Source: Styela clava
Lineage: Eukaryota > Chordata > Ascidiacea > Stolidobranchia > Styelidae
Assembly (NCBI RefSeq): GCF_964204865.1
Contig: NC_135252.1
Location: 4,836,001-4,900,000, forward strand
Direction of reading: 5' to 3'
Length of the DNA stretch: 64,000 nucleotides
The notes beneath the pieces are model-generated. The model saw only the letters and a program-made list of their open reading frames with translations. It made no database searches and was not told where the DNA came from. Both the position numbers and the translations under genes were made by a program. Below, one piece after another: positions 1 through 64,000 of the stretch (the first letter of the stretch is position 1; each line of letters begins with the position of its first letter).

Positions 1-1412
1 TAAACATTACAAAATTAAATAGTGTTTGTCAAATTAATCATTAAAAATCAACTGCACGATGTTTGGTTCGGGAAACACGGATTCTTCCTGAACATGAACT
101 GCAAATAATTTGTTTCTTGATGCCGTAAAATTGTTTATAATTTAACAAATTGTTTCAAACAAGTAACTACTAAATTTCAGTCCATTTATTTTTCTAGTTG
201 GCGTCGCTTGAATGACTATGACCAAGCCTACACGATTTATCTTTTACGCGCTTCGTTGCCATTTTTAAGCGAACTGCCTACATTTATTCTTTTATGGTCG
301 ATATTATGTGACGATCAAAAATTTATACGCTTGAATCACCTTGAGAGCCCAAGTTGTGGATGGGCTTTGTAAGGAAATAAGTTTAATTTGTGTGCTGTAG
401 CTGTAGAACATACAAGGGAGACATAAGCTTAGAACTTGCGGCATCATAGTCATAATCAATAAGAAGTGTAGATTTTTTTGAAATTTGTAATTTTCTAGAA
501 ACTACGCTCTGCATGCACTGCCCTCTCAAAAGGATAATCAAAAGTTATTAATTTTCAAAATTGGAATACTAGAAATTCAACTTCACAGCGTTTTAGCGGA
601 CTTGCGTTTGGGGAGGGACTGAATTCTATCGAGCCCTAAAATACAATCCCGAACTCGATCTAACATTAACTTGTTTTATGAAGATTCGAACATTTAAAAT
701 AACAATTCGATCCAAAATATCAATTACCTTAGACAGATCTACAGCCCTGGGGAAACATATGCTTGTTGAGTTGCGGGGTACATTGAGCTAAGATTTCTGA
801 AACCACGAGAAGAAGTTTTACATTAAACATTGTTCCCCTGCTTGGCAGGCAGTACGCTAAGTATGTAGCAGCACTGATATCTAACCCGTTGTCTGGATTG
901 CTGTCCAACTGTCTTCTACGCAAGAGTCAAATAGCGATTGGAACATACATCCATACACATTCCTAACTATTAGATTGTATATTCTGCATTTCAAGTAGGT
1001 GGTGCGATAGCCTATATAGTCGATTGGTTTACGCGTTGGGTTAAATCATGTTTACATTGCATGCTTTGTGTTCGTGGACATTATTAGCATCGCTGATTAA
1101 TCAGAAAAGCGTACTGTTTAAAAGTTTTACTAGACTTTCACAGTAGCTTCCATGGTAATTATATTTGACCAATCGATTGTTGACCAAAACTGAGACAGTG
1201 GCATGTTGAAATGAACATTATCACTGGAATATGTGAACAAATGTGATTTATTATAACTATAAATAAGATCAATCAGTATCTATAATTTGGGAAAGTAAAC
1301 CATTTTATAAATAACTATATACGTTGAATTTAGCAGTAACATAATTGACTTTTATATCATCAGTAATCGTTGTCCAATGTCTGTATGAAATAGAATTGGT
1401 ATTTTGGATATT
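1..1412. other. Upstream region, no gene recognised
   Basis: AT-rich sequence without an ORF that carries a recognisable motif. It presumably includes the promoter and 5' UTR of the rolling-stone-like gene starting at 1413, but no clear TATA box or initiator could be singled out. Confidence 0.5.
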
Positions 1413-3898
1413 ATGGGGAAAAATATTTGCTCACAGCAGTTTACTTTCAAGAACTTTGGTTTTCGATGTAAAGAAGATGAGAAAAATCTATTTTTCAGAT
1501 CACAGGTAAGATATAGTTTATAACGATTGATGAAAGTACAATTTCTGCTTCATGTCTAACTCGGTGACAGTAACTATAGTACGAATAAAAACGATAATTT
1601 TAGTATACCCGTGATTGAGGAATTTTTAGTCCCTTTACCGATGCTATGTGTGACGCCGATATTTATAATAATAATATCAATTTGCTGAAGTTTTGTGTTA
1701 ACAACATTAACCAGTAGTGAATTTAATCGACTAAATTGTAATATTATAAATAGGATTTGTAAAACTATATAATAAAAGATATTAGTGTATTATACATTGC
1801 CCAACTCAGTCGAAATCTTAACCCCCCCTTGTATAGTATAGACCAGGGGTGGGCAAGATTTTTAGAGCAGGGGCCAATTTTGCTCATCTAGACTGGCGGG
1901 CCATGTAAGTGTGACGTAAGGGTAACATTTTATGAACAATATTTACAGTGTTACAAAAGCAAGAGTGGAAAACAATAAGCTTTGTGCCAAAACTAAATTT
2001 AATCGCAATTCTAACAAATTCCTTGAGTTATTTTTTAGCTAAAACATCAAAATTAGTTTCCATTTCGGTTATGGCGAGATCAGGCGGGCTAGATTTAATT
2101 ACCCCACGGGCCGTAGTTTGCCCGTGTCAGGTACAGACTATCAAATGTCTAAAATGTTCAGTATATTTTATACTTTTTGTATTTTCATTGCCCGGAGTTT
2201 TTTTTCCAATGCCTCGTATTGGGATAACGACGCCGCGTCTGTTTTTCTATACTATCTAAATATGAATTATTTTTTTGCAGTGGGGAAGCGACCGCACACT
2301 ATTCTTTTTGTATCGTCTCTTCATGACTTTATACTCTTTCGGATGGCTACTTGCATATATGATTGTTCGAGGTATTTACAATATTGGTGCTCTGCAGAGA
2401 AGTTATCAATACCTAACACAATGGTCGAACGTTATGGCTACGATATACTTCGCACTCGCATGTGGACTGTCAATTGTTGGCCTCGTCAAAAACAAGAGAT
2501 CAAACCGAACTGAATCTGGTAAGAGTATCATTCTATATTGGTTTAGATTACTTAATAATTCATAGTAAATGAAATATATGGATACGTAATTTTACTGCAA
2601 CTATGATAGGTTCCAACAGAAACAATAGATTGGAGCGTATTTGACAGCCAGGTATTGTGAATGAAAAGCAATATATATAAATGGTGACCGTACATTTGAA
2701 CCCATGTACATTTGAACCCATGCGTATATCCACGGGTTCAATCTATCTGCGGGTGCTAAAACCCATGGGTTAGGGTTAGTATGGGTTTAACTATCCGTGA
2801 AACAAAAAAAATTCCATAGGTGCAATAGCATACAGGTGAAATTGTCATGGGTTCAAATGTACGTGGGTTCAAATGTAATGGAACCTATATAAATATACTG
2901 AAAATGATGATATTCAAATTTATTTTGCGCTAAAGATTTGGTTTCTGCGAGACTAACTACTTATCCTTCTTCTATGCTTTTGTGCCGGCGGATCCGTATG
3001 CATATAATGCAAGGATGCTGTAGCAAGAGTAAAGATAACTAAACTAAGTAATTCAAGAGTCAATTCAATTCAATTCAACAGAAATATATTTGTGTTAGTG
3101 TGCAGCAAGACTCTTGAATCACTTCAAATTTATTGATCCAATATCAATTACTTCATTTATTCGAGTGCGTAATAATTTTTTCTTTCGTCAAAAAACTAAC
3201 AAAGGTCCTAAAAGTATTGAATTTACTATTGATTTGATTTTGCCACTTCCAACAAAAGCAATTATGTTGTATTATAAATAAGCGTGAAAATACTATGCCT
3301 GTTTATATATAACGTTATTACTTCTGTCCTATATTTAGGAGCTATCAAGTTTTTACGGACCTTAACCTGGATGATTTGGACAATGTCGTCTCTCATGATA
3401 CTCATAGTTGTTATTACATATTGGGCTCTATTGTGGAAAAATGAATCACCGGAAAATCGGAGGGATCCATTCAATTTTCACCGGCATCTGGTTGTTGCCA
3501 TAATGATCGTAATCGATGTGTTCGTCGCTGGATTTCCTATTCGTCTGCTTCATTTTGTTTACGGCATTGTCATTGCTTGTCTGTACTCGGTAATGACTGT
3601 GATAGTACATGCCGCGGGAGTAAACTCAGCTATATATGGATTTCTAAATTGGGCAGAGAATCCTGGTTTAACGGCAGGGATAGCAGTAGCGTTTTCAGTT
3701 CTTGGACCTATATTACTTCATTGTATTATTTTTGGCCTTTACTGCTTACGTTTACAAATTTACAAATGCACATGTCCTCCCGACGAAAGAGTTAAACAAA
3801 ATGTCCGCGCGATAGCATACTCACATTCAGATGAACACAACGGCGCCGTCGATAATCCTGCTTTTGACCGCGACAGATTTCAGGAAAAAATTGTTTGA
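1413..3898 (+). CDS. Rolling-stone-like multi-pass membrane protein
   Basis: Three exons: 1413-1505, 2281-2518 and 3339-3898 (phases 0 and 1), 891 nt, 296 aa. Exon 1 encodes a short cytosolic N-terminus beginning MGKNICSQQF. Exon 2 begins WGSDRTLFFLYRLF, a hydrophobic segment (about residues 36-58), followed by a second one (about 75-95). Exon 3 adds several more, with the pattern WMIWTMSSLMILIVVITYW and a later ENPGLTAG motif, then a polar tail with CTCPPDE and NPAFDRDRF. Length, topology and the FLYR/W-rich first segments fit the rolling stone (rost) family, known in Drosophila for a role in myoblast fusion and present as small families in other invertebrates. Introns 1 and 2 each contain a miniature transposon. 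The family call comes from pattern recognition; the cellular role here is unknown. Confidence 0.82.
1844..2130 (+). mobile_element. hAT-like non-autonomous element in intron 1
   Basis: Starts CAGGGGTGGGCAAG and ends with a degenerate inverted copy (GTTTGCCCGTGTCAG). It is flanked by GTATAGAC (1836-1843) and GTACAGAC (2131-2138), an 8-bp duplication with one mismatch. It has no transposase ORF. An inverted relative lies at 49696-50001. The CAGGGGTGGGCAA end type and 8-bp duplication are characteristic of hAT elements. Confidence 0.8.
2683..2885 (+). mobile_element. Mutator-like MITE, copy 1 (intron 2)
   Basis: A 203-bp element bounded by GGTGACC and GGAACC, with near-palindromic arms containing TACATTTGAACCCA and its complement, each in tandem. 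It is flanked on both sides by TATATAAAT (9 bp), although this flank is low complexity. The same element in opposite orientation lies at 58001-58203, where the 9-bp duplication is unambiguous. It has no coding capacity. Confidence 0.85.
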
Positions 3899-6800
3899 AA
3901 CATTTGTGTTGTTTTCTACTGCCACCTGTTGTTATGAATACACACATTGACGCATAACGCACACTGAGTATATGCAAATGAGACAGGACTTAAAACTTCA
4001 ATGTTAATTTATATCCTTCAAGTTTCGTTTGATCTGCATTGTAAGGAAAAAATAACCCTTTCGTGCTCAAACTATGAAATAATCGTTTGTTTAGATTTGA
4101 AAAACACAAAACAGATTTCATTAAAAAAATACGCAACTTTTAGGGTACTTTTATAGATACCTCTGGTGCAAAGTTGCCTCTCAACACCCGCATTCACAAT
4201 ATGTTATATTCGAAAACAGGGAGTTGAACCTATGAGTGGATGGCGGCACAGTTTTCACAATAGTTTAGATACTGTTACGCGCATGTCACTAACATATTCC
4301 ACCATATATATTATAAATTTTTTACTTTATATAGCATTTTTAAATTAATTTTGTAAATACAATGAATAGGTCAAATATAGGATTGTGCTGCAATTAATAT
4401 TTTATAAAAATGCCAAAAAAGGTTGTTTTAAGTTTCGGGCGAAAATCGGTCTAATTCACAAGTGAAAGAAACAACATCAGTGTAGTATCAAAAACCAGTC
4501 TAAGACAGATACATAAACCCTGCCGGAGGTGCTTTAAGACTATTTTTATGATTAGAATATTTTTGATTTTGAATCATTTTTAGCATGAACGTTAGCACTT
4601 GCCAATCGCCTCCAAATTTCATTATATTTATATTTCTTAAAAGATAATTTCATCAGGTTAGCTTCTGAAATATACAACTTCAATAACAAGAAGTCAGGGA
4701 GAGGTTAATTGCTTACTCATATCATGAAAATGAACGTGTTTCGTCTACTAATGAAAAACAATCGTTTGTTCACAGGGGTTTTCCATACCATAAAATACCC
4801 GCGACCAAGTATATTATATGTCTCATTCTACTACGTCTACAACTTCGTCTTAAAAAGCTAACCTAAACACAGATTTACACAAGAGATTAGTGTGGGATAT
4901 AAACAATTAGTCGTACAAACCAAACCAGTACTGTTAGGTCAGGGGACTAACTGGAGAACCAATAGCTAATATAGAAGATTTTTCATAGATTGTTTTCAAA
5001 CTGAACGTTCACATGTTGTGTTCTAATAAAATGACTTGGCAATCATATTTTAAACGAATTATTGGCAGCAATTTTGTTTTTATACCCAGCAGATGGATTT
5101 CCTGAATATCCTTGTCTGATTATTACACGTTCCAAGTAGCCGTGCTTACGCCAACCTGAAATTTCTTAAAAAAATAACTTGTGGCCTAACGCAGTAAGCA
5201 CGTTCGCCGATGCCCCGGTTATCTTGCGTTGCTATTTTGCGTCTCTTCGTCGTATGGTAGTTCACCATTAGGTTTCGTAATCGGAGTCTGGATTTAGCTC
5301 GTTTCTAATATTTTGTCTTTGGAGCCAGAATCACTCTTTTGGTGAACCTAACTGGAGTAGGTAAAGTTCGACTTATGTTAAATAGGGATTGCCTATACGC
5401 CAAAGTTTTTAGAGCAAATATTTGGGTCTGCGGAAGTCAGATTTGGAAATGTTTTGGATCCGAATATGAGGTTCACTCGACTTCGTATCGCCGTTACACG
5501 ATTACGAATTCATCAATCAACTACATCCGGACATTGAAGACAATGTTACGTTTTGGTAAGTATTACCATGTGCGGTGCAGAAATGAATGAATGGCATAAT
5601 ATAGGTAAGGGTTGGTTGTGCAGAAATGGAAATAACAATTCTAGTTTGTTACAATGATATCACCATGAATATTATCAAATATTTACAACATTCATTGATC
5701 ATTTGATCATTCACGCAGCGAGGGCTCGTTTACTAACATGAATCAATTTTCCACCAAATTAGTTTCCAATCTCAAACAATTGGAGACAACAAAATATCCA
5801 AAATCAGTCACTTATAATAAAACTCGGTTATTTGTAATTATGCTAAATAACCCAATACTTTTGAAAATTTCAAGTTGGTCGTTCTTTAGATTGAACACAC
5901 TCGATATAAGATTGTGTAGTAAATTTCAATAACTGGAATCACAATTGAAACTATATAAAATTTTTCAAATCCACCTTCAACTTTAATGAATTATTCATAC
6001 ACATTTTGTTTTGAATACATTTTGTAAGTTGTAAACATACACGAGGGATATATTACAATTCATCAGAAGTTGAAAATTACACTCTGAATAGAACTTCATG
6101 TGTCGGATTTTTTTAAATCTGACTAGACTATGATATTGCATTAGTATAGCAGATTAGTATAACTTCTAACTATTTTGCGTAAACGTTTTACGTTACGTTA
6201 TTTTAAATTAATTTTCAGGCAAAAAATGAGCCGACGTACTTTTTACGCAATGTCCAGAAAAATTGGCCTACGTTACGTGCGCGTTTATAATGCGTACTTT
6301 GAGCACAAATTTGAGTTCAAAGAAATATAAGTTTAATTGCGTCGCCGTCAATCGAAATAAATCTTTGAAATAAAGACGTTTACTCGTGAAGACATTGTAG
6401 TAGCGCGAACGTTGGTGTGGAGATTCGGGGAAAAGTGTGTTTTCTTATTTTTCAAGAAAACAAATAATCCGGTTCTGGCAATAGGTATAGCCGTCCATGC
6501 CTGGGGCTAATGATATTGTTTTGTTGAAATCTTGAACACTGGTTTTTGCGTACAACGATAATCTTTGTCGCCGTCGTCTGTTATACGGGAAATGAAATGG
6601 CATTTGCCATTGCTAGTTTCAGGATAAAGGTGGCCGAGAGCGTACTGTTATTTCTGTTCAACAAGTGCTGATATTTCAATTCCTACGATCATCTAACCCA
6701 TCGCATATATACCCATATAAGTATCACATATATATATATCATTTAAATGAAAAATATAGTATTCAAAAATAGTCTCTCTCAAATGCTTTTACGTATTTGC

Positions 6801-9800
6801 ATGTAGAGTCATTCAAAAATTTCAAAACAAAGCGTACTGCTTAAAGTAACATGTATGTTTCACTTTTGCAGTAACTGTATTGCATATCCGCAATCGCGTC
6901 GAAATTGTTTTATGAGTATCACTATGAAATATGCAAATCTGGATACCGAAAAGAATTACTTTTCCATCATTTTCTAACATTAAAGTTAAATTTAGTTTTT
7001 GAGTTTAGATCAAACGGTAGAATACAAAACGAGAAAAAGAGAGATTCACGAACAAATGCTAAGGTAGCCTACCATTAGTGCGGTTTTTGTTATTGCTATT
7101 TAAGGATTAAATTTCGTGACGTAACAAGTCCGAGGGATAATTATCAGAATCACATACTATACAGTCAGAATGACGCGGCTAAGAATGAAAACTGTTGGCC
7201 AGTTATATTTCAAGCGTATTCTTGAAGATTTTGTGATTGAGGAATTCCAACCATTAGTTTAAATAAAGATATCAGCTCAGCACAGACACAAATGAAAAAT
7301 CTGGGAATAGATAATAATAATATGAGGTTATGTGAACTGATTTTCATTCACATTTTAGAAAGAAAGAAATTTTTGTAAAAATATTGTTGAAATCCTGCAT
7401 AAGGTAAAATCAACAAAAAAAAATAGTTGTGAGCGGAACACTGCAATGTTTCTGCACATTAAAATGGCTTTCAGTTGATGTATATTGTATATTATTGAGT
7501 GAATTAATTCGGAATATTATTATTATTTCGGAATTTTTAAACGTACATCCCCTATATTCATGCCACGACGCGTGTTGCCTTAGCATTGTTACGCGCTTGA
7601 TTTTAACGTTAGTGCAGAAGATTACAAATATAGATTGCAGATTTTGTGTTGCGTCACAATGAAAGTGTATTCCTAAATAAAGTAAACGAAGCTAGCAACA
7701 ATGTGACGCTATAGTAACAAAAGGAGACTCTAAGACGTTGTGAGGCGCGAGAAGAGGTCATGACCCAATGGTTTCTATGAAGGCGCGCCAGCAGGGGCGT
7801 ATCCAGGGGGAAAGGGTTGCGAGTTGCGAAAAATCCGAACCAAATCTATTTATGATCTGGCAGTCGATGGCGTATTTTATGTCCGCAGATTGCTATAGTA
7901 TTTTAGAGCAGTAATGCTTTATTTTACCGTGAGTTGACGCAAAGGCGAGTTATGCTAAACACACTCAAATTAATACCCTAAGACATTTCAAATGTTGGCA
8001 TCGGACATGGTTTGTATAGTTAACGCAACAGAAAAATCGTTATCCACTGAAAAAAATTGCTGTTTTAACGAGTGGCGTAATCGGGATCGTTTTAGAAGTT
8101 GTTACACGAGGATTTTCGAATCCGATCCCCCCCCCCCCTTTTAAATCCTGATTACGCCCCTGCGTGCTAGTAGTTTGCAAGCATTGCCACAAAGGCGCCT
8201 ATTTATACAATTTTTTTCTACATTGCCGAATATTTCAATATGCAAAATTGGATTTTTCGTGAAGTGGATCATATCGTGAAATGCGTCGCTATACGTCGAA
8301 ACTTTTGAGTTGACACGAGCAATAACGTCAATTGCTTCATGTCAAAATATGAGTAATACTGTAAGATTCATGCCAGTGAATTCATGTCAGTGACGGATTT
8401 TCACTAAACACTATTTATTTAACGTCGACCCAGTCTCAGCTATGAATTAGAAATAACGTATTTGTATGTATTTTGTAAATCCAGATCCATGGATTTTAAT
8501 TGATGTTAATTTAGATACTTTTTTAATGCGGTGCAGATAAAGTATCTACAAAATATATTTGATTGCAGATAAGTTTTTATTTGAGCATCATGAAATCATA
8601 AATAACGATTTAAAGTATTTTAAACTATGGCTTGTTCAGATAACCACGCCGCAGAGGGTATGAAATGCAGGTCCCATTCATTTGAAACATTCACCATTTC
8701 CTGCCATACGCTGTCGATGCAATAAATTTGCCACAAATTAAGTCTATAAAGTCTTTACACGACAGGTACACATTTTCAATTTGACTAGTAAATTCTGGGT
8801 GACTAAACATGATGCCACAACTAATAATTAGGTTGTGTATTTGTAGTTTATAAAACGCAAAATTTTATTAGATGCTAGGGTGCGTCTATTTTTATTCGCA
8901 GGAAGTCAAATATGTAAATGCGCGTGTGCGTATATGAAAATATGACGCTTATCGCACGGCGTCATGTGCGGAAGTGAACCAGCGCAAACTTACCGATATC
9001 TATAATAGGCAGCTGAAGTACTTTCCAAATTTATACGTAATTCACAATGGTGACGATTTACTCACAAGAATATAATAACAGCGAGGAAAAATGAGACCAA
9101 TTAGTTAAGGTAGAGGTAGGAAAGAAATTGCCGTAGCCTGGAAACAAATTTGAGGAGAAAATCCAAAGTCGAGTAAATGACAGATAAAGTTGTAATCCGT
9201 GGCTTTGTAATCTATATATATGTTTTATTTCCAACTTATAATCCTGAAGAAAAATGAAATTGTATTAAAAATAACGAAACTGACAATGAGTGCAATTATA
9301 AATGCATAAAATCCAGTTTCTGACGTATAAGGTACTACTTGCTTCATTCAAATTAAAATAAAAAAAGATAGATTGATTTTAAAATCAATCACTTGAAAAA
9401 TGTTTTATTGGATTTGGACGCTAAAATGCAATTTAGAAAGGTTGATTTTGTCTGATTGATATCGTCTTGTGGTTCCTATTTGGCATAGTTACATATCTTA
9501 CATTTTCAAACTGAAGATAAATGAAACGTTTTATCCAATAATCTGTAACGTAAAATTGATTTGTACGAAACAAATCGAATGAACTTCTGTCATTATGTCG
9601 TGTAAATTAAAGCATACTTTGAGACAATGCCAAACTCTTAGTACACGGCCTTCACTTTGTTCCGCATGTTCGTTCGCATTTATGTTTTATACAAAGACTT
9701 GCCCTTGCGTGTCTTTGGTAAAAAAAATTGACAATCATCAGATACTTACATCATTCGTGTTCAAAATAATGTATCGCTTTGTAAAAATTGTAGGTCTTCC

Positions 9801-12800
9801 TCGCATGGACCGTGGGAAGTTTGTTTTCAAGTAATGGCCTAAATACCGAACTGTTATTTGACAGAGTACAGACAAGAGAGTTACGACCTCTGGTGCATTA
9901 TGCACCACAAATAGACTTAAGTAAAAATATGACAGGTCACAAATAAACAACCCCGTCATTCTAATATAAAATCTTCATGGCATATAACATCGATGAAATA
10001 TGCATGCAATATCACATTATGGCTATTGTTTTTAATTCATTAAGGGAAGGAAGTCATCATAACATAACTATGTCACTATTTGCTATATGACTATCTGTAT
10101 TGTATAGAATCTAGGTTACACTATGTACGATGAAAGTTGTGTTTTATTGTTTGCTCGTAAAAACGTATGTAATTCTCCATCAAACAATTATATTTTACGT
10201 TTTTTTGTGAAAGTCACTTTTTATACATTACACACAAATATTAGACATGGCTTTGTCAAATTTACGTACCATTTTAAAGTCGATAATTTTAACGATACAT
10301 AGAAAACATGATTGAAGTACAAGTACTGATTAAATTGCGACATATTGTTGTTACAATATTTTACAGCGTTAATCCCCGACTGCATAATACTGTTATAGAT
10401 TGTAATATTGTAATTACTTTAATCAAATTGCGATAATGTTTCAAATAGGAATGATTATTTGTGTATAGATATCAAACTCACATATACACATGCATAATAA
10501 ATAAAACATGGTGGTCTCTTTGTATTCTGAAAGATTATTTTTCGTGTAATATTATCGGTCCGTCACTCTCATACGCTGTTTGATGATTGGAAAGACAGGT
10601 GTGCTTTAATTGATGTGATTATCATAATGTTATTATGCATATAACAAGCTTCGATGTATACATACTACAGAAAATTCAGTATAATAGTATTTGCTTTTAT
10701 CAGTATTTCAATCGATAATTTTCATCGCTTTTGGTAGTATTTCTATGAAGCTTTTCTCCTTAAAAAGGTTGATATTTTTCGAAGTTAACTAGGCAAATTC
10801 AATGAAAATTTATATACACGATTGCCTCATTGTTGGTTGTATATCATATATATGATTGTCAATTGCATTTCTGTAGGAGTGATATTCAGAAAGAAAGGCT
10901 TCATTGAGTCATTAATTGAAAAAAAAAATTACTTTTTTCGTATTATCTTTAATTTCAATCAAATGGATAATTTTCGTATATTAGCGCTACCCAAATTTTT
11001 GGTTATTTCTTTGATGCGCCCTTAGTTGGAAGAGCTTGGAAATGCTATGTAATATGCTATAGTAATTTAATAGACACAGAATTGAAATGTTGTATGGAGA
11101 ACATTTTAAATGCATTTGGTTTAATCATCTAAAAAATTAAATACGTTTCCATGTTTTCTGTTGCTATGTTATCCACTGTTTCAGACCATGTCCCGTGCTT
11201 GAAAGAAGCAAATAATAGTTTTTTTTTCTGAAATTCAATTTACTTTCAAATGCCACAAAATTTACTTTATATTTTATTCCCAATTGTAAATAATAAATAA
11301 AGTATTTAATATTTTAAAACAATCGCTTTATAAAAGATAATAGATTTGTAATCAGTACGCAGTACTTAATATTTAATATGAGAAACAACACTGAACCGTT
11401 GTTGATAAATATATGTAAACCTGCATATTTGTTTTTAGTATTTAGCAATTATCGCATATTACAGCGATGTGCAGAATTTACAAAGCACGACAAGACAAGT
11501 TAATTGCTGTAATACACATTAAAGGCGAGCCATTGTTATATTTTATGAAGAGCTTTGCACATTCGTTTCAAACATAGATATATATATAGAAGCGAGAAAA
11601 TTCACCCAAGAATAAAGTTACGACATGGGTCACATTGGCATTGAACAGATGAGATCTTTCCAGGCATAGAGATTGAAAATCTTTCAGGTTGAGAGTTGAT
11701 GCATGATCAAAAAGTTAAGTGGGAAATTCTTAAACAACCGAATTGAATACTTTCAACCAATGAAACATGACACATGCGTTACTTCTTATGGAGTGACACG
11801 GGGAAGACAAATGTGTATTAAAAACAATGATCGATAATAATCTCTTTGACAGTAATCTATAAGTACCCATTAATTTTGTAAATCATTCATATTAAGCAGC
11901 ACAAACAACGTACGTTATTTTCAATTCGTTTTAAGCGCTTTAAAATTAACTAAAGGTCCCGGTTTGCTATAAAAGATATAAACACAACACAATATCATTG
12001 TTGAAGAGTGTGTTGTGGCGCATGTATACGGTTGAATTGTTGGAAAGTCATTCACTCATTTGAGTGTGTCGGTTTTTCGCTTAGCTTAGAAGTTCACCTG
12101 ATTTGGTAATCTAGCAATGAAATATTACTCACTGTTCTTTCAAATTAGTAAATAGCATTTTGAAATGGTTAGTTTCTAGCTCCTAATTAATGCGGAGCAA
12201 TTGCAAAATAATATTAACTTTGGACTAAAATCGCGGTATATTACTAGATGACAAGTTGAAAAAGCGCAATGCATATTTCGAATACTCCCAATAAATGCTT
12301 GATATTTACCCAAAACCAAGAGGGGGACGAGAAAATATAACTGAATTCAGCAAGTAGTTGCCCAGTGATGTTAAAAAGGATCATTAGTTTAAACATACTT
12401 CATTCTCTAATTTGATGGCTATGTGCTCTGATTTTAACGATTTGTTTATTAGCCAATTTCATTAAATTAAATCATCAAAGCCGTGCTGGGATGTGAGCAG
12501 ATCGGCATAGATTTTAAAGTCCGGATTTATGCACATAATTAGTGTGTTTTGTACTCTCAGATTCGTGCAAAACCTTAATAAATTAATTAGGCCCATTTCA
12601 ATGATTTAAATGTAGGATGATGATTTAATGCCTAGGTAATTATCTCATGCTATTGTCTTATATTCGTGAGACAATTTGTTATTTCAAGTGTACGTCTGTA
12701 CCATCTGGAATATTATATTAAAAATACTCCCGATTCATTAACCGGAACCTCACGAACGAGCTTTGGTCGTATAAACCATATAGTTATATAGAATATTGTC

Positions 12801-13261
12801 AGGTATATTTGATTGTTTTTGGAAACATCTATACTCGGTCCCTAGCATGTTAATTCCTTATGTCACGAATATTGAATATACTAATTTTAGCAGTTTGCGT
12901 CCTCGTAGCGTTCGAGAGCTAATTTTCTTTCAAAATTGAAGTTTACAAAAATATTAAGCACGCGATATGCCTTTGTTGTAATGCTAAAATTCAAAATTCG
13001 CTAAAAAACAGTTGTATCATTCTAGTGAATGTCTAAGCCAGACTAAATTGAGTTGAGCTTTTTTGCCGCGACGAAATCAAATCTAATAGCAAGGCTATAG
13101 CAATGTTACAAATCTGCAATTTTGCTAAGATTTTTTTTAAATAATATACACAGCCATTATCATTTCTATGATAATTTTTATTTAGTCTGAATAGTTTTTA
13201 GCTATACTATAAGCTTGAATTTGAAACTATTGTTTCTTCACCAATTAGTAAGTTGGAAACA
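3899..13261. other. Long region without a recognised gene
   Basis: About 9.4 kb of AT-rich sequence between the rolling-stone-like gene and the GPCR. Short ORFs are scattered through it but none shows a domain, a convincing splice partner or biased composition. One transposon copy is recognised at 7792-8162. A 20-bp perfect palindrome (GATTGATTTTAAAATCAATC) sits near 9370. A 34-codon ORF at about 6227, followed by AATAAA motifs, was seen but not accepted as a gene. Confidence 0.5.
7792..8162. mobile_element. hAT-like non-autonomous element
   Basis: 371 bp starting CAGGGGCGTATCC and ending GATTACGCCCCTG, so the ends are inverted copies. Flanks CGCGCCAG and CGTGCTAG match at 6 of 8 positions, consistent with an old 8-bp target duplication. 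It contains a C-homopolymer but no transposase. Confidence 0.65.
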
Positions 13262-16200
13262 ATGTGGATGAATTCAACGGAGGGAACAACGTCTGCATTT
13301 GGGCCGGTTGATTTCACCACAGTAGCGTGAGTATCCATCTTTTCCGTAAAAAAACTTTTCACAAATTTCTTAATATTTCGCAAAATTGTATTGTTTCGTG
13401 AGTATAGAATATGAACCAGTAATATACAAACTGTACAAATTGAAGTGCAATTCACAATTTATTGATAATTTTAGAACTTCCAAGTTTTATGGTAATTGGG
13501 TCCTAACTCGTTACAAAAGTTTGACTGATTCAAAATGCTCCGCGAATGACCTTACATGGCATATTTTGCTGTCCATTGGAGGAAAATATGCAATATGTAT
13601 TAGGTTTCTGTTTTAATCAAAAATAATAAAATATTCTAAAAAACACAACGCAGTATAAGACGTACGCAAGTCATTTCGGTGCCAATTATTCCGGTAGTTT
13701 AAAAATGGTTGTTTCAACACTGACCTTTACGCGAACCTATTAATTGAAAATAATTGAAGCATTCAAAATCCTCCTACCTATTATAAAAGTAAAGACTTAA
13801 TTAGTGGAAACTTTCAGCCACATAAATGTGGACATTTTTGAACAAAACAGATATTTTGGGTTTGGATCTGTGTAAGATTAACTTTAATTATTCGACTTCG
13901 AAATTTGTCGTATAAGATCTTATTATTATCTACGATTCTACGTATTACATAAACGGCATTGCATGAAGGCAATTCAGATCAGCGACGTTTCCGGTATTAT
14001 ATTTCAAGCAATTTTGAAATGTTAGACTCGACATTGCACACATAAAAATAGCTTTATTGTGTAGACATCTGCTCTGCGAAAACGATGAAAAAATATGTTC
14101 TATGCCTCATTCAATTAGCTGTAACTTTAGAATAAATAGTTCCTCAGAAAACCGAATGCAGCACACAAGGAAAAGTTGTGCGGCCCGCGGAGAAGTGTCA
14201 ATTTGAATTGTGTGCGACTCGCGGAACGAGTTTTTAATTTAATTATTTTAATCTGGTACGTGGGCCCAATACGTTACAATGCCATATGAGCTAACTTGTG
14301 CGAAGCGAACGCGGCATATCATAAGATCAACACCCAAAATTTTTGTGCTCGCAACTACTTTAAAGCCTATGTTAAATAAAGGTGCGGTCCGCGGGTTCTC
14401 CCAGTTATTTGAATGTGGCCCTCCTGTATTGAAGGTCGCACACCCGTTCTATAACACATTTATTCATTATCCAGATCCTATCAAAGGCCTTTCACTGATG
14501 GCGTCACGATATTTTCAGGAGTTGTCATTTTCCTATTCATGATCATTGGAATTCTACTAAACAGCTTGACTATCACTGTGATTGAAACCACGGCTAGTCT
14601 GAGGTAAGTTATTTGTTATAAGAGATTTTTTAGCAGCAACTGTACGGAAAACATATCTTGACTATACGTATGTATACATTTATATAGAAATATTCAAGCT
14701 CCTTCGTGACAAGTACCCCATCTGCCATCCGTATATAAAAAAAATTTAATTAAAAAATGGTTACTAAACGACAAATACATATGAATATAATACTGTTATA
14801 ACAGATTATAAAATAATATATTTTATATTTAAAAGAATGAGTTGGTATGAAAAAAACCTGGATTTCTCAATATTTCCAGATAACTTAATTATTACTTCTT
14901 TGAAATATTTACAAACCAGCATACAAAATACTTTTGAGTCATTAAAAGTTTGTATGTAAATCGCGTATCGCAAAGTATCCATTGTTTCAAGTTAATAACA
15001 AACAATCAACAGATACGGTACTGGGAATATATAGTAATATTATTCAATATTGAAATGGAGGAAGTTATCCTATATGAATTGATAATGAACAAATAACGCG
15101 GAAGAAGAATACGATCAATAGTTTTACAGGTATCTATAGCCACAGTCTAGAGCAGTGGTTCTTGGTCTTTTTAAGCCGCGTCTCCCTTTGGAAAATCCTA
15201 CAAACTTTCAAGAAAGCAGTTCATTTGCTAACAGGTATTAATTACCCATGTAGACGTTTTCCCGACCCTTGGACCCATGAAAAATTCACGCTATACCTTG
15301 CTATTGCACTGAGAGCTGCCCACGCCCACAAAGCCCCCCCCCCCCCCATTTTAAGAACCACTGGTCTATAGTTTGAATCCGTTTCTATTGAATCAAGATC
15401 TTTGGTGTAGACCAGGCCTGCTCAACCTTTTTCATCTCGCGGGCCACTTTCACATAAGGAAATTCGTTGCGGGCCGCAAACGTTTGTACCAAACTTTAAT
15501 ACCAACCAAGTCCTGATTTCGTTAGAATTTATATAATACATAAAAGGCAAGATTATTAACATAAAATAAATCACGTTGATAATTATTTACTGCATGGTTA
15601 CTCATTAGTGCTGGCGAAATATTCGAATATGAAGTCGAATATTAAAATAGCAGTTTAATATTCGAATATGTATATGGTAACACAAGGCGTGGACATGACA
15701 CTCGCGGGCCGCTGAATTCTCAAAATCAATCATTACACAACGCACTTGTGAATTTATGGCGACCACACGATAATCTGCACAGAGGTACTAATAAACAAAG
15801 ACGTAAAAATTGAGTCTTATATTTGAGTCATGGTGTTTAATTATTTATTTATTTTCAGTGGCTATGATATAGTCTCAATGAGCGTAATGTGCGCCAATGT
15901 CGCGGGAACATCAAGTTTTAGTGGGCCGTTTCGTGAAATTTGAAACATCAATACAAGTATTGAATGAAAAAAAAACATTACAATAACTTTTGGACGAACA
16001 TACCGTATATACTCATTTGAATATGTAGAATTGTCATTAAGTCAATTTTAACAGAATTATTGACGGATACGCAGTGACGATATTTCCGGCATTTTATTTA
16101 ACGCAAACATAACATAGACAAAAATACAAACATAAAAGAAAAACGAGTCCCGGAGCCAGCAGCAAAGATTATTGTTGACTATTTATTTTACGTTGGCGAT

Positions 16201-19069
16201 GAAGACGATCAAAGCCTATACGAAAAAAGCAATCAGAATGAAACTAGTTCGAAAATTCAGGTTCCAAATTCATTCCTATTATTGCGCTCAGCGTTTGTCG
16301 CCTATGATCGCACAACATCTCTCGAGATCGTCGAACAGAACGCACAGTTCTGCGAAAAAAAACGAACGTCGATGTCCACCAGGGCGCAAGACTTGATACA
16401 TAATACGTAAATAATAAGAATCGGCATCCGGATGTAGATAGATGGCGGGAATATTCACACCAAAACCACGAAACATACCTAAGCCTATTTATAACATAGT
16501 AAAAAATTGAAAAGCCTGCTTACAAAATTTATTGGGCGGGCCGCAAAAAACAGCCAGGCGGGCCACAGTATGGACACCCTTGGTGTAGACAAAACTATAA
16601 TTAGTGACTTTGAAGTTGAAGAGAGTGATTTTAATATTACCAAATTTGCCAACATGGTTGCCACCTGGCCATCAAATATTGCTTTCCTGTTTTGAAACAG
16701 TCGTCTGACATAATAAAATGGCTAAAACGCGACATGAAAATATGAAACCAATTCTTGTCATATACTCAAAGACACCGACCAGACAATCCAAAAATAGCTC
16801 ACGTGATATGTTCCGTCGGGAAAGCACAGAGAGTAAAGCAAAAAGCCCATTTATTATTCAAGTCACGACTAAAATATAGTGATTTAATATAAACATTATC
16901 AGCAATAAGTTTTATCGAAATTTATCACGATGAGATAGGTATGTCGGTTGACCTGCAAAAGACATATATCGATATATGTAAAATTTAAAGTAATTGTATC
17001 CAACGTGATATATTTTTATAAGTAGGATAATAAATGATTTTACTACTTTCTGCATAAAACAAATATTCTCAGAACTCTATTTATAAATCTAGGAATATCT
17101 TCATGTACTTTATCGTCTCTCTCTGTTCGTCTGACTTAATGTCAGCGCTAATCAGTCCTCTCTTCTGGTACCGAAGAACCTTGGGTTTTGACGTTTGGAT
17201 GCCCCCAAACTTTTTCTGCAAGGTGAGTATCCTACAAAGTAGAAAACATAATTTTTCACTGTTCTGTAACTTTTACGTAACTTTATATTCATATATTTAA
17301 TGACCCTATTCAAAATAAATTTCCTACTTTGCTCAATATTATACGTTTTCTTGTAGACTGGATTATATATTGTGGGATTTATATTAAATCTATGACCGAA
17401 TCATAAATGACTTTCCTATTTAATCCATGTTTGCAAACAACTATATGTTCAAGATTGACTTGATATCAATTTACTCAAAAGCTAGTAATATTTTGTCTTT
17501 GATCAAAAGATTCATTTTTATGTGAACAGCTATTTTGGGCCATGGATTTAATGACATCGTTCTCTACTTCAATGCACATCCTCAACTTTGCTGTACTCCG
17601 CTATATTTCTGTTCAACATCCTGGTATCTTTAAAAATATCTCTAAGAGATCTGGAAAGGTAATTTTTTGCTCTTATTGCTTTTTTTATTGGAAATTAATT
17701 TTGGCATTGGAGAGTTTATACGTTGTGAGATTTGCAATAATATTTAACAAGAAAATATTTCATTATTGAATGACTGTTTTATTTAGATTTGGATTGCAAT
17801 CACATGGTTTATTGCTTTCATGTGTGGTTTTGTACCGTTATGGATTTTTACTGGTGCGATTCCCGGACAGATAAGGGATAGAAACAGTGGAGAACCAAAT
17901 GCAAAATGGCCGGCGTGTACTTTATTACTTGAAACGTAAGTTAAAGGTTTGATAGTCCTGTTTATGGCTGTCCTGTGTTGTACAGTGAAAAACAGCGACT
18001 CTCTCCTGCACAGAATATTGCGTAGGTATTATAATTCCGAACCAGTGTGGTAATATGTAATAGTCGCATTTTTTCTATCAGCAAAAGCTGAACAGCACAA
18101 TTGCTGTTCTCAAATAATTTAAAAAAATTTACTTGCAATAAAATCTGTATTCCTCAAATTTATATGATGAAAAGTTAGTATCAGTGAAATTGTAACTTCC
18201 ATTATATATATACAAGATGTACTTCCCAGATTACCAAGTTCATAAACTTACTTAATTAAATTTGACTCCCAAACGCTCAATATATATCATTTCATTTGTC
18301 ATTCTAGCCTTTTGACCCATACATGATGATATTGATTTTTTTACTGCTCACAGACTGCCCCAGTACAAAACATTCTCGATTACTGCATATTCAATATTTC
18401 TCCTTCTGCCAATGTTGGTTGTCATCGTTGTTTCTGTACTCATCGGTAAATCAGTGCATAACCATACAAAGGCGTCAGTGATTACGAACGATGAAGCATC
18501 AAAGAAGAGGATACAAAAGGAAAAACAAGCTGTGTTACAGCTCATACTCATCGTTGTTTCGTTCCTCTTCGGCTACGTACCATTTGTTAGTGAGTAGTGT
18601 TTCATTGTGGATTAATTCCGTTTTATTTCCGATTCTGTGTAGTCTGACTGATATTTCATATTTTCCTCGGAGTTGTATAGGCATAATACAAACCAAGAAA
18701 CTGCTCCATTTTTAAACCAAATGTTTGACCTAATGCCAATAAATTTGGTCAAAGGGATACCATTTAATCAGCGATTGATCAGTCAATAAATTGATAGTTT
18801 TTATTATATTTTCAGCATACGAAATCTGGTCTCTCTTCCCAACGGATCCAGTTGCTGACTACTGGTTTGGCTTGATTCAGTATTTCTGTCTGAGATTTTC
18901 AGAATGTATGAATCCCGTGTTCTACAACATCAGTTCCACAAAGATGAGGCGGCATACTTTCAAGTTTCTAAGAAAGATATTCAAATGCTGCCCTGTCTGG
19001 AATAAACAACCAGACGGAGTATCAACAGTGACAACCACAATGGATGCAAACACCCAAATGGGTGTCTAG
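13262..19069 (+). CDS. Rhodopsin-like (class A) GPCR, orphan
   Basis: Seven exons: 13262-13326, 14487-14603, 17093-17222, 17530-17658, 17787-17935, 18354-18589 and 18816-19069; 1080 nt, 359 aa. The N-terminus has one N-glycosylation sequon (NST, residue 4). All seven membrane segments are visible. Landmarks are GILLN in TM1, SSDL in TM2, Cys103 at the top of TM3 pairing with a Cys in WPAC of loop 2, Asp110 at 3.32 (the amine-anchoring position in aminergic receptors), LRY (127-129) in place of DRY, FGYVP in TM6 in place of CWxP, NPVFY in TM7, and a CCP palmitoylation-type site in the tail. Intracellular loop 3 is short and basic. The second exon is read from the acceptor after ATCCTATCAAAG, because the nearer TTTTCAG breaks the frame. 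The ligand is unknown; Asp3.32 hints at an amine, but the usual aromatic partners at 6.48, 7.40 and 7.43 are not conserved. Confidence 0.92.
14160..14450 (+). mobile_element. hAT-like repeat next to GPCR exon 2
   Basis: Diverged copy of the sequence at 41342-41623. Both share a start like GTGCGGCCCGCGGAGAAGTG, an internal GAACGAGTTTTTAATT, AATCTGGTACGTG, and a terminal region GTGGCCCTCCTGTATT followed by GTCGCACACC. An ORF spans it but is not conserved. The right end lies about 35 bp before the GPCR exon 2 acceptor. Exact boundaries and a target duplication could not be fixed. Confidence 0.6.
15153..15363. mobile_element. hAT-like MITE in GPCR intron 2
   Basis: 211 bp with inverted ends CAGTGGTTCTTGG and TTAAGAACCACTG. 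Flanks GTCTAGAG and GTCTATAG form an 8-bp target duplication with one mismatch. A run of about 14 C residues lies near the right end. Confidence 0.85.
15413..16582. mobile_element. 1.17-kb hAT-like element in GPCR intron 2
   Basis: Starts CAGGCCTGCTCAACC and ends GTATGGACACCCTTG, whose complement resembles the common hAT end CAGGGGTGTCCAA. It is flanked by an exact 8-bp duplication, GTGTAGAC, at 15405-15412 and 16583-16590. Subterminal GCGGGCC motifs occur at both ends. It has no intact transposase. The central part (about 16010-16530) is repeated in diverged form at about 46195-46690. Confidence 0.88.
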
Positions 19070-19470
19070 AATCATGCAATATTGAATCAGCTCAAAATCA
19101 AAGCAAACGTGGAGAGGTTGTTTGTGTATAGGATGTCTCATAGAGACACAGAGAAACGTGTCGGTGATTCCTTGTCAATGTCCACATATATTCTTTATTG
19201 TATTTACTGAAGGCGTTGGTAAATGTTGATAAAATGTATTATTATATAATGTATTCTGTAAACCTACATTAGCTGAACATCCTTTACAATACTTTTATCT
19301 TGACTTATATGATTTCACGAATTTAATATCACCCTTTGTACCAAAAGCAGTATATATATATACTGTTGTGGGAAAATCTTTGTGGCCAACTAATTTGAAA
19401 CACAAGGGCCTGCGTGTATGTTGAATTCAATAATATGTACCGCGTTGAAACAAATATAAAAATGTAAACA

Positions 19471-19476
19471 AATAAA
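19471..19476 (+). promoter_or_regulatory. Probable poly(A) signal of the GPCR gene
   Basis: AATAAA about 400 nt after the GPCR stop codon, in AT-rich 3' sequence with no other canonical hexamer that is clearly better placed. Confidence 0.45.
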
Positions 19477-20373
19477 GAGTAAAAAATATTAATTTATATA
19501 CTATACGTCATTGAAAATGATGAACCGCCAGTGAAAGCACTATGCAATTTCAAAATTGGATTTTTCAATGAAAACATTGTCATAGAAACAATTTACCTCT
19601 CATCACACCAGTTTAATATATTGTAATATTTACATTTTATCATATTACAACTCTTCTATTTTTTATTAAAATTTTTAAGCATGAATCATTCTCTAATAAG
19701 GTTAGATTTTAAAACAAACTTTGCACTCGACTAATGTCAGTCGTTTGGTTTCAAATTTATATCTTTTCCAATTTCTTTTATGTCCTAATCACTTTTTATT
19801 CAATATTGTACTAGTTTTTCTCAATCGTATTTTCATCTCAGTCTTCTCTGAGTTTATTCCTTTGTTGTCATTTTACTATGTTTGATATCTTTGTTCAGTC
19901 CAGAAGTTTGGTTTTGTAAGTGAGTCTGCCATAAAATAAATTGAATGATCTTACTTTATGTTATCTTTATTTCATCGTGTTATTGAAACAAACCATCGAA
20001 AGCTATGAATATGGGTTAAATATAAGCAGGAATTATGAAAACGTATTACAAGATTCTCCCATTAAAATTTTAGTAGGGTAAGAATCAGTATAAAAAGAGT
20101 TATATATATAAACATTTTTAAAGAACTAATAGGAATATTATGTATTATTACAAGCAAGGTGTTTCACACACGAGGTCTATATTGGTCAGGTTGAAAGATC
20201 AAAACGCTGTTACGACAACAAATTTCGATGGCTCAAACTTAGCGATACTTTGTAGGGAATGAAGAATTTCACAACGTTGTGACCTAATTTATGATATCCC
20301 TTGGTTGGAAAAATGATAATATTATTTACAGCCAGGCAGTTGCTATGAGCAACAGCATAACATTACAAATCTT

Positions 20374-20813
20374 TTAAATTTGAGCTACCTGTGTTTTCGT
20401 CATAGTGTCTTTAATTCCACCCTCCATCCATTGTTTCATGATTTCCATGACAACAGCAAACGTGACGATTGAACCAACGACAAAATATGCTGAAGCTGTG
20501 AACAGTCAGAACATTTTATTTATGAACTTGAAGCTGAACTTTTTTTTTTAATATGGCCTATTTTGGAATAATTTCCACTGCGGTTAGAGAATTATTGAAT
20601 AATTTGTTGCTGAATTACAACAAATATGTTGCAATATTTGTTATAGGATTCTTGACCAGAAAAAACGATAGATATGACGATATACATTTATAAATCCGGT
20701 TGATTAATAAAAAGAATACCTTTCTCCTCACTTTCATCATTTTTACGCTCCGGCATGGCCCATGAACATAAAAGGATGACTACAGTCAGAAAACTTATCA
20801 GAGCATTTATCAT
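20374..20813 (-). CDS. Small secreted or membrane peptide precursor, 71 aa
   Basis: Two exons on the minus strand: 20720-20813 and 20374-20495, joined at phase 1 over a 224-bp intron (GTATTC donor, TTCACAG acceptor); 216 nt, 71 aa. The first about 19 residues (MINALISFLTVVILLCSWA) look like a cleavable signal peptide. A short charged stretch (PERKNDESEEK) follows, then a second hydrophobic segment of about 15 residues (YFVVGSIVTFAVVM), then an amphipathic tail rich in K, M and T. It could be a type I single-pass microprotein, or a precursor whose hydrophobic C-terminal part is released. The exons are too short to be found by simple ORF scanning; the open frame, the signal peptide and the matching splice phase argue for a real gene. 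No family is recognised, and tail-to-tail orientation with the GPCR suggests an independent gene. Confidence 0.6.
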
Positions 20814-23581
20814 TTTCCTTTCTTATTTAGATGTGCCAGATTTTTACAAGTGAATTTAGGCTAGAAATAACTATTAACCTAAGCACTGATAATAAAATGT
20901 CACCCTTTTATAAGTTGACACACTATAGCATTTTCATCTACTTTTGAAAATACGGAATGATCCTGCACTGATGCGTAATTCAGTAGTTCAATTAACAGAA
21001 TTCTTTGATAAACTGTGCTTTAAAATATCAATTTGAATGAAATGTTAAAATGTTCGCCATCGGACACGAAATGTTATGTATGTTGTTCTTGTCTTGTTGT
21101 CCGCATTTATTACTTATCGATTTTAATCGGTAAGTATGTTGATAGGTATTTGTCTGTCTGTCTGTATGTTTGTCTGTATGTCTGCTTGTCTGTTAGATGC
21201 ACGCGATATCTCACGAAAACGAGATTGAATCTGCTCCAGATTTTGCATGTGCATTCATCTTATCTCGGACCAGAAGCCTATTGATTTTGGGCGAATTATG
21301 TGGTATAATTAGCGAGTTATTAATTAATTAGTGATGGGACACAAGGTGTCACTATGGAGTAAGAGCGCTGTTTTGGGGGATCCCCCAACTTTCGATCGAT
21401 AAGTTTTCGGTCTCTGACAGATATTCTCGTTTTCTTCTTGTTGTTATGAAAAATCTCCTTTTTTCTTTAATTAGAAATTTTCAGTGCTTAAAGATTGTAT
21501 TTATCGCTAGAAGGCTATGACTTATATTTATTCCAAAAATTTCTGTGGGCTCTATGGGATTCGTTTTTTGTGTGCGTTGACGTCTTCAAAATAAAAAATT
21601 GCGCACCTTGTGGTGTTTCCGCGTTGCGTTTGTCGGGAAAACTGCGTAACATAAGCTTTGCCAAACCACCCATCCCCTGAAACATACAGAAAAGACGACT
21701 AAGACACTCAATTTCAGTTTTGATAATCTCTTTTTAAATTATGTCAATGTACAGTTCAACCAATATTATTATACAGCACTGTTTTCTTCATTTTTCTAAA
21801 GCTACCTTTCTACTACAATACGACCTGGCAGACTGTGCGATATTAAATCAAAATGCCGCTTCTAAGCAATTTCAAATAGCCTCGGTTGCCCCGTGACGCT
21901 TGCTATATGAAATATATGGAAACGTCATTAAACTCGGAGTTAAGCCAGCATCTATATGTTGACTCAATGGGATTATATACTTCTATAGTCAATGCCGTAA
22001 AAAGTTAACATACATTCTAGTAAGGACTAATTGCACCACGAAAATGATTGACGCTGATAGATCCAGTACTACAAATTTTAATTTACAAATTTTCTAACAT
22101 AAAATAGTTGAATATTTTGACATTTTAATCGTCGCTGTCGAATTCAAAATATAATGAATACCAGCGATGTGTTGAACAACAACAAGGAAGAGGCTTTGTT
22201 CAAAAACACCGCTAGGACAAAACGTAAATGATCGGATAAGAAGACTTTTCGACTATTGCCTCAGACCAATTTGTCCCATTATACAACAACAAGACACTCC
22301 AGTTTCTATATAAATCTATAGAATGCAATACAAAGGAACATAGTGAGTCACTTTCCAGATGTTTTGCGGACAACTTCAGCCCTGCCAACCTCTGTTCAAA
22401 TATCTACAGGTGAATATTGGCCTACAAGTTTACAATCAGAAATTATGAGATATGTTGATGAACAAAAGATAACAGATGAAAAACACATTACAGCTATAAG
22501 ATCTAGTATGTAAAGCCACGGGAAACTTTTCTATGCCACAGAAAAAGTAAAACAGCATGAACGTCGAATTATATATATAGAATTTCATGGCATTTTTAAA
22601 GGAAAATGAAACCAATAAACTTGTGAAGGAACACTGTTATTTGTTGTTATTGAAAACGAAACTCCAACATCCACAATCCCAATGTCGAAAAACTTTTCCC
22701 ATTTCGTCCTACTCCCTTTACACATCATATTTGAAAAATTATTGTATAAAAGATTGCTTAATTCTGATTTTGGGTTGACCGATAAACGCATGTCAACTCG
22801 TATTCCAAACCAACCATGCTATTATGATGAAATTGACAAATGCGAGTTTGTCTGTTGTACTTTCTAAATTTGAAAAGCCATTTGACACTACGTGAAAAGC
22901 TTGCAACTTTTGGTGATAAACTGTTACGATTAGTACCATGCATAACACGCGACCTTCGCCAGAGCCCGATTTTTTTTGTATATCGTTTTTACTGAGAAAA
23001 TGCCGAAAATGATTGAAATATAGGGATGCTGTGATTTGAACTCATATTCCCCAAACTTAAGTGATTCCAGTTATGACACAAATTAGAAATAGCTAATGCT
23101 CTCTGCTTACCGGTTTGGAGTTGCTTCAGGATTTACTTCTCGTCATATCAAGCACAATAGCTTACTTGGATTGATCCCAAGCTGTTGGGCCTATGGACTA
23201 TGGTAATTGGAATGAAGATTCTTTGAATGCATGTACAGTTGTTGAAACTGCATTTTCATCTTCAGGTTTGCTCTTGTTCGTATATTGTATGGTCCTAAGC
23301 TATAAAACAAGTACGAATCTAATATATAATAATTTCAAGAGACGGTTAGGCTCAATTATGGAACCAAATTATAAAACCTTACCCCTTAGGCCTACATTCC
23401 ATTCACAATATCGCTACTCAATCAACAGTGTTATTTTCTCGTCCCCATTCAGCCTGAAATGTCATGTTGGACACGAAATGTACATATAGATCATTTTTCT
23501 AAATTGTTGTTGTTCTTGCTGGACATGAAATGGATCTATGGATCGTTTTGTTAAATTTTTAGTATTGCTGTTAGTATTATT

Positions 23582-23890
23582 ACTTATCGATTTTAATCGG
23601 TAAGTATGTTGATAGGTATTTGTCTGTCTGTATGTCTGTTTGTATATATGTTTGTCTGTTTGTTTGTTAGATGCACGCGATATCTCACGAAAGCAAGATT
23701 GAATCTGCTCCAGATTTTGCATGTGAATTCATCTTATCTCGGACCAGAAGCCTATTGATTTTGGGCGAATTATGTCGTATAATTAGCGAGTTATTAATTA
23801 ATTAGTGATGGGACACAAGGTGTCACTATGGAGTAAGAGCGCTGTTTTGGTGGATCCCCTAACTTTCGATCGATAAGTCTTCGGTCTCTA
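23582..23890 (+). repeat. Third copy of the duplication's left-end element
   Basis: About 300 bp matching 21111-21420 and 26109-26365: ACTTATCGATTTTAATCGG, a TGTCTG tract, GTTAGATGCACGCGATATC, then GGGACACAAGGTGTCACTAT and GATCGATAAGTCTTCGGTC. The left end ACTTATCGAT and the right segment ATCGATAAGT are inverted copies. Here it stands in the middle of copy 1, where copy 2 has unrelated sequence (about 28500-28655). Confidence 0.8.
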
Positions 23891-24465
23891 TAAGGTTATT
23901 AATAATTCAAAATTTTGCTGTTTCATTTTTAATATTAACATTGTTTTATTCAGCCGAGCGTGACGTTTGATTTTGCGAACGTGGTGCTTCGAGTCCGACA
24001 CATTTCAACATAAGTCGCGTAGGCTACTGGCACTGCGGTCAATTATGGGAACTTCGTGTACACATATTTGAGCTTTGTTCTCTTGTTGTTGGGGTGATGG
24101 TAGTCTAGCTTTAATGCGCAATCAATACACTATTCTAGTTCAAACTTTCAGCACTTGGGTTTGGGCGAAGTCGATATGGCTTTTTTTTTCTTTCAAATTG
24201 TCCGAGTCCTCGGTTTTTTTTTGATTTGAGGAAACACTTTTCATGATGAATGAAAATACCGAATATATTCTATCACGCTTGCCTGCCGATCTTTTCGGTA
24301 AACTCGTTGCACAGTTGCGGTCTTACCGCTATGTGTGATCGCTCGATCTCTGTGTCATATATTCGTGCATTGTTCTCTGGTATGTTATTTTTATTTTTCA
24401 TACATACGGTACGTATATTTAGCATACAGTGAAAAACTAACAATTTTGAGCGCTTATTCTTTACC

Positions 24466-24640
24466 GTGTACCAATATGGAGGTAACTAATTTTAATCGCC
24501 TATTTACATCAAGTTGTGTAAAGGGAATGGAGCCTTATGGGCAGGCGGATATTTATTTGGCTAACACAGGCAGTCCCCGAACTCGTAATAGAACCAAAAT
24601 AAGGAAAATCGGAATAAAATTATGGGCTAACCCTAACCTG
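24466..24640 (+). repeat. Interspersed repeat within copy 1
   Basis: Segment from GTGTACCAATATGGAGGTAA to GGGCTAACCCTAA. It is repeated at 29187-29355 (within copy 2) and, as a diverged reverse complement, at 61405-61576. The 124-codon ORF that covers it is therefore best explained as chance openness in a repeat. Confidence 0.7.
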
Positions 24641-25239
24641 GTAGACATACTACGGGAGTACCCAACTTTCCAATGTGTCATTTTTTCATGTATGTATTCA
24701 TCCAAATAACTAAATAGTATGCATAAAAATGCACTAGGTGGCGGAGATGAGTCAATAATAAAATACCATGCAACTTGAAAGATTGCGACTGACCCCTGTT
24801 GCAGGACTAACAACAATTTATAAATAATATTTTAGTCCTCAAATCTGTCATATATGATAATTCTAATACCAGTTCTTTGGGTAGTACAATGTAGAACATC
24901 GCTGTAAAATGACAAAACAAAAGAAGTTGTGCAGACCAAAACACAAGGATAAAACTTTTCATGATTTCTGCTTTCTTTTGCCGTGTGAGGCACTGTCTAT
25001 TTTAACATTATGTCTACTCTTACAAAAGAGTGGACGTGTCGTATAAAACCATTATCGTCAATAGGCTAGAGATGCAAGAATCCTTCTAGAACATTTGTGA
25101 AACAGGCTCGCTGTGTAGTATTCTTCCTCTTGCCATAAAATGCACAAACACTGTGTTGATTTGTATTTTAGTTCGTCGAACAAGTAGATCATCAAGTTCG
25201 AGCGCAGATTTTTTAATATAAGTTCCAATTTCACGATGA

Positions 25240-25410
25240 CTATGTTGACTTGCTTGGTAATATAAAGCCTTCGTAATCTTCGTCATCTTCTTTTTGTTGT
25301 CTTACATGCATTATCCGCCGATATTCGGATTTAACAGTTGTCCAGATACATAAGATCATAATGACGACAAATATAACATCATACACGTTTTCAATCGGCT
25401 TCCAAGTCAT
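25240..25410 (-). CDS. Single-pass microprotein, 56 aa (copy 1)
   Basis: Minus-strand ORF beginning MTWKPIENVYDVIF. A hydrophobic segment (residues 11-26, DVIFVVIMILCIWTTV) is followed by a basic stop-transfer stretch (KSEYRRIMHVRQQK) and an acidic end (EDDEDYEGF). This is the layout of a signal-anchor single-pass microprotein with a cytosolic tail. The copy at 30333-30512 is identical for the first 38 residues. A strong donor-like CAT|GTAAGA after residue 35 (His) offers an alternative: splicing to an acceptor near 25158 would give a different open tail (CLCILWQEEEYY...). An overlapping minus-strand frame (25086-25286) is also open. No family is recognised, and coding status is unproven because flanking non-coding sequence is similarly conserved between the two copies. 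Confidence 0.4.
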   Translation of the reverse strand: MTWKPIENVYDVIFVVIMILCIWTTVKSEYRRIMHVRQQKEDDEDYEGFILPSKST

Positions 25411-28400
25411 AATTATAATTCAAATCCGGATATTATATTCGTTATCCAGGGAATGTGTCACATTTATCAGTATTAGCTTTACAAATCTCCACAGTGTTTA
25501 TTTTGCAGATAACTAAATATTTGAATCTGAAGATTAGCGTGCTAAAGTCAGTACTAAAGCACACGGAGTGACTTAAAACAGCATATTATCGAGTCTTACT
25601 GAGGTTAATAGCGACTTTGTATGTATTGAATACATATGAAAACATTTATAACCACTCTTTGATGAGCAGAAGATCACATTAACAATTTCTATATATTTAT
25701 ATTATGAATCAGAATGTTTGAACCCAAAATTTAGATAAATTTCTACATTCACTAACAACTATCTACCTACGCATGCATATTGTACATACAACATTTTCTC
25801 GTATGGGCTACCTTTAATCACCTTTTTTCATAGCACGATTGATTAATTAGAGATATTTCGTCCGATATGATTCTGACATCAACCAATACACTTTATTATT
25901 CTGTCATTATGTTTTACAAATTTTATCTTTGCGTTATACCTCATTCGTTTTATTATACAGGCTTCCGACAATTTGCCCTCAAATAATGTTAGTTTCTAAA
26001 TAAAGCCCGTTCATGAGGTATTGATGCGCAATACAAGTAAACGAGACGGATTGACAAGATTCATATCTATTGTTTGCTCTCTTCAACGCTCGAATTCAAC
26101 TAATATAAGTAACTGTCTGTATGTTTGTCTGTATGTCTGTTTGTCTGTTAGATGCACGCGATATCTCACGAAAGCGAGATTGAATCTGCTCCAGATTTTG
26201 CATGTGCATTCATCTTATCTCGGACCAGAAGCCTATTGACTTTGGGCGAATTATGTGGTATAATTAGCGAGTTATTAATTAATTAGTGATGGGACACAAG
26301 GTGTCACTATGGAGTAAGAGCGCTGTTTTGGGGGATCCCCCAACTTTCGATCGATAAGTCTTCGGTCTCTGACAGATATTCTCGTTTTCTTCTTGTTGTT
26401 ATGAAAAATCTCCTTTTTTCTTTAATTAGAAATTTTCAGTGCTTAAAGATTGTATTTGTCGCTAGAAGGCTATGACTTATATTTATTCCAAAAATTTCTG
26501 TGGGCTCTATGGGATTCGTTTTTTGTGTGCGTTGACGTCTTCAAAATAAAAAATTGCGCACCTTGTGGTGTTTCCGCGTTGCGTTTGTCGGGAAAACTGC
26601 GTAACATAAATTTTGCCAAACCACCCATCCCCTGAAACATACAGAAAAGACGACTAAGACACTCAATTTCAGTTTTGATAATCTCTTTTTAAATTATGTC
26701 AATGTACAGTTCAACCAATATTATTATACAGCACTGTTTTCTTCATTTTTCTAAAGCTACCTTTCTACTACAATACGACCTGGCAGACTGTGCGATATTA
26801 AATCAAAATGCCGCTTCTAAGCAATTTCAAATAGCCTCGGTTGCCCAGTGACGCTTGCTATATGAAATATATGGAAACGTCATTAAACTCGGAGTTAAGC
26901 CAGCATCTATATGTTGACTCAATGGGATTATATACTTCTATAGTCAATGCCGTAAAAAGTTAACATACATTCTAGTAAGGACTAATTGCACCACGAAAAT
27001 GATTGACGCTGATAGATCCAGTACTACAAATTTTAATTTACAAATTTTCTAACATAAAATAGTTGAATATTTTGACATTTTAATCGTCGCTGTCGAATTC
27101 AAAATATAATGAATACCAGCGATGTGTTGAACAACAACAAGGAAGAGGCTTTGTTCAAAAACACCTCTAGGACAAAACGTAAATGATCGGATAAGAAGAC
27201 TTTTCGACTATTGCCTCAGACCAATTTGTCCCATTATACAACAACAAGACACTCCAGTTTCTATATAAATCTATAGAATGCAATACAAAGGAACATAGTG
27301 AGTCACTTTCCAGATGTTTTGCGGACAACTTCAGCCCTGCCAACCTCTGTTCAAATATCTACAGGTGAATATTGGCCTACAAGTTTACAATCAGAAATTA
27401 TGAGAAATGTTGATGAACAAAAGATAACAGATGAAAAACACATTACAGCTATAAGATCTAGTATGTAAAGCCACGGGAAACTTTTCTATGCCACAGAAAG
27501 AGTAAAACAGCATGAAAGTCGAAACATATATAATTTCATGACATTTTTTAAAGGAAAATGAAATCAATCAATTTGTGGAAGAACACTGTTATTTGTCGTT
27601 ATTGAAAACGAAACTCCAACATCCACAATCCCAATGTCGAAAAACTTTTCCCATTTCGTCCTACTCCCTTTACACATCATATTTGAAAAATTATTGTATT
27701 AAAGATTGCCTAATTCTGATTTTGGGTTGACCGATAAACGCATGTCAACTCGTATTCCAAACCAACCATGCTATTATGATAAAATTGACAAATGCGAGTT
27801 TGTCTGTTGTACTTTCTAAATTTGAAAAGCCATTTGACACTACGTGACGGGCTTGCAACTTTTGGTGATAAACTGTTACGATTATTACTATGCATAAGCA
27901 TGACACGCGACCTTCGTAAGACCCAATTACTTTGTAACTCTTTTTCACTGAGAAAACTCCAAAACTTATTGAAATATAGGTATGCTGTAATTTGGACTAA
28001 TATTCCCTAAAGTTTAAGTGACTCCAGTTATGGCACAAAATATACAAAGCTCAAGCTCTCTTCTTGCCGGACTTGTCTCAGATTATTTCTTGCCATCGCC
28101 AGCACAATAGCCTACTTAGATTGATCCCAAGCCGTTGGGCCTATAGTAATTGGAATGAAGATTCTTTAAATGCATGTACAGTTGTTGAAATTGCATTTTC
28201 ACCTTCAGGTTTGCTCTTGTTCGTATATTGTATATGGTCCTAAGCTATAAAACAAGTACAAATCTAATAATAATTTCAAGAGAAGGTTAGGCTTAATTAT
28301 GGAACCAAATCATAAAACCTTTCCCCTTAGGCCTACATTTCATTAACAATATCGCTACTCAATCACCAGTGTTATTTTCTCGTCCCCATTCAGCCTGAAA

Positions 28401-29186
28401 TGTCATGTTGGACACGAAATGCACATATGGATCATTTTTCTAAATTGTTGTTGTTCTTGCTGGACATGAAGTGGATCTATGGATCGTTTTGTTAAGTTGT
28501 TATTGCTGTTAGAATTGTTGTTGTTGTTGTGAAATTTTATTTATTTTAATAGTGGATCAATTGCTTCGAACTTTTCAGTGGTTAAAGATTGTTGTTGTTG
28601 CTAGAATGCTATTACTAGTCCCACTATTACTGTTCTAAATTCCTAAGAGTTCTATGATATCTTATAATTAATTCAGAATTTTGCTGTTTCATTTTTATTT
28701 TGGGAACATTGTTTTATTCAGCCGAACGTGACGGTCTACGTCAAGGTTCCCCCGTTTGATTTTGCGAACGTGGTGCTCCGACACTTTTCAACATAAGTCG
28801 CGTAGGCTACTGGCACTGCGGTCAATAATGAGAACTTCGTATACACATATTTGAGCTTTGTTCTCTTGTTGTTGGGGTGATCGTAGTCTAGCTTTAAAGC
28901 GCAATAAATACACTATTCTACTTCAAACTTTCAGCACTTGCGTTTGGGCGAAATCGAAATGACTTTTAGTAATGAATGAAAATACCTAATATATTCTATC
29001 ACGCTTGCCTGCCGATCTTTTCGGTAAACTCGGTGAACAGTTGCGGTCTTACCGCTATGTGTGATCGCTCGATCTTCGTGTCCTATATTCGTGCATTGTT
29101 CTCTTGTATTTTATTTTCCATACATACGGTACGTATATTCAGCATACAGTGAAAAACTAACAATTTTGAGCGCTTGTTCTTTACTG

Positions 29187-29355
29187 TGTACTAATATGGA
29201 GGTAACTAATTTTAATCGCCTATTTACATCAAGTTGTGTAAAGGGAGTGGAGCCTTATAGGCAGGCGGATATTCACTTGGCTAACACAGGCAGTCCCCGA
29301 ACTCGTAATAGAACTAAAATAGGGAAAATCGGAATAAAATTATGGGCTAACCCTA
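29187..29355 (+). repeat. Interspersed repeat within copy 2
   Basis: Counterpart of 24466-24640, with a diverged reverse-complement relative at 61405-61576. The ORF at 29061-29429 is an artefact of this repeat. Confidence 0.7.
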
Positions 29356-29526
29356 ACCTGGTACACATACTACGGCAGTACCCAACTTTCCAATGTGTCA
29401 TTTTTTCATGTATGTATTCAACCAAATAACTAAATAGTATGCATAAAAATGCACTAGGTGGCGGAGATGAGTCAATAATAAAATACCATGCAACTTGAAA
29501 GATTGCGACTGACCCCTGTTGCAGGA

Positions 29527-29925
29527 CAACAATTTATTAGACACGTAGTGGACATAACGATCGTTTCAATATTATGTTGTTTGACAGAGAATAACACACC
29601 TAGTGGAAATATTAAAAAAACGCTTTTCTCTTCGAATACTGGACCAATTGCTTTGAAATTTTCAGTGGTTGAAGATAAAATTTTTCCCCAGAAGGCTATT
29701 TCTTTTATTCATTTTAAATATTTCTGTTAGCTCTGTGAGATTTGTTTTTGTTTGCTATGACGTCATTAAACGTTCTGCGGACATCGGACGCCATTTTGTG
29801 TCCTACTGTACTGCTTCGCTTGGTGTGCATATATTTGTAGACTGTGATCTGACGGTACCGTACCGTCAAACCGTACTGTACTGCGAACAGACGTGTCCAT
29901 ATATTTGGGCGTAGCTCTCTTGTAA
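29527..29925. repeat. ~400-bp block private to copy 2
   Basis: Copy 1 runs from GCAGGACTAACAACAATTTAT directly into AAATAATATTTTAGTCC, whereas copy 2 has about 400 bp between these points. The block includes another version of the TTTTCAGTGGTTGAAGAT motif and the imperfect palindrome GACGGTACCGTACCGTC (29852-29868). It is either an insertion in copy 2 or a deletion in copy 1; no clear target duplication is visible. Confidence 0.7.
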
Positions 29926-30332
29926 ATAATATTTTAGTCCTCAAATCTGTCATATATGATAACTCTAATACCAGTTCTTTGGGTGATACAATGTAGAACA
30001 TCGCTGTAAAATGACAAAACAAAAGAAGTTGTGCAGACCAAAACACAAGGATAAAACTTTTCATGATTTCTGCTTTCTTTTGCCGTGTGCGGCACTGTCT
30101 ATTTTAACAATATGTCTACTCTTACAAAAGAGTGGACGTGCCGTATAAAACCAATATCGTCAATAGGCTAGAGATGCAAAAATCCTTCTAGAACATTTGT
30201 TAAACAGGCTCGCTGTGCAATATTCTTCCTCTTGCCATAAAACGCAAAAACACTGTGTTGATTTGTATTTTAGTTCGTCGAACAAGTAGATCATTAAGTT
30301 CGAGCGCAGTTTTTTTAATATAAGTTTCAATT

Positions 30333-30512
30333 TCACGATGACTTTGTTGACTTGCTTGGGAATATAAAGCCTTCGTAATCTTCGTCATCTTCTTTTCGTT
30401 GTCTTACATGCATTATCCGCCGATATTCGGATTTAACAGTTGTCCAGATACATAAGATCATAATGACGACAAATATAACATCATACACGTTTTCAATCGG
30501 CTTCCAAGTCAT
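30333..30512 (-). CDS. Single-pass microprotein, 59 aa (copy 2)
   Basis: Counterpart of the ORF at 25240-25410. There are three nucleotide differences in the shared 171 bp: Q39R, L51F and loss of the copy 1 stop (TAG to AAG), which adds three residues (KSS) before the next stop. The same CAT|GTAAGA donor-like site is present. Both copies keep an intact frame with the same membrane segment, but they are too recent to show purifying selection. Confidence 0.38.
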   Translation of the reverse strand: MTWKPIENVYDVIFVVIMILCIWTTVKSEYRRIMHVRQRKEDDEDYEGFIFPSKSTKSS

Positions 30513-31433
30513 AATTATAATTCAAATACCAATATTATATTCGTTATCCAGGGAATGTGTCACATTTATCAGAATTAGCTTTACAAATCTCCACAGTGTT
30601 TATTTTGCAGATAACTAAATATTTGAATCTGAAGATTAGCGTGCTAAAGTCAGTACTAAAGCACACGGAGTGATTTAAAACAGCATATTATCGAGTCTTA
30701 CAGAGGTTAATAGCGACTTTGTATGTATTTAATACAAGTGAAAACATTTATAACCACTCTTTGATGAGCAGAAGATCACATTAACAATTTCTATATATTT
30801 ATATTATAAATCAGAATGTTTGAACCCCAAATTTAGGTGAATTTCTACATACACTGACAACTATCTATCTATGCATGCATATTGTATACAACATTTTCTC
30901 GTAAAGGCTACCTTTAATTACTTTTTTTTCATGACACGATTGATTAATTAGAGATATTTCGGCCGATATGGTTCTGACATCAACAAATACTTTATTATTC
31001 TGTCATTATGTTTTACAGATTTTATCTTTGCGTTATACCTTTTTCGTTTCATTATACAGGCTTTCGACAATTTGCCCTCTAATATTCTTAATTTCTAAAT
31101 AAAACCCGTTCATGAGGTATTGATGCAAAATCAAGTAAACGAGACGGATTGACAAGTTTCATTTCTATTGTTTGCTCTCTTCAACGCTCGAATTCAACTA
31201 ATATATATATATGAGTAAAAACTGACACAAAAACAAGACAAAGCGGATGGTTAGTGGGTAATGGATAGTCAGTCAGTTGATTAGACAACAATGGCTATTT
31301 CCTGCTGCGTTCCAAACATTTCGATAAAAAAAAAAAAAGAGAGTTATGCTTAAATATGTGGACACGGAAGGCAAAAAGAAACATTTCCTCACCAAATCTC
31401 GGAAATTTATATGCGGCAACTTGCCTGTATCGG

Positions 31434-31790
31434 GATACCGTGACGGTACATATAGCTCTTCAAGGTCATGTGTCGATGATTTCTTCTTCGTGATTCAGTT
31501 TCAACGTGAATTGGTCCGAATCACTTCTGTATTATCAGATCAGGTACAGCAGTCTACCATTCCCAACAAAAACTTCCCAAAATCGCATTTGGTAACTTAC
31601 AAGTACCTGTATCGGGGTACCCGTAACGGTACAGAGACTGTCATAGCTTTTCCAGGTCCTGTGACGATGATTCATTCTTCTTGGTTTTGTTTCAGTTTCA
31701 ACGTGAATTGAAATACCAACTGAACCTCTTCATTGCCAGATAAGGTCCCACAGTCTACCGTTTCCCATAAAAACTTTCACTAAGCACGAG
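31434..31790. repeat. Diverged tandem repeat, period ~182 bp
   Basis: Two units starting CCTGTATCGGG at 31434 and 31616. Each continues with CGTGACGGTACA or CGTAACGGTACA, AAGGTCATGTG or CAGGTCCTGTG, TTTCAACGTGAATTG, and CAGTCTACCATTCCC or CAGTCTACCGTTTCC. The 121-codon ORF running through it is not regarded as a gene. Confidence 0.75.
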
Positions 31791-32478
31791 ATCCGCCGGC
31801 AATAAATTTGGACAATAAATGGTCGAGTTATTGCTGAAAAGAACGCCATTTGTCCGAATTTAGGCACTTTAACGGTACTTGTCGACCAGCGCCAATTTCA
31901 CTTTCCAACTTTCAAATCCTAATCACTAATATGCGCATGTTTGACAGAAATTGGGCGACCCCGGAAAATCTTCACCCACAACACCCACCCATTATGTATA
32001 GAGTGATTATTAAGAATTTTTGATGCTCAATACACAGATTATAATCTGAAATATACAGGTAGTCCTGGTTTAGGAAATAATTTAGGTCGATTAGTGGTTT
32101 CCATACATTTTTCAGTATTTCTTTAAAAATAATTTCTTTAAAAATAATTTTGTAAATCCCGCGGCGACGCAAGGATATACTCGCATATTAAACGTTATGT
32201 AGTGCTATTATGTCCGCAAAATAAAAAAAGACTATATTTACCACTATAAAACAGTCATTTTTACATATTATTTATTTCAACAGAAATTAATTTAAAGTTG
32301 CTAGTGAGTAAGTTGCGCTTGTTTGCCATCGAGTTTTTGAAATCGTGTTGTGGGTTCACTTAAGCAAAATATAATATGCTGCCATATTTGTATGCTATGA
32401 TATTTCTCACGAAGAAAATTACGATTGAGTAATACTACAATACCAAATATAAAATAAACAATAACATTTGCTAGAAAA

Positions 32479-32822
32479 TATTTTTGTCAGAAAAACAGGC
32501 GACGCAAAAAGATTTTTAGGCGAACCAGTTTTGGTCGCGACACATAGGTTGGAAAACACTGTAGATCATTGATTGAATAGAAGAGGACCGGATTACAATT
32601 ACCAAAATATTAATTTACTTCACAATAAGTAAAATATCCACTAAAATTTATATTTTTGTCAGAAAAACAGGCGACGCAAAAAGATTTTTAGGCGAACCAG
32701 TTTTGGTCGCGACACATAGGTTGGAAAACACTGTAGATCATTGATTGAATAGAAGAGGACCGGATTACAATTACCAAAATATTAATTTACTTCACAATAA
32801 GTAAAATATCCACTAAAATTTA
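32479..32822. repeat. Near-perfect tandem duplication, period 172 bp
   Basis: Two adjacent units starting TATTTTTGTCAGAAAAACAG at 32479 and 32651. They appear identical by eye, which indicates a very recent duplication (or an assembly artefact). No coding content. Confidence 0.92.
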
Positions 32823-34842
32823 TTAAATTATTCCCAGAATTTGTAATCAGAATTTCGTACTAAGAATAAAAAAATGTAATGAACTATCGGCGTGAATAGA
32901 ACGCTTTATTGTGATGCGGTTTGCTAAACGTAGCCTATTAGAATTCTTGTTCCTATATGAGAATAATGACTAGAGATTAGATCATGCTGAATCAATTTCA
33001 GATCAATTGTCAAAGACGTGGCATAATTATTTTTGTGAAGGTAACTTTAGAAGATTATACTACTCACCGATATCGATTACTATTTCGGCTAAAACACATT
33101 ATGAAACTTGAAAGCTAATTAAGTTCATATACACTCATGTACCAACTAATTATCTTTTTTTTATTAGTTGAAATTCATTTTGTGTGGTTAATTGTGGACT
33201 GTCTAAGAACCGCGTTGTTGATGTGTGTTTCATCTAACTAATTATAAAAAAGTACGCGGGAAAACGTATAATGAAATAGATATCACTATATAACATAATG
33301 CATTACTTACAAACATTGCTTTTTTATTTCATTACCAAAAATCCAGAGTTATTTATACGCATTTTTTTGAAATATCTTTGCTTGCCACAAGCAAGATGAG
33401 TCAGTGATCACTTTGATGTCAGGATGGTTCTATGAAATATAACCTCGAAGCTGTAAAAATGGTAGCTAATAATAGAAATGTTCAGTAACGTAATCGGCCC
33501 AACTAAGTTAAACCAAGCATATGGATTGTAACGTATTTCTACTTAAGCTTGTCGAGAGTTCAATCTATAACATTGACCCTATTCCAGGTAGATTAAAGAT
33601 AAAAATAATACTTGTGTATGCCATAAATATTTCGGACTGTAAACGATGTTTGCAAATCTGCGACACGAACTGACATCTTATATTTCATCTGAGAATATGG
33701 TGCCCCAGGCAAGGCTGTGGAAATGGTGAAATTTTTATGATTTTCACGGAAGAAAACTTTAAAACCGCGCTGAACGGCACACTAACGGATAAACACATAT
33801 AATAGGGTTTGGTAAGACAACGAACGACAATTGTCTTATAAGCAGAATAAAGGATGGTGTCAACTATTACGAACTGCTGTGTGGTTTAATAGCAACGTGT
33901 GTTTGATTATCCTATTATAGAGGCGTAATTATTTTGGCAATAGGTTTAAGCTGTAAAAATATGTATAAATACGAGTGCGCTGAATATGTTCCACAGATGT
34001 TGTGTATGAGAGAAAATGATTTTTATTTACAAATACCAAATTGGCATTTGAAATAGAAAATTTGTACAACGGAAATGGACTTGATAAAAATATTAAAAGT
34101 GCCCAATAAAAAGTCGGTAATTTTGTTCAATATTTACTCAATAGTAGTCGTTTAATTAAAACAATGAAATCATTTATATATATATGATCCCAACAGGAAG
34201 ATAGTTTGAGTAGACAGCAGTTGTCAATTATGTAGAACCGCTTGATATTAATCGGAGGAATTCTAGAATGGGAAATAAGATACTAAAACATATCTTGTAC
34301 GGTTATTCATTGGTTAACTGGTTATAACGTAGAGGGATACAAATCTGTCAAACATTGAAAGTATATCGGAAGGAATGAAGATTTTTAAACAAATCACAAC
34401 GAACCCCAAACTCTGAATCACTTAGAATAAATAGACATTTTTATTCTTGCATTATACAAATACGGATTTACCAGATTCAAAGCATTAGAAAGAATTAATT
34501 AGGCCCTCAGAAACTCAATCGAAAACGCAGATTTTATTTACCGCTGTTTGTTTGTTGACGAAACAGTTCAAGCATAGTAGTATCGCATATCTACTTACTT
34601 TTAGAAACCTGGTGCATTCTAGTTAGTCGGTCTTTATAAAAATATTTACCGACAATTCGAGTGAAAGTTTTTTTTAAATAATGTTTGTAGAACAATCTTT
34701 GACATTTCGACTTCAGTTCTTCAATTCTAGTCAATATTTATAAATGGGTAGCTGTGTGCTTGCGTACTGTTTGGCCTTCGCGGTTTTGCAAAATAACATG
34801 CGTTTAAATGTTGGCATGACGTATTATCCACATATGACGTAG

Positions 34843-37800
34843 ATGTTTAGACATTTAATTCAAGAGAAAAATCTTATTTATAATGCAGAAAATATTCTTT
34901 TATTTAGTGCGTCAAATAAAATTTGGATAAAAAGGATGAATGAAAATTTGTATGAATATGCCCGTGTTATAGTTGTTACTGTTTGTGCGTACACTATTTT
35001 GTGTCTCTTTGTTACACACCAGGATCTGTTCATTCCCTCTAAATCATCAAGGGGGGAGAGCGAGCATGACAGTTTCAGAGCAAGTTTTCTAAATTTTCGA
35101 TACAAAGATATGAAGGACAATCAAAATAATATGAAAGAAGAAAGAGGCAAAATCGATTTCTTTGAGCGTCATGACACCCGAGAAAAATGGGAATCATTAT
35201 TAATAGCTGACAGCGACATCGAGGCCAAAGTTCGATTCCAGAAAGGTAAATTGTTATATTAGCTTACATTATTTAATAAAAAATCTGCCAATCATTGAAA
35301 ATCAAATCTAGGAGGATTATGGTTTGGGAAATAGGACTTTTAGCGAGCTATTTTCCGATATTCATTTCAATGCTGTTCATTCAAATTGTAAGAAAATTCA
35401 AAATAGAAAATCATATATATACATAAGGTTACCTTTATATTCATTAAAAAAACTGTTTGATAGTCTCAAATACTGTGAAAATAACGTTGCAATTCATTCA
35501 AAATCTTGTTTTCGATTTAAGTGGTAACAAAATTGCTTTGTAAATAGATGACAAAAACATGGATTCATTCAACCAGCACATGGATCGCATAAAAAGATCA
35601 AGTTCGCAGGTTAGAGTGTATCTTACTCTCTCTTACGAATGATTAAATTTGCTTCCAGTGGAATTATAAAATTCTAACATGATAAAACTCTATCTAGTCG
35701 TCATCTTTATAAATTTCACATTACTTACTGAACCAGAAGATTGAATATGTATATAAATTGCCTTTCATTGTGTATATTGAGTCTGGTTAGGTTTTGCACT
35801 TCAAAACAGCTATAACTAATGAGTTCTGGCAAAAGCCGCAGAAGTCTATTTTGTGTCTTTATCATGAACAATGTCTCTACAGCCTAATAAAAAATGGTGA
35901 AAAATGCCGAGCATTTTAATAAGGAAATCGATTTTTAGGTGCCACCCGAGGAATTTTCTTTTTCGGAATGGAGCACATGGTCAGATTGTGATTCAATCGA
36001 TTGCAAAGTACCAGGATATCAACAAAAATTGAGAAATTGTTACGGAACAAATCTTGAAGAACGACAGGATCATCCATGCAAATATGGTATTTTATGGAAG
36101 TGTGCTAGGGAAGATTCACTGTCTGATATTTTATAGTGATGAAATAAAATGTTGTAAAACTAAATGTTTATCCGAAAATATTTGTGGCTGTTGAAATAAT
36201 TAGTTCAGCAAGCGAATTATTTCATATATTGCAAAAATCAAAAAAGTCTGTAAAATTTGACAGCACTCGAATTTCCATCATATAGAACAGGGATGGCCAA
36301 CCTGCATCCGACTAAAATCTTCAAAATAGCTCGCGATCGACCGATCGGTAATAAGGTTATACACAGAAACGAATGAGTACTGAATATGCAGATAGCTACA
36401 CACACGCATATAAAAATTCCACCGCCGCCTGTGGGCGCACTCTTTATAAAATTGCCCCAAAAAATTAGTATTTTTTATGTTGCATTTAATTTGTTATTTT
36501 GTGTATGTACATGTTTCATCATTTAATTGAAATTTATTTGAATTATACAATTCAGAACTATGGCCTGCCTAATTTTTAATCGTACGTGTTGAAAATTCGT
36601 ATCCATGTATTATCTAAACAGCGAAAAATAAATATTCTCAAACCGTAAATGTTATATGATTGATTAAACTCCCGTGTCTAATTTGCAATTTCCCACATGT
36701 CCGATTCTTTGCTCGCTTTGAAGTAGAAAAATTGGGCCTTTTGATGTTAAACCTTTGTTACCTTTGCGAATAAATTTTATCACACTACCCTTGGAGTGAC
36801 ATGAAAACTTCGCATACTACATAAGTTATTGTAGAATCGTTTGTCAGTCAAGACACACGATATTCGGCACGTTCGTTTCTAAACCTCGGCAGCGAAGTAA
36901 CTTGCATTTGTTATGTAAGATTATGCTCTATCGACTTGTCCACACTCAAACAGTGTATGTGTATACCATATCATGTTCCGCGCGTGTTCAGTACTGTATT
37001 CTTCCTGTTTTAAAACACACAACAGGCGCTGCATGAAACTGGTTCAAGGTAAATTTTTGGGGTATGTTATTAAGTTCACTCAAAATCAGACGCGATGGAC
37101 TTTTCGAGACGTGGAAATCGACCGGTCGATCGCGATCGACGTGTTGGCCATCCCTGATATAGAATATCATCGCCATATTGTTTTATGGTACATTTCCATT
37201 TTTGTTGTACATTCACAACTTGGCCTCGGGAAATGAGAATCAATATGAGAACTTAATACTCGCAATGAATCAAGCATAATTGTTAAACCGCAGAAAGTAA
37301 TTTTTGACTAATCTGTCTTTTAACTTAATATTATACAATAACAAACTGTCCGAACAATCAAACTTTACACGCGTGTATTTTCCTCAAATATAGATAATTT
37401 GGTGAAGATACGACCTTGTTATCCTATTGAGTGCAAGAACGACACACAAGCAATAATCAGGTTTCGTATTTTTATTTACATTAATTTAACCCCGCAAATA
37501 ACGTCCAAAAACGCATTCAAGTTTGCCTCTACGACTATAATTCATTGTTGCCAAACAGTTGTTAAGATTTATTGGTATCGTAAATGAATTCCGATAGCTT
37601 TAAATTTATTTATCTCAGGCGTGAGAAAGATTTAACGACGGTTATTTTAATAATGATTCGAAAATCTCTTCATCCACAAGCGCATAAGCACCTTTAATGC
37701 CACAGATATATCATTAAGACATTCCAATATTGTAAATTATATTGGTCCGATAACTGCAACAAAATGGAATTAAATGGAGGTGATTTATAGGGTCTTCCTC

Positions 37801-40800
37801 GGTGCAATGTTATGTTGATATCAGAGGCTATGTGGATATGACAGCTTCATCTGAGTCGCGTAAAAATATTGATAATCTTGATTTAATATCTTTAATCCTA
37901 CATATGTCCTATATTATGTAAACTTGGCGTAAAATATTGTGAAGAAGCACCGAGCAATTCTTGTATATAATATCCTGATTTGCCTCTTACAGTTGGTCAC
38001 CATGGACAAAATGGAGTGAATGCAGTATAACTTGTGGTAGAGGTGGATCGCAGACCAGAATACGAAATTGTTTCACTGAAGATAATCATAAAATACCAAT
38101 AGAGTAGGTTCTTAGATTATATTCCACTTTCACCTAATCTTGTGAAATGTAACTATAACGTTTTCTTTAAATAGAAACTGCCCAGGAAAAACCTTGCAGA
38201 AACGTTTATGTCAATATTCAGTAAGTTGTCCTGTATGGGATACGTGGAGTGTGTGGTCAAGCTGTTCTCAAACTTGTGGAGAAGGAGCAATGTATCGTGA
38301 AAGGAGTTGCGTGGCATACTGGTAATTTAATTAAGTAATTAACTGCTAATTAAGTTTGACGCACCAAGGATTTTCTACAACACTGCAGATATAGCGGTAG
38401 CCTTTCGTAAAAATTTTTTTTTGGAAATATCATACTTAGATACCAACAAAAGACCGATACACCTCTTCTCAAGTGTCCGAGAAGGTCCAGTGATTGGTTG
38501 GAATAAATATTGCGCCAGCGGAACGCGCAAGTATTCTCGGCATACTGATAGACTACGATTTTTTTAATTTTCAGCATGACTTAATGTTAACCAATACAAC
38601 GAGTATACTATGATTTAGTAAATACAATATATGATTATATGTAACTATTGTTAGCCGATACAACTGAGAAAAAGATTTGTCAATAACACCCATAACAGTC
38701 AATAAAGAGTACAATTTCAATTTATGTTGGCAAATAACCGTGATAAAAATTAATAAAACAAAATATAGTCAGAATTTAATATATATACTTTAGCTATCTA
38801 AAAAACATATTTTGATTTAGAAAACGAAAAACAAAACTAAATAACCCACCCATTTTTTTTAAGTGATCCGCGAAATTTAATAACCTCTCTTTTTTCATAC
38901 GACCAGAAATTTCGTGATAATTTATAAATACCGAAAAGATATCAGAGTCCCCAGAAAATTTGCAATGATTATTTAATGATAATTTCATAGAAATTCAATT
39001 CTTCTGTGTTTTAGGTATTTTGCTATTGATGCCGACGATGAGAATGCGTCAGGTATGTTAGATTATTCATCGAGTCTAAAACACTGAAATCAATGTTTTA
39101 TTTATGAATAATAATTTTTTTTTTACCTAGAAATCAACAGAGAGAATAATTTGACCGTCAATCCAGAATTCGTTGCAGAGGTAAGATTTTTTTTCTGACC
39201 GTATAAAATGACATACTTCAGATAGACTCGAAAACTACGCAAAAATTTTATAGTTGTTTGAGAACAACACATCATTCATGAAATCTAACATGCTGAAACA
39301 AAATGTTGGAATGACAATTACGCTGGACAAAAATGAAGTGTTTATTGTAGATGCAATCAAGTTATCCAATATGAAAATATTGAATGTTCAAGAAGAGAGC
39401 CAAATAAAAGGTATGTCTGCATATATATCTGTGCTCATAACAGTCAGCAAACATAACGGGTTATATTGAAAACAGTATATTTTACTCTGATAGTCAAATA
39501 ATCTTCACCATAAATCTGGGTACGTCTATTCGGCATTTCCCTATATTTTTCTATTATTTTCGTCATTTGATGTAGTTTTCGAGCCTCGCATATAATACCT
39601 AATCATTGTAACCACCTGCATCAAACTGAACACTCACCTGTACAATTTAGGGTGTTCATTTACTTTTAGTTCATGTTTGTAGCTTATGTTATCGTATAGG
39701 TGATTATGTTTATGTAATTTACTATTACCAGTTAAGTTACCAGCGGAAAAGTGTTCTCATCAAATGGGAACAGTTACCGACAAGATGAATTGTGATGTAA
39801 GAAATCGTTGCCCTTCAAAGTGGGGCGCTTGGAGCAAATGGACTCCTTGTCGCCCAGTCTGCGGTGCTGGCATGAGTAAAAGAGAAAGAAAATGTATTCG
39901 TAATATTGAAAACGGTGAGAAATTTTGATATGTTTAACACCCAAATTTATAATTTTGTGAATGTGTGAAAAGAAACTATCAGCTGGGTGACTAGCGCAAT
40001 ACGTGTATGTACTAGATAAAAATTAATATTTACAAATTGATATAAGTTCACCACGGCAACGTTTTTTTTAATTTGTATCGAAGGCATTTAATTTCTTGTT
40101 CATTGTTTCCTGAAACTTTAAGAGCCCTGTTCCGGGAGACGATTTTTGTACAGACGTTGCTATTCGTCACCGTGCTGGAGTCAGTGGGTAGAAGTCGAGC
40201 CTTGTTCAGCAACATGCGGTGCGGGATTAGTCAAACGGAGAAGGAAGTGCAGTTCAAAAACTACACCACCTTACAGATGTTTTGGACCCGACCAAGATAT
40301 CGAAAAGTGTAAAATAAAGGTATTGAAAATATAGCATGAAAAAAATCAAGTCTAAATCAAAAACATTTAGTCATTTTTTAAAAACATTTAGCCTTGTGAT
40401 GATGATTCATGGACGAACTGGTCTGAATTCAGCGAATGTACTGTATCTTGCAACGGGGGGTTCCAACACAGAAATAGGACTTGTACTCAAGAAAATTGCC
40501 ATGGTTCTTCTAACGACATCAAGCTGTGCAACAGACAGGTGACAGAAATTTGTTATGAAAAGGCCTTTCACACAGGCGATTCAATTCTAAGTACTGATAT
40601 TAAACGTTTTATCATATTATATTATGCTACAGCGATGTCCCACCTGGGGGAAATGGGGACCATACACCTGCTGCAATGTGACGTGTGGTCACGGAACACG
40701 GGAACGACATCGTGACTGCGTAAATGGAAATATTGGAGATTTCGGTCAGTGTTTATCTTATATTAGATATATGGATATATATATATATATATAATATATA

Positions 40801-43800
40801 CATATAATATTAGAATTTGATGAAATGCAGCAAAGAAGCAATGAAAAATAGTCAAATCAATGTTTTTGTGACATTATAACATTGGATGATTTCAGTATGA
40901 ATATTTACTTTATTCCATTGGTTTTAAGTACGCATGTGAGACATTGCTTGGTACTCCTGAAGTATGCGCACCAAGATGTCGCATAACCTGAACCCTAACC
41001 TGGTACACAACCTGAGTTCAGGTTGTGCGCCATCTTGGTGCGCATACTTCAGGAGGTCCCATTGCTTTGATTAAAACCCATGTTTATATAAATGTGCATT
41101 AAACATCAGGGTGCAATGGTACAACTACAGCAACCCATCCTTGCTACCGACCACCATGCAAAAATTCAATGCAGATGTCTTCTACAATTGGAAACATTGC
41201 TTGCGGTATTCAACCACGAGCAACTTTGAAGAACGCCGTGTTTTTGCGAATATTTGGCGGCAAGGTAACAATACTAATATAACTCAACTAAATTTATTGC
41301 ACAATTAATATTTTAGAAACGATCTTGTCCTAAATAAAGCGCAGGGGTATGCAACCTAGGGCCCACAAGAAAAAATGTGCGACCCACGGAGAAGTGCTAA
41401 TTTTGAATGGTGTGCGGCGCGCGAAACGAGTTTTTAATTCAGTTTAATCTGGTACGTGCGATTGAATCCAACCTTTTTGCATACCTGATTCCAATTTATT
41501 ATCCATGGCGTTACAATACCCACAACTACTAGTAGGCTTATGTTAAATAAATAAGTGGTCCGCTGTTTCACCAAGTTATTTGTAAATGGCCCTCTTGTAT
41601 TAAGGTTGCACACCTACGGTCTGAAGTGTTATGATAGTGCTTCGATGTAATTAATGTATCGTTACCCTGCTGAGTTCACTCATAACATGCAGTCATTGAA
41701 AACATCACAGATCTAATCAACGTTAATTAGACCTTAAATCTTCGAAATGAGGTTTAGTGAAGTCAGCGGTTGAAAAAACAGTGAATACTAGGAGATGTTT
41801 GAATTGATATATTATAGTTTTAGACGTATCACATATCTCCAAAATCTCTGTTGTTTATCAATACCAAAACGTCATTATGGTACTTTTCATCCTGCAGTTA
41901 TATTCCATTTATTTACATATATATTTTTGATCAACTTTTACTTGGTATCATGGCCAATCCCTAATACGAATATAAATTCATCAAAAAAACTGCGAAGCTC
42001 ATATTACTTTTTATTTTGATCAGATGTCCGTTCCACACGGTTGGCCGTGGCAAGCAAGTTGGCAACATCGAATAAGTGAGAAAAACCCATGGAAACACTC
42101 ATGTGGGGGAAGTTTGATTCACCCAAGATGGGTTTTAACGGCTGGGCATTGTATTCAAGAGACGTACGTTTTAAATGAAAACAACGGAAATTTTAATTAG
42201 AACCGCTCGAATTGGCTTTTATTCACATAGCGACTAAGTGTGACCTCATTTCACTAATTACTTGGATGTGGGAATGTTGCTGAGTTAAAAATATATGTGC
42301 TCTTCCGCCTAGTATAGTATAGTTGACGTTAGCTCAAAATACAACCACGAAATCCAAGTTGAGAACATTTCCTCTCACGAAGTCTGGTTTTGAATTAACT
42401 GCTTTGCATGGATCCAAATTTGGATGATTGTTGCAATTTGCTCGATATATGAGATACATTTTGCTGCCAGAAAAACGCAAGTTATGACTGAAAAAGTGAA
42501 ATAAACATATTTCAGACTTTATCTACGTAGCTCATTCATTTTGTTCCTACAGCAAAAATAATCTGTAACAAATCTTGCGACATGAAAAAGGTCATAGATG
42601 TACCATGTCACAAACTCTTTGCGGTATATTAATATGTATTTTCATATCAACTTAATAATGTGTTTTGTGTCTACAGGGCATTTCCCGTACTGCTCAGTGA
42701 TCCAGGATTGTGGTGGTCCGTAGTTCTTGGAATGGATAAGCTTTATAAAGACGGAGAGAGATATTTCGTTGACAGAATTTACGTACACGAAGACTATGCA
42801 CGCGAAGTAGTGACAATAAGTAATAGCTTTTCACGGATTTTATTATTGCTGTCAACTTTATATTTAATAAATTAATTTTTTTATTCGAAACGTTCATAAT
42901 GTTTTGTAACAAGTCTTTGATGCTCTTAGTGAACTTACTTCTTTAATCATGAACCAGTAAGCACATGCCCCTATTAAAACAAATCTTCAAGTTGGAATAG
43001 CACATTTTATTAACATGAAAATCATTATATTGTTGACGACAAAATTAAGTACCGTACAAAAATTCAGATTTATAACTATCTTCGATGAACTTTCTTTTTG
43101 TCGATTATTCTCGAAACAAACACAATATTAAACTATTCCAAGTATCGGGCCTTCATTTTTACATTAGGCAATTACATTAAACATACTGGAAAAAATATCT
43201 TATAGCTATCTATTTCTTGGTAGAATTATTCAAAAAAAGTCACTCTCTCGTGAAGAGCGAAACCTTCTAAGCTACAACCTCCATCTGTGGATAAACATTT
43301 CAGCGGAACGGTGCATAATTGTACCCCAAGCTTGACTATACCAGTCGTCGGGTTTGGAAATGCGTTTTTTAAACGGGAAATTGAATCAACACGCTATTCT
43401 GCATAACATCATTCTATGATATGAGTTATAACATAACCGCAATCTCTTGCTCGTAATCTTCGATACCCCGAATTAATGACACACAAGATCGTGCAGAACT
43501 GTTAATTAAATCCAAAACTATTTAAATCGTTGGCGCCATTTTGTTTGGTACTGTGTTTATCATAATACGTGTCAAAAAATAATGTGGCTTTGTTGGAATC
43601 TCTATAGAGAATGTGAACTTAATTCTAGGAATATGTCAAAAAATATTTGTTCACGAATAGATTAACAATTACATACTTAAATACGGGATCCGCCCATAAC
43701 ACAAAACGTTTAATTAATTTCATTTCTTTGAACTATTCAAAAATGTTATAGCGATTTTCGTTAATCCGACATTTTGAACGATATATAAATTAAAATTTGA

Positions 43801-45527
43801 AATCAATCAAAATTGTTTTTTATACCATAAATTACTACTATGATTTCAAGATAAATAGTTGTATTGAACATTCACAAAGTCATAACAAAGACTACATTTC
43901 TATCTTAACCATATTCATTGATTACTGAATGAACTTCCTATATAGTTATGTTAGTTTAAGATACTATTAATTAATTAACGGGGTGCCTTTTGAATTTTTT
44001 TTTATATCGTACCGTGACTGGAGTTAGAATTAGGGAGATGTTCGGAAAGATTTGGATAATAAAAACGCCAGTTTAGAGACGCCAAAATAAATGGTCGTTA
44101 AATTTATAATTTTATACAAATATAAATCATATTTATTTAAAAAAATGTAGATAACTGGAAATTGAGCGATCATGAAAAGTTTGGTGATGATAACGGTGCA
44201 AGTTAATTCAATTAATGTGTTTATGGTTTTAAATACCTATTCGAAAATTCAATACTTATTTTTAGATGACATTGCACTTATAAAACTCCGTAACATGGTT
44301 CCGATCACAGAAATAATTTCACCAATCTGTTTACCTGGAATTAGAAAACCTGAGCCAGGAGAGCAATGTATTGTATCCGGGTGGGGATTAACAGGTATTT
44401 CTATCTCTAACACTTGTATGGAAACGTCTTACATCCTGATTTCTGCATCTTTCTCATCATAAAGGGATTATTCTGACTATACTGTAAGCAGCTTTCCACA
44501 AGTTTGCGATCCGGCCAGTTGCTGCCATATGCACCAATGAATAGTATGATGAATAGAACAGTAAATGTTTCACCAAAAGTGAAAGGAAATTAAAACTGCT
44601 ATATAATTTTGACAAACCACAATTTCAGGGCCAGATGCTCGCCACTCACAAGTTCTCCTGGAAGCAAACGTTCCCGTGGTAAGCTTTGATAAATGCCAGA
44701 CATTGGGAGCTTATTATAGACATTTTCTAACAAGAAATATGCATCTCTGCGCAGGAAATCCTATAGATGTCAAAGGTGATTCGTGTACGGTACGTAAACT
44801 ATTATTTATTCTTTTTTTGCAGATATGTAGAACGGGATATTTTTGATTTCGATCCATGTTGCCTCAATTCAGTTAGCGATATAAAAGATGGACTTGGCAA
44901 TAGATAAGAAAAATATTATGCTAATCTACTACAATATGATTTATTTTTCACCTCTGATAATAATCAAAAATACATTTAATAAAATGGATTGAAGACAAAA
45001 TACTTGCCAAAGTTCCTGAACAACCTAAAAACTGTCGAAGGTTTTATCAAATCCAGGCCGTTACTCTTATTCATTGTACTGTGTGCCATCAAGCGTATCA
45101 AAACACTGCTCATGATTTTGCGCTGGTGATGAATCGTGCAAAAAAATAATAATGATTATGTACCAGAGGAATGCTGCGGGGCTATTTGCTGTTGCATGGT
45201 AGATCATACAGAATGAAATTGATGAAAATTCTCTGCTAATCACGATCAATTTTTCTTCCCTCTGATGAATATAGTATCTTATCTTGATACGAAATTTTGA
45301 CGATAAATTTTATTGCCGATGTAAAGTCAGCCTATTTTATATTGCAGGGTGACTCTGGAGGTCCTCTTTCGTGCAAAAGCGGAGCATCGTGGTATATGGC
45401 AGCTGTTACATCCTTTGGTTTTGCTGAATGTGGAACGCCAGGAAATCTTGGAATTTATACTGAGTTAAATAATTATCAGGACTGGATTCAAAATATTACT
45501 CAGCTTCATACTTTCGATGAATGCTGA
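34843..45527 (+). CDS. Type II membrane serine protease with seven TSP1 repeats
   Basis: Nineteen exons: 34843-35245, 35548-35609, 35939-36086, 37791-37917, 37993-38103, 38175-38321, 39015-39052, 39131-39180, 39254-39410, 39732-39914, 40123-40319, 40392-40538, 40633-40744, 41110-41264, 42024-42163, 42677-42819, 44266-44394, 44629-44789 and 45348-45527; 2790 nt, 929 aa. A signal anchor lies at about residues 42-58; Met32 is an alternative start. TSP1 repeats begin near 165, 248, 305, 442, 497, 548 and 595 (WxxWSxC, CGxG and Arg/Lys pattern). A trypsin-fold domain follows, with activation at R674|IFGG and catalytic His721 (TAGHC), Asp775 (NDIALIK) and Ser873 (GDSGGPL). Asp867 occupies the S1 pocket position (189), predicting cleavage after Arg/Lys. 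The C-terminus ends in an unpaired-looking Cys. TSP1 repeats usually bind glycosaminoglycans or matrix. It is probably a cell-surface or shed trypsin-like enzyme of matrix or immunity. Exon 4 is the least certain join. Confidence 0.93.
36288..37156. mobile_element. hAT-like element in protease intron 3
   Basis: 869 bp with inverted ends CAGGGATGGCCAAC and GTTGGCCATCCCTG, flanked by an exact 8-bp duplication ATATAGAA (36280-36287 and 37157-37164). Subterminal GATCGACCGATCGG and GACCGGTCGATCGCGATCG motifs are mirrored. There is no transposase ORF. A 238-bp deletion relative is at 51521-51758. Confidence 0.93.
40951..41059. mobile_element. 109-bp fold-back MITE in protease intron 13
   Basis: Almost entirely an inverted repeat. 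The left arm contains CTCCTGAAGTATGCGCACCA and AACCTGAAC; the right arm carries their complements (GTTCAGGTT and CATACTTCAGGAG). Each arm is about 43 bp around a short loop. Flanks CATTGCTTG and CATTGCTTT match at 8 of 9 positions, suggesting an 8- or 9-bp target duplication. Confidence 0.88.
41342..41623 (+). mobile_element. hAT-like repeat in protease intron 14
   Basis: Starts CAGGGGTATGCAACC and ends with GGTTGCACACCTACGG. It shares its interior with 14160-14450 (CACGGAGAAGTG, GAAACGAGTTTTTAATT, TAATCTGGTACGTG, ATGTTAAATAA, GGCCCTCTTGTATT). No clear target duplication is visible. Confidence 0.7.
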
Positions 45528-45599
45528 GAATGCATACTCTTGAAATTTTCTGCTCGTTCTTGTTATTTTTTTCTGTCATCTAGTTGTGTGCTCTTTGCA

Positions 45600-45605
45600 A
45601 ATAAA
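45600..45605 (+). promoter_or_regulatory. Probable poly(A) signal of the protease gene
   Basis: AATAAA 73 nt after the protease stop codon, at a normal distance for the end of a short 3' UTR. Confidence 0.6.
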
Positions 45606-47364
45606 TGCCTAGCTCGATTTTAAAGCTAAACTAAGTCAGTTTGTACTCTTGTAAGATTTTATTGGAGATTTTTTGTTAAGATAGATTATCCAGAAAAATA
45701 AAACCTGACTTCTGACCGGTAAATTGCAAGCCAGAACCTCAACAGCGCGTTGATGAGGAATATAGCAAGTAATATAAAGAAAGAATGAGGGCAGAAAAAT
45801 GGCTCATTGATGCCACATATTGTCATATTGGTAGATATTTTGCAGGCCTGAAGATAGAATAATCCTATTATATTTATAACTCTCCTTTAAACTCGCTAAA
45901 ACCACTCGCAAAGCACCAGTCAGTCCGATTTGGCAGTAAAGTTTCATGTGGAGATATAGACCAGACCTTCGATACATCTATAAATATTCATTCCATGACG
46001 TATCTCTTGCGTGGCGACCAATCGGGTTGAATTTCCTTCGACATTTGATTTGATAATCTCATTGTATTACGACTGATGGGTGAACCTTTGCTTAGTTCTA
46101 AGAGATTACGAGAAAATGAGTAAATATTTATAAAAATAAAATTTGATGATATGAAGCGGCATTCTTGCGTTATGGATCTTTTTACTGACGTAAAAGAATA
46201 TATATAATAATTTGAATATGTAAAAATGACATTAAGTCAATTTTATCAGAATTTCGATCTGCAGGGACGACATTTCATGAGTTTTATTTAACGCGAAATA
46301 ACATAGACACGACAGTAGCTAAGATATTGTTCACTTTTTATTTTACGGTGGCGATAAGGACTATCAAAGCAGACACGAGATAATAATCAAAATGCAGCTA
46401 ATTTGGAGATTCGAATTGCAAATTCATTCCTATAATTTTCCTCAGCGTCTTGTCGCCGATGATCGCGCATTAGCTTTGGAGTTTGTCGAACAGAACGCGC
46501 AGTTCTGAGAAAAATAATAAAAACTCAAACATCGATGTTCACCAGAGCGCAAGACTCGATACATGCCTGATAAAAAGAACCAACATTTGGTTTTAGATGG
46601 CCGAAACAATCACGCCAAAATCACGAAACATACTTTAGCCTAAATAAAATACTAAAAATTTTAAAAGTCCGCTTATAAACAACATGAATTTTTAAACATT
46701 CACTGTATATTTGTTGCAAAGCATTCAGTCATATATTTATTGGAAATATACCTATAGATCATTTTAGTATTATGTTGTTGTTGATATTGTTAGAATTTTT
46801 GTTCTCTTTATTACTGACCAATTGTTTTAACGCCAACCAAACTGTTGATTCTCTTGAAGATGCCCCAGGTGACTGGATTGTTTATCACCACCACCATTGT
46901 CTGAGCCTGACGCTATGCGGTTCCTGATATTATAGAAACAATAGGCTAAACATATATAGCCGACTTTCATATTGAATATCTATTTGTAGTAATGCAATAT
47001 ACGTGTAGCTTGGAAAAATTTTCCAGTCTGCATGCTCATCTGTCGGACGCCATTTGCCCATCAGTAACATGTAGAACTACATGCTTATCGTCGTCTCCAA
47101 ACACCCTGGTCTGATAAGTGCTCTTTCATAGCACGAACAAATATATTTTAGATTTTTTGGTTGGGTTGTAGAAGTTTAGCATTGATCTTTATCTCTGTTT
47201 ACAAATTTCTGTTTTGGTGATAAAATATATCGAATTTGATTCATTATTTACCAAGTAACTGGGTGTGTTGACATGTTATCACCTAGTTAAAGAAGTGACA
47301 ACTGAAACAGCTGATTTAGAATGTACAAGCGAATTGTAATACTGGATCACTAACACATTTGGAG
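45606..47364. other. Intergenic; contains a degraded repeat
   Basis: From about 46195 to 46690 the sequence is a diverged copy of the middle of the element at 15413-16582. Shared points are GACATTAAGTCAATTTTA, TATTTTACG.TGGCGAT, CAAATTCATTCCTAT, GTCGAACAGAACGC and CACGAAACATAC. The transposon ends are not preserved. No gene was recognised in the rest. Confidence 0.6.
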
Positions 47365-48234
47365 ATGGAAAACAATTTATGTTTGAAATGTGAAACCTTA
47401 CCTTCTACCAAAAAAGGATCGTGCAGTGATGGAATAGCAAGACGACCTTTGAAAGACTTTCTACAAGAAGACAGAGAAAGGTAATGATGAATGTATATAT
47501 TATACTATAAAAAAAATTAATTTTTCAATTAGTTTTGATATTTTAGGGAGTTTGCGATGCTTCACTGTACACATAGCAGCATCTTACATACTAGCTATAA
47601 TTTCTCCTTCAATACTAAGATATAGACTTCAATGTTTTTTTACTGTTATCATTGTACGCATTACACGTTAACTACCTATATATGTCATCGACAAAACTCT
47701 ACTCTAATGCTACCAACGATGACTTTATTCGTGGTCTCCTGTACTCCAATAAAAATTGGACCACACTAGCTTATAACTCAATTCAGAATATTGTCAACAT
47801 AACAGGAAGTATTACAAATCTTTTGGTGTTGGATATATGAAAAGTAACGATGTTCAAATGACTTACTTTATTGACAATTTATTTTTAATTTCACACTTCT
47901 AGAAGATATGCAGAAAGAAATCTAATCAATAAACACAACTCTAACTCATTTTCAATCACAATTTCTACAAACTCATACAAGAATGGAGCTTCCTACATGG
48001 AGAATATTTTTATTCTTGCTTTTTATTTGTTTCGCAATATTAGTTACGATATATCTTGTTTTCCTAGTGCTTACATTTAAATTATTTCTTTTGTTGGTTC
48101 TAACTTGTCCGTTGATTGTTGGTTTTGTATTTTTTATATTGTTCATAGGATTGTTAACAATATCTTTCTGTGCTGTGTTGTATGTTTGTAAATCATATTG
48201 TTTTGGTGATTTCCTGGACGAGGAAGATCAATGA
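47365..48234 (+). CDS. Tentative small two-helix membrane protein, 122 aa
   Basis: Model: exon 1 47365-47480 (phase 2) joined to 47982-48234, 369 nt. The N-terminus (MENNLCLKCETLPSTKKG...) is polar and ends RRPLKDFLQEDRER. Exon 2 starts MELPTWRIFLFLLF, is strongly hydrophobic over about 60 residues (two long membrane segments, LLLVLTCPLIVGFVFFIL in the second) and closes with an acidic tail GDFLDEEDQ. The architecture of a polar N-terminus plus a hairpin of two long hydrophobic stretches recalls lipid-droplet hairpin proteins such as LDAF1/promethin, but no diagnostic motif was found. A competing acceptor at 47902 gives a different, less plausible frame. The second exon could also stand alone, as it has its own Met and an upstream in-frame stop. 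Confidence 0.42.
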
Positions 48235-50536
48235 AAATGACTTGATAATTGGATGGAATACGGACAATATTCCCTGATTTTCTACAAAATATATTTTATT
48301 TATATACCACGTATCATCGGGTCCACTGTATACTCGCATGTCCTAACAATTTGAATAGTGTCAGTTACTATTGAAAAATATTAATTTTGAAATAATAAAT
48401 TGTATTAATTTCTAGTAAAAGTAAGAAGTCGCGTACTCGCCAACAATATATTCATCATAGTATTTTGCAAAGCCAGAAAACTTGAATTGAAAGACTTTGA
48501 AAGAAGTGCTCAGTAACATTGACATGATTGGAACTTGTTTTATCTACAGGCAGAAATATTTGGGATTAAAACTATTTATAATTAATTTATTTTTATATAA
48601 TTATTTATTTATAAATATTGCATAATATGTTAGCATAAAGTTTTTAATGCGAATCGATTAATGGCGCAAAAGACCACATGAGGTGTCATAAGCGCCATAA
48701 ATCAACAACAATCATTTCTATTTACGAGTGGAGAATATAATATTTTCAAAAGAAAATTATTTCTACCAGGATGGAGCTGGTTATTCGATAGGATTAGGCA
48801 GGACGTTCCTACGCGCGATGCAGTTTGTCGGAAAGGTTGCTTGGCCCGCATTGTAGGGAAATCTCTATTGTGCGTTCGGACTGAGATAAATAGAGGAAAT
48901 AAAAAATCAAAATTTGAAAAAGGCGTGAAAGCATATAATCACATTTAAGAATAACAACATATATATTTGGTAAAAGTGTTATTCACTCGACTGCTATTGT
49001 ATTTCCATCTGATGTGAATTAGCGCTGACCGATAGTGGGTTGGCAAGATATTCTAAACATATCGCAACGGAAAAAGTGACAAGCTGGCCATCGTTTTTAG
49101 TCCTAATGTTAGCTTAGTTGCTCTCAACGCACATGTATTTAATAAACAACTGATAATACTTCTAATTTTAAATAAATGCATGATAAATATCATAGTGAAT
49201 ATATATATATATATTGATTGAATATATATTATGATTTCGGGTTCCGTTGAAGCCTTGGGTTTTTGAAGTATTTCGAGATTGAACTTACCGTCTAATTTAC
49301 TTGTGCGATTAGCGTTTGTATTTCGCATGTATCTAAACTTCCGTATTTAACAAAATGTGAAGCTTTAGCTATAACGTCATAATACATTTTGCAAGGACAT
49401 ATCTGCACAATATGACGTCATATCATATTATTTATGACACCATCGTTAAAGATGTGACTCACAAATGACATAACATAGGGGCCTCTCATCGTCTGAATCC
49501 GGCCCTGTAGGCCAAGTACTCGCTTTAAAGTATGTCCAATCATGATACCGCTGTACGATTTTGGCTTTTCAGCAACTTGTAGTTACACGAACCATTCTAT
49601 GACGTTAAGGAGTCCAGCAATATTCAACACATATCCATATCCCACTTGTACGCCATTTGTATATAATATAAACTGGAGTAGAGGTAGTAGTTTAACAGAC
49701 ATGGGCAAAGTACGGCCCGCGGGCCAAATCCGACCCGTTGGGTAATTCAATCTGGTCCGCCTGATGCTGCCAGAACCAGACTGAAATCAAATTTTGATGT
49801 TTCAGCTAAAATAGCTCAAAGAATTTGTTGAGATTGCGGCTAAATTTAGTTTTGGCACGAGGCTTATTGTTTTCCACCTTTGCTTTGTAACACTGTTAAT
49901 ATTGTTCATAAAATGCCACTTTTTATGTCACATTTACTTGACCCGCCAGTCTAAATGGGCAACATTTTTTGCTCCTGGTTCAAGAACCTTGCCCACCCCT
50001 GTTATACAACATTATATGTGTATGATTACAAAGAAATAATCTTCAGGAATTGTAATTCGAAACAGAACGCGGAGACAACTGCCCACATCCCATCTAATGC
50101 GCTGTGAAGTTTTTAACAGCTGTCAAGTACTCCTGACGTCACGCATAACCCCACCCATTGCCTTATGCACTGAACCACATCGTTACGTGTTCCCATTGTA
50201 GAATAAGTCACTATTGTACTAACGTATATGTAATGTATGCGTATATACAGCTAAAAATATTAATTTATGTACTTATTTAAACAAATTAAATCAGCTAGTT
50301 TTAACACACAAATGGAGAAAATGGCTTCGTAGATAATCCAATACATTGGGAACACTATATTGCTACCAACTTTCATTCGCCGGCACAGATTTTTTCTCAA
50401 GGGAATACTGCTGCCGCTCATAGCTTCGTGCCAGTACGTTGTTGCATTCCTTTTCCGTCGTTTGCGCTGTTCGTTCTCTTCGACTCGTTCGATTTTTCTT
50501 GTTGCTTCGTGGGACTTACTACACAATACACTTAAA
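48235..50536. other. Intergenic, including MLC promoter region
   Basis: No gene recognised. It contains a hAT-like element at 49696-50001 and, at its right end, the untranslated part of myosin light chain exon 1 (the transcription start is not determined). A palindromic TGACGTCA-like site occurs in ATATGACGTCATAT (about 49411-49424). The ORFs on both strands around 50260-50600 overlap the light chain 5' UTR and are considered chance. Confidence 0.5.
49696..50001 (-). mobile_element. hAT-like element, inverted relative of 1844-2130
   Basis: Begins CAGACATGGGCAAAG and ends CTTGCCCACCCCTG. The interior matches the complement of 1844-2130 (GACTGAAATCAAATTTTGAT, TTTAGTTTTGGCAC, ATTGTTTTCCACC, AACACTGTTAATATTGTTCA and GACCCGCCAGTCTA). 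Its target duplication is weak (TAGTTTAA versus TTATACAA). Confidence 0.82.
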
Positions 50537-53500
50537 ATGGTGAGTTTAATAGATATAATTCAGAGGTCTCTAGCTTTACTTAGTCTTGTCGGATTCTGAC
50601 TAAATAAAAGTGTATTATTACTTTGTGTTATTCAGGTAGTTCTCTAATTACTGAATTAGCCTATATGTGTATGAAGCTGTTATAACTGAAACAAGATCGG
50701 TACAGAGCTACACACTACCGGTATATCACTGGTATTTAATACCCGAATGCCCCAGTGTAGCAGGCTGTGACATTTCAACATTATCGTGACTAAACAACTG
50801 AATAATACGCTGATATCAGAATATGGGTTGAAGCTAATTCTGTCCATTCCCAATATGCAGCGACTGATATATGTGTATACAAGTATATGGCAGTTGCAGC
50901 CTATGCCCTCGTACTTCTGGTATTTAAAAGAACATCATCTTAACGATGTGAAATAATCATATGTATCCCATATTGATAATGTAGTCTGAAGGTACCGAGC
51001 AATTTCTCCTAGGTTTTTACTTGTCAGCTTTTATGTGAAAGTAGCTTTCATGCCCGTATCTAATAGTACATGTTAAGTTCAGCTTTTGAATATAGTATCT
51101 GGCAGTCTATTGAAAATCAATAACGCCAGTACCGTATCTAATTCTGAATTTTGAATTTTGAATAATCTAATTCTGAATTTTGAGCCAACCTACATTATGC
51201 AAATTACTGCTCAATTCTCACTGATTACCTGTCACCACCCCATTGTTAGAATTAAATTCTCTGAATGTCCCAATGTCGCTCAATCTGTAAAGTGTGCTGT
51301 ACTGGGTCAGCGAAAGCGATAAAACTATTTGGTTTTCATAGAAGGTAGTGACAACAACCCCATTGTACAATAGGATTTGAATTTCTCCTAGATTATTGTA
51401 GAACAACTTGTAAATGCTTGTTTTAATGACATGAAACAGTTTACTAGATGTAACAAATTCATCAAGACTGGTAGGCCTATCCCTTATCATCTTTATTTAA
51501 CATTTTACAATCATATATAGCAGGGGTGGCCAACACGTCGATCGCCACGTTTTGAGAAGTCGATCGCGTCGCCGCACCCGAGAATTCTGTAAAACACCTC
51601 AAAATATTGCTGGCGAAATTTCTTTTATCCGCGTGCGCAGTTATCTGCATATTCAGTACTCATTCGTTTTTGTGTATGGCCTCATTACCGATCAGTCGAT
51701 CTCGAGCTATTTTGACAATTAAAGTCGATCGCAGTCTCAAGTAGGTCGGCCACCCCTGATATATAGGATAGGATTTACATATTTATCCTGCGGGAGAGGA
51801 AAGGCGATAAGACGACTTAACCATGTGGCGAACCACAGCCTCTCGTCCGGTTACCATTCCATGTCGGGTATGGAATTAGTTAGGTATTTGTTTTTGGAAG
51901 CATGGACCCAAGTCGTTGTGATCAATGTAGCCATGGTTAGTCAAATTTGAATTGAAACCCATAATGAATGTGACTGAGGCTTATATTTAATTTATTTTCA
52001 TTATTTCATTCCCTCCAAATGATTCCATTTTTGTTTGGGGGTTAGACAAAGTATTCTGAAAATATTACTATATCGAAGTATCAAAATATCATGTTGTCTT
52101 TGGTCCTATATAATATTTTACACCCCTCAGTAGGTGTAGGTTTGTGTTAGCAAAAAAATTGGTGGGTGCAATTATATGGTCCATTTATCATGCTCTATGT
52201 AGAATTGAAAGTTTAATGGCTTGCCACATGTAGAAGCTCTTTTCAGCTTTCCCCTGGGATTCAATGTGCAATTCTCTTTGTTAGGCTCAAATTCATAATT
52301 CAACCAGGCAGTTTACTTACCTTTTGTGGAAATGATTTTGATTTGTAAACGATTCTGCTTTTTATTTATGAAATAGCTTGTTATATAATTGATGTATTAT
52401 ATTTTCAGGCTGACTTCAGTGATGACAGAATTCAAGGTACATGACTTATATTTTTAATATCGTTACTTGCTGTATTTACTTTTAGATCTACAGGCAAATA
52501 ATATACCAAATATTTCAGTCAACATGACTTTGTATTTCTTTTCTATTATAAGTTACACTGAATTGATGATTGATTGAATTGATGATTAAATGTTTCTAAT
52601 ATTTCTATAAGGATGTTGTCACGTACATGCTAGTGTATATGCTGAGCCCGAAAAGATAACAACGCCTATTTGATGCCTACATTATCGAATAATCGTTAAT
52701 TTTGAGCACTGGTGTTATGCTTCTGACGTAGCGCGCGTCGACCTCTCCTCAATTTTCCTTCCTTATATGGCATGACGTAATCGCTCATGCGTTGCCTTCT
52801 TTTCCGTGTGTGATCGTATTTTCTTCGGAACAGTTCTGTCATCAATCACCTTTCCTGTGTCGTGTATTTAAACCTATGCCATTATTTGAGTTGGGTTTTC
52901 GTTCAATCTATAATATGAATATATGTATGTAATTTTATGTAAATTGTGTCATAACCCGGATTAAACCATTAATGACCATAACGAAAACGTCCACATTCTG
53001 AATCTATACATAAAACGACCCATCAATATTTTGATAGAACCAAACTGATAACGTTAACGTCCTTCCCATAACTCTGGCATAACTTTCCTATTGCAAATGT
53101 ATATCCTACATTCACAATTCAGATAATTACTGTGCTGTTAGTGGTCATGTACCGACTCTTCCCCGAGGCCGCGTTTATAAGGCAATTAAAATGCGCATGA
53201 TAAATCAACGACGTAAATGTTTTTATTGCATTGTAATTTAACATGATATTTGATTGTACGGTATATAGAAGCATTATATATATCCTCCCAACTTGTAGAA
53301 GTTAAGTTTTATTTCCTCATCTACTTGAGACTTCATTTACTATCTTATTCTTTCTCTTCTTTTTCAATTTCAAAAGAATGCCAAGAGGCTTTCGAATTGT
53401 TCGATAAAGCCGCAAACGGAAAAGTTTTCATTAACCAGGTTGGCGACATCATCAGGTCACTAGGCAGAAATCCCACGAACGCAGATATCTTGAAAGTCCT

Positions 53501-56500
53501 CGGCAATCCAAAGAAAGAGGGTGATTTCTGAGTGACTGCTTGCTCGTTAAACATCACCAACACTTTGCTTCCGTTCACTTCATTCTTTCACTTCAAATGC
53601 TTTTGAATTTTCTAGTTGCTCTCAATTCTTATCCAAACTGGAACGCTTCTGATGCAGAAAAGTTTACTTCATCCCGAGAATTCTCTTTTTTTTCGATGAA
53701 GTATTTTCCATTTATCGCGAGGAGAACAAACGCAAATATGACTGTTTTAATATTAGTGAAGTTATAATTCCGAGATACTCCTATAATATTGATAATAGAA
53801 ATGTTCTAAATACCTGCACAATATTATTAATTGATATATATTTTTTGCTTGCCTCCTTCGTACATATTTATTCACGCACATTCACTTCTCATTTGTTCAA
53901 TAAAACATTCCACAAACACAACACATTTCGCCTTGCTTGGCATTTCCCATGAAATTGAAGATTGTCAAGAGACTTTCGCCATGATGGACACGACCGGTAA
54001 TAACAAGATCGCGATGAACATGGTCGGTACACTCTTTAGAGCTCTCGGACAAAATCCGACGGAAGCTGAAGTCTCAAAAGTTTTGAATAATCCCACTACA
54101 GATGGTAATGTTGTATTTTTTGAAACCAATTTTTAATTTTTTTTGTTTTCAACCGAGATATAAAAAACATACCCGGTTCAACTACGTTGTGTGTGGCATG
54201 CCTGTTAGATAGCGCTACCATTATTAATCGTTGAAATATTAGATCTGGACTATTTTTTGAACAAAGAATTTTCACGCTAGACAGTGCTTGCAGCATGCTA
54301 TATTGTCAATCCAACTTCAAATGTCATTACGATCTCATTATTAGTCACATTTAAAATCGAATCTAGTGAGAAATAGAACACCATAGTAAAATGTTAAAAT
54401 AACTTTGTAGATCTCGCAACGAAAGATGTGAGCTTCAGCGAATTCTTGCCAATGCTTGCACAAATCGAACGACAGACAGAACGGGGATCATATGAAGATT
54501 TCGTTGAAGGCCTTCGTGTTTTTGACAAAGAGAACAACGGCACTGTCATGGGAGCAGAACTTAGGCATGTCTTATCGACACTCGGTAAGTTCACGCAAAT
54601 ATATACATTTACAGTATTAACATTTATATAATTACGTATTTTCCTTTTTAGTTTCTCGATTGTCACAGTGATGATAATTTCTTTTTGTTCCATTCGCTGA
54701 TGCCGTTTCGTTCGCTTAAAGTTTTTTTTATCCTTTTTCAAGGTGAGAAAATGTCAGAGGAAGAAGTTGAAAGCCTTTTACAGGGACAAGAAGATGCCAA
54801 TGGTTGCATCAATTATGAAGGTAAATCAATTTTTTGGCTTCTAACAAAAGCGCTGCAAGATACATGTATTTAATTTTACACGGCCTATATATAACATTCT
54901 TAGACACCTTATTCGTGAATATTTATTCTTTTTTGAAGGAGTGACTATTTTGGAAGATCCTGTTTAGATAATTTATGAAACCCGCAAAATCTTTTCTAGT
55001 ATCCTGAAATAAATTTGCTGTTGGGCTACATCATGTTTAAACTATTTTTCTATATTATTTAGCATTCATAAAAGCTGTCATGGAAGGATAAAGTATCAAT
55101 TTTAAATGTATATAGACAATAGTCCTAGAAAATGGTGCACACATATGTCGTTGTAGTTTAGTGCAAAATGTCTCAACTCCCATACTAACGGACTTTACTT
55201 CATCTTATCTGATTCACTAAACTACACTAAACACCCACGCGCTGCTCGTTTCTTCAATATTTTATTATTATCTTCTACAATACGGTAAATTGATGAACAA
55301 AACAGACGATTGTGCCTTACTATCGTATTTTTGGTACGTTTGGAAACTGTGTGTTAAAAATTGTGATCAAAATCATCCTATAAACACTCTTTCCTTTTCC
55401 TCTTTTTTCCTATTCTGCAATATGTTTTCTCAGCGTTCTGCAAGTATGTTCTGGAAGGATAGGAATCATATTTTTTCTCTTTTTTCTCCGTTTCAAAAAA
55501 TTCTTTCTTCGGTAAGTCTTTTCGCCTATTTCATTCAGTCTTTTCGATTGTTGTGGTTCAATCATTTATAAATTCAAACTCACAAAACGCATTTGTCTCA
55601 TAACTTAGAGGTTTTCAATAAATATCACTATCAACACCACTAACAAACTAATCGACTAACTATGTGTAGATTTCGTGAAAACGGTGTGCAGTGGCTGACA
55701 GTTTGTTCGCCGAAGATAAAGGAGATATTTGGACGTCATTTTTGTATAAAATGTGAGACGCATAGGAGTTAGGAGCATATATAATTTGGAACAATTTAGT
55801 TTCTCAATATCTCGGATAATTTTTATTTTTCATGATTTATCAATTATTATGTTTCGTTGATGTAAACTTGATTCAGTGTAGTAGTCTTGTCATTTTTGAT
55901 CAAGTCGCACTGTCTCAGTGTCAACAAAATAAGAATGATTTAATCAAGTTTTTGATCAAGTCGCACTGTCTCAGTGTCAACAAAATAAGAATGATTTAAT
56001 CAAGTGAAACCAAATTTTGCATGGGGCATGTTTTCCACACAAGTTCAGGTTTTCCAAAGTCAAATCTATCACTGTCAAAATTTATGACAGTCAATTTTTT
56101 TAATCATTGGTAATATAAATGTTTGAAAATCTGGATATTTTTCCTGCAGCAGTTTTTTGCTATCAAAACCGATCGAACATGGCTAGGGCTAATATATAAT
56201 CTCGTAATCAATGTAATTCTAACATTCATGATTATAATGTAACATGCATGTGGTATTTTTAATCATACTAACTGTAATTTAATTATTTATTAGTCCTAAA
56301 TTTCCGTTTGTGACATGTCGTGATTTAACTAATCGGAAATTGGTAATGTATCCGGGCAAATCCGTCATATGGCGATTTCGAATATCGATTAATTCGAGTC
56401 AATTTAGTGTTTTGTTTGTAATGTAATTTAGAATTTAACAATTTTTTGCACGTTCCTATAATCAGAAAGTGCGTTATCTGTCGCATCGAGTCACATTAAT

Positions 56501-56935
56501 TGTGAGCAGTGTCCTGCTGTATTTGTAAAGCTGAAAAAGGCTTGAATGGTGGCCTAAGGCCAGGATAGGTCGTTCCCCAAGCGATCTATCTGTCATTGGT
56601 TCATGCGTTCAATTAATTGCCTTAATAGCTTGCATTTATCAATTCCCCGGCAAAGAGCTTTGATTTGATAACTGGGAAAATATTATCTGTCTGTCAATGC
56701 TTGACAAGTTTTCAATTAATCCCATAATGTTGAATAGCGTACTTGAAATTTCTGCTTACAGATAGGCTCTGATTATGAGTGTTTGCAGAACGCTATCTCA
56801 GTAAAATAAAGGCGAAGGCTTTGTTTCTTGTCTACTTACAACAAGTTTTTGTGTAAATGGCATACATTTTTAATTCGTCGTGGCTTATATTTTCTATTTT
56901 CTTCAGCATTCGTTAAGCAAATTTTAAACGGTTAA
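50537..56935 (+). CDS. Essential myosin light chain (MYL6-type), alternatively spliced
   Basis: Constitutive exons: 50537-50539 (the ATG alone, directly before GTGAGT), 52409-52436, 54411-54584 and 54743-54820. An alternative third exon is 53377-53520 or 53961-54104. Alternative last exons are 55063-55091, 55670-55698 and 56907-56935. Every isoform is 456 nt, 151 aa, the same length as vertebrate MYL6. The protein starts [10 protein letters not shown], with EF-hand 1 on the alternative exon, then [28 protein letters not shown] (EF-hand 3) and [10 protein letters not shown] before the variable tail. The first-exon and second-exon structure (ATG alone, then about nine codons) matches vertebrate MYL6. 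The product binds the first IQ motif of the myosin heavy chain neck, in muscle or non-muscle myosin II. The EF loops lack several Ca2+ ligands, as usual for essential light chains. Confidence 0.96.
51521..51758. mobile_element. hAT-like MITE in MLC intron 1
   Basis: 238 bp with ends CAGGGGTGGCCAAC and GTCGGCCACCCCTG, flanked by an exact 8-bp duplication ATATATAG (51513-51520 and 51759-51766). It carries the same GTCGATCGC-type subterminal motifs as the 869-bp element at 36288-37156. Confidence 0.92.
53377..53520 (+). CDS. MLC alternative exon 3a (EF-hand 1)
   Basis: 144 nt, phase 1 in and out. Preceded by a strong pyrimidine tract (TTATTCTTTCTCTTCTTTTTC) and acceptor CAAAAG; donor GTGATT. 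It encodes [20 protein letters not shown], then [28 protein letters not shown]. It is closest to the vertebrate MYL6 pattern (ALGQNPTNAEVLKVLGNP). Reading through the donor meets a stop within three codons, so it must be spliced out of the longer ORF. Confidence 0.93.
53961..54104 (+). CDS. MLC alternative exon 3b (EF-hand 1)
   Basis: 144 nt, phase 1 in and out, like 3a. It encodes [20 protein letters not shown], then [28 protein letters not shown]. It is identical to 3a at about 22 of 48 residues. The loop glycine at EF position 6 is Asn here. The acceptor (AAATTGAAG) has a weaker pyrimidine tract than 3a; the donor is GTAATG. Equal length, phase and homology indicate an old exon duplication used alternatively. 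Confidence 0.9.
55063..55091 (+). CDS. MLC alternative last exon 6a
   Basis: 29 nt after the acceptor TATTATTTAG, phase 1. It completes the tail AFIKAVMEG and stops with TAA. The first downstream AATAAA is at 55617, before exon 6b. Confidence 0.88.
55617..55622 (+). promoter_or_regulatory. Poly(A) signal for MLC exon 6a transcripts
   Basis: AATAAA between exons 6a and 6b, 526 nt after the 6a stop. Confidence 0.5.
55670..55698 (+). CDS. MLC alternative last exon 6b
   Basis: 29 nt after the acceptor TATGTGTAG, with a good branch-point-like CTAAC just upstream. It completes the tail DFVKTVCSG and stops with TGA. A later AATAAA lies at 56805, before exon 6c. Confidence 0.88.
55893..56004. repeat. 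56-bp tandem duplication downstream of MLC exon 6b
   Basis: Two adjacent units of TTTTTGATCAAGTCGCACTG... starting at 55893 and 55949, identical by eye. They lie in the 3' UTR of an exon 6b transcript or in the intron before 6c. Confidence 0.9.
56805..56810 (+). promoter_or_regulatory. Poly(A) signal for MLC exon 6b transcripts
   Basis: AATAAA between exons 6b and 6c, about 1.1 kb after the 6b stop. The distance makes it less certain than the other two. Confidence 0.4.
56907..56935 (+). CDS. MLC alternative last exon 6c
   Basis: 29 nt after the strong acceptor TATTTTCTTCAG. It completes the tail AFVKQILNG and stops with TAA. This tail most resembles vertebrate MYL6 tails (AFVRHILSG in the non-muscle form). 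It lies about 2.1 kb after exon 5, so it needs skipping of 6a and 6b. Confidence 0.9.
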
Positions 56936-57210
56936 CCAATCAACAACCTGGACGGATTTTAAATTTGAATATACTTGGAGCACCACCCCTTATGACGAAT
57001 GGCCGCTTGCTATGGACGTTCTTGAGGACTTCAGCTTTACCCTTTTTGTTTGTGTCATATACACGAGATTTTACTCCGTGTCTTCAGCATTTTGCATTTG
57101 GTTTATTTATACGAAGTTGTAGTTTACCACTTTAATGAAAAAACTTTCTGCCTGCTCGGTTAATATAGCATTTAAGTTTGTGTGTTCAGAATCTTTTTGA
57201 GCACGACATA

Positions 57211-57216
57211 AATAAA
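57211..57216 (+). promoter_or_regulatory. Poly(A) signal for MLC exon 6c transcripts
   Basis: AATAAA 276 nt after the 6c stop; probable distal end of the gene. Confidence 0.55.
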
Positions 57217-58000
57217 ATAGCACTTTCGCCTATGGTATTTGTGTCTGTTCTATATCTCCTATTATCAATGATTGTAGTAATGATTGTATAATACAAATTT
57301 TATCGATTGGACGAATGTTTCTTTATGTATCACCACACTATCGGGCCACGTAAGACTCGTTCGCCATTCCTAATAAGGACCCGCGGCTGTTATCGTATGT
57401 CGTAATGTTGTGGTATTTTAGGAAAGGAATTCCCGAAAGGGTTCGGCGTGCCTGCATCGTGTATATTGTGCAGATATGAGCGCTGAGTCCAATGCAAGAG
57501 CGACGTGACTTGCTTTTGGTTTGTCGAGCAATTGCCTTTAATTTGCGTTTTGGTCTGGTTACGGCTCGACTATACTGCGTTTATAATCATTCCCTTCATA
57601 GGATCACTAACCCTGGACGTCTGCAACAGTTCACATAAACGTATGCAGCAAGTAATAATTTATTGTCGCAAGCCCAAGGATAATTTTGCCATAGTTATTA
57701 GGGGACTGAAAGTAAATTTTCAATTATTTTTCGGAGCCAGCGTATGTGATCGGTTGGCTGACTTTAGACTTAGCGGCCCTAAAACAACTCGCTGGTAGTA
57801 CTTCGTTAATGACAGAAGTTCATGAAAAAAATATCGAAAATTTTTCTTTAACAATATGTAAATAGCCAGGATCTGACGGTTTCCAGAGATTGGTGATCGA
57901 AAACTTCAATGGTAGGTAAGTAAATAGGGTCATTTTCATCAAATCTGCAGAATAACCCGACACGGTATTAATACTGTGGAATCGGCAAATAGAAGACATC

Positions 58001-58203
58001 GGTTCCATTACATTTGAACCCACGTACATTTGAACCCATGACAATTGCACCTGTATGCTATTGCACCAAGGAAATTTTTTTTGTTTCACGGATAGTTAAA
58101 CCCATACTAACCCTAACCCATGGGTTTTAGCACCCGCATATAGATTGAACCCGTGGATATACGCATGGGTTCAAATGTACATGGGTTCAAATGTACGGTC
58201 ACC
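58001..58203 (-). mobile_element. Mutator-like MITE, copy 2
   Basis: 203 bp, bounded by GGTTCC and GGTCACC, nearly the exact reverse complement of 2683-2885. It is flanked by a perfect 9-bp target duplication, GAAGACATC (57992-58000 and 58204-58212). The arms contain tandem TACATTTGAACCCA motifs and the centre has AACCCTAACCC. The 9-bp duplication points to the Mutator superfamily. Confidence 0.93.
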
Positions 58204-59652
58204 GAAGACATCAGGTCCGTGGCATAGTCCTGGCGCGGTCAGCGTCTAATATTCTGCGTTGTTTAAAGTCTTTAAACCTTTCGTTTTAAGCATTTTGTGT
58301 CCCATGCGCGACTGTTACGGATTTAATATGCTTGGTCCTGGTACAAATCATATATCGTTCTTATCGTGTGTACGTTCTTGGGCACGGCTTTGGTCTCCTC
58401 GGGTGCATGTGGTCTCCGGGTTTAGGTGTGATGGGTACAATCTTCTATACTCCTGGTAGCAAGTCAAGTGATATTCCCGCAGATTTCAAACTGAGTCCTA
58501 GCCATTGTAGTTGGCATCGTGTGAAGTTGTTGTCATCCAGGGCCACAAATCCACAATATTTTTTTTGTATTGTTTGAGTGCCCCATAAGCACCTAAAATA
58601 GTTGAACAGCATAAGCTAAAGCAAAAACTTTTATTGTACACACACATTTGATCGCTATTCATATTTGATCAAGCTTTATATATACACATTTACGTTAGTC
58701 GTTGACAGTCGCGAACAGACATTCAGGGAACTGTTGTTGGGTGGGCCGAGCCATTCGTTGATTCCATCAAATTCCTTCAACTTTGGGAACTGCTCTTTGC
58801 TCATCACTAGATTTACCAGTAGGCCGAATCCCAGAAGCCTCCATATTCAATTATGATATATTATTAATTTTTAGCTCTTTCAAATTTTAAAGGCTCATTT
58901 GGGAATGAAACCGGCTTGGGCAAACTTGATATTTGTTTAATTTTTGTAAATTTGAAAAACTCTACCACTTCAAACATATAAAAAATATTATTACTTCTGT
59001 GCGAGCTGCTTGGGTGAATAGAGTACGCCTCTTGTCTTGACGCAATTTTTTGAAATGTTTATGACGCCGCAACGCATTTTACAAATGCCTATTTATGACG
59101 TCGCTGTTAAAGAGGAGCCTTACAAACTTTTTTTCTTTAGACGACCGCTTCACGTTTTTGTAAAAAGTCTACGGCCGCCAGCGGGATCAAAAACTATATT
59201 TATCAACTATAGAATTGGTATTTATTGATATATTTTATTTTAATGAATACGAGATTCGTATGAATACGAGATTCGTATTTGCATTTAAATTCGACCCTGA
59301 CTGTGACCAATGAGCATAGTGACTAACGCTTGCTTTCCACAAACAAGAAATTTTCCTTTCATATCAAGTTGAAAAATGTGTTTGAATTGGTCAATTTGGT
59401 ATTGTACGCAATTTTTTTTAAAACGTTTACCGCATTTTACATGTGTCTATTTATGTCGTCATGTGTGATAAAATGCCATATGACGTTTTCGTCAAAAAGA
59501 GGTCTTATAAATACTATAGCTTAGCCTAAGAGAGTCTTATTTGTTCATCATTTGTTAATTTATTCACATATAGCTTATACTTTATCAATACGCGGATTCA
59601 GCACGAAGAAACTTTTTTCAGAAGTAGTAGAAAGTCTGCTGAATGTTTGAAA

Positions 59653-60117
59653 CAGTGGCGTAGCATCCACCCCCGCAACCCACAGGGGCCCAAGCGGTTA
59701 GAATTTAGAAATTTAAGCCGCAAAACCAAACGTTGCATTGCAAAACCAGTAATGCACATCTCATAACGTTGATGTTAGTTCTGCTCAAATCGTTTTGTTA
59801 CGTAACAATGCCAGGGAGTCGTCGGTTTTCGGCGTCTTGTGGTTTGATCGCACGGGCAAAATTACGAAGGCTGTCAGAATGATGTCGAAAGCAAAACCTC
59901 TAAGCGGCGCACAGAAGAGAAAGCACGTATGAAAAAATTAAAGTAACCAAGATAAACGGCAAATTTTAGGTTACCATTGCCTTTTAATAGCGACATGTTA
60001 TGCTTTTTGACGAAACAAAAAAAAAACGTTGTTTTAGCTCATGTCCGAGAGTTTTTAAGTTCATTTCCACAAAATATTTTTGCGGGGGGGGGCCACGAGA
60101 GTCTTGCTACGCCACTG
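59653..60117. mobile_element. hAT-like non-autonomous element
   Basis: 465 bp with perfect inverted ends CAGTGGCGTAGC and GCTACGCCACTG, and an exact 8-bp duplication GTTTGAAA (59645-59652 and 60118-60125). No transposase ORF. Confidence 0.93.
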
Positions 60118-61404
60118 GTTTGAAACAAGCAAAAAGCACATCTCCTGTGTGGTGTCTCTATTTGTTTAGATAAATTTATTCGTTCAGATGAATAAATAAT
60201 AGTATTTCGGATTATCCTTTACAAGAAGCAACGGGAAATAACACTTTTTATAGACAATGGTTTGGCTCTGCTATTCCTGTAGGCTACTATACATATTATG
60301 GTATTCAATTATAATCTTGATACAAGCATATGGAATTGCAATGTGTACTTGCTACAACCTAACTTATACAATTGAATGTGAATTCAGAAAAGTTGACATA
60401 GCGCTTATTAAAAATAAAAAATATTATGTCGGCGCAGACAGAAAACGAAGCAATATACGTAAAAGAAACCACGATATCACTGATGCAGAATTCTGCTGCG
60501 TTTCGATTTTCATACAAACTAATTTGCAATCAAAGCTAATTAGTGTAAACATATCATCATTTAATCGAATGCCAGTTGAAGTGGTCTGTCGCCATCTACA
60601 GTCGTAGCGAGGTAAACAATTTGACCAAAACACATGAAAAAGCGGTCCCTCCCCTTCTTGTATAATGTACAATAATGCAAATTAAACATACGGCGTAGTA
60701 TGACTTCCGAAGGTCTATGCATTGGTGAGGGTAACTTTTCTAAGAACTAAAATTAATCGGCAAGGCGCGAATGCAACATGCGTACCATTATTTAAATTTG
60801 CCCAAAGCATCCAAGGAAAAGATTGATTAACATATTATAATAAAGTGAATTTTCCTCAAGAATTATCGTCATATTATGTATCCCATTGTTCAGAGAAACA
60901 CTTTTATATTACACTTTTATATAACGAGCTATATACACTTTGTGTCATGCATGGCTTAATGTTTAAAATTTTCAGACACTTTTTGGTAAAAATTAAAATG
61001 TTCATTGAAATTATATATCGATTGAATAATATTCAGGCGATTCTTAATTTAATAAATAACGTTGACATTACATTGAACAATAAATGTTTGTTCATTCCAA
61101 TTACGGACGCCTAAACGTATTTCATACATTAACTTCAGTAGTGCCCGAGATTAGAATGGAAAGTTTGTGCTATGTTTCATTGTGATTCTTATCTTTTCAA
61201 ATTTTTTATCGTCCACCAATCACGGCTAATAGTAACCACCAATAATAATATTAGAACGATAAATTTGATAATATAACATCCGCATTGCAATCGGCCATTC
61301 GGACACTTGCGATAGATAATCACCTTTGCGGATATTATCTAAAACCAACTAGATTTAAAAATCGAAATTTAGGTATTTTATTAACGGATTGCCGTTAATG
61401 TTTT

Positions 61405-61576
61405 TAGGGTCAGGCCATAATTTTTATCCAGATTTTCCTTATTTTAGATTTATGACGAATCGGGGACTGTCTGTGTTAACCAAGTGAATATACCCCCTGT
61501 CCATAGGCTCCAGTACCTTTACACAATTAGATGTAGAGTAGGCGAACGAAATTAGTTACCTCCATATCGGTACGCA
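61405..61576 (-). repeat. Diverged interspersed repeat copy
   Basis: Reverse complement of the segment at 24466-24640 and 29187-29355: GGGTCAGGCCATAATTTTTA, GACAGTCCCCG (as complement), GGCTCCAGTACCTTTACACA, and GTTACCTCCATATCGGTACGC. Confidence 0.65.
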
Positions 61577-62626
61577 CACTTTTGGAGCGTCCAATGTTTT
61601 GTTGTTATTGAAACATTCGGAAGTATAAAAAAAACTATTGTTCGAAATAGTTTACAGACATTTTTAAAATCAATGCTCCACGAAGAAAGGTATTCGATTT
61701 ATAACACTTGATTCGCTATTACCCGATCTCATTTACAGCGCACTGAAAGTGTTATTTTTTAAGTATAATTCATGTGACCGGCGTAATGGCTTCGTAGCCG
61801 AATATCTTGTGATGAACGAAGAAAGCCAATCCGTGGGACATTTCCTGTGCACAACACGTGTTCACTTCCTCATTAGTTCACACTTAAATCTACACGTTGT
61901 ACAAGATTCGAAGGCGCGAAACAAATGTTTGGATTTTAAAATCCCGGATTTCACAGGTTCCACAACGATTATGGTGCACAGATAAAAGTTTATCCATGAA
62001 ACTAGTATGATAAGTAAAATATGTATTAACCACGGTGGCTCCTAAATTTTATGGGGTTCGCGTTAACACGATTCACCAAATATTAATTTGCGTTGTTTCT
62101 CAAATTTACTGAAACCCAGTAATATATACGAAAACATAAAAAGAAGAATACAAATATTAGTAATTACATTTTTGAAAATTTCCTATAGTCTTCAACTGTT
62201 ATATCACTAAATCTGAAATTCGAAGAGAGAATGCCTAAACACTGAATCTTGAAATAGACAACAGATTTTATTATCGTTAATCGGTGTTATTAATAATAAA
62301 TTAATTTGCCAATTGTGGTCCGTAATTTGGACATCTCATTAAATTAACCGTGACCATATTGCTAATTTAGTATTTCAATTATATCCTTTATTTCACTGAA
62401 ATCGAATTAATTTTTCACTCTAGACTAAAAAATATATCATATTCTGAACTCGCTAGACAGCCCAACTCAGAACCGGTAGTTAAAATATCACACGCTTATT
62501 CGATAGTTTTTGTGTTTGCTTAGGTATTGTATGGGGCATTAACGAGAGGGCCGTCTGCAACAATTTAATGAGCGTGCAAGAGTGTTATTTTTAAAGCGCG
62601 TGCCAGACCGAAGAGAAGAAGTCTCG

Positions 62627-62640
62627 TATATATATAAATA
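62627..62640 (+). promoter_or_regulatory. Putative TATA box of chordin
   Basis: TATATATATAAATA, about 90-100 bp before the chordin ATG, leaving room for a short 5' UTR. The match is strong, but AT-richness of the region lowers its weight. Confidence 0.5.
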
Positions 62641-62728
62641 TTTCGTTGTGTGGATAGGCAGTTCATCAGACAACAGGAGTAGACACAACAGTCCAATATA
62701 GTTGTAATATCCATTAGATATTTCTAAT

Positions 62729-64000
62729 ATGAATATTAAACTACTCTGCTTGTTTATATTTTCGTTACCAAATAATATTGCGGGATTCTTCCCCTTGAAA
62801 GCGGGAAGTTTTGAACAGTCAGGCAAAATCGGCAAAGGTACGTATATGGTGATTTTCATACGAAATATACAGTTAATTTAAGTTTGTTTTATACGAACGT
62901 AGTAGGTAGTGTAATATGTATCGGATTTGGTAGTTTAATCAGTAAACTAAGAAATATAATTGAGTCAAAGAACGACGTCTTACTGAATCAAATTGAAAGC
63001 ACAAACAGCATTGATACCGTTACGTTTACCGCGTTTCAGTCAGTTTTTGAGATATTTACTTTACTATCGACAGTTTTGCATAAAACAGAGAAGTATCTAA
63101 CAAGTTAATATTGCATTATTCAATTCTTTCTTCAGGTTGCACGTTTGGAGATCAACACCATTCTGTTGGGTCGTCTTGGCATCCTAACCTTGGCTTTCCA
63201 TTCGGTGTTATGTATTGTATCAGATGCGACTGTGTTAAAGTAAGAATTTCATTGATGTAATTTAATTATGTTAGTTTGTTTTATTTTGGAACAAAACTAA
63301 TTCCTAAACTGCTATAAATGTTAAGATTGCATGAACCTGGTAAAATTGGGTTAGAAACATTCAATATATATGCTTTCGTTGCAGATTCATACCGATAACC
63401 GAAATGGAAAAGAAATAACAAAAGTGGAATGTCATGATGTAAGGAAAGATTGTCCTGAGGTTACTTGCAAAGGAGCTAAAGTACAAAGAGGAGATTGCTG
63501 CAAAACCTGTCCCGAAGGTAAGGATTTAAAATAGCTTATTGTATATATCACCAAGCTTGATTTTGAATATACTATTATATATTCATTTATTTGTATATGT
63601 TTTAAAATCCATTTTAATTGTCAGAAGAACAAGACGATCAAAGTCAAGCAATGTCACAATCGGATCGCCTGAAATCACAATCTAGTTTTTTTGAGAAAAC
63701 TTTGAATGACGAAGAAACTGAATCGGATGAAAGTTCACCAACAAAGAGTGAGAACGTTTAATATAACGCAAAGAATAGTTATTTTTGTCACAAGAAAAAA
63801 AAAGTGAAAGTGAATATATACTAGCTATTGTGTGCATAATCAGTTGAGGAAGTCACCGAAATCAAATAGTAAAATTCGCTTTATTGATAAATCGCTTTTA
63901 TAGTACATTTCATTAAACCTTATATTTCATCACAGAGTATGTTGCACTTTTGACTACGAATGAAGATCAACTCACTGGGTATCTTGCAAGAGCGACTTTT
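62729..64000 (+). CDS. chrd: Chordin, 5' part (runs off the window)
   Basis: Five exons seen: 62729-62837, 63136-63239, 63385-63517, 63625-63747 and 63946 to the window end (phases 1, 0, 1, 1), giving the first ~174 residues. A signal peptide (MNIKLLCLFIFSLPNNIAG) is followed by a complete von Willebrand C domain with ten cysteines (GCTFG, MYCIRCDC, VECHD, DCPEVTC, GDCCKTCPE), encoded by exons 2 and 3. Exon 4 is a polar, acidic, Ser/Gln-rich linker (EEQDDQSQAMSQ...). Exon 5 opens YVALLTTNEDQLTGYLARAT, the start of the first CHRD domain. The order signal, VWC, CHRD is that of chordin, the secreted BMP antagonist that patterns the dorsoventral axis and, in chordates, neural tissue. Other CR-domain proteins lack CHRD directly after the first VWC. 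Confidence 0.95.

Follow-up and report, generated by a model that had tools for sequence, protein, structure and literature searches.

A tunicate gene for the myosin essential light chain with two alternative third exons and four candidate C-terminal exons

Introduction

How many different ends can a single gene for the myosin essential light chain (ELC) give to its protein, and how does such a set of ends relate to the two-state switch of vertebrate MYL6? The question is raised by a stretch of 64,000 nucleotides from the tunicate Styela clava, analyzed here at full length and referred to as the window, in which an initial annotation had noticed three alternative terminal exons of a light chain gene.

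MYL6 has a 44-bp exon 6, whose presence or absence in the transcript alters nine amino acids (PMC4819215), five of the last nine residues being different between the two forms (PMC5742693). Inclusion of this exon is cell-type-specific (PMC8563012), and its regulation is treated in PMC8960663. Whether a muscle is phasic or tonic correlates with the resulting LC17 forms, but motility assays revealed no difference between them (PMC5742693, PMC4819215). The role of the MYL6 tail switch is still disputed. Drosophila Mlc1 also possesses a skipped exon that changes the C-terminus. Skipping of this exon rises in a mutant of PTB (hephaestus), and a putative C/U-rich PTB site within the exon has been conserved across 12 species of Drosophila (PMC4778870).

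Metazoan muscle Mhc genes with mutually exclusive exon clusters likewise draw protein diversity from exon copies within one gene, but they encode the heavy and not the light chain, and a paper on these clusters places Ciona among the animals that rely on sets of Mhc genes in their stead. Troponin I of Ciona, though another protein, is comparable as a single tunicate muscle gene from which alternative splicing yields isoforms of cardiac and non-cardiac type (PMC6589888). Among the matches listed in a literature search that covered few subscription journals, no title or abstract beginning reports a tunicate ELC with several tails.

Results

Gene identity and layout

The window harbors a single ELC gene, encoded on the + strand (Table 1). 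The best PDB match of its product is an ELC (E 3.9e-58) and, among the best 60 of 360 matches, the first 21 distinct sequences are all named ELCs, with calmodulins following from 3e-32. EF-hand_7, EF-hand_6, and EF-hand_1 score above their cut-offs in the gene product, EF-hand_9 and EF-hand_8 below theirs. One query each of the prokaryote-genome and viral collections identified no ELC kin, and neither tRNAs nor RNA families at gathering score occur within the window. The initial annotation had placed the extra exon copies within one gene, and this is borne out by tblastn, as exons 2, 4, and 5 each have one match in the 64 kb and no further match to the gene lies in the 10 kb beyond. The same result speaks against the extra tails being part of separate or nested genes, an explanation in favor of which nothing emerged and to which we attach practically no weight.

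Six donors belonging to exons 1 to 5 were scored, and that of exon 1 ranks top (10.3). Upstream of the gene, one CRE and one CAGCTG E-box are present, and the muscle promoter motifs GGTGTGA, MEF2-like, CArG-like, TGACGCAA, and CACGTG are absent from 49900-50540.

Table 1. Exons and putative signals of the ELC gene (positions within the window)
Feature	Position	Strand	Remarks
Exon 1, coding part	50537..50539	+	ATG only; 5' UTR upstream; donor ATG|GTGAGT
Exon 2	52409..52436	+	28 nt; ADFSDDRIQ; sole tblastn match in window
Exon 3a	53377..53520	+	144 nt; first EF-hand; donor AGG|GTGATT; slightly more canonical copy
Exon 3b	53961..54104	+	144 nt; alternative to 3a
Exon 4	54411..54584	+	174 nt
Exon 5	54743..54820	+	78 nt; ends ...NGCINYE + G; donor AAG|GTAAAT common to four tails
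Tail exon 6a	55063..55091	+	29 nt; AFIKAVMEG + TAA
Tail exon 6b	55434..55462	+	29 nt; AFCKYVLEG + TAG; absent from initial annotation
Probable 3'-UTR part of 78-nt cassette exon 6b	55463..55511	+	Pyrimidine-rich; ends at donor TCG|GTAAGT
Triple ACTAAY cluster shortly before 6c	55639..55660	+	Putative branch-point / STAR-protein-like sites
Tail exon 6c	55670..55698	+	29 nt; DFVKTVCSG + TGA; pyrimidine tract weak
Candidate poly(A) signal (AATAAA) of transcripts with 6c	56805..56810	+	U/GU-rich stretch after
Tail exon 6d	56907..56935	+	29 nt; AFVKQILNG + TAA
Candidate poly(A) signal (AATAAA) of transcripts with 6d or with spliced 6b	57211..57216	+	GU-rich stretch after

Two exons 3 and four tail exons

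Exons 3a and 3b are neighboring homologous exons of equal length and phase, as in a mutually exclusive exon cluster. They agree in 22 of 48 amino acids and in 83 of 144 nucleotides. With three PDB ELC rows, 3a shares 26, 28, and 26 of its 48 residues and 3b shares 24, 24, and 25. The choice between them is not imposed by the frame, as a transcript with both or neither stays in frame.

Behind exon 5, four 29-nt exons (6a to 6d), all in phase 1, would each replace exactly the last nine residues of the protein after ...NGCINYE. Three of them had been listed before, and for these the acceptors at 55063, 55670, and 56907 and the length of exactly 29 nt hold, but the fourth copy, 6b, had been overlooked. 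With this fourth tail, the earlier figure of six isoforms has to be raised: 2 x 4 = 8 proteins of 151 residues each are encodable, and all eight combinations are open for 151 codons. Residues F2, K4, V/I6, and G9 are kept across the four tails, positions 1, 3, 5, 7, and 8 vary, and three different stop codons occur.

Tail exons compared with chance

Between 54821 and 57300, seven stretches fit an AG followed by 29 nt with an in-frame stop. When scored against five vertebrate ELC tails, the four tails reach 31, 31, 28, and 24, and the remaining three stretches at most 1. In the whole window, the four tails rank top of 111 candidates on the + strand, with the next one scoring 19, and the best of 127 candidates on the - strand scores 15. 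One might suppose that the tails are chance matches to a short degenerate pattern, since nine residues are few and isolated scores of 19 in the strict scan and of 19 to 24 in a looser seven-residue scan do occur. However, four matches fall within 2.1 kb behind the right exon, whereas 1000 dinucleotide shuffles gave a single match of at least 24 in total, and a chance origin has, in our view, a vanishingly small probability. The margin over chance is smallest for 6c taken alone (score 24).

Candidates for further tails were rejected. All four core residues are missing from EVVESLLNV at 59622 (score 17, a value reached by 16 of 1000 shuffles of a 2.5-kb stretch), and two of them from EFTKHDKTS at 11475 (score 19). 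In the seven-residue scan, a candidate at 56738 and AFCIWFIYTKL at 57088 score 19 only, a value that also came up in 71 of 300 shuffles when 6 kb from a paralog were shuffled, and a candidate at 51392 (score 24) is situated upstream of the tails.

Age of the tail copies

In 12 of 12 comparisons, the 150-nt flanks on either side of the tail copies display no likeness beyond that of shuffled sequence (their scores are reached by 26 to 98 of 100 shuffles), and a recent tandem duplication of a larger segment was rejected on this ground. Because the flanks are dissimilar and the exons nevertheless retain phase, length, stop, and core residues, the tails are, as judged from their sequences, old copies preserved in their exonic part. 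It might be that only one or two tails are used and that the rest are decaying relics of an old exon duplication, as the weak acceptor tract of 6c, the lack of an AATAAA between 6a and 6b, and the existence of six intron-bearing paralogs that manage with one clear tail each would suggest. Dead copies of such age would be expected to decay, however, and the preservation of the four exons, which extends to their acceptors, their differing stop codons, and the near-consensus donor behind 6b render the relic explanation improbable. An exon of nine residues offers little power to judge selection.

Splice sites and poly(A) signals

None of the four tail acceptors scores below the range spanned by the remaining acceptors of the gene, and that of 6d is the strongest among nine scored. 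The acceptor of 6b (...ttttctcag) is strong, with 3.3% of AGs scoring as high. For 6c this proportion is 46%, but the acceptor of exon 4, an exon without an alternative, is even weaker at 55%. A donor with its GT at 55512, 49 nt past the stop of 6b, scores 9.27, which places it in the top 0.6% of 3580 GTs and makes it the best donor in 54815-57400; a weaker donor (score 6.4) is located 54 nt behind 6c. The 49 nt between the 6b stop and its donor are 73.5% pyrimidine, and 0.43% of 49-nt stretches on the + strand are as rich. Because the best donor of the region follows its stop so closely, 6b is probably a cassette exon similar to that of MYL6 and not a last exon. The earlier description of the tails as alternative last exons is sound in that they are alternative C-terminal exons, but it probably does not fit at least one of them, 6b.

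An AATAAA had been reported behind each tail. This is correct for the three tails then listed (55617, 56805, and 57211), but it does not extend to four, as the sole signal between 6a and 6b is a variant, the TATAAA at 55379, behind which the sequence is U-rich. Together, these signals would fit a mechanism in which all tails are alternative last exons with a poly(A) site of their own, selected by alternative polyadenylation, and none is a cassette. However, no U/GU-rich element follows the AATAAA at 55617, where A/C-rich sequence extends as far as the ACTAAY cluster ahead of 6c, and the region's best donor, at 55512, lies behind 6b. We regard this mechanism as a serious possibility for the gene as a whole, albeit not the favored one; alternative polyadenylation may apply to 6a, 6c, and 6d but is less probable in the case of 6b.

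The ACTAAY cluster before 6c is the only triple one within 25 nt in the window, which contains 45 ACTAAY motifs on the + strand and 52 on the - strand. In 54821-57300, ACTAAY occurs 6 times versus 1.7 expected from the window density, and its sub-patterns ACTAAC and CTAAC occur 4 versus 0.7 and 6 versus 2.3 times, respectively, with the other eight of eleven motif patterns being within about threefold of expectation. As eleven patterns were tried, the ACTAAY excess is only a lead.

Paralogs and kinship

The genome encodes at least 10 other ELC genes and, therefore, at least 11 in all. Six of these paralogs retain an intron before the tail and have one clear tail exon apiece. This intron has the same phase in all six, and for this reason we consider it old. 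The view that tail switching is ancestral, advanced in the initial annotation, finds no support, as the intron is old but the six paralogs get by with one clear tail each. A possible second tail in the paralog C8:6.685M (AYYKHIVD, 3.4 kb behind exon 5, score 24) is treated as a chance match, since 11 of 300 shuffles of its stretch reach 24 and six loci were tried, which leaves some room for a genuine tail.

The window gene is nearer to vertebrate ELCs than to the genome's own ELC paralogs, with identities of 59/84 and 58/84 to two skeletal chains and of 55/84 and 54/84 to MYL6-type chains, and it falls inside no starred group of a tree built without cardiac MYL3 and MYL4. Both MYL6 tails are present in PDB sequences. 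The identity of 6d is highest to the non-muscle tail of MYL6 (6/9), with MYL4 tying in BLOSUM score. The smooth-muscle tail of MYL6, ELVRMVL(N/S)G, gives 6c and 6d a higher score than the MYL1 tail does, but within the set of five vertebrate tails compared it is the best match of none of the four. Orthology of the terminal exons with those of MYL6 had been considered; a copy-by-copy correspondence was not seen, nine residues being too few to decide.

Discussion

It seems very likely from these features that one tunicate ELC gene gives rise to up to eight proteins, each combining one of two exons 3 with one of four 29-nt tails. The tails would be chosen from the single exon 5 donor, and each would end the protein at residue 151. 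All four would be spliced in RNA, 6d as default last exon and 6b, by way of the donor at 55512, as a cassette exon with its stop 49 nt before the junction, like exon 6 of MYL6. Exons 6a and 6c might be used with poly(A) sites of their own, 6c alternatively also as a cassette. Tissue-specific splicing factors could set the choice. The tail presumably forms the terminal part of the fourth EF-hand's last helix, in the C-lobe that holds the heavy-chain neck, and different tails may tune the lever arm or the contact with the heavy chain.

Four natural tails in an animal with at least 11 ELC genes would offer a natural comparison series for the role of these nine residues, and a four-tail gene would test when the switch arose in chordates. 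As a more speculative extension, on balance rather unlikely in its entirety, ELCs in this animal might have diversified in two ways, by at least 10 whole-gene copies, of which those examined have at most one clear tail, and by a conserved, vertebrate-like gene with eight variants, in which the tail is switched four ways and the N-lobe two ways. In this gene, 6b would be a cassette like that of MYL6, controlled through its pyrimidine tract, and the triple ACUAAY site would gate 6c. Were all four tails used in different tissues, the myosin neck could be tuned through the final turn of the ELC, and the two states of MYL6 would be what is left of a wider scheme or a parallel to it.

Drosophila Mlc1 resembles the window gene as an ELC gene with an alternative exon, and the stretch behind 6b is pyrimidine-rich as well, but Mlc1 has one skipped exon and the window gene four tails. 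The likeness to the MYL6 switch that had been noted is upheld, in that alternative C-terminal exons of an ELC gene are located where MYL6 swaps its last nine residues. Vertebrate MYL6 (ELC17 / LC17a-LC17b) and the window gene both encode an ELC of 151 residues, the last nine of which are swapped in MYL6, and would be swapped in the window gene, after ...NGCINYE, and both contain a short exon with its own stop. MYL6 has two tails in contrast to four, and the window gene also doubles exon 3. By arithmetic, the 44 bp of MYL6 exon 6 would fit a 29-nt tail plus 15 nt.

Gene structure and candidate alternative tail exons

The window holds a single essential light chain (ELC) gene, on the + strand, in which exon 5 is followed by four short tail exons (6a to 6d; see table). 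The initial annotation had proposed three tails, at 55063, 55670 and 56907; all of these are confirmed exactly, while the count was one short, as AFCKYVLEG had been overlooked. The parallel it drew with MYL6 is apt.

Features of the window (remarks where available)
Feature	Position	Strand	Remark
Rolling-stone-like protein exons	3278-3895	+	
Possible 7TM receptor exons	18316-18594	+	below cut-off
TSP1 domain	40392-40712	+	
Trypsin-like protease exons	44166-45524	+	
ELC exon 1	ATG at 50537	+	
ELC exon 2	52409-52436	+	
ELC exon 3a	53377-53520	+	
ELC exon 3b	53961-54104	+	
ELC exon 4	54411-54584	+	
ELC exon 5	54743-54820	+	tail exons downstream
ELC tail exon 6a	55063-55091	+	AFIKAVMEG
ELC tail exon 6b	55434-55462	+	AFCKYVLEG, fourth tail
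ELC tail exon 6c	55670-55698	+	DFVKTVCSG
ELC tail exon 6d	56907-56935	+	AFVKQILNG

Both strands were scanned for an AG followed by 29 nt with an in-frame stop, which gave 111 candidates on the + and 127 on the - strand. Scored by their match to five vertebrate ELC tails, the four tails top the ranking at 31, 31, 28, and 24, followed by 19 for the next + candidate and 15 for the best - candidate. Seven candidates fall within 54821-57300, a region in which a score of at least 24 arose once in total over 1000 dinucleotide shuffles. The stop codons (TAA, TAG, TGA, and TAA) occupy the same place in all four tails and, with two versions of exon 3, the open reading frames could encode eight proteins (2 × 4) of 151 residues each.

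Pairwise, the tail exons are alike in 10/29 to 19/29 nucleotides, the closest pair being 6a and 6b (19/29 nucleotides, 6/9 residues), and their 150-nt flanks are at shuffle level in 12/12 comparisons, where the real score was equaled or exceeded by 26 to 98 of 100 shuffles. Common to the four are the acceptor, length, phase, stop, and the core F2-K4-(V/I)6-G9. Since these features were kept while the flanks diverged fully, preservation of the tails in this one genome is best explained by selection; unlike flanks could also have arisen if the exon alone had been copied. Selection is likewise the best explanation, again from a single genome, for exons 3a and 3b, which share 83/144 nucleotides and whose flanks are no more similar than shuffled sequence (90 and 85 of 200 shuffles reached the real score).

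Splice sites and possible regulation

Exon 5 has a single donor, for which the four tail acceptors would compete. On a rough frequency matrix, good acceptors precede 6d, 6b, and 6a (equaled or exceeded by 0.6, 3.3, and 7.7% of AGs), and weak ones precede 6c, 3b, and exon 4 (46, 40, and 55%). The best donor of 54815-57400, TCG|GTAAGT at 55512 (score 9.27, top 0.6% of 3580 GTs), lies 49 nt past the stop of 6b, so that 6b is probably a 78-nt cassette exon spliced on to 6c or 6d. A weaker donor (6.44) is found at 55753, 54 nt past the 6c stop, and for 6a the closest donor with a score of at least 5 sits at a distance of 193 nt. Nonsense-mediated decay spares transcripts whose stop lies less than about 50-55 nt upstream of a junction, and 6b transcripts should escape it for this reason. 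The probable cassette is modeled on exon 6 of MYL6, which is described as 44 bp long and present in the smooth-muscle form (PMC4819215), with higher inclusion in smooth muscle cells (PMC8563012).

The stretch past the 6b stop is 73.5% pyrimidine (0.43% of stretches are as high), and three ACTAAY motifs occur within 25 nt immediately upstream of 6c, the sole such cluster of the window. According to PMC4778870, the alternative exon of Drosophila Mlc1 contains a putative C/U-rich PTB site and is skipped more in a PTB mutant; beside this case, the two motifs make PTB-like and STAR proteins leads, and no more, as regulators of tail choice. For MYL6, LC17 forms go along with phasic or tonic muscle, yet motility assays find no difference between them (PMC5742693, PMC4819215). 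The likeliest role of the tails themselves would be to tune the neck or the pairing of heavy chains, we infer.

Relationship to other light chains

Among the best 60 of 360 PDB matches of the window protein, the first 21 distinct ones are named ELCs (best E 3.9e-58) of skeletal, cardiac, MYL6, and MYL6B types, presumably all of vertebrate origin, and calmodulins come after them, from 3e-32. EF-hands are detected by Pfam. Over exons 4 and 5, identity amounts to 59/84 and 58/84 residues with two skeletal-type chains and to 55/84 and 54/84 with MYL6-type chains; for the five of ten paralog rows that are of equal length, the figure is 45 to 49 of 84. Along the tree, all paralogs are farther from the window gene than the four vertebrate rows; ten paralogs group together, apart from the vertebrate chains (support 89/97, not starred), and the window gene sits on a long branch within no starred group. 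Judged by sequence, no other ELC found in this genome comes as close to the vertebrate chains; orthology to MYL6 only is not demonstrated.

A search of the 376.6-Mb genome (379 contigs) gave 33 matches out of 54 candidates. By exon 4, ELC-like loci number at least 11, i.e., the window gene (the window spans C3:4836001-4900000), C3:12.98M and C3:16.25M on the same contig, two each on contigs C13 and C8, and four on C19; ten more matches (25 to 42% identical, E from 6.7e-15 upward) stand outside this count. C1:0.35M, C2:29.5M, and C5:18.4M resemble calmodulin on inspection.

Six paralogs retain the intron before the tail, in the same phase as the window gene. Their scans show a single clear tail per gene (AFSKFLLSEGEPEKK, VFSKFLLSEGEPEKK, GFSKFLMEVPASAI, GFSKFLIEVPASAI, VFCKFLLEEPKAAI, and DFSKFLLEKKI) scoring 25 to 28, with runners-up at 16 to 24 in the same scans, which reached at most 6 kb past exon 5 and less where the stretch ended. 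AYYKHIVD, considered as second tail of C8:6.685M, scores 24 vs. 25 for the real tail, but was equaled by 11/300 shuffles and is within chance range. In these six genes exon 3 has one clear match each. The C19 genes, four in number, have no intron between exon 5 and the tail, and no further clear tail was found in the two of them that were scanned (best scores 15 and 19). Among the ELC genes examined, neither multiple tails nor a doubled exon 3 was seen outside the window gene. Within this genome, there is support for the earlier proposal that tail switching was expanded here. That it is ancestral finds no support: the intron before the tail is old, but of the eleven ELC genes found, a single one was seen to have multiple tails. 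For all four tails, moreover, the score with the smooth-muscle tail (13 to 24) is below that with the best-matching vertebrate tail (24 to 31).

The C13:2.923M copy may be decaying, as its exon 4 donor is GC instead of the GT of the other five intron-bearing paralogs. The C19 genes form a cluster at C19:13303001-13313166 (three -, one +); their fused exons 2 to 4 and joined tail suggest that intron loss preceded the spread of the cluster.

Repeats, upstream motifs, and cellulose-related matches

Intron 1 harbors a 238-bp element (51521-51758) with inverted CAGGGGTGGCC ends, flanked on both sides by the 8-bp repeat ATATATAG, features that would fit a hAT-type MITE; 51617-51734 is 84% alike to 36302-36418. 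A perfect two-copy 56-bp tandem repeat lies in the 3' region past 6c (55893-56005). An element of ~206 bp occurs at 57998-58203 and 2683-2888 in opposite orientations (97%); its 49-bp inverted arms, at 57992-58040 and 58164-58212, are 84% complementary. A ~5-kb tandem duplication (21107-31205; about 21158-26107 and 26113-31205) has further internal repeats, its three longest matching pieces being about 95% identical.

On one strand of contig C9, a match to cellulose synthase (E 2.2e-4) is separated by 2.0 kb from one to GH6 (E 1.5e-6). A pair of this kind is known as a mark of tunicates among animals; in 14 control genomes GH6 matched in none and the synthase family in three, all bacteria.

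Some 400 bp 5' of the ATG, an E-box CAGCTG (50117) and a CRE TGACGTCA (50134) are spaced by 17 bp, the whole window containing five such E-boxes and three such CREs. Tunicate muscle promoters are described as enriched in CRE-like sites (PMC6589888).
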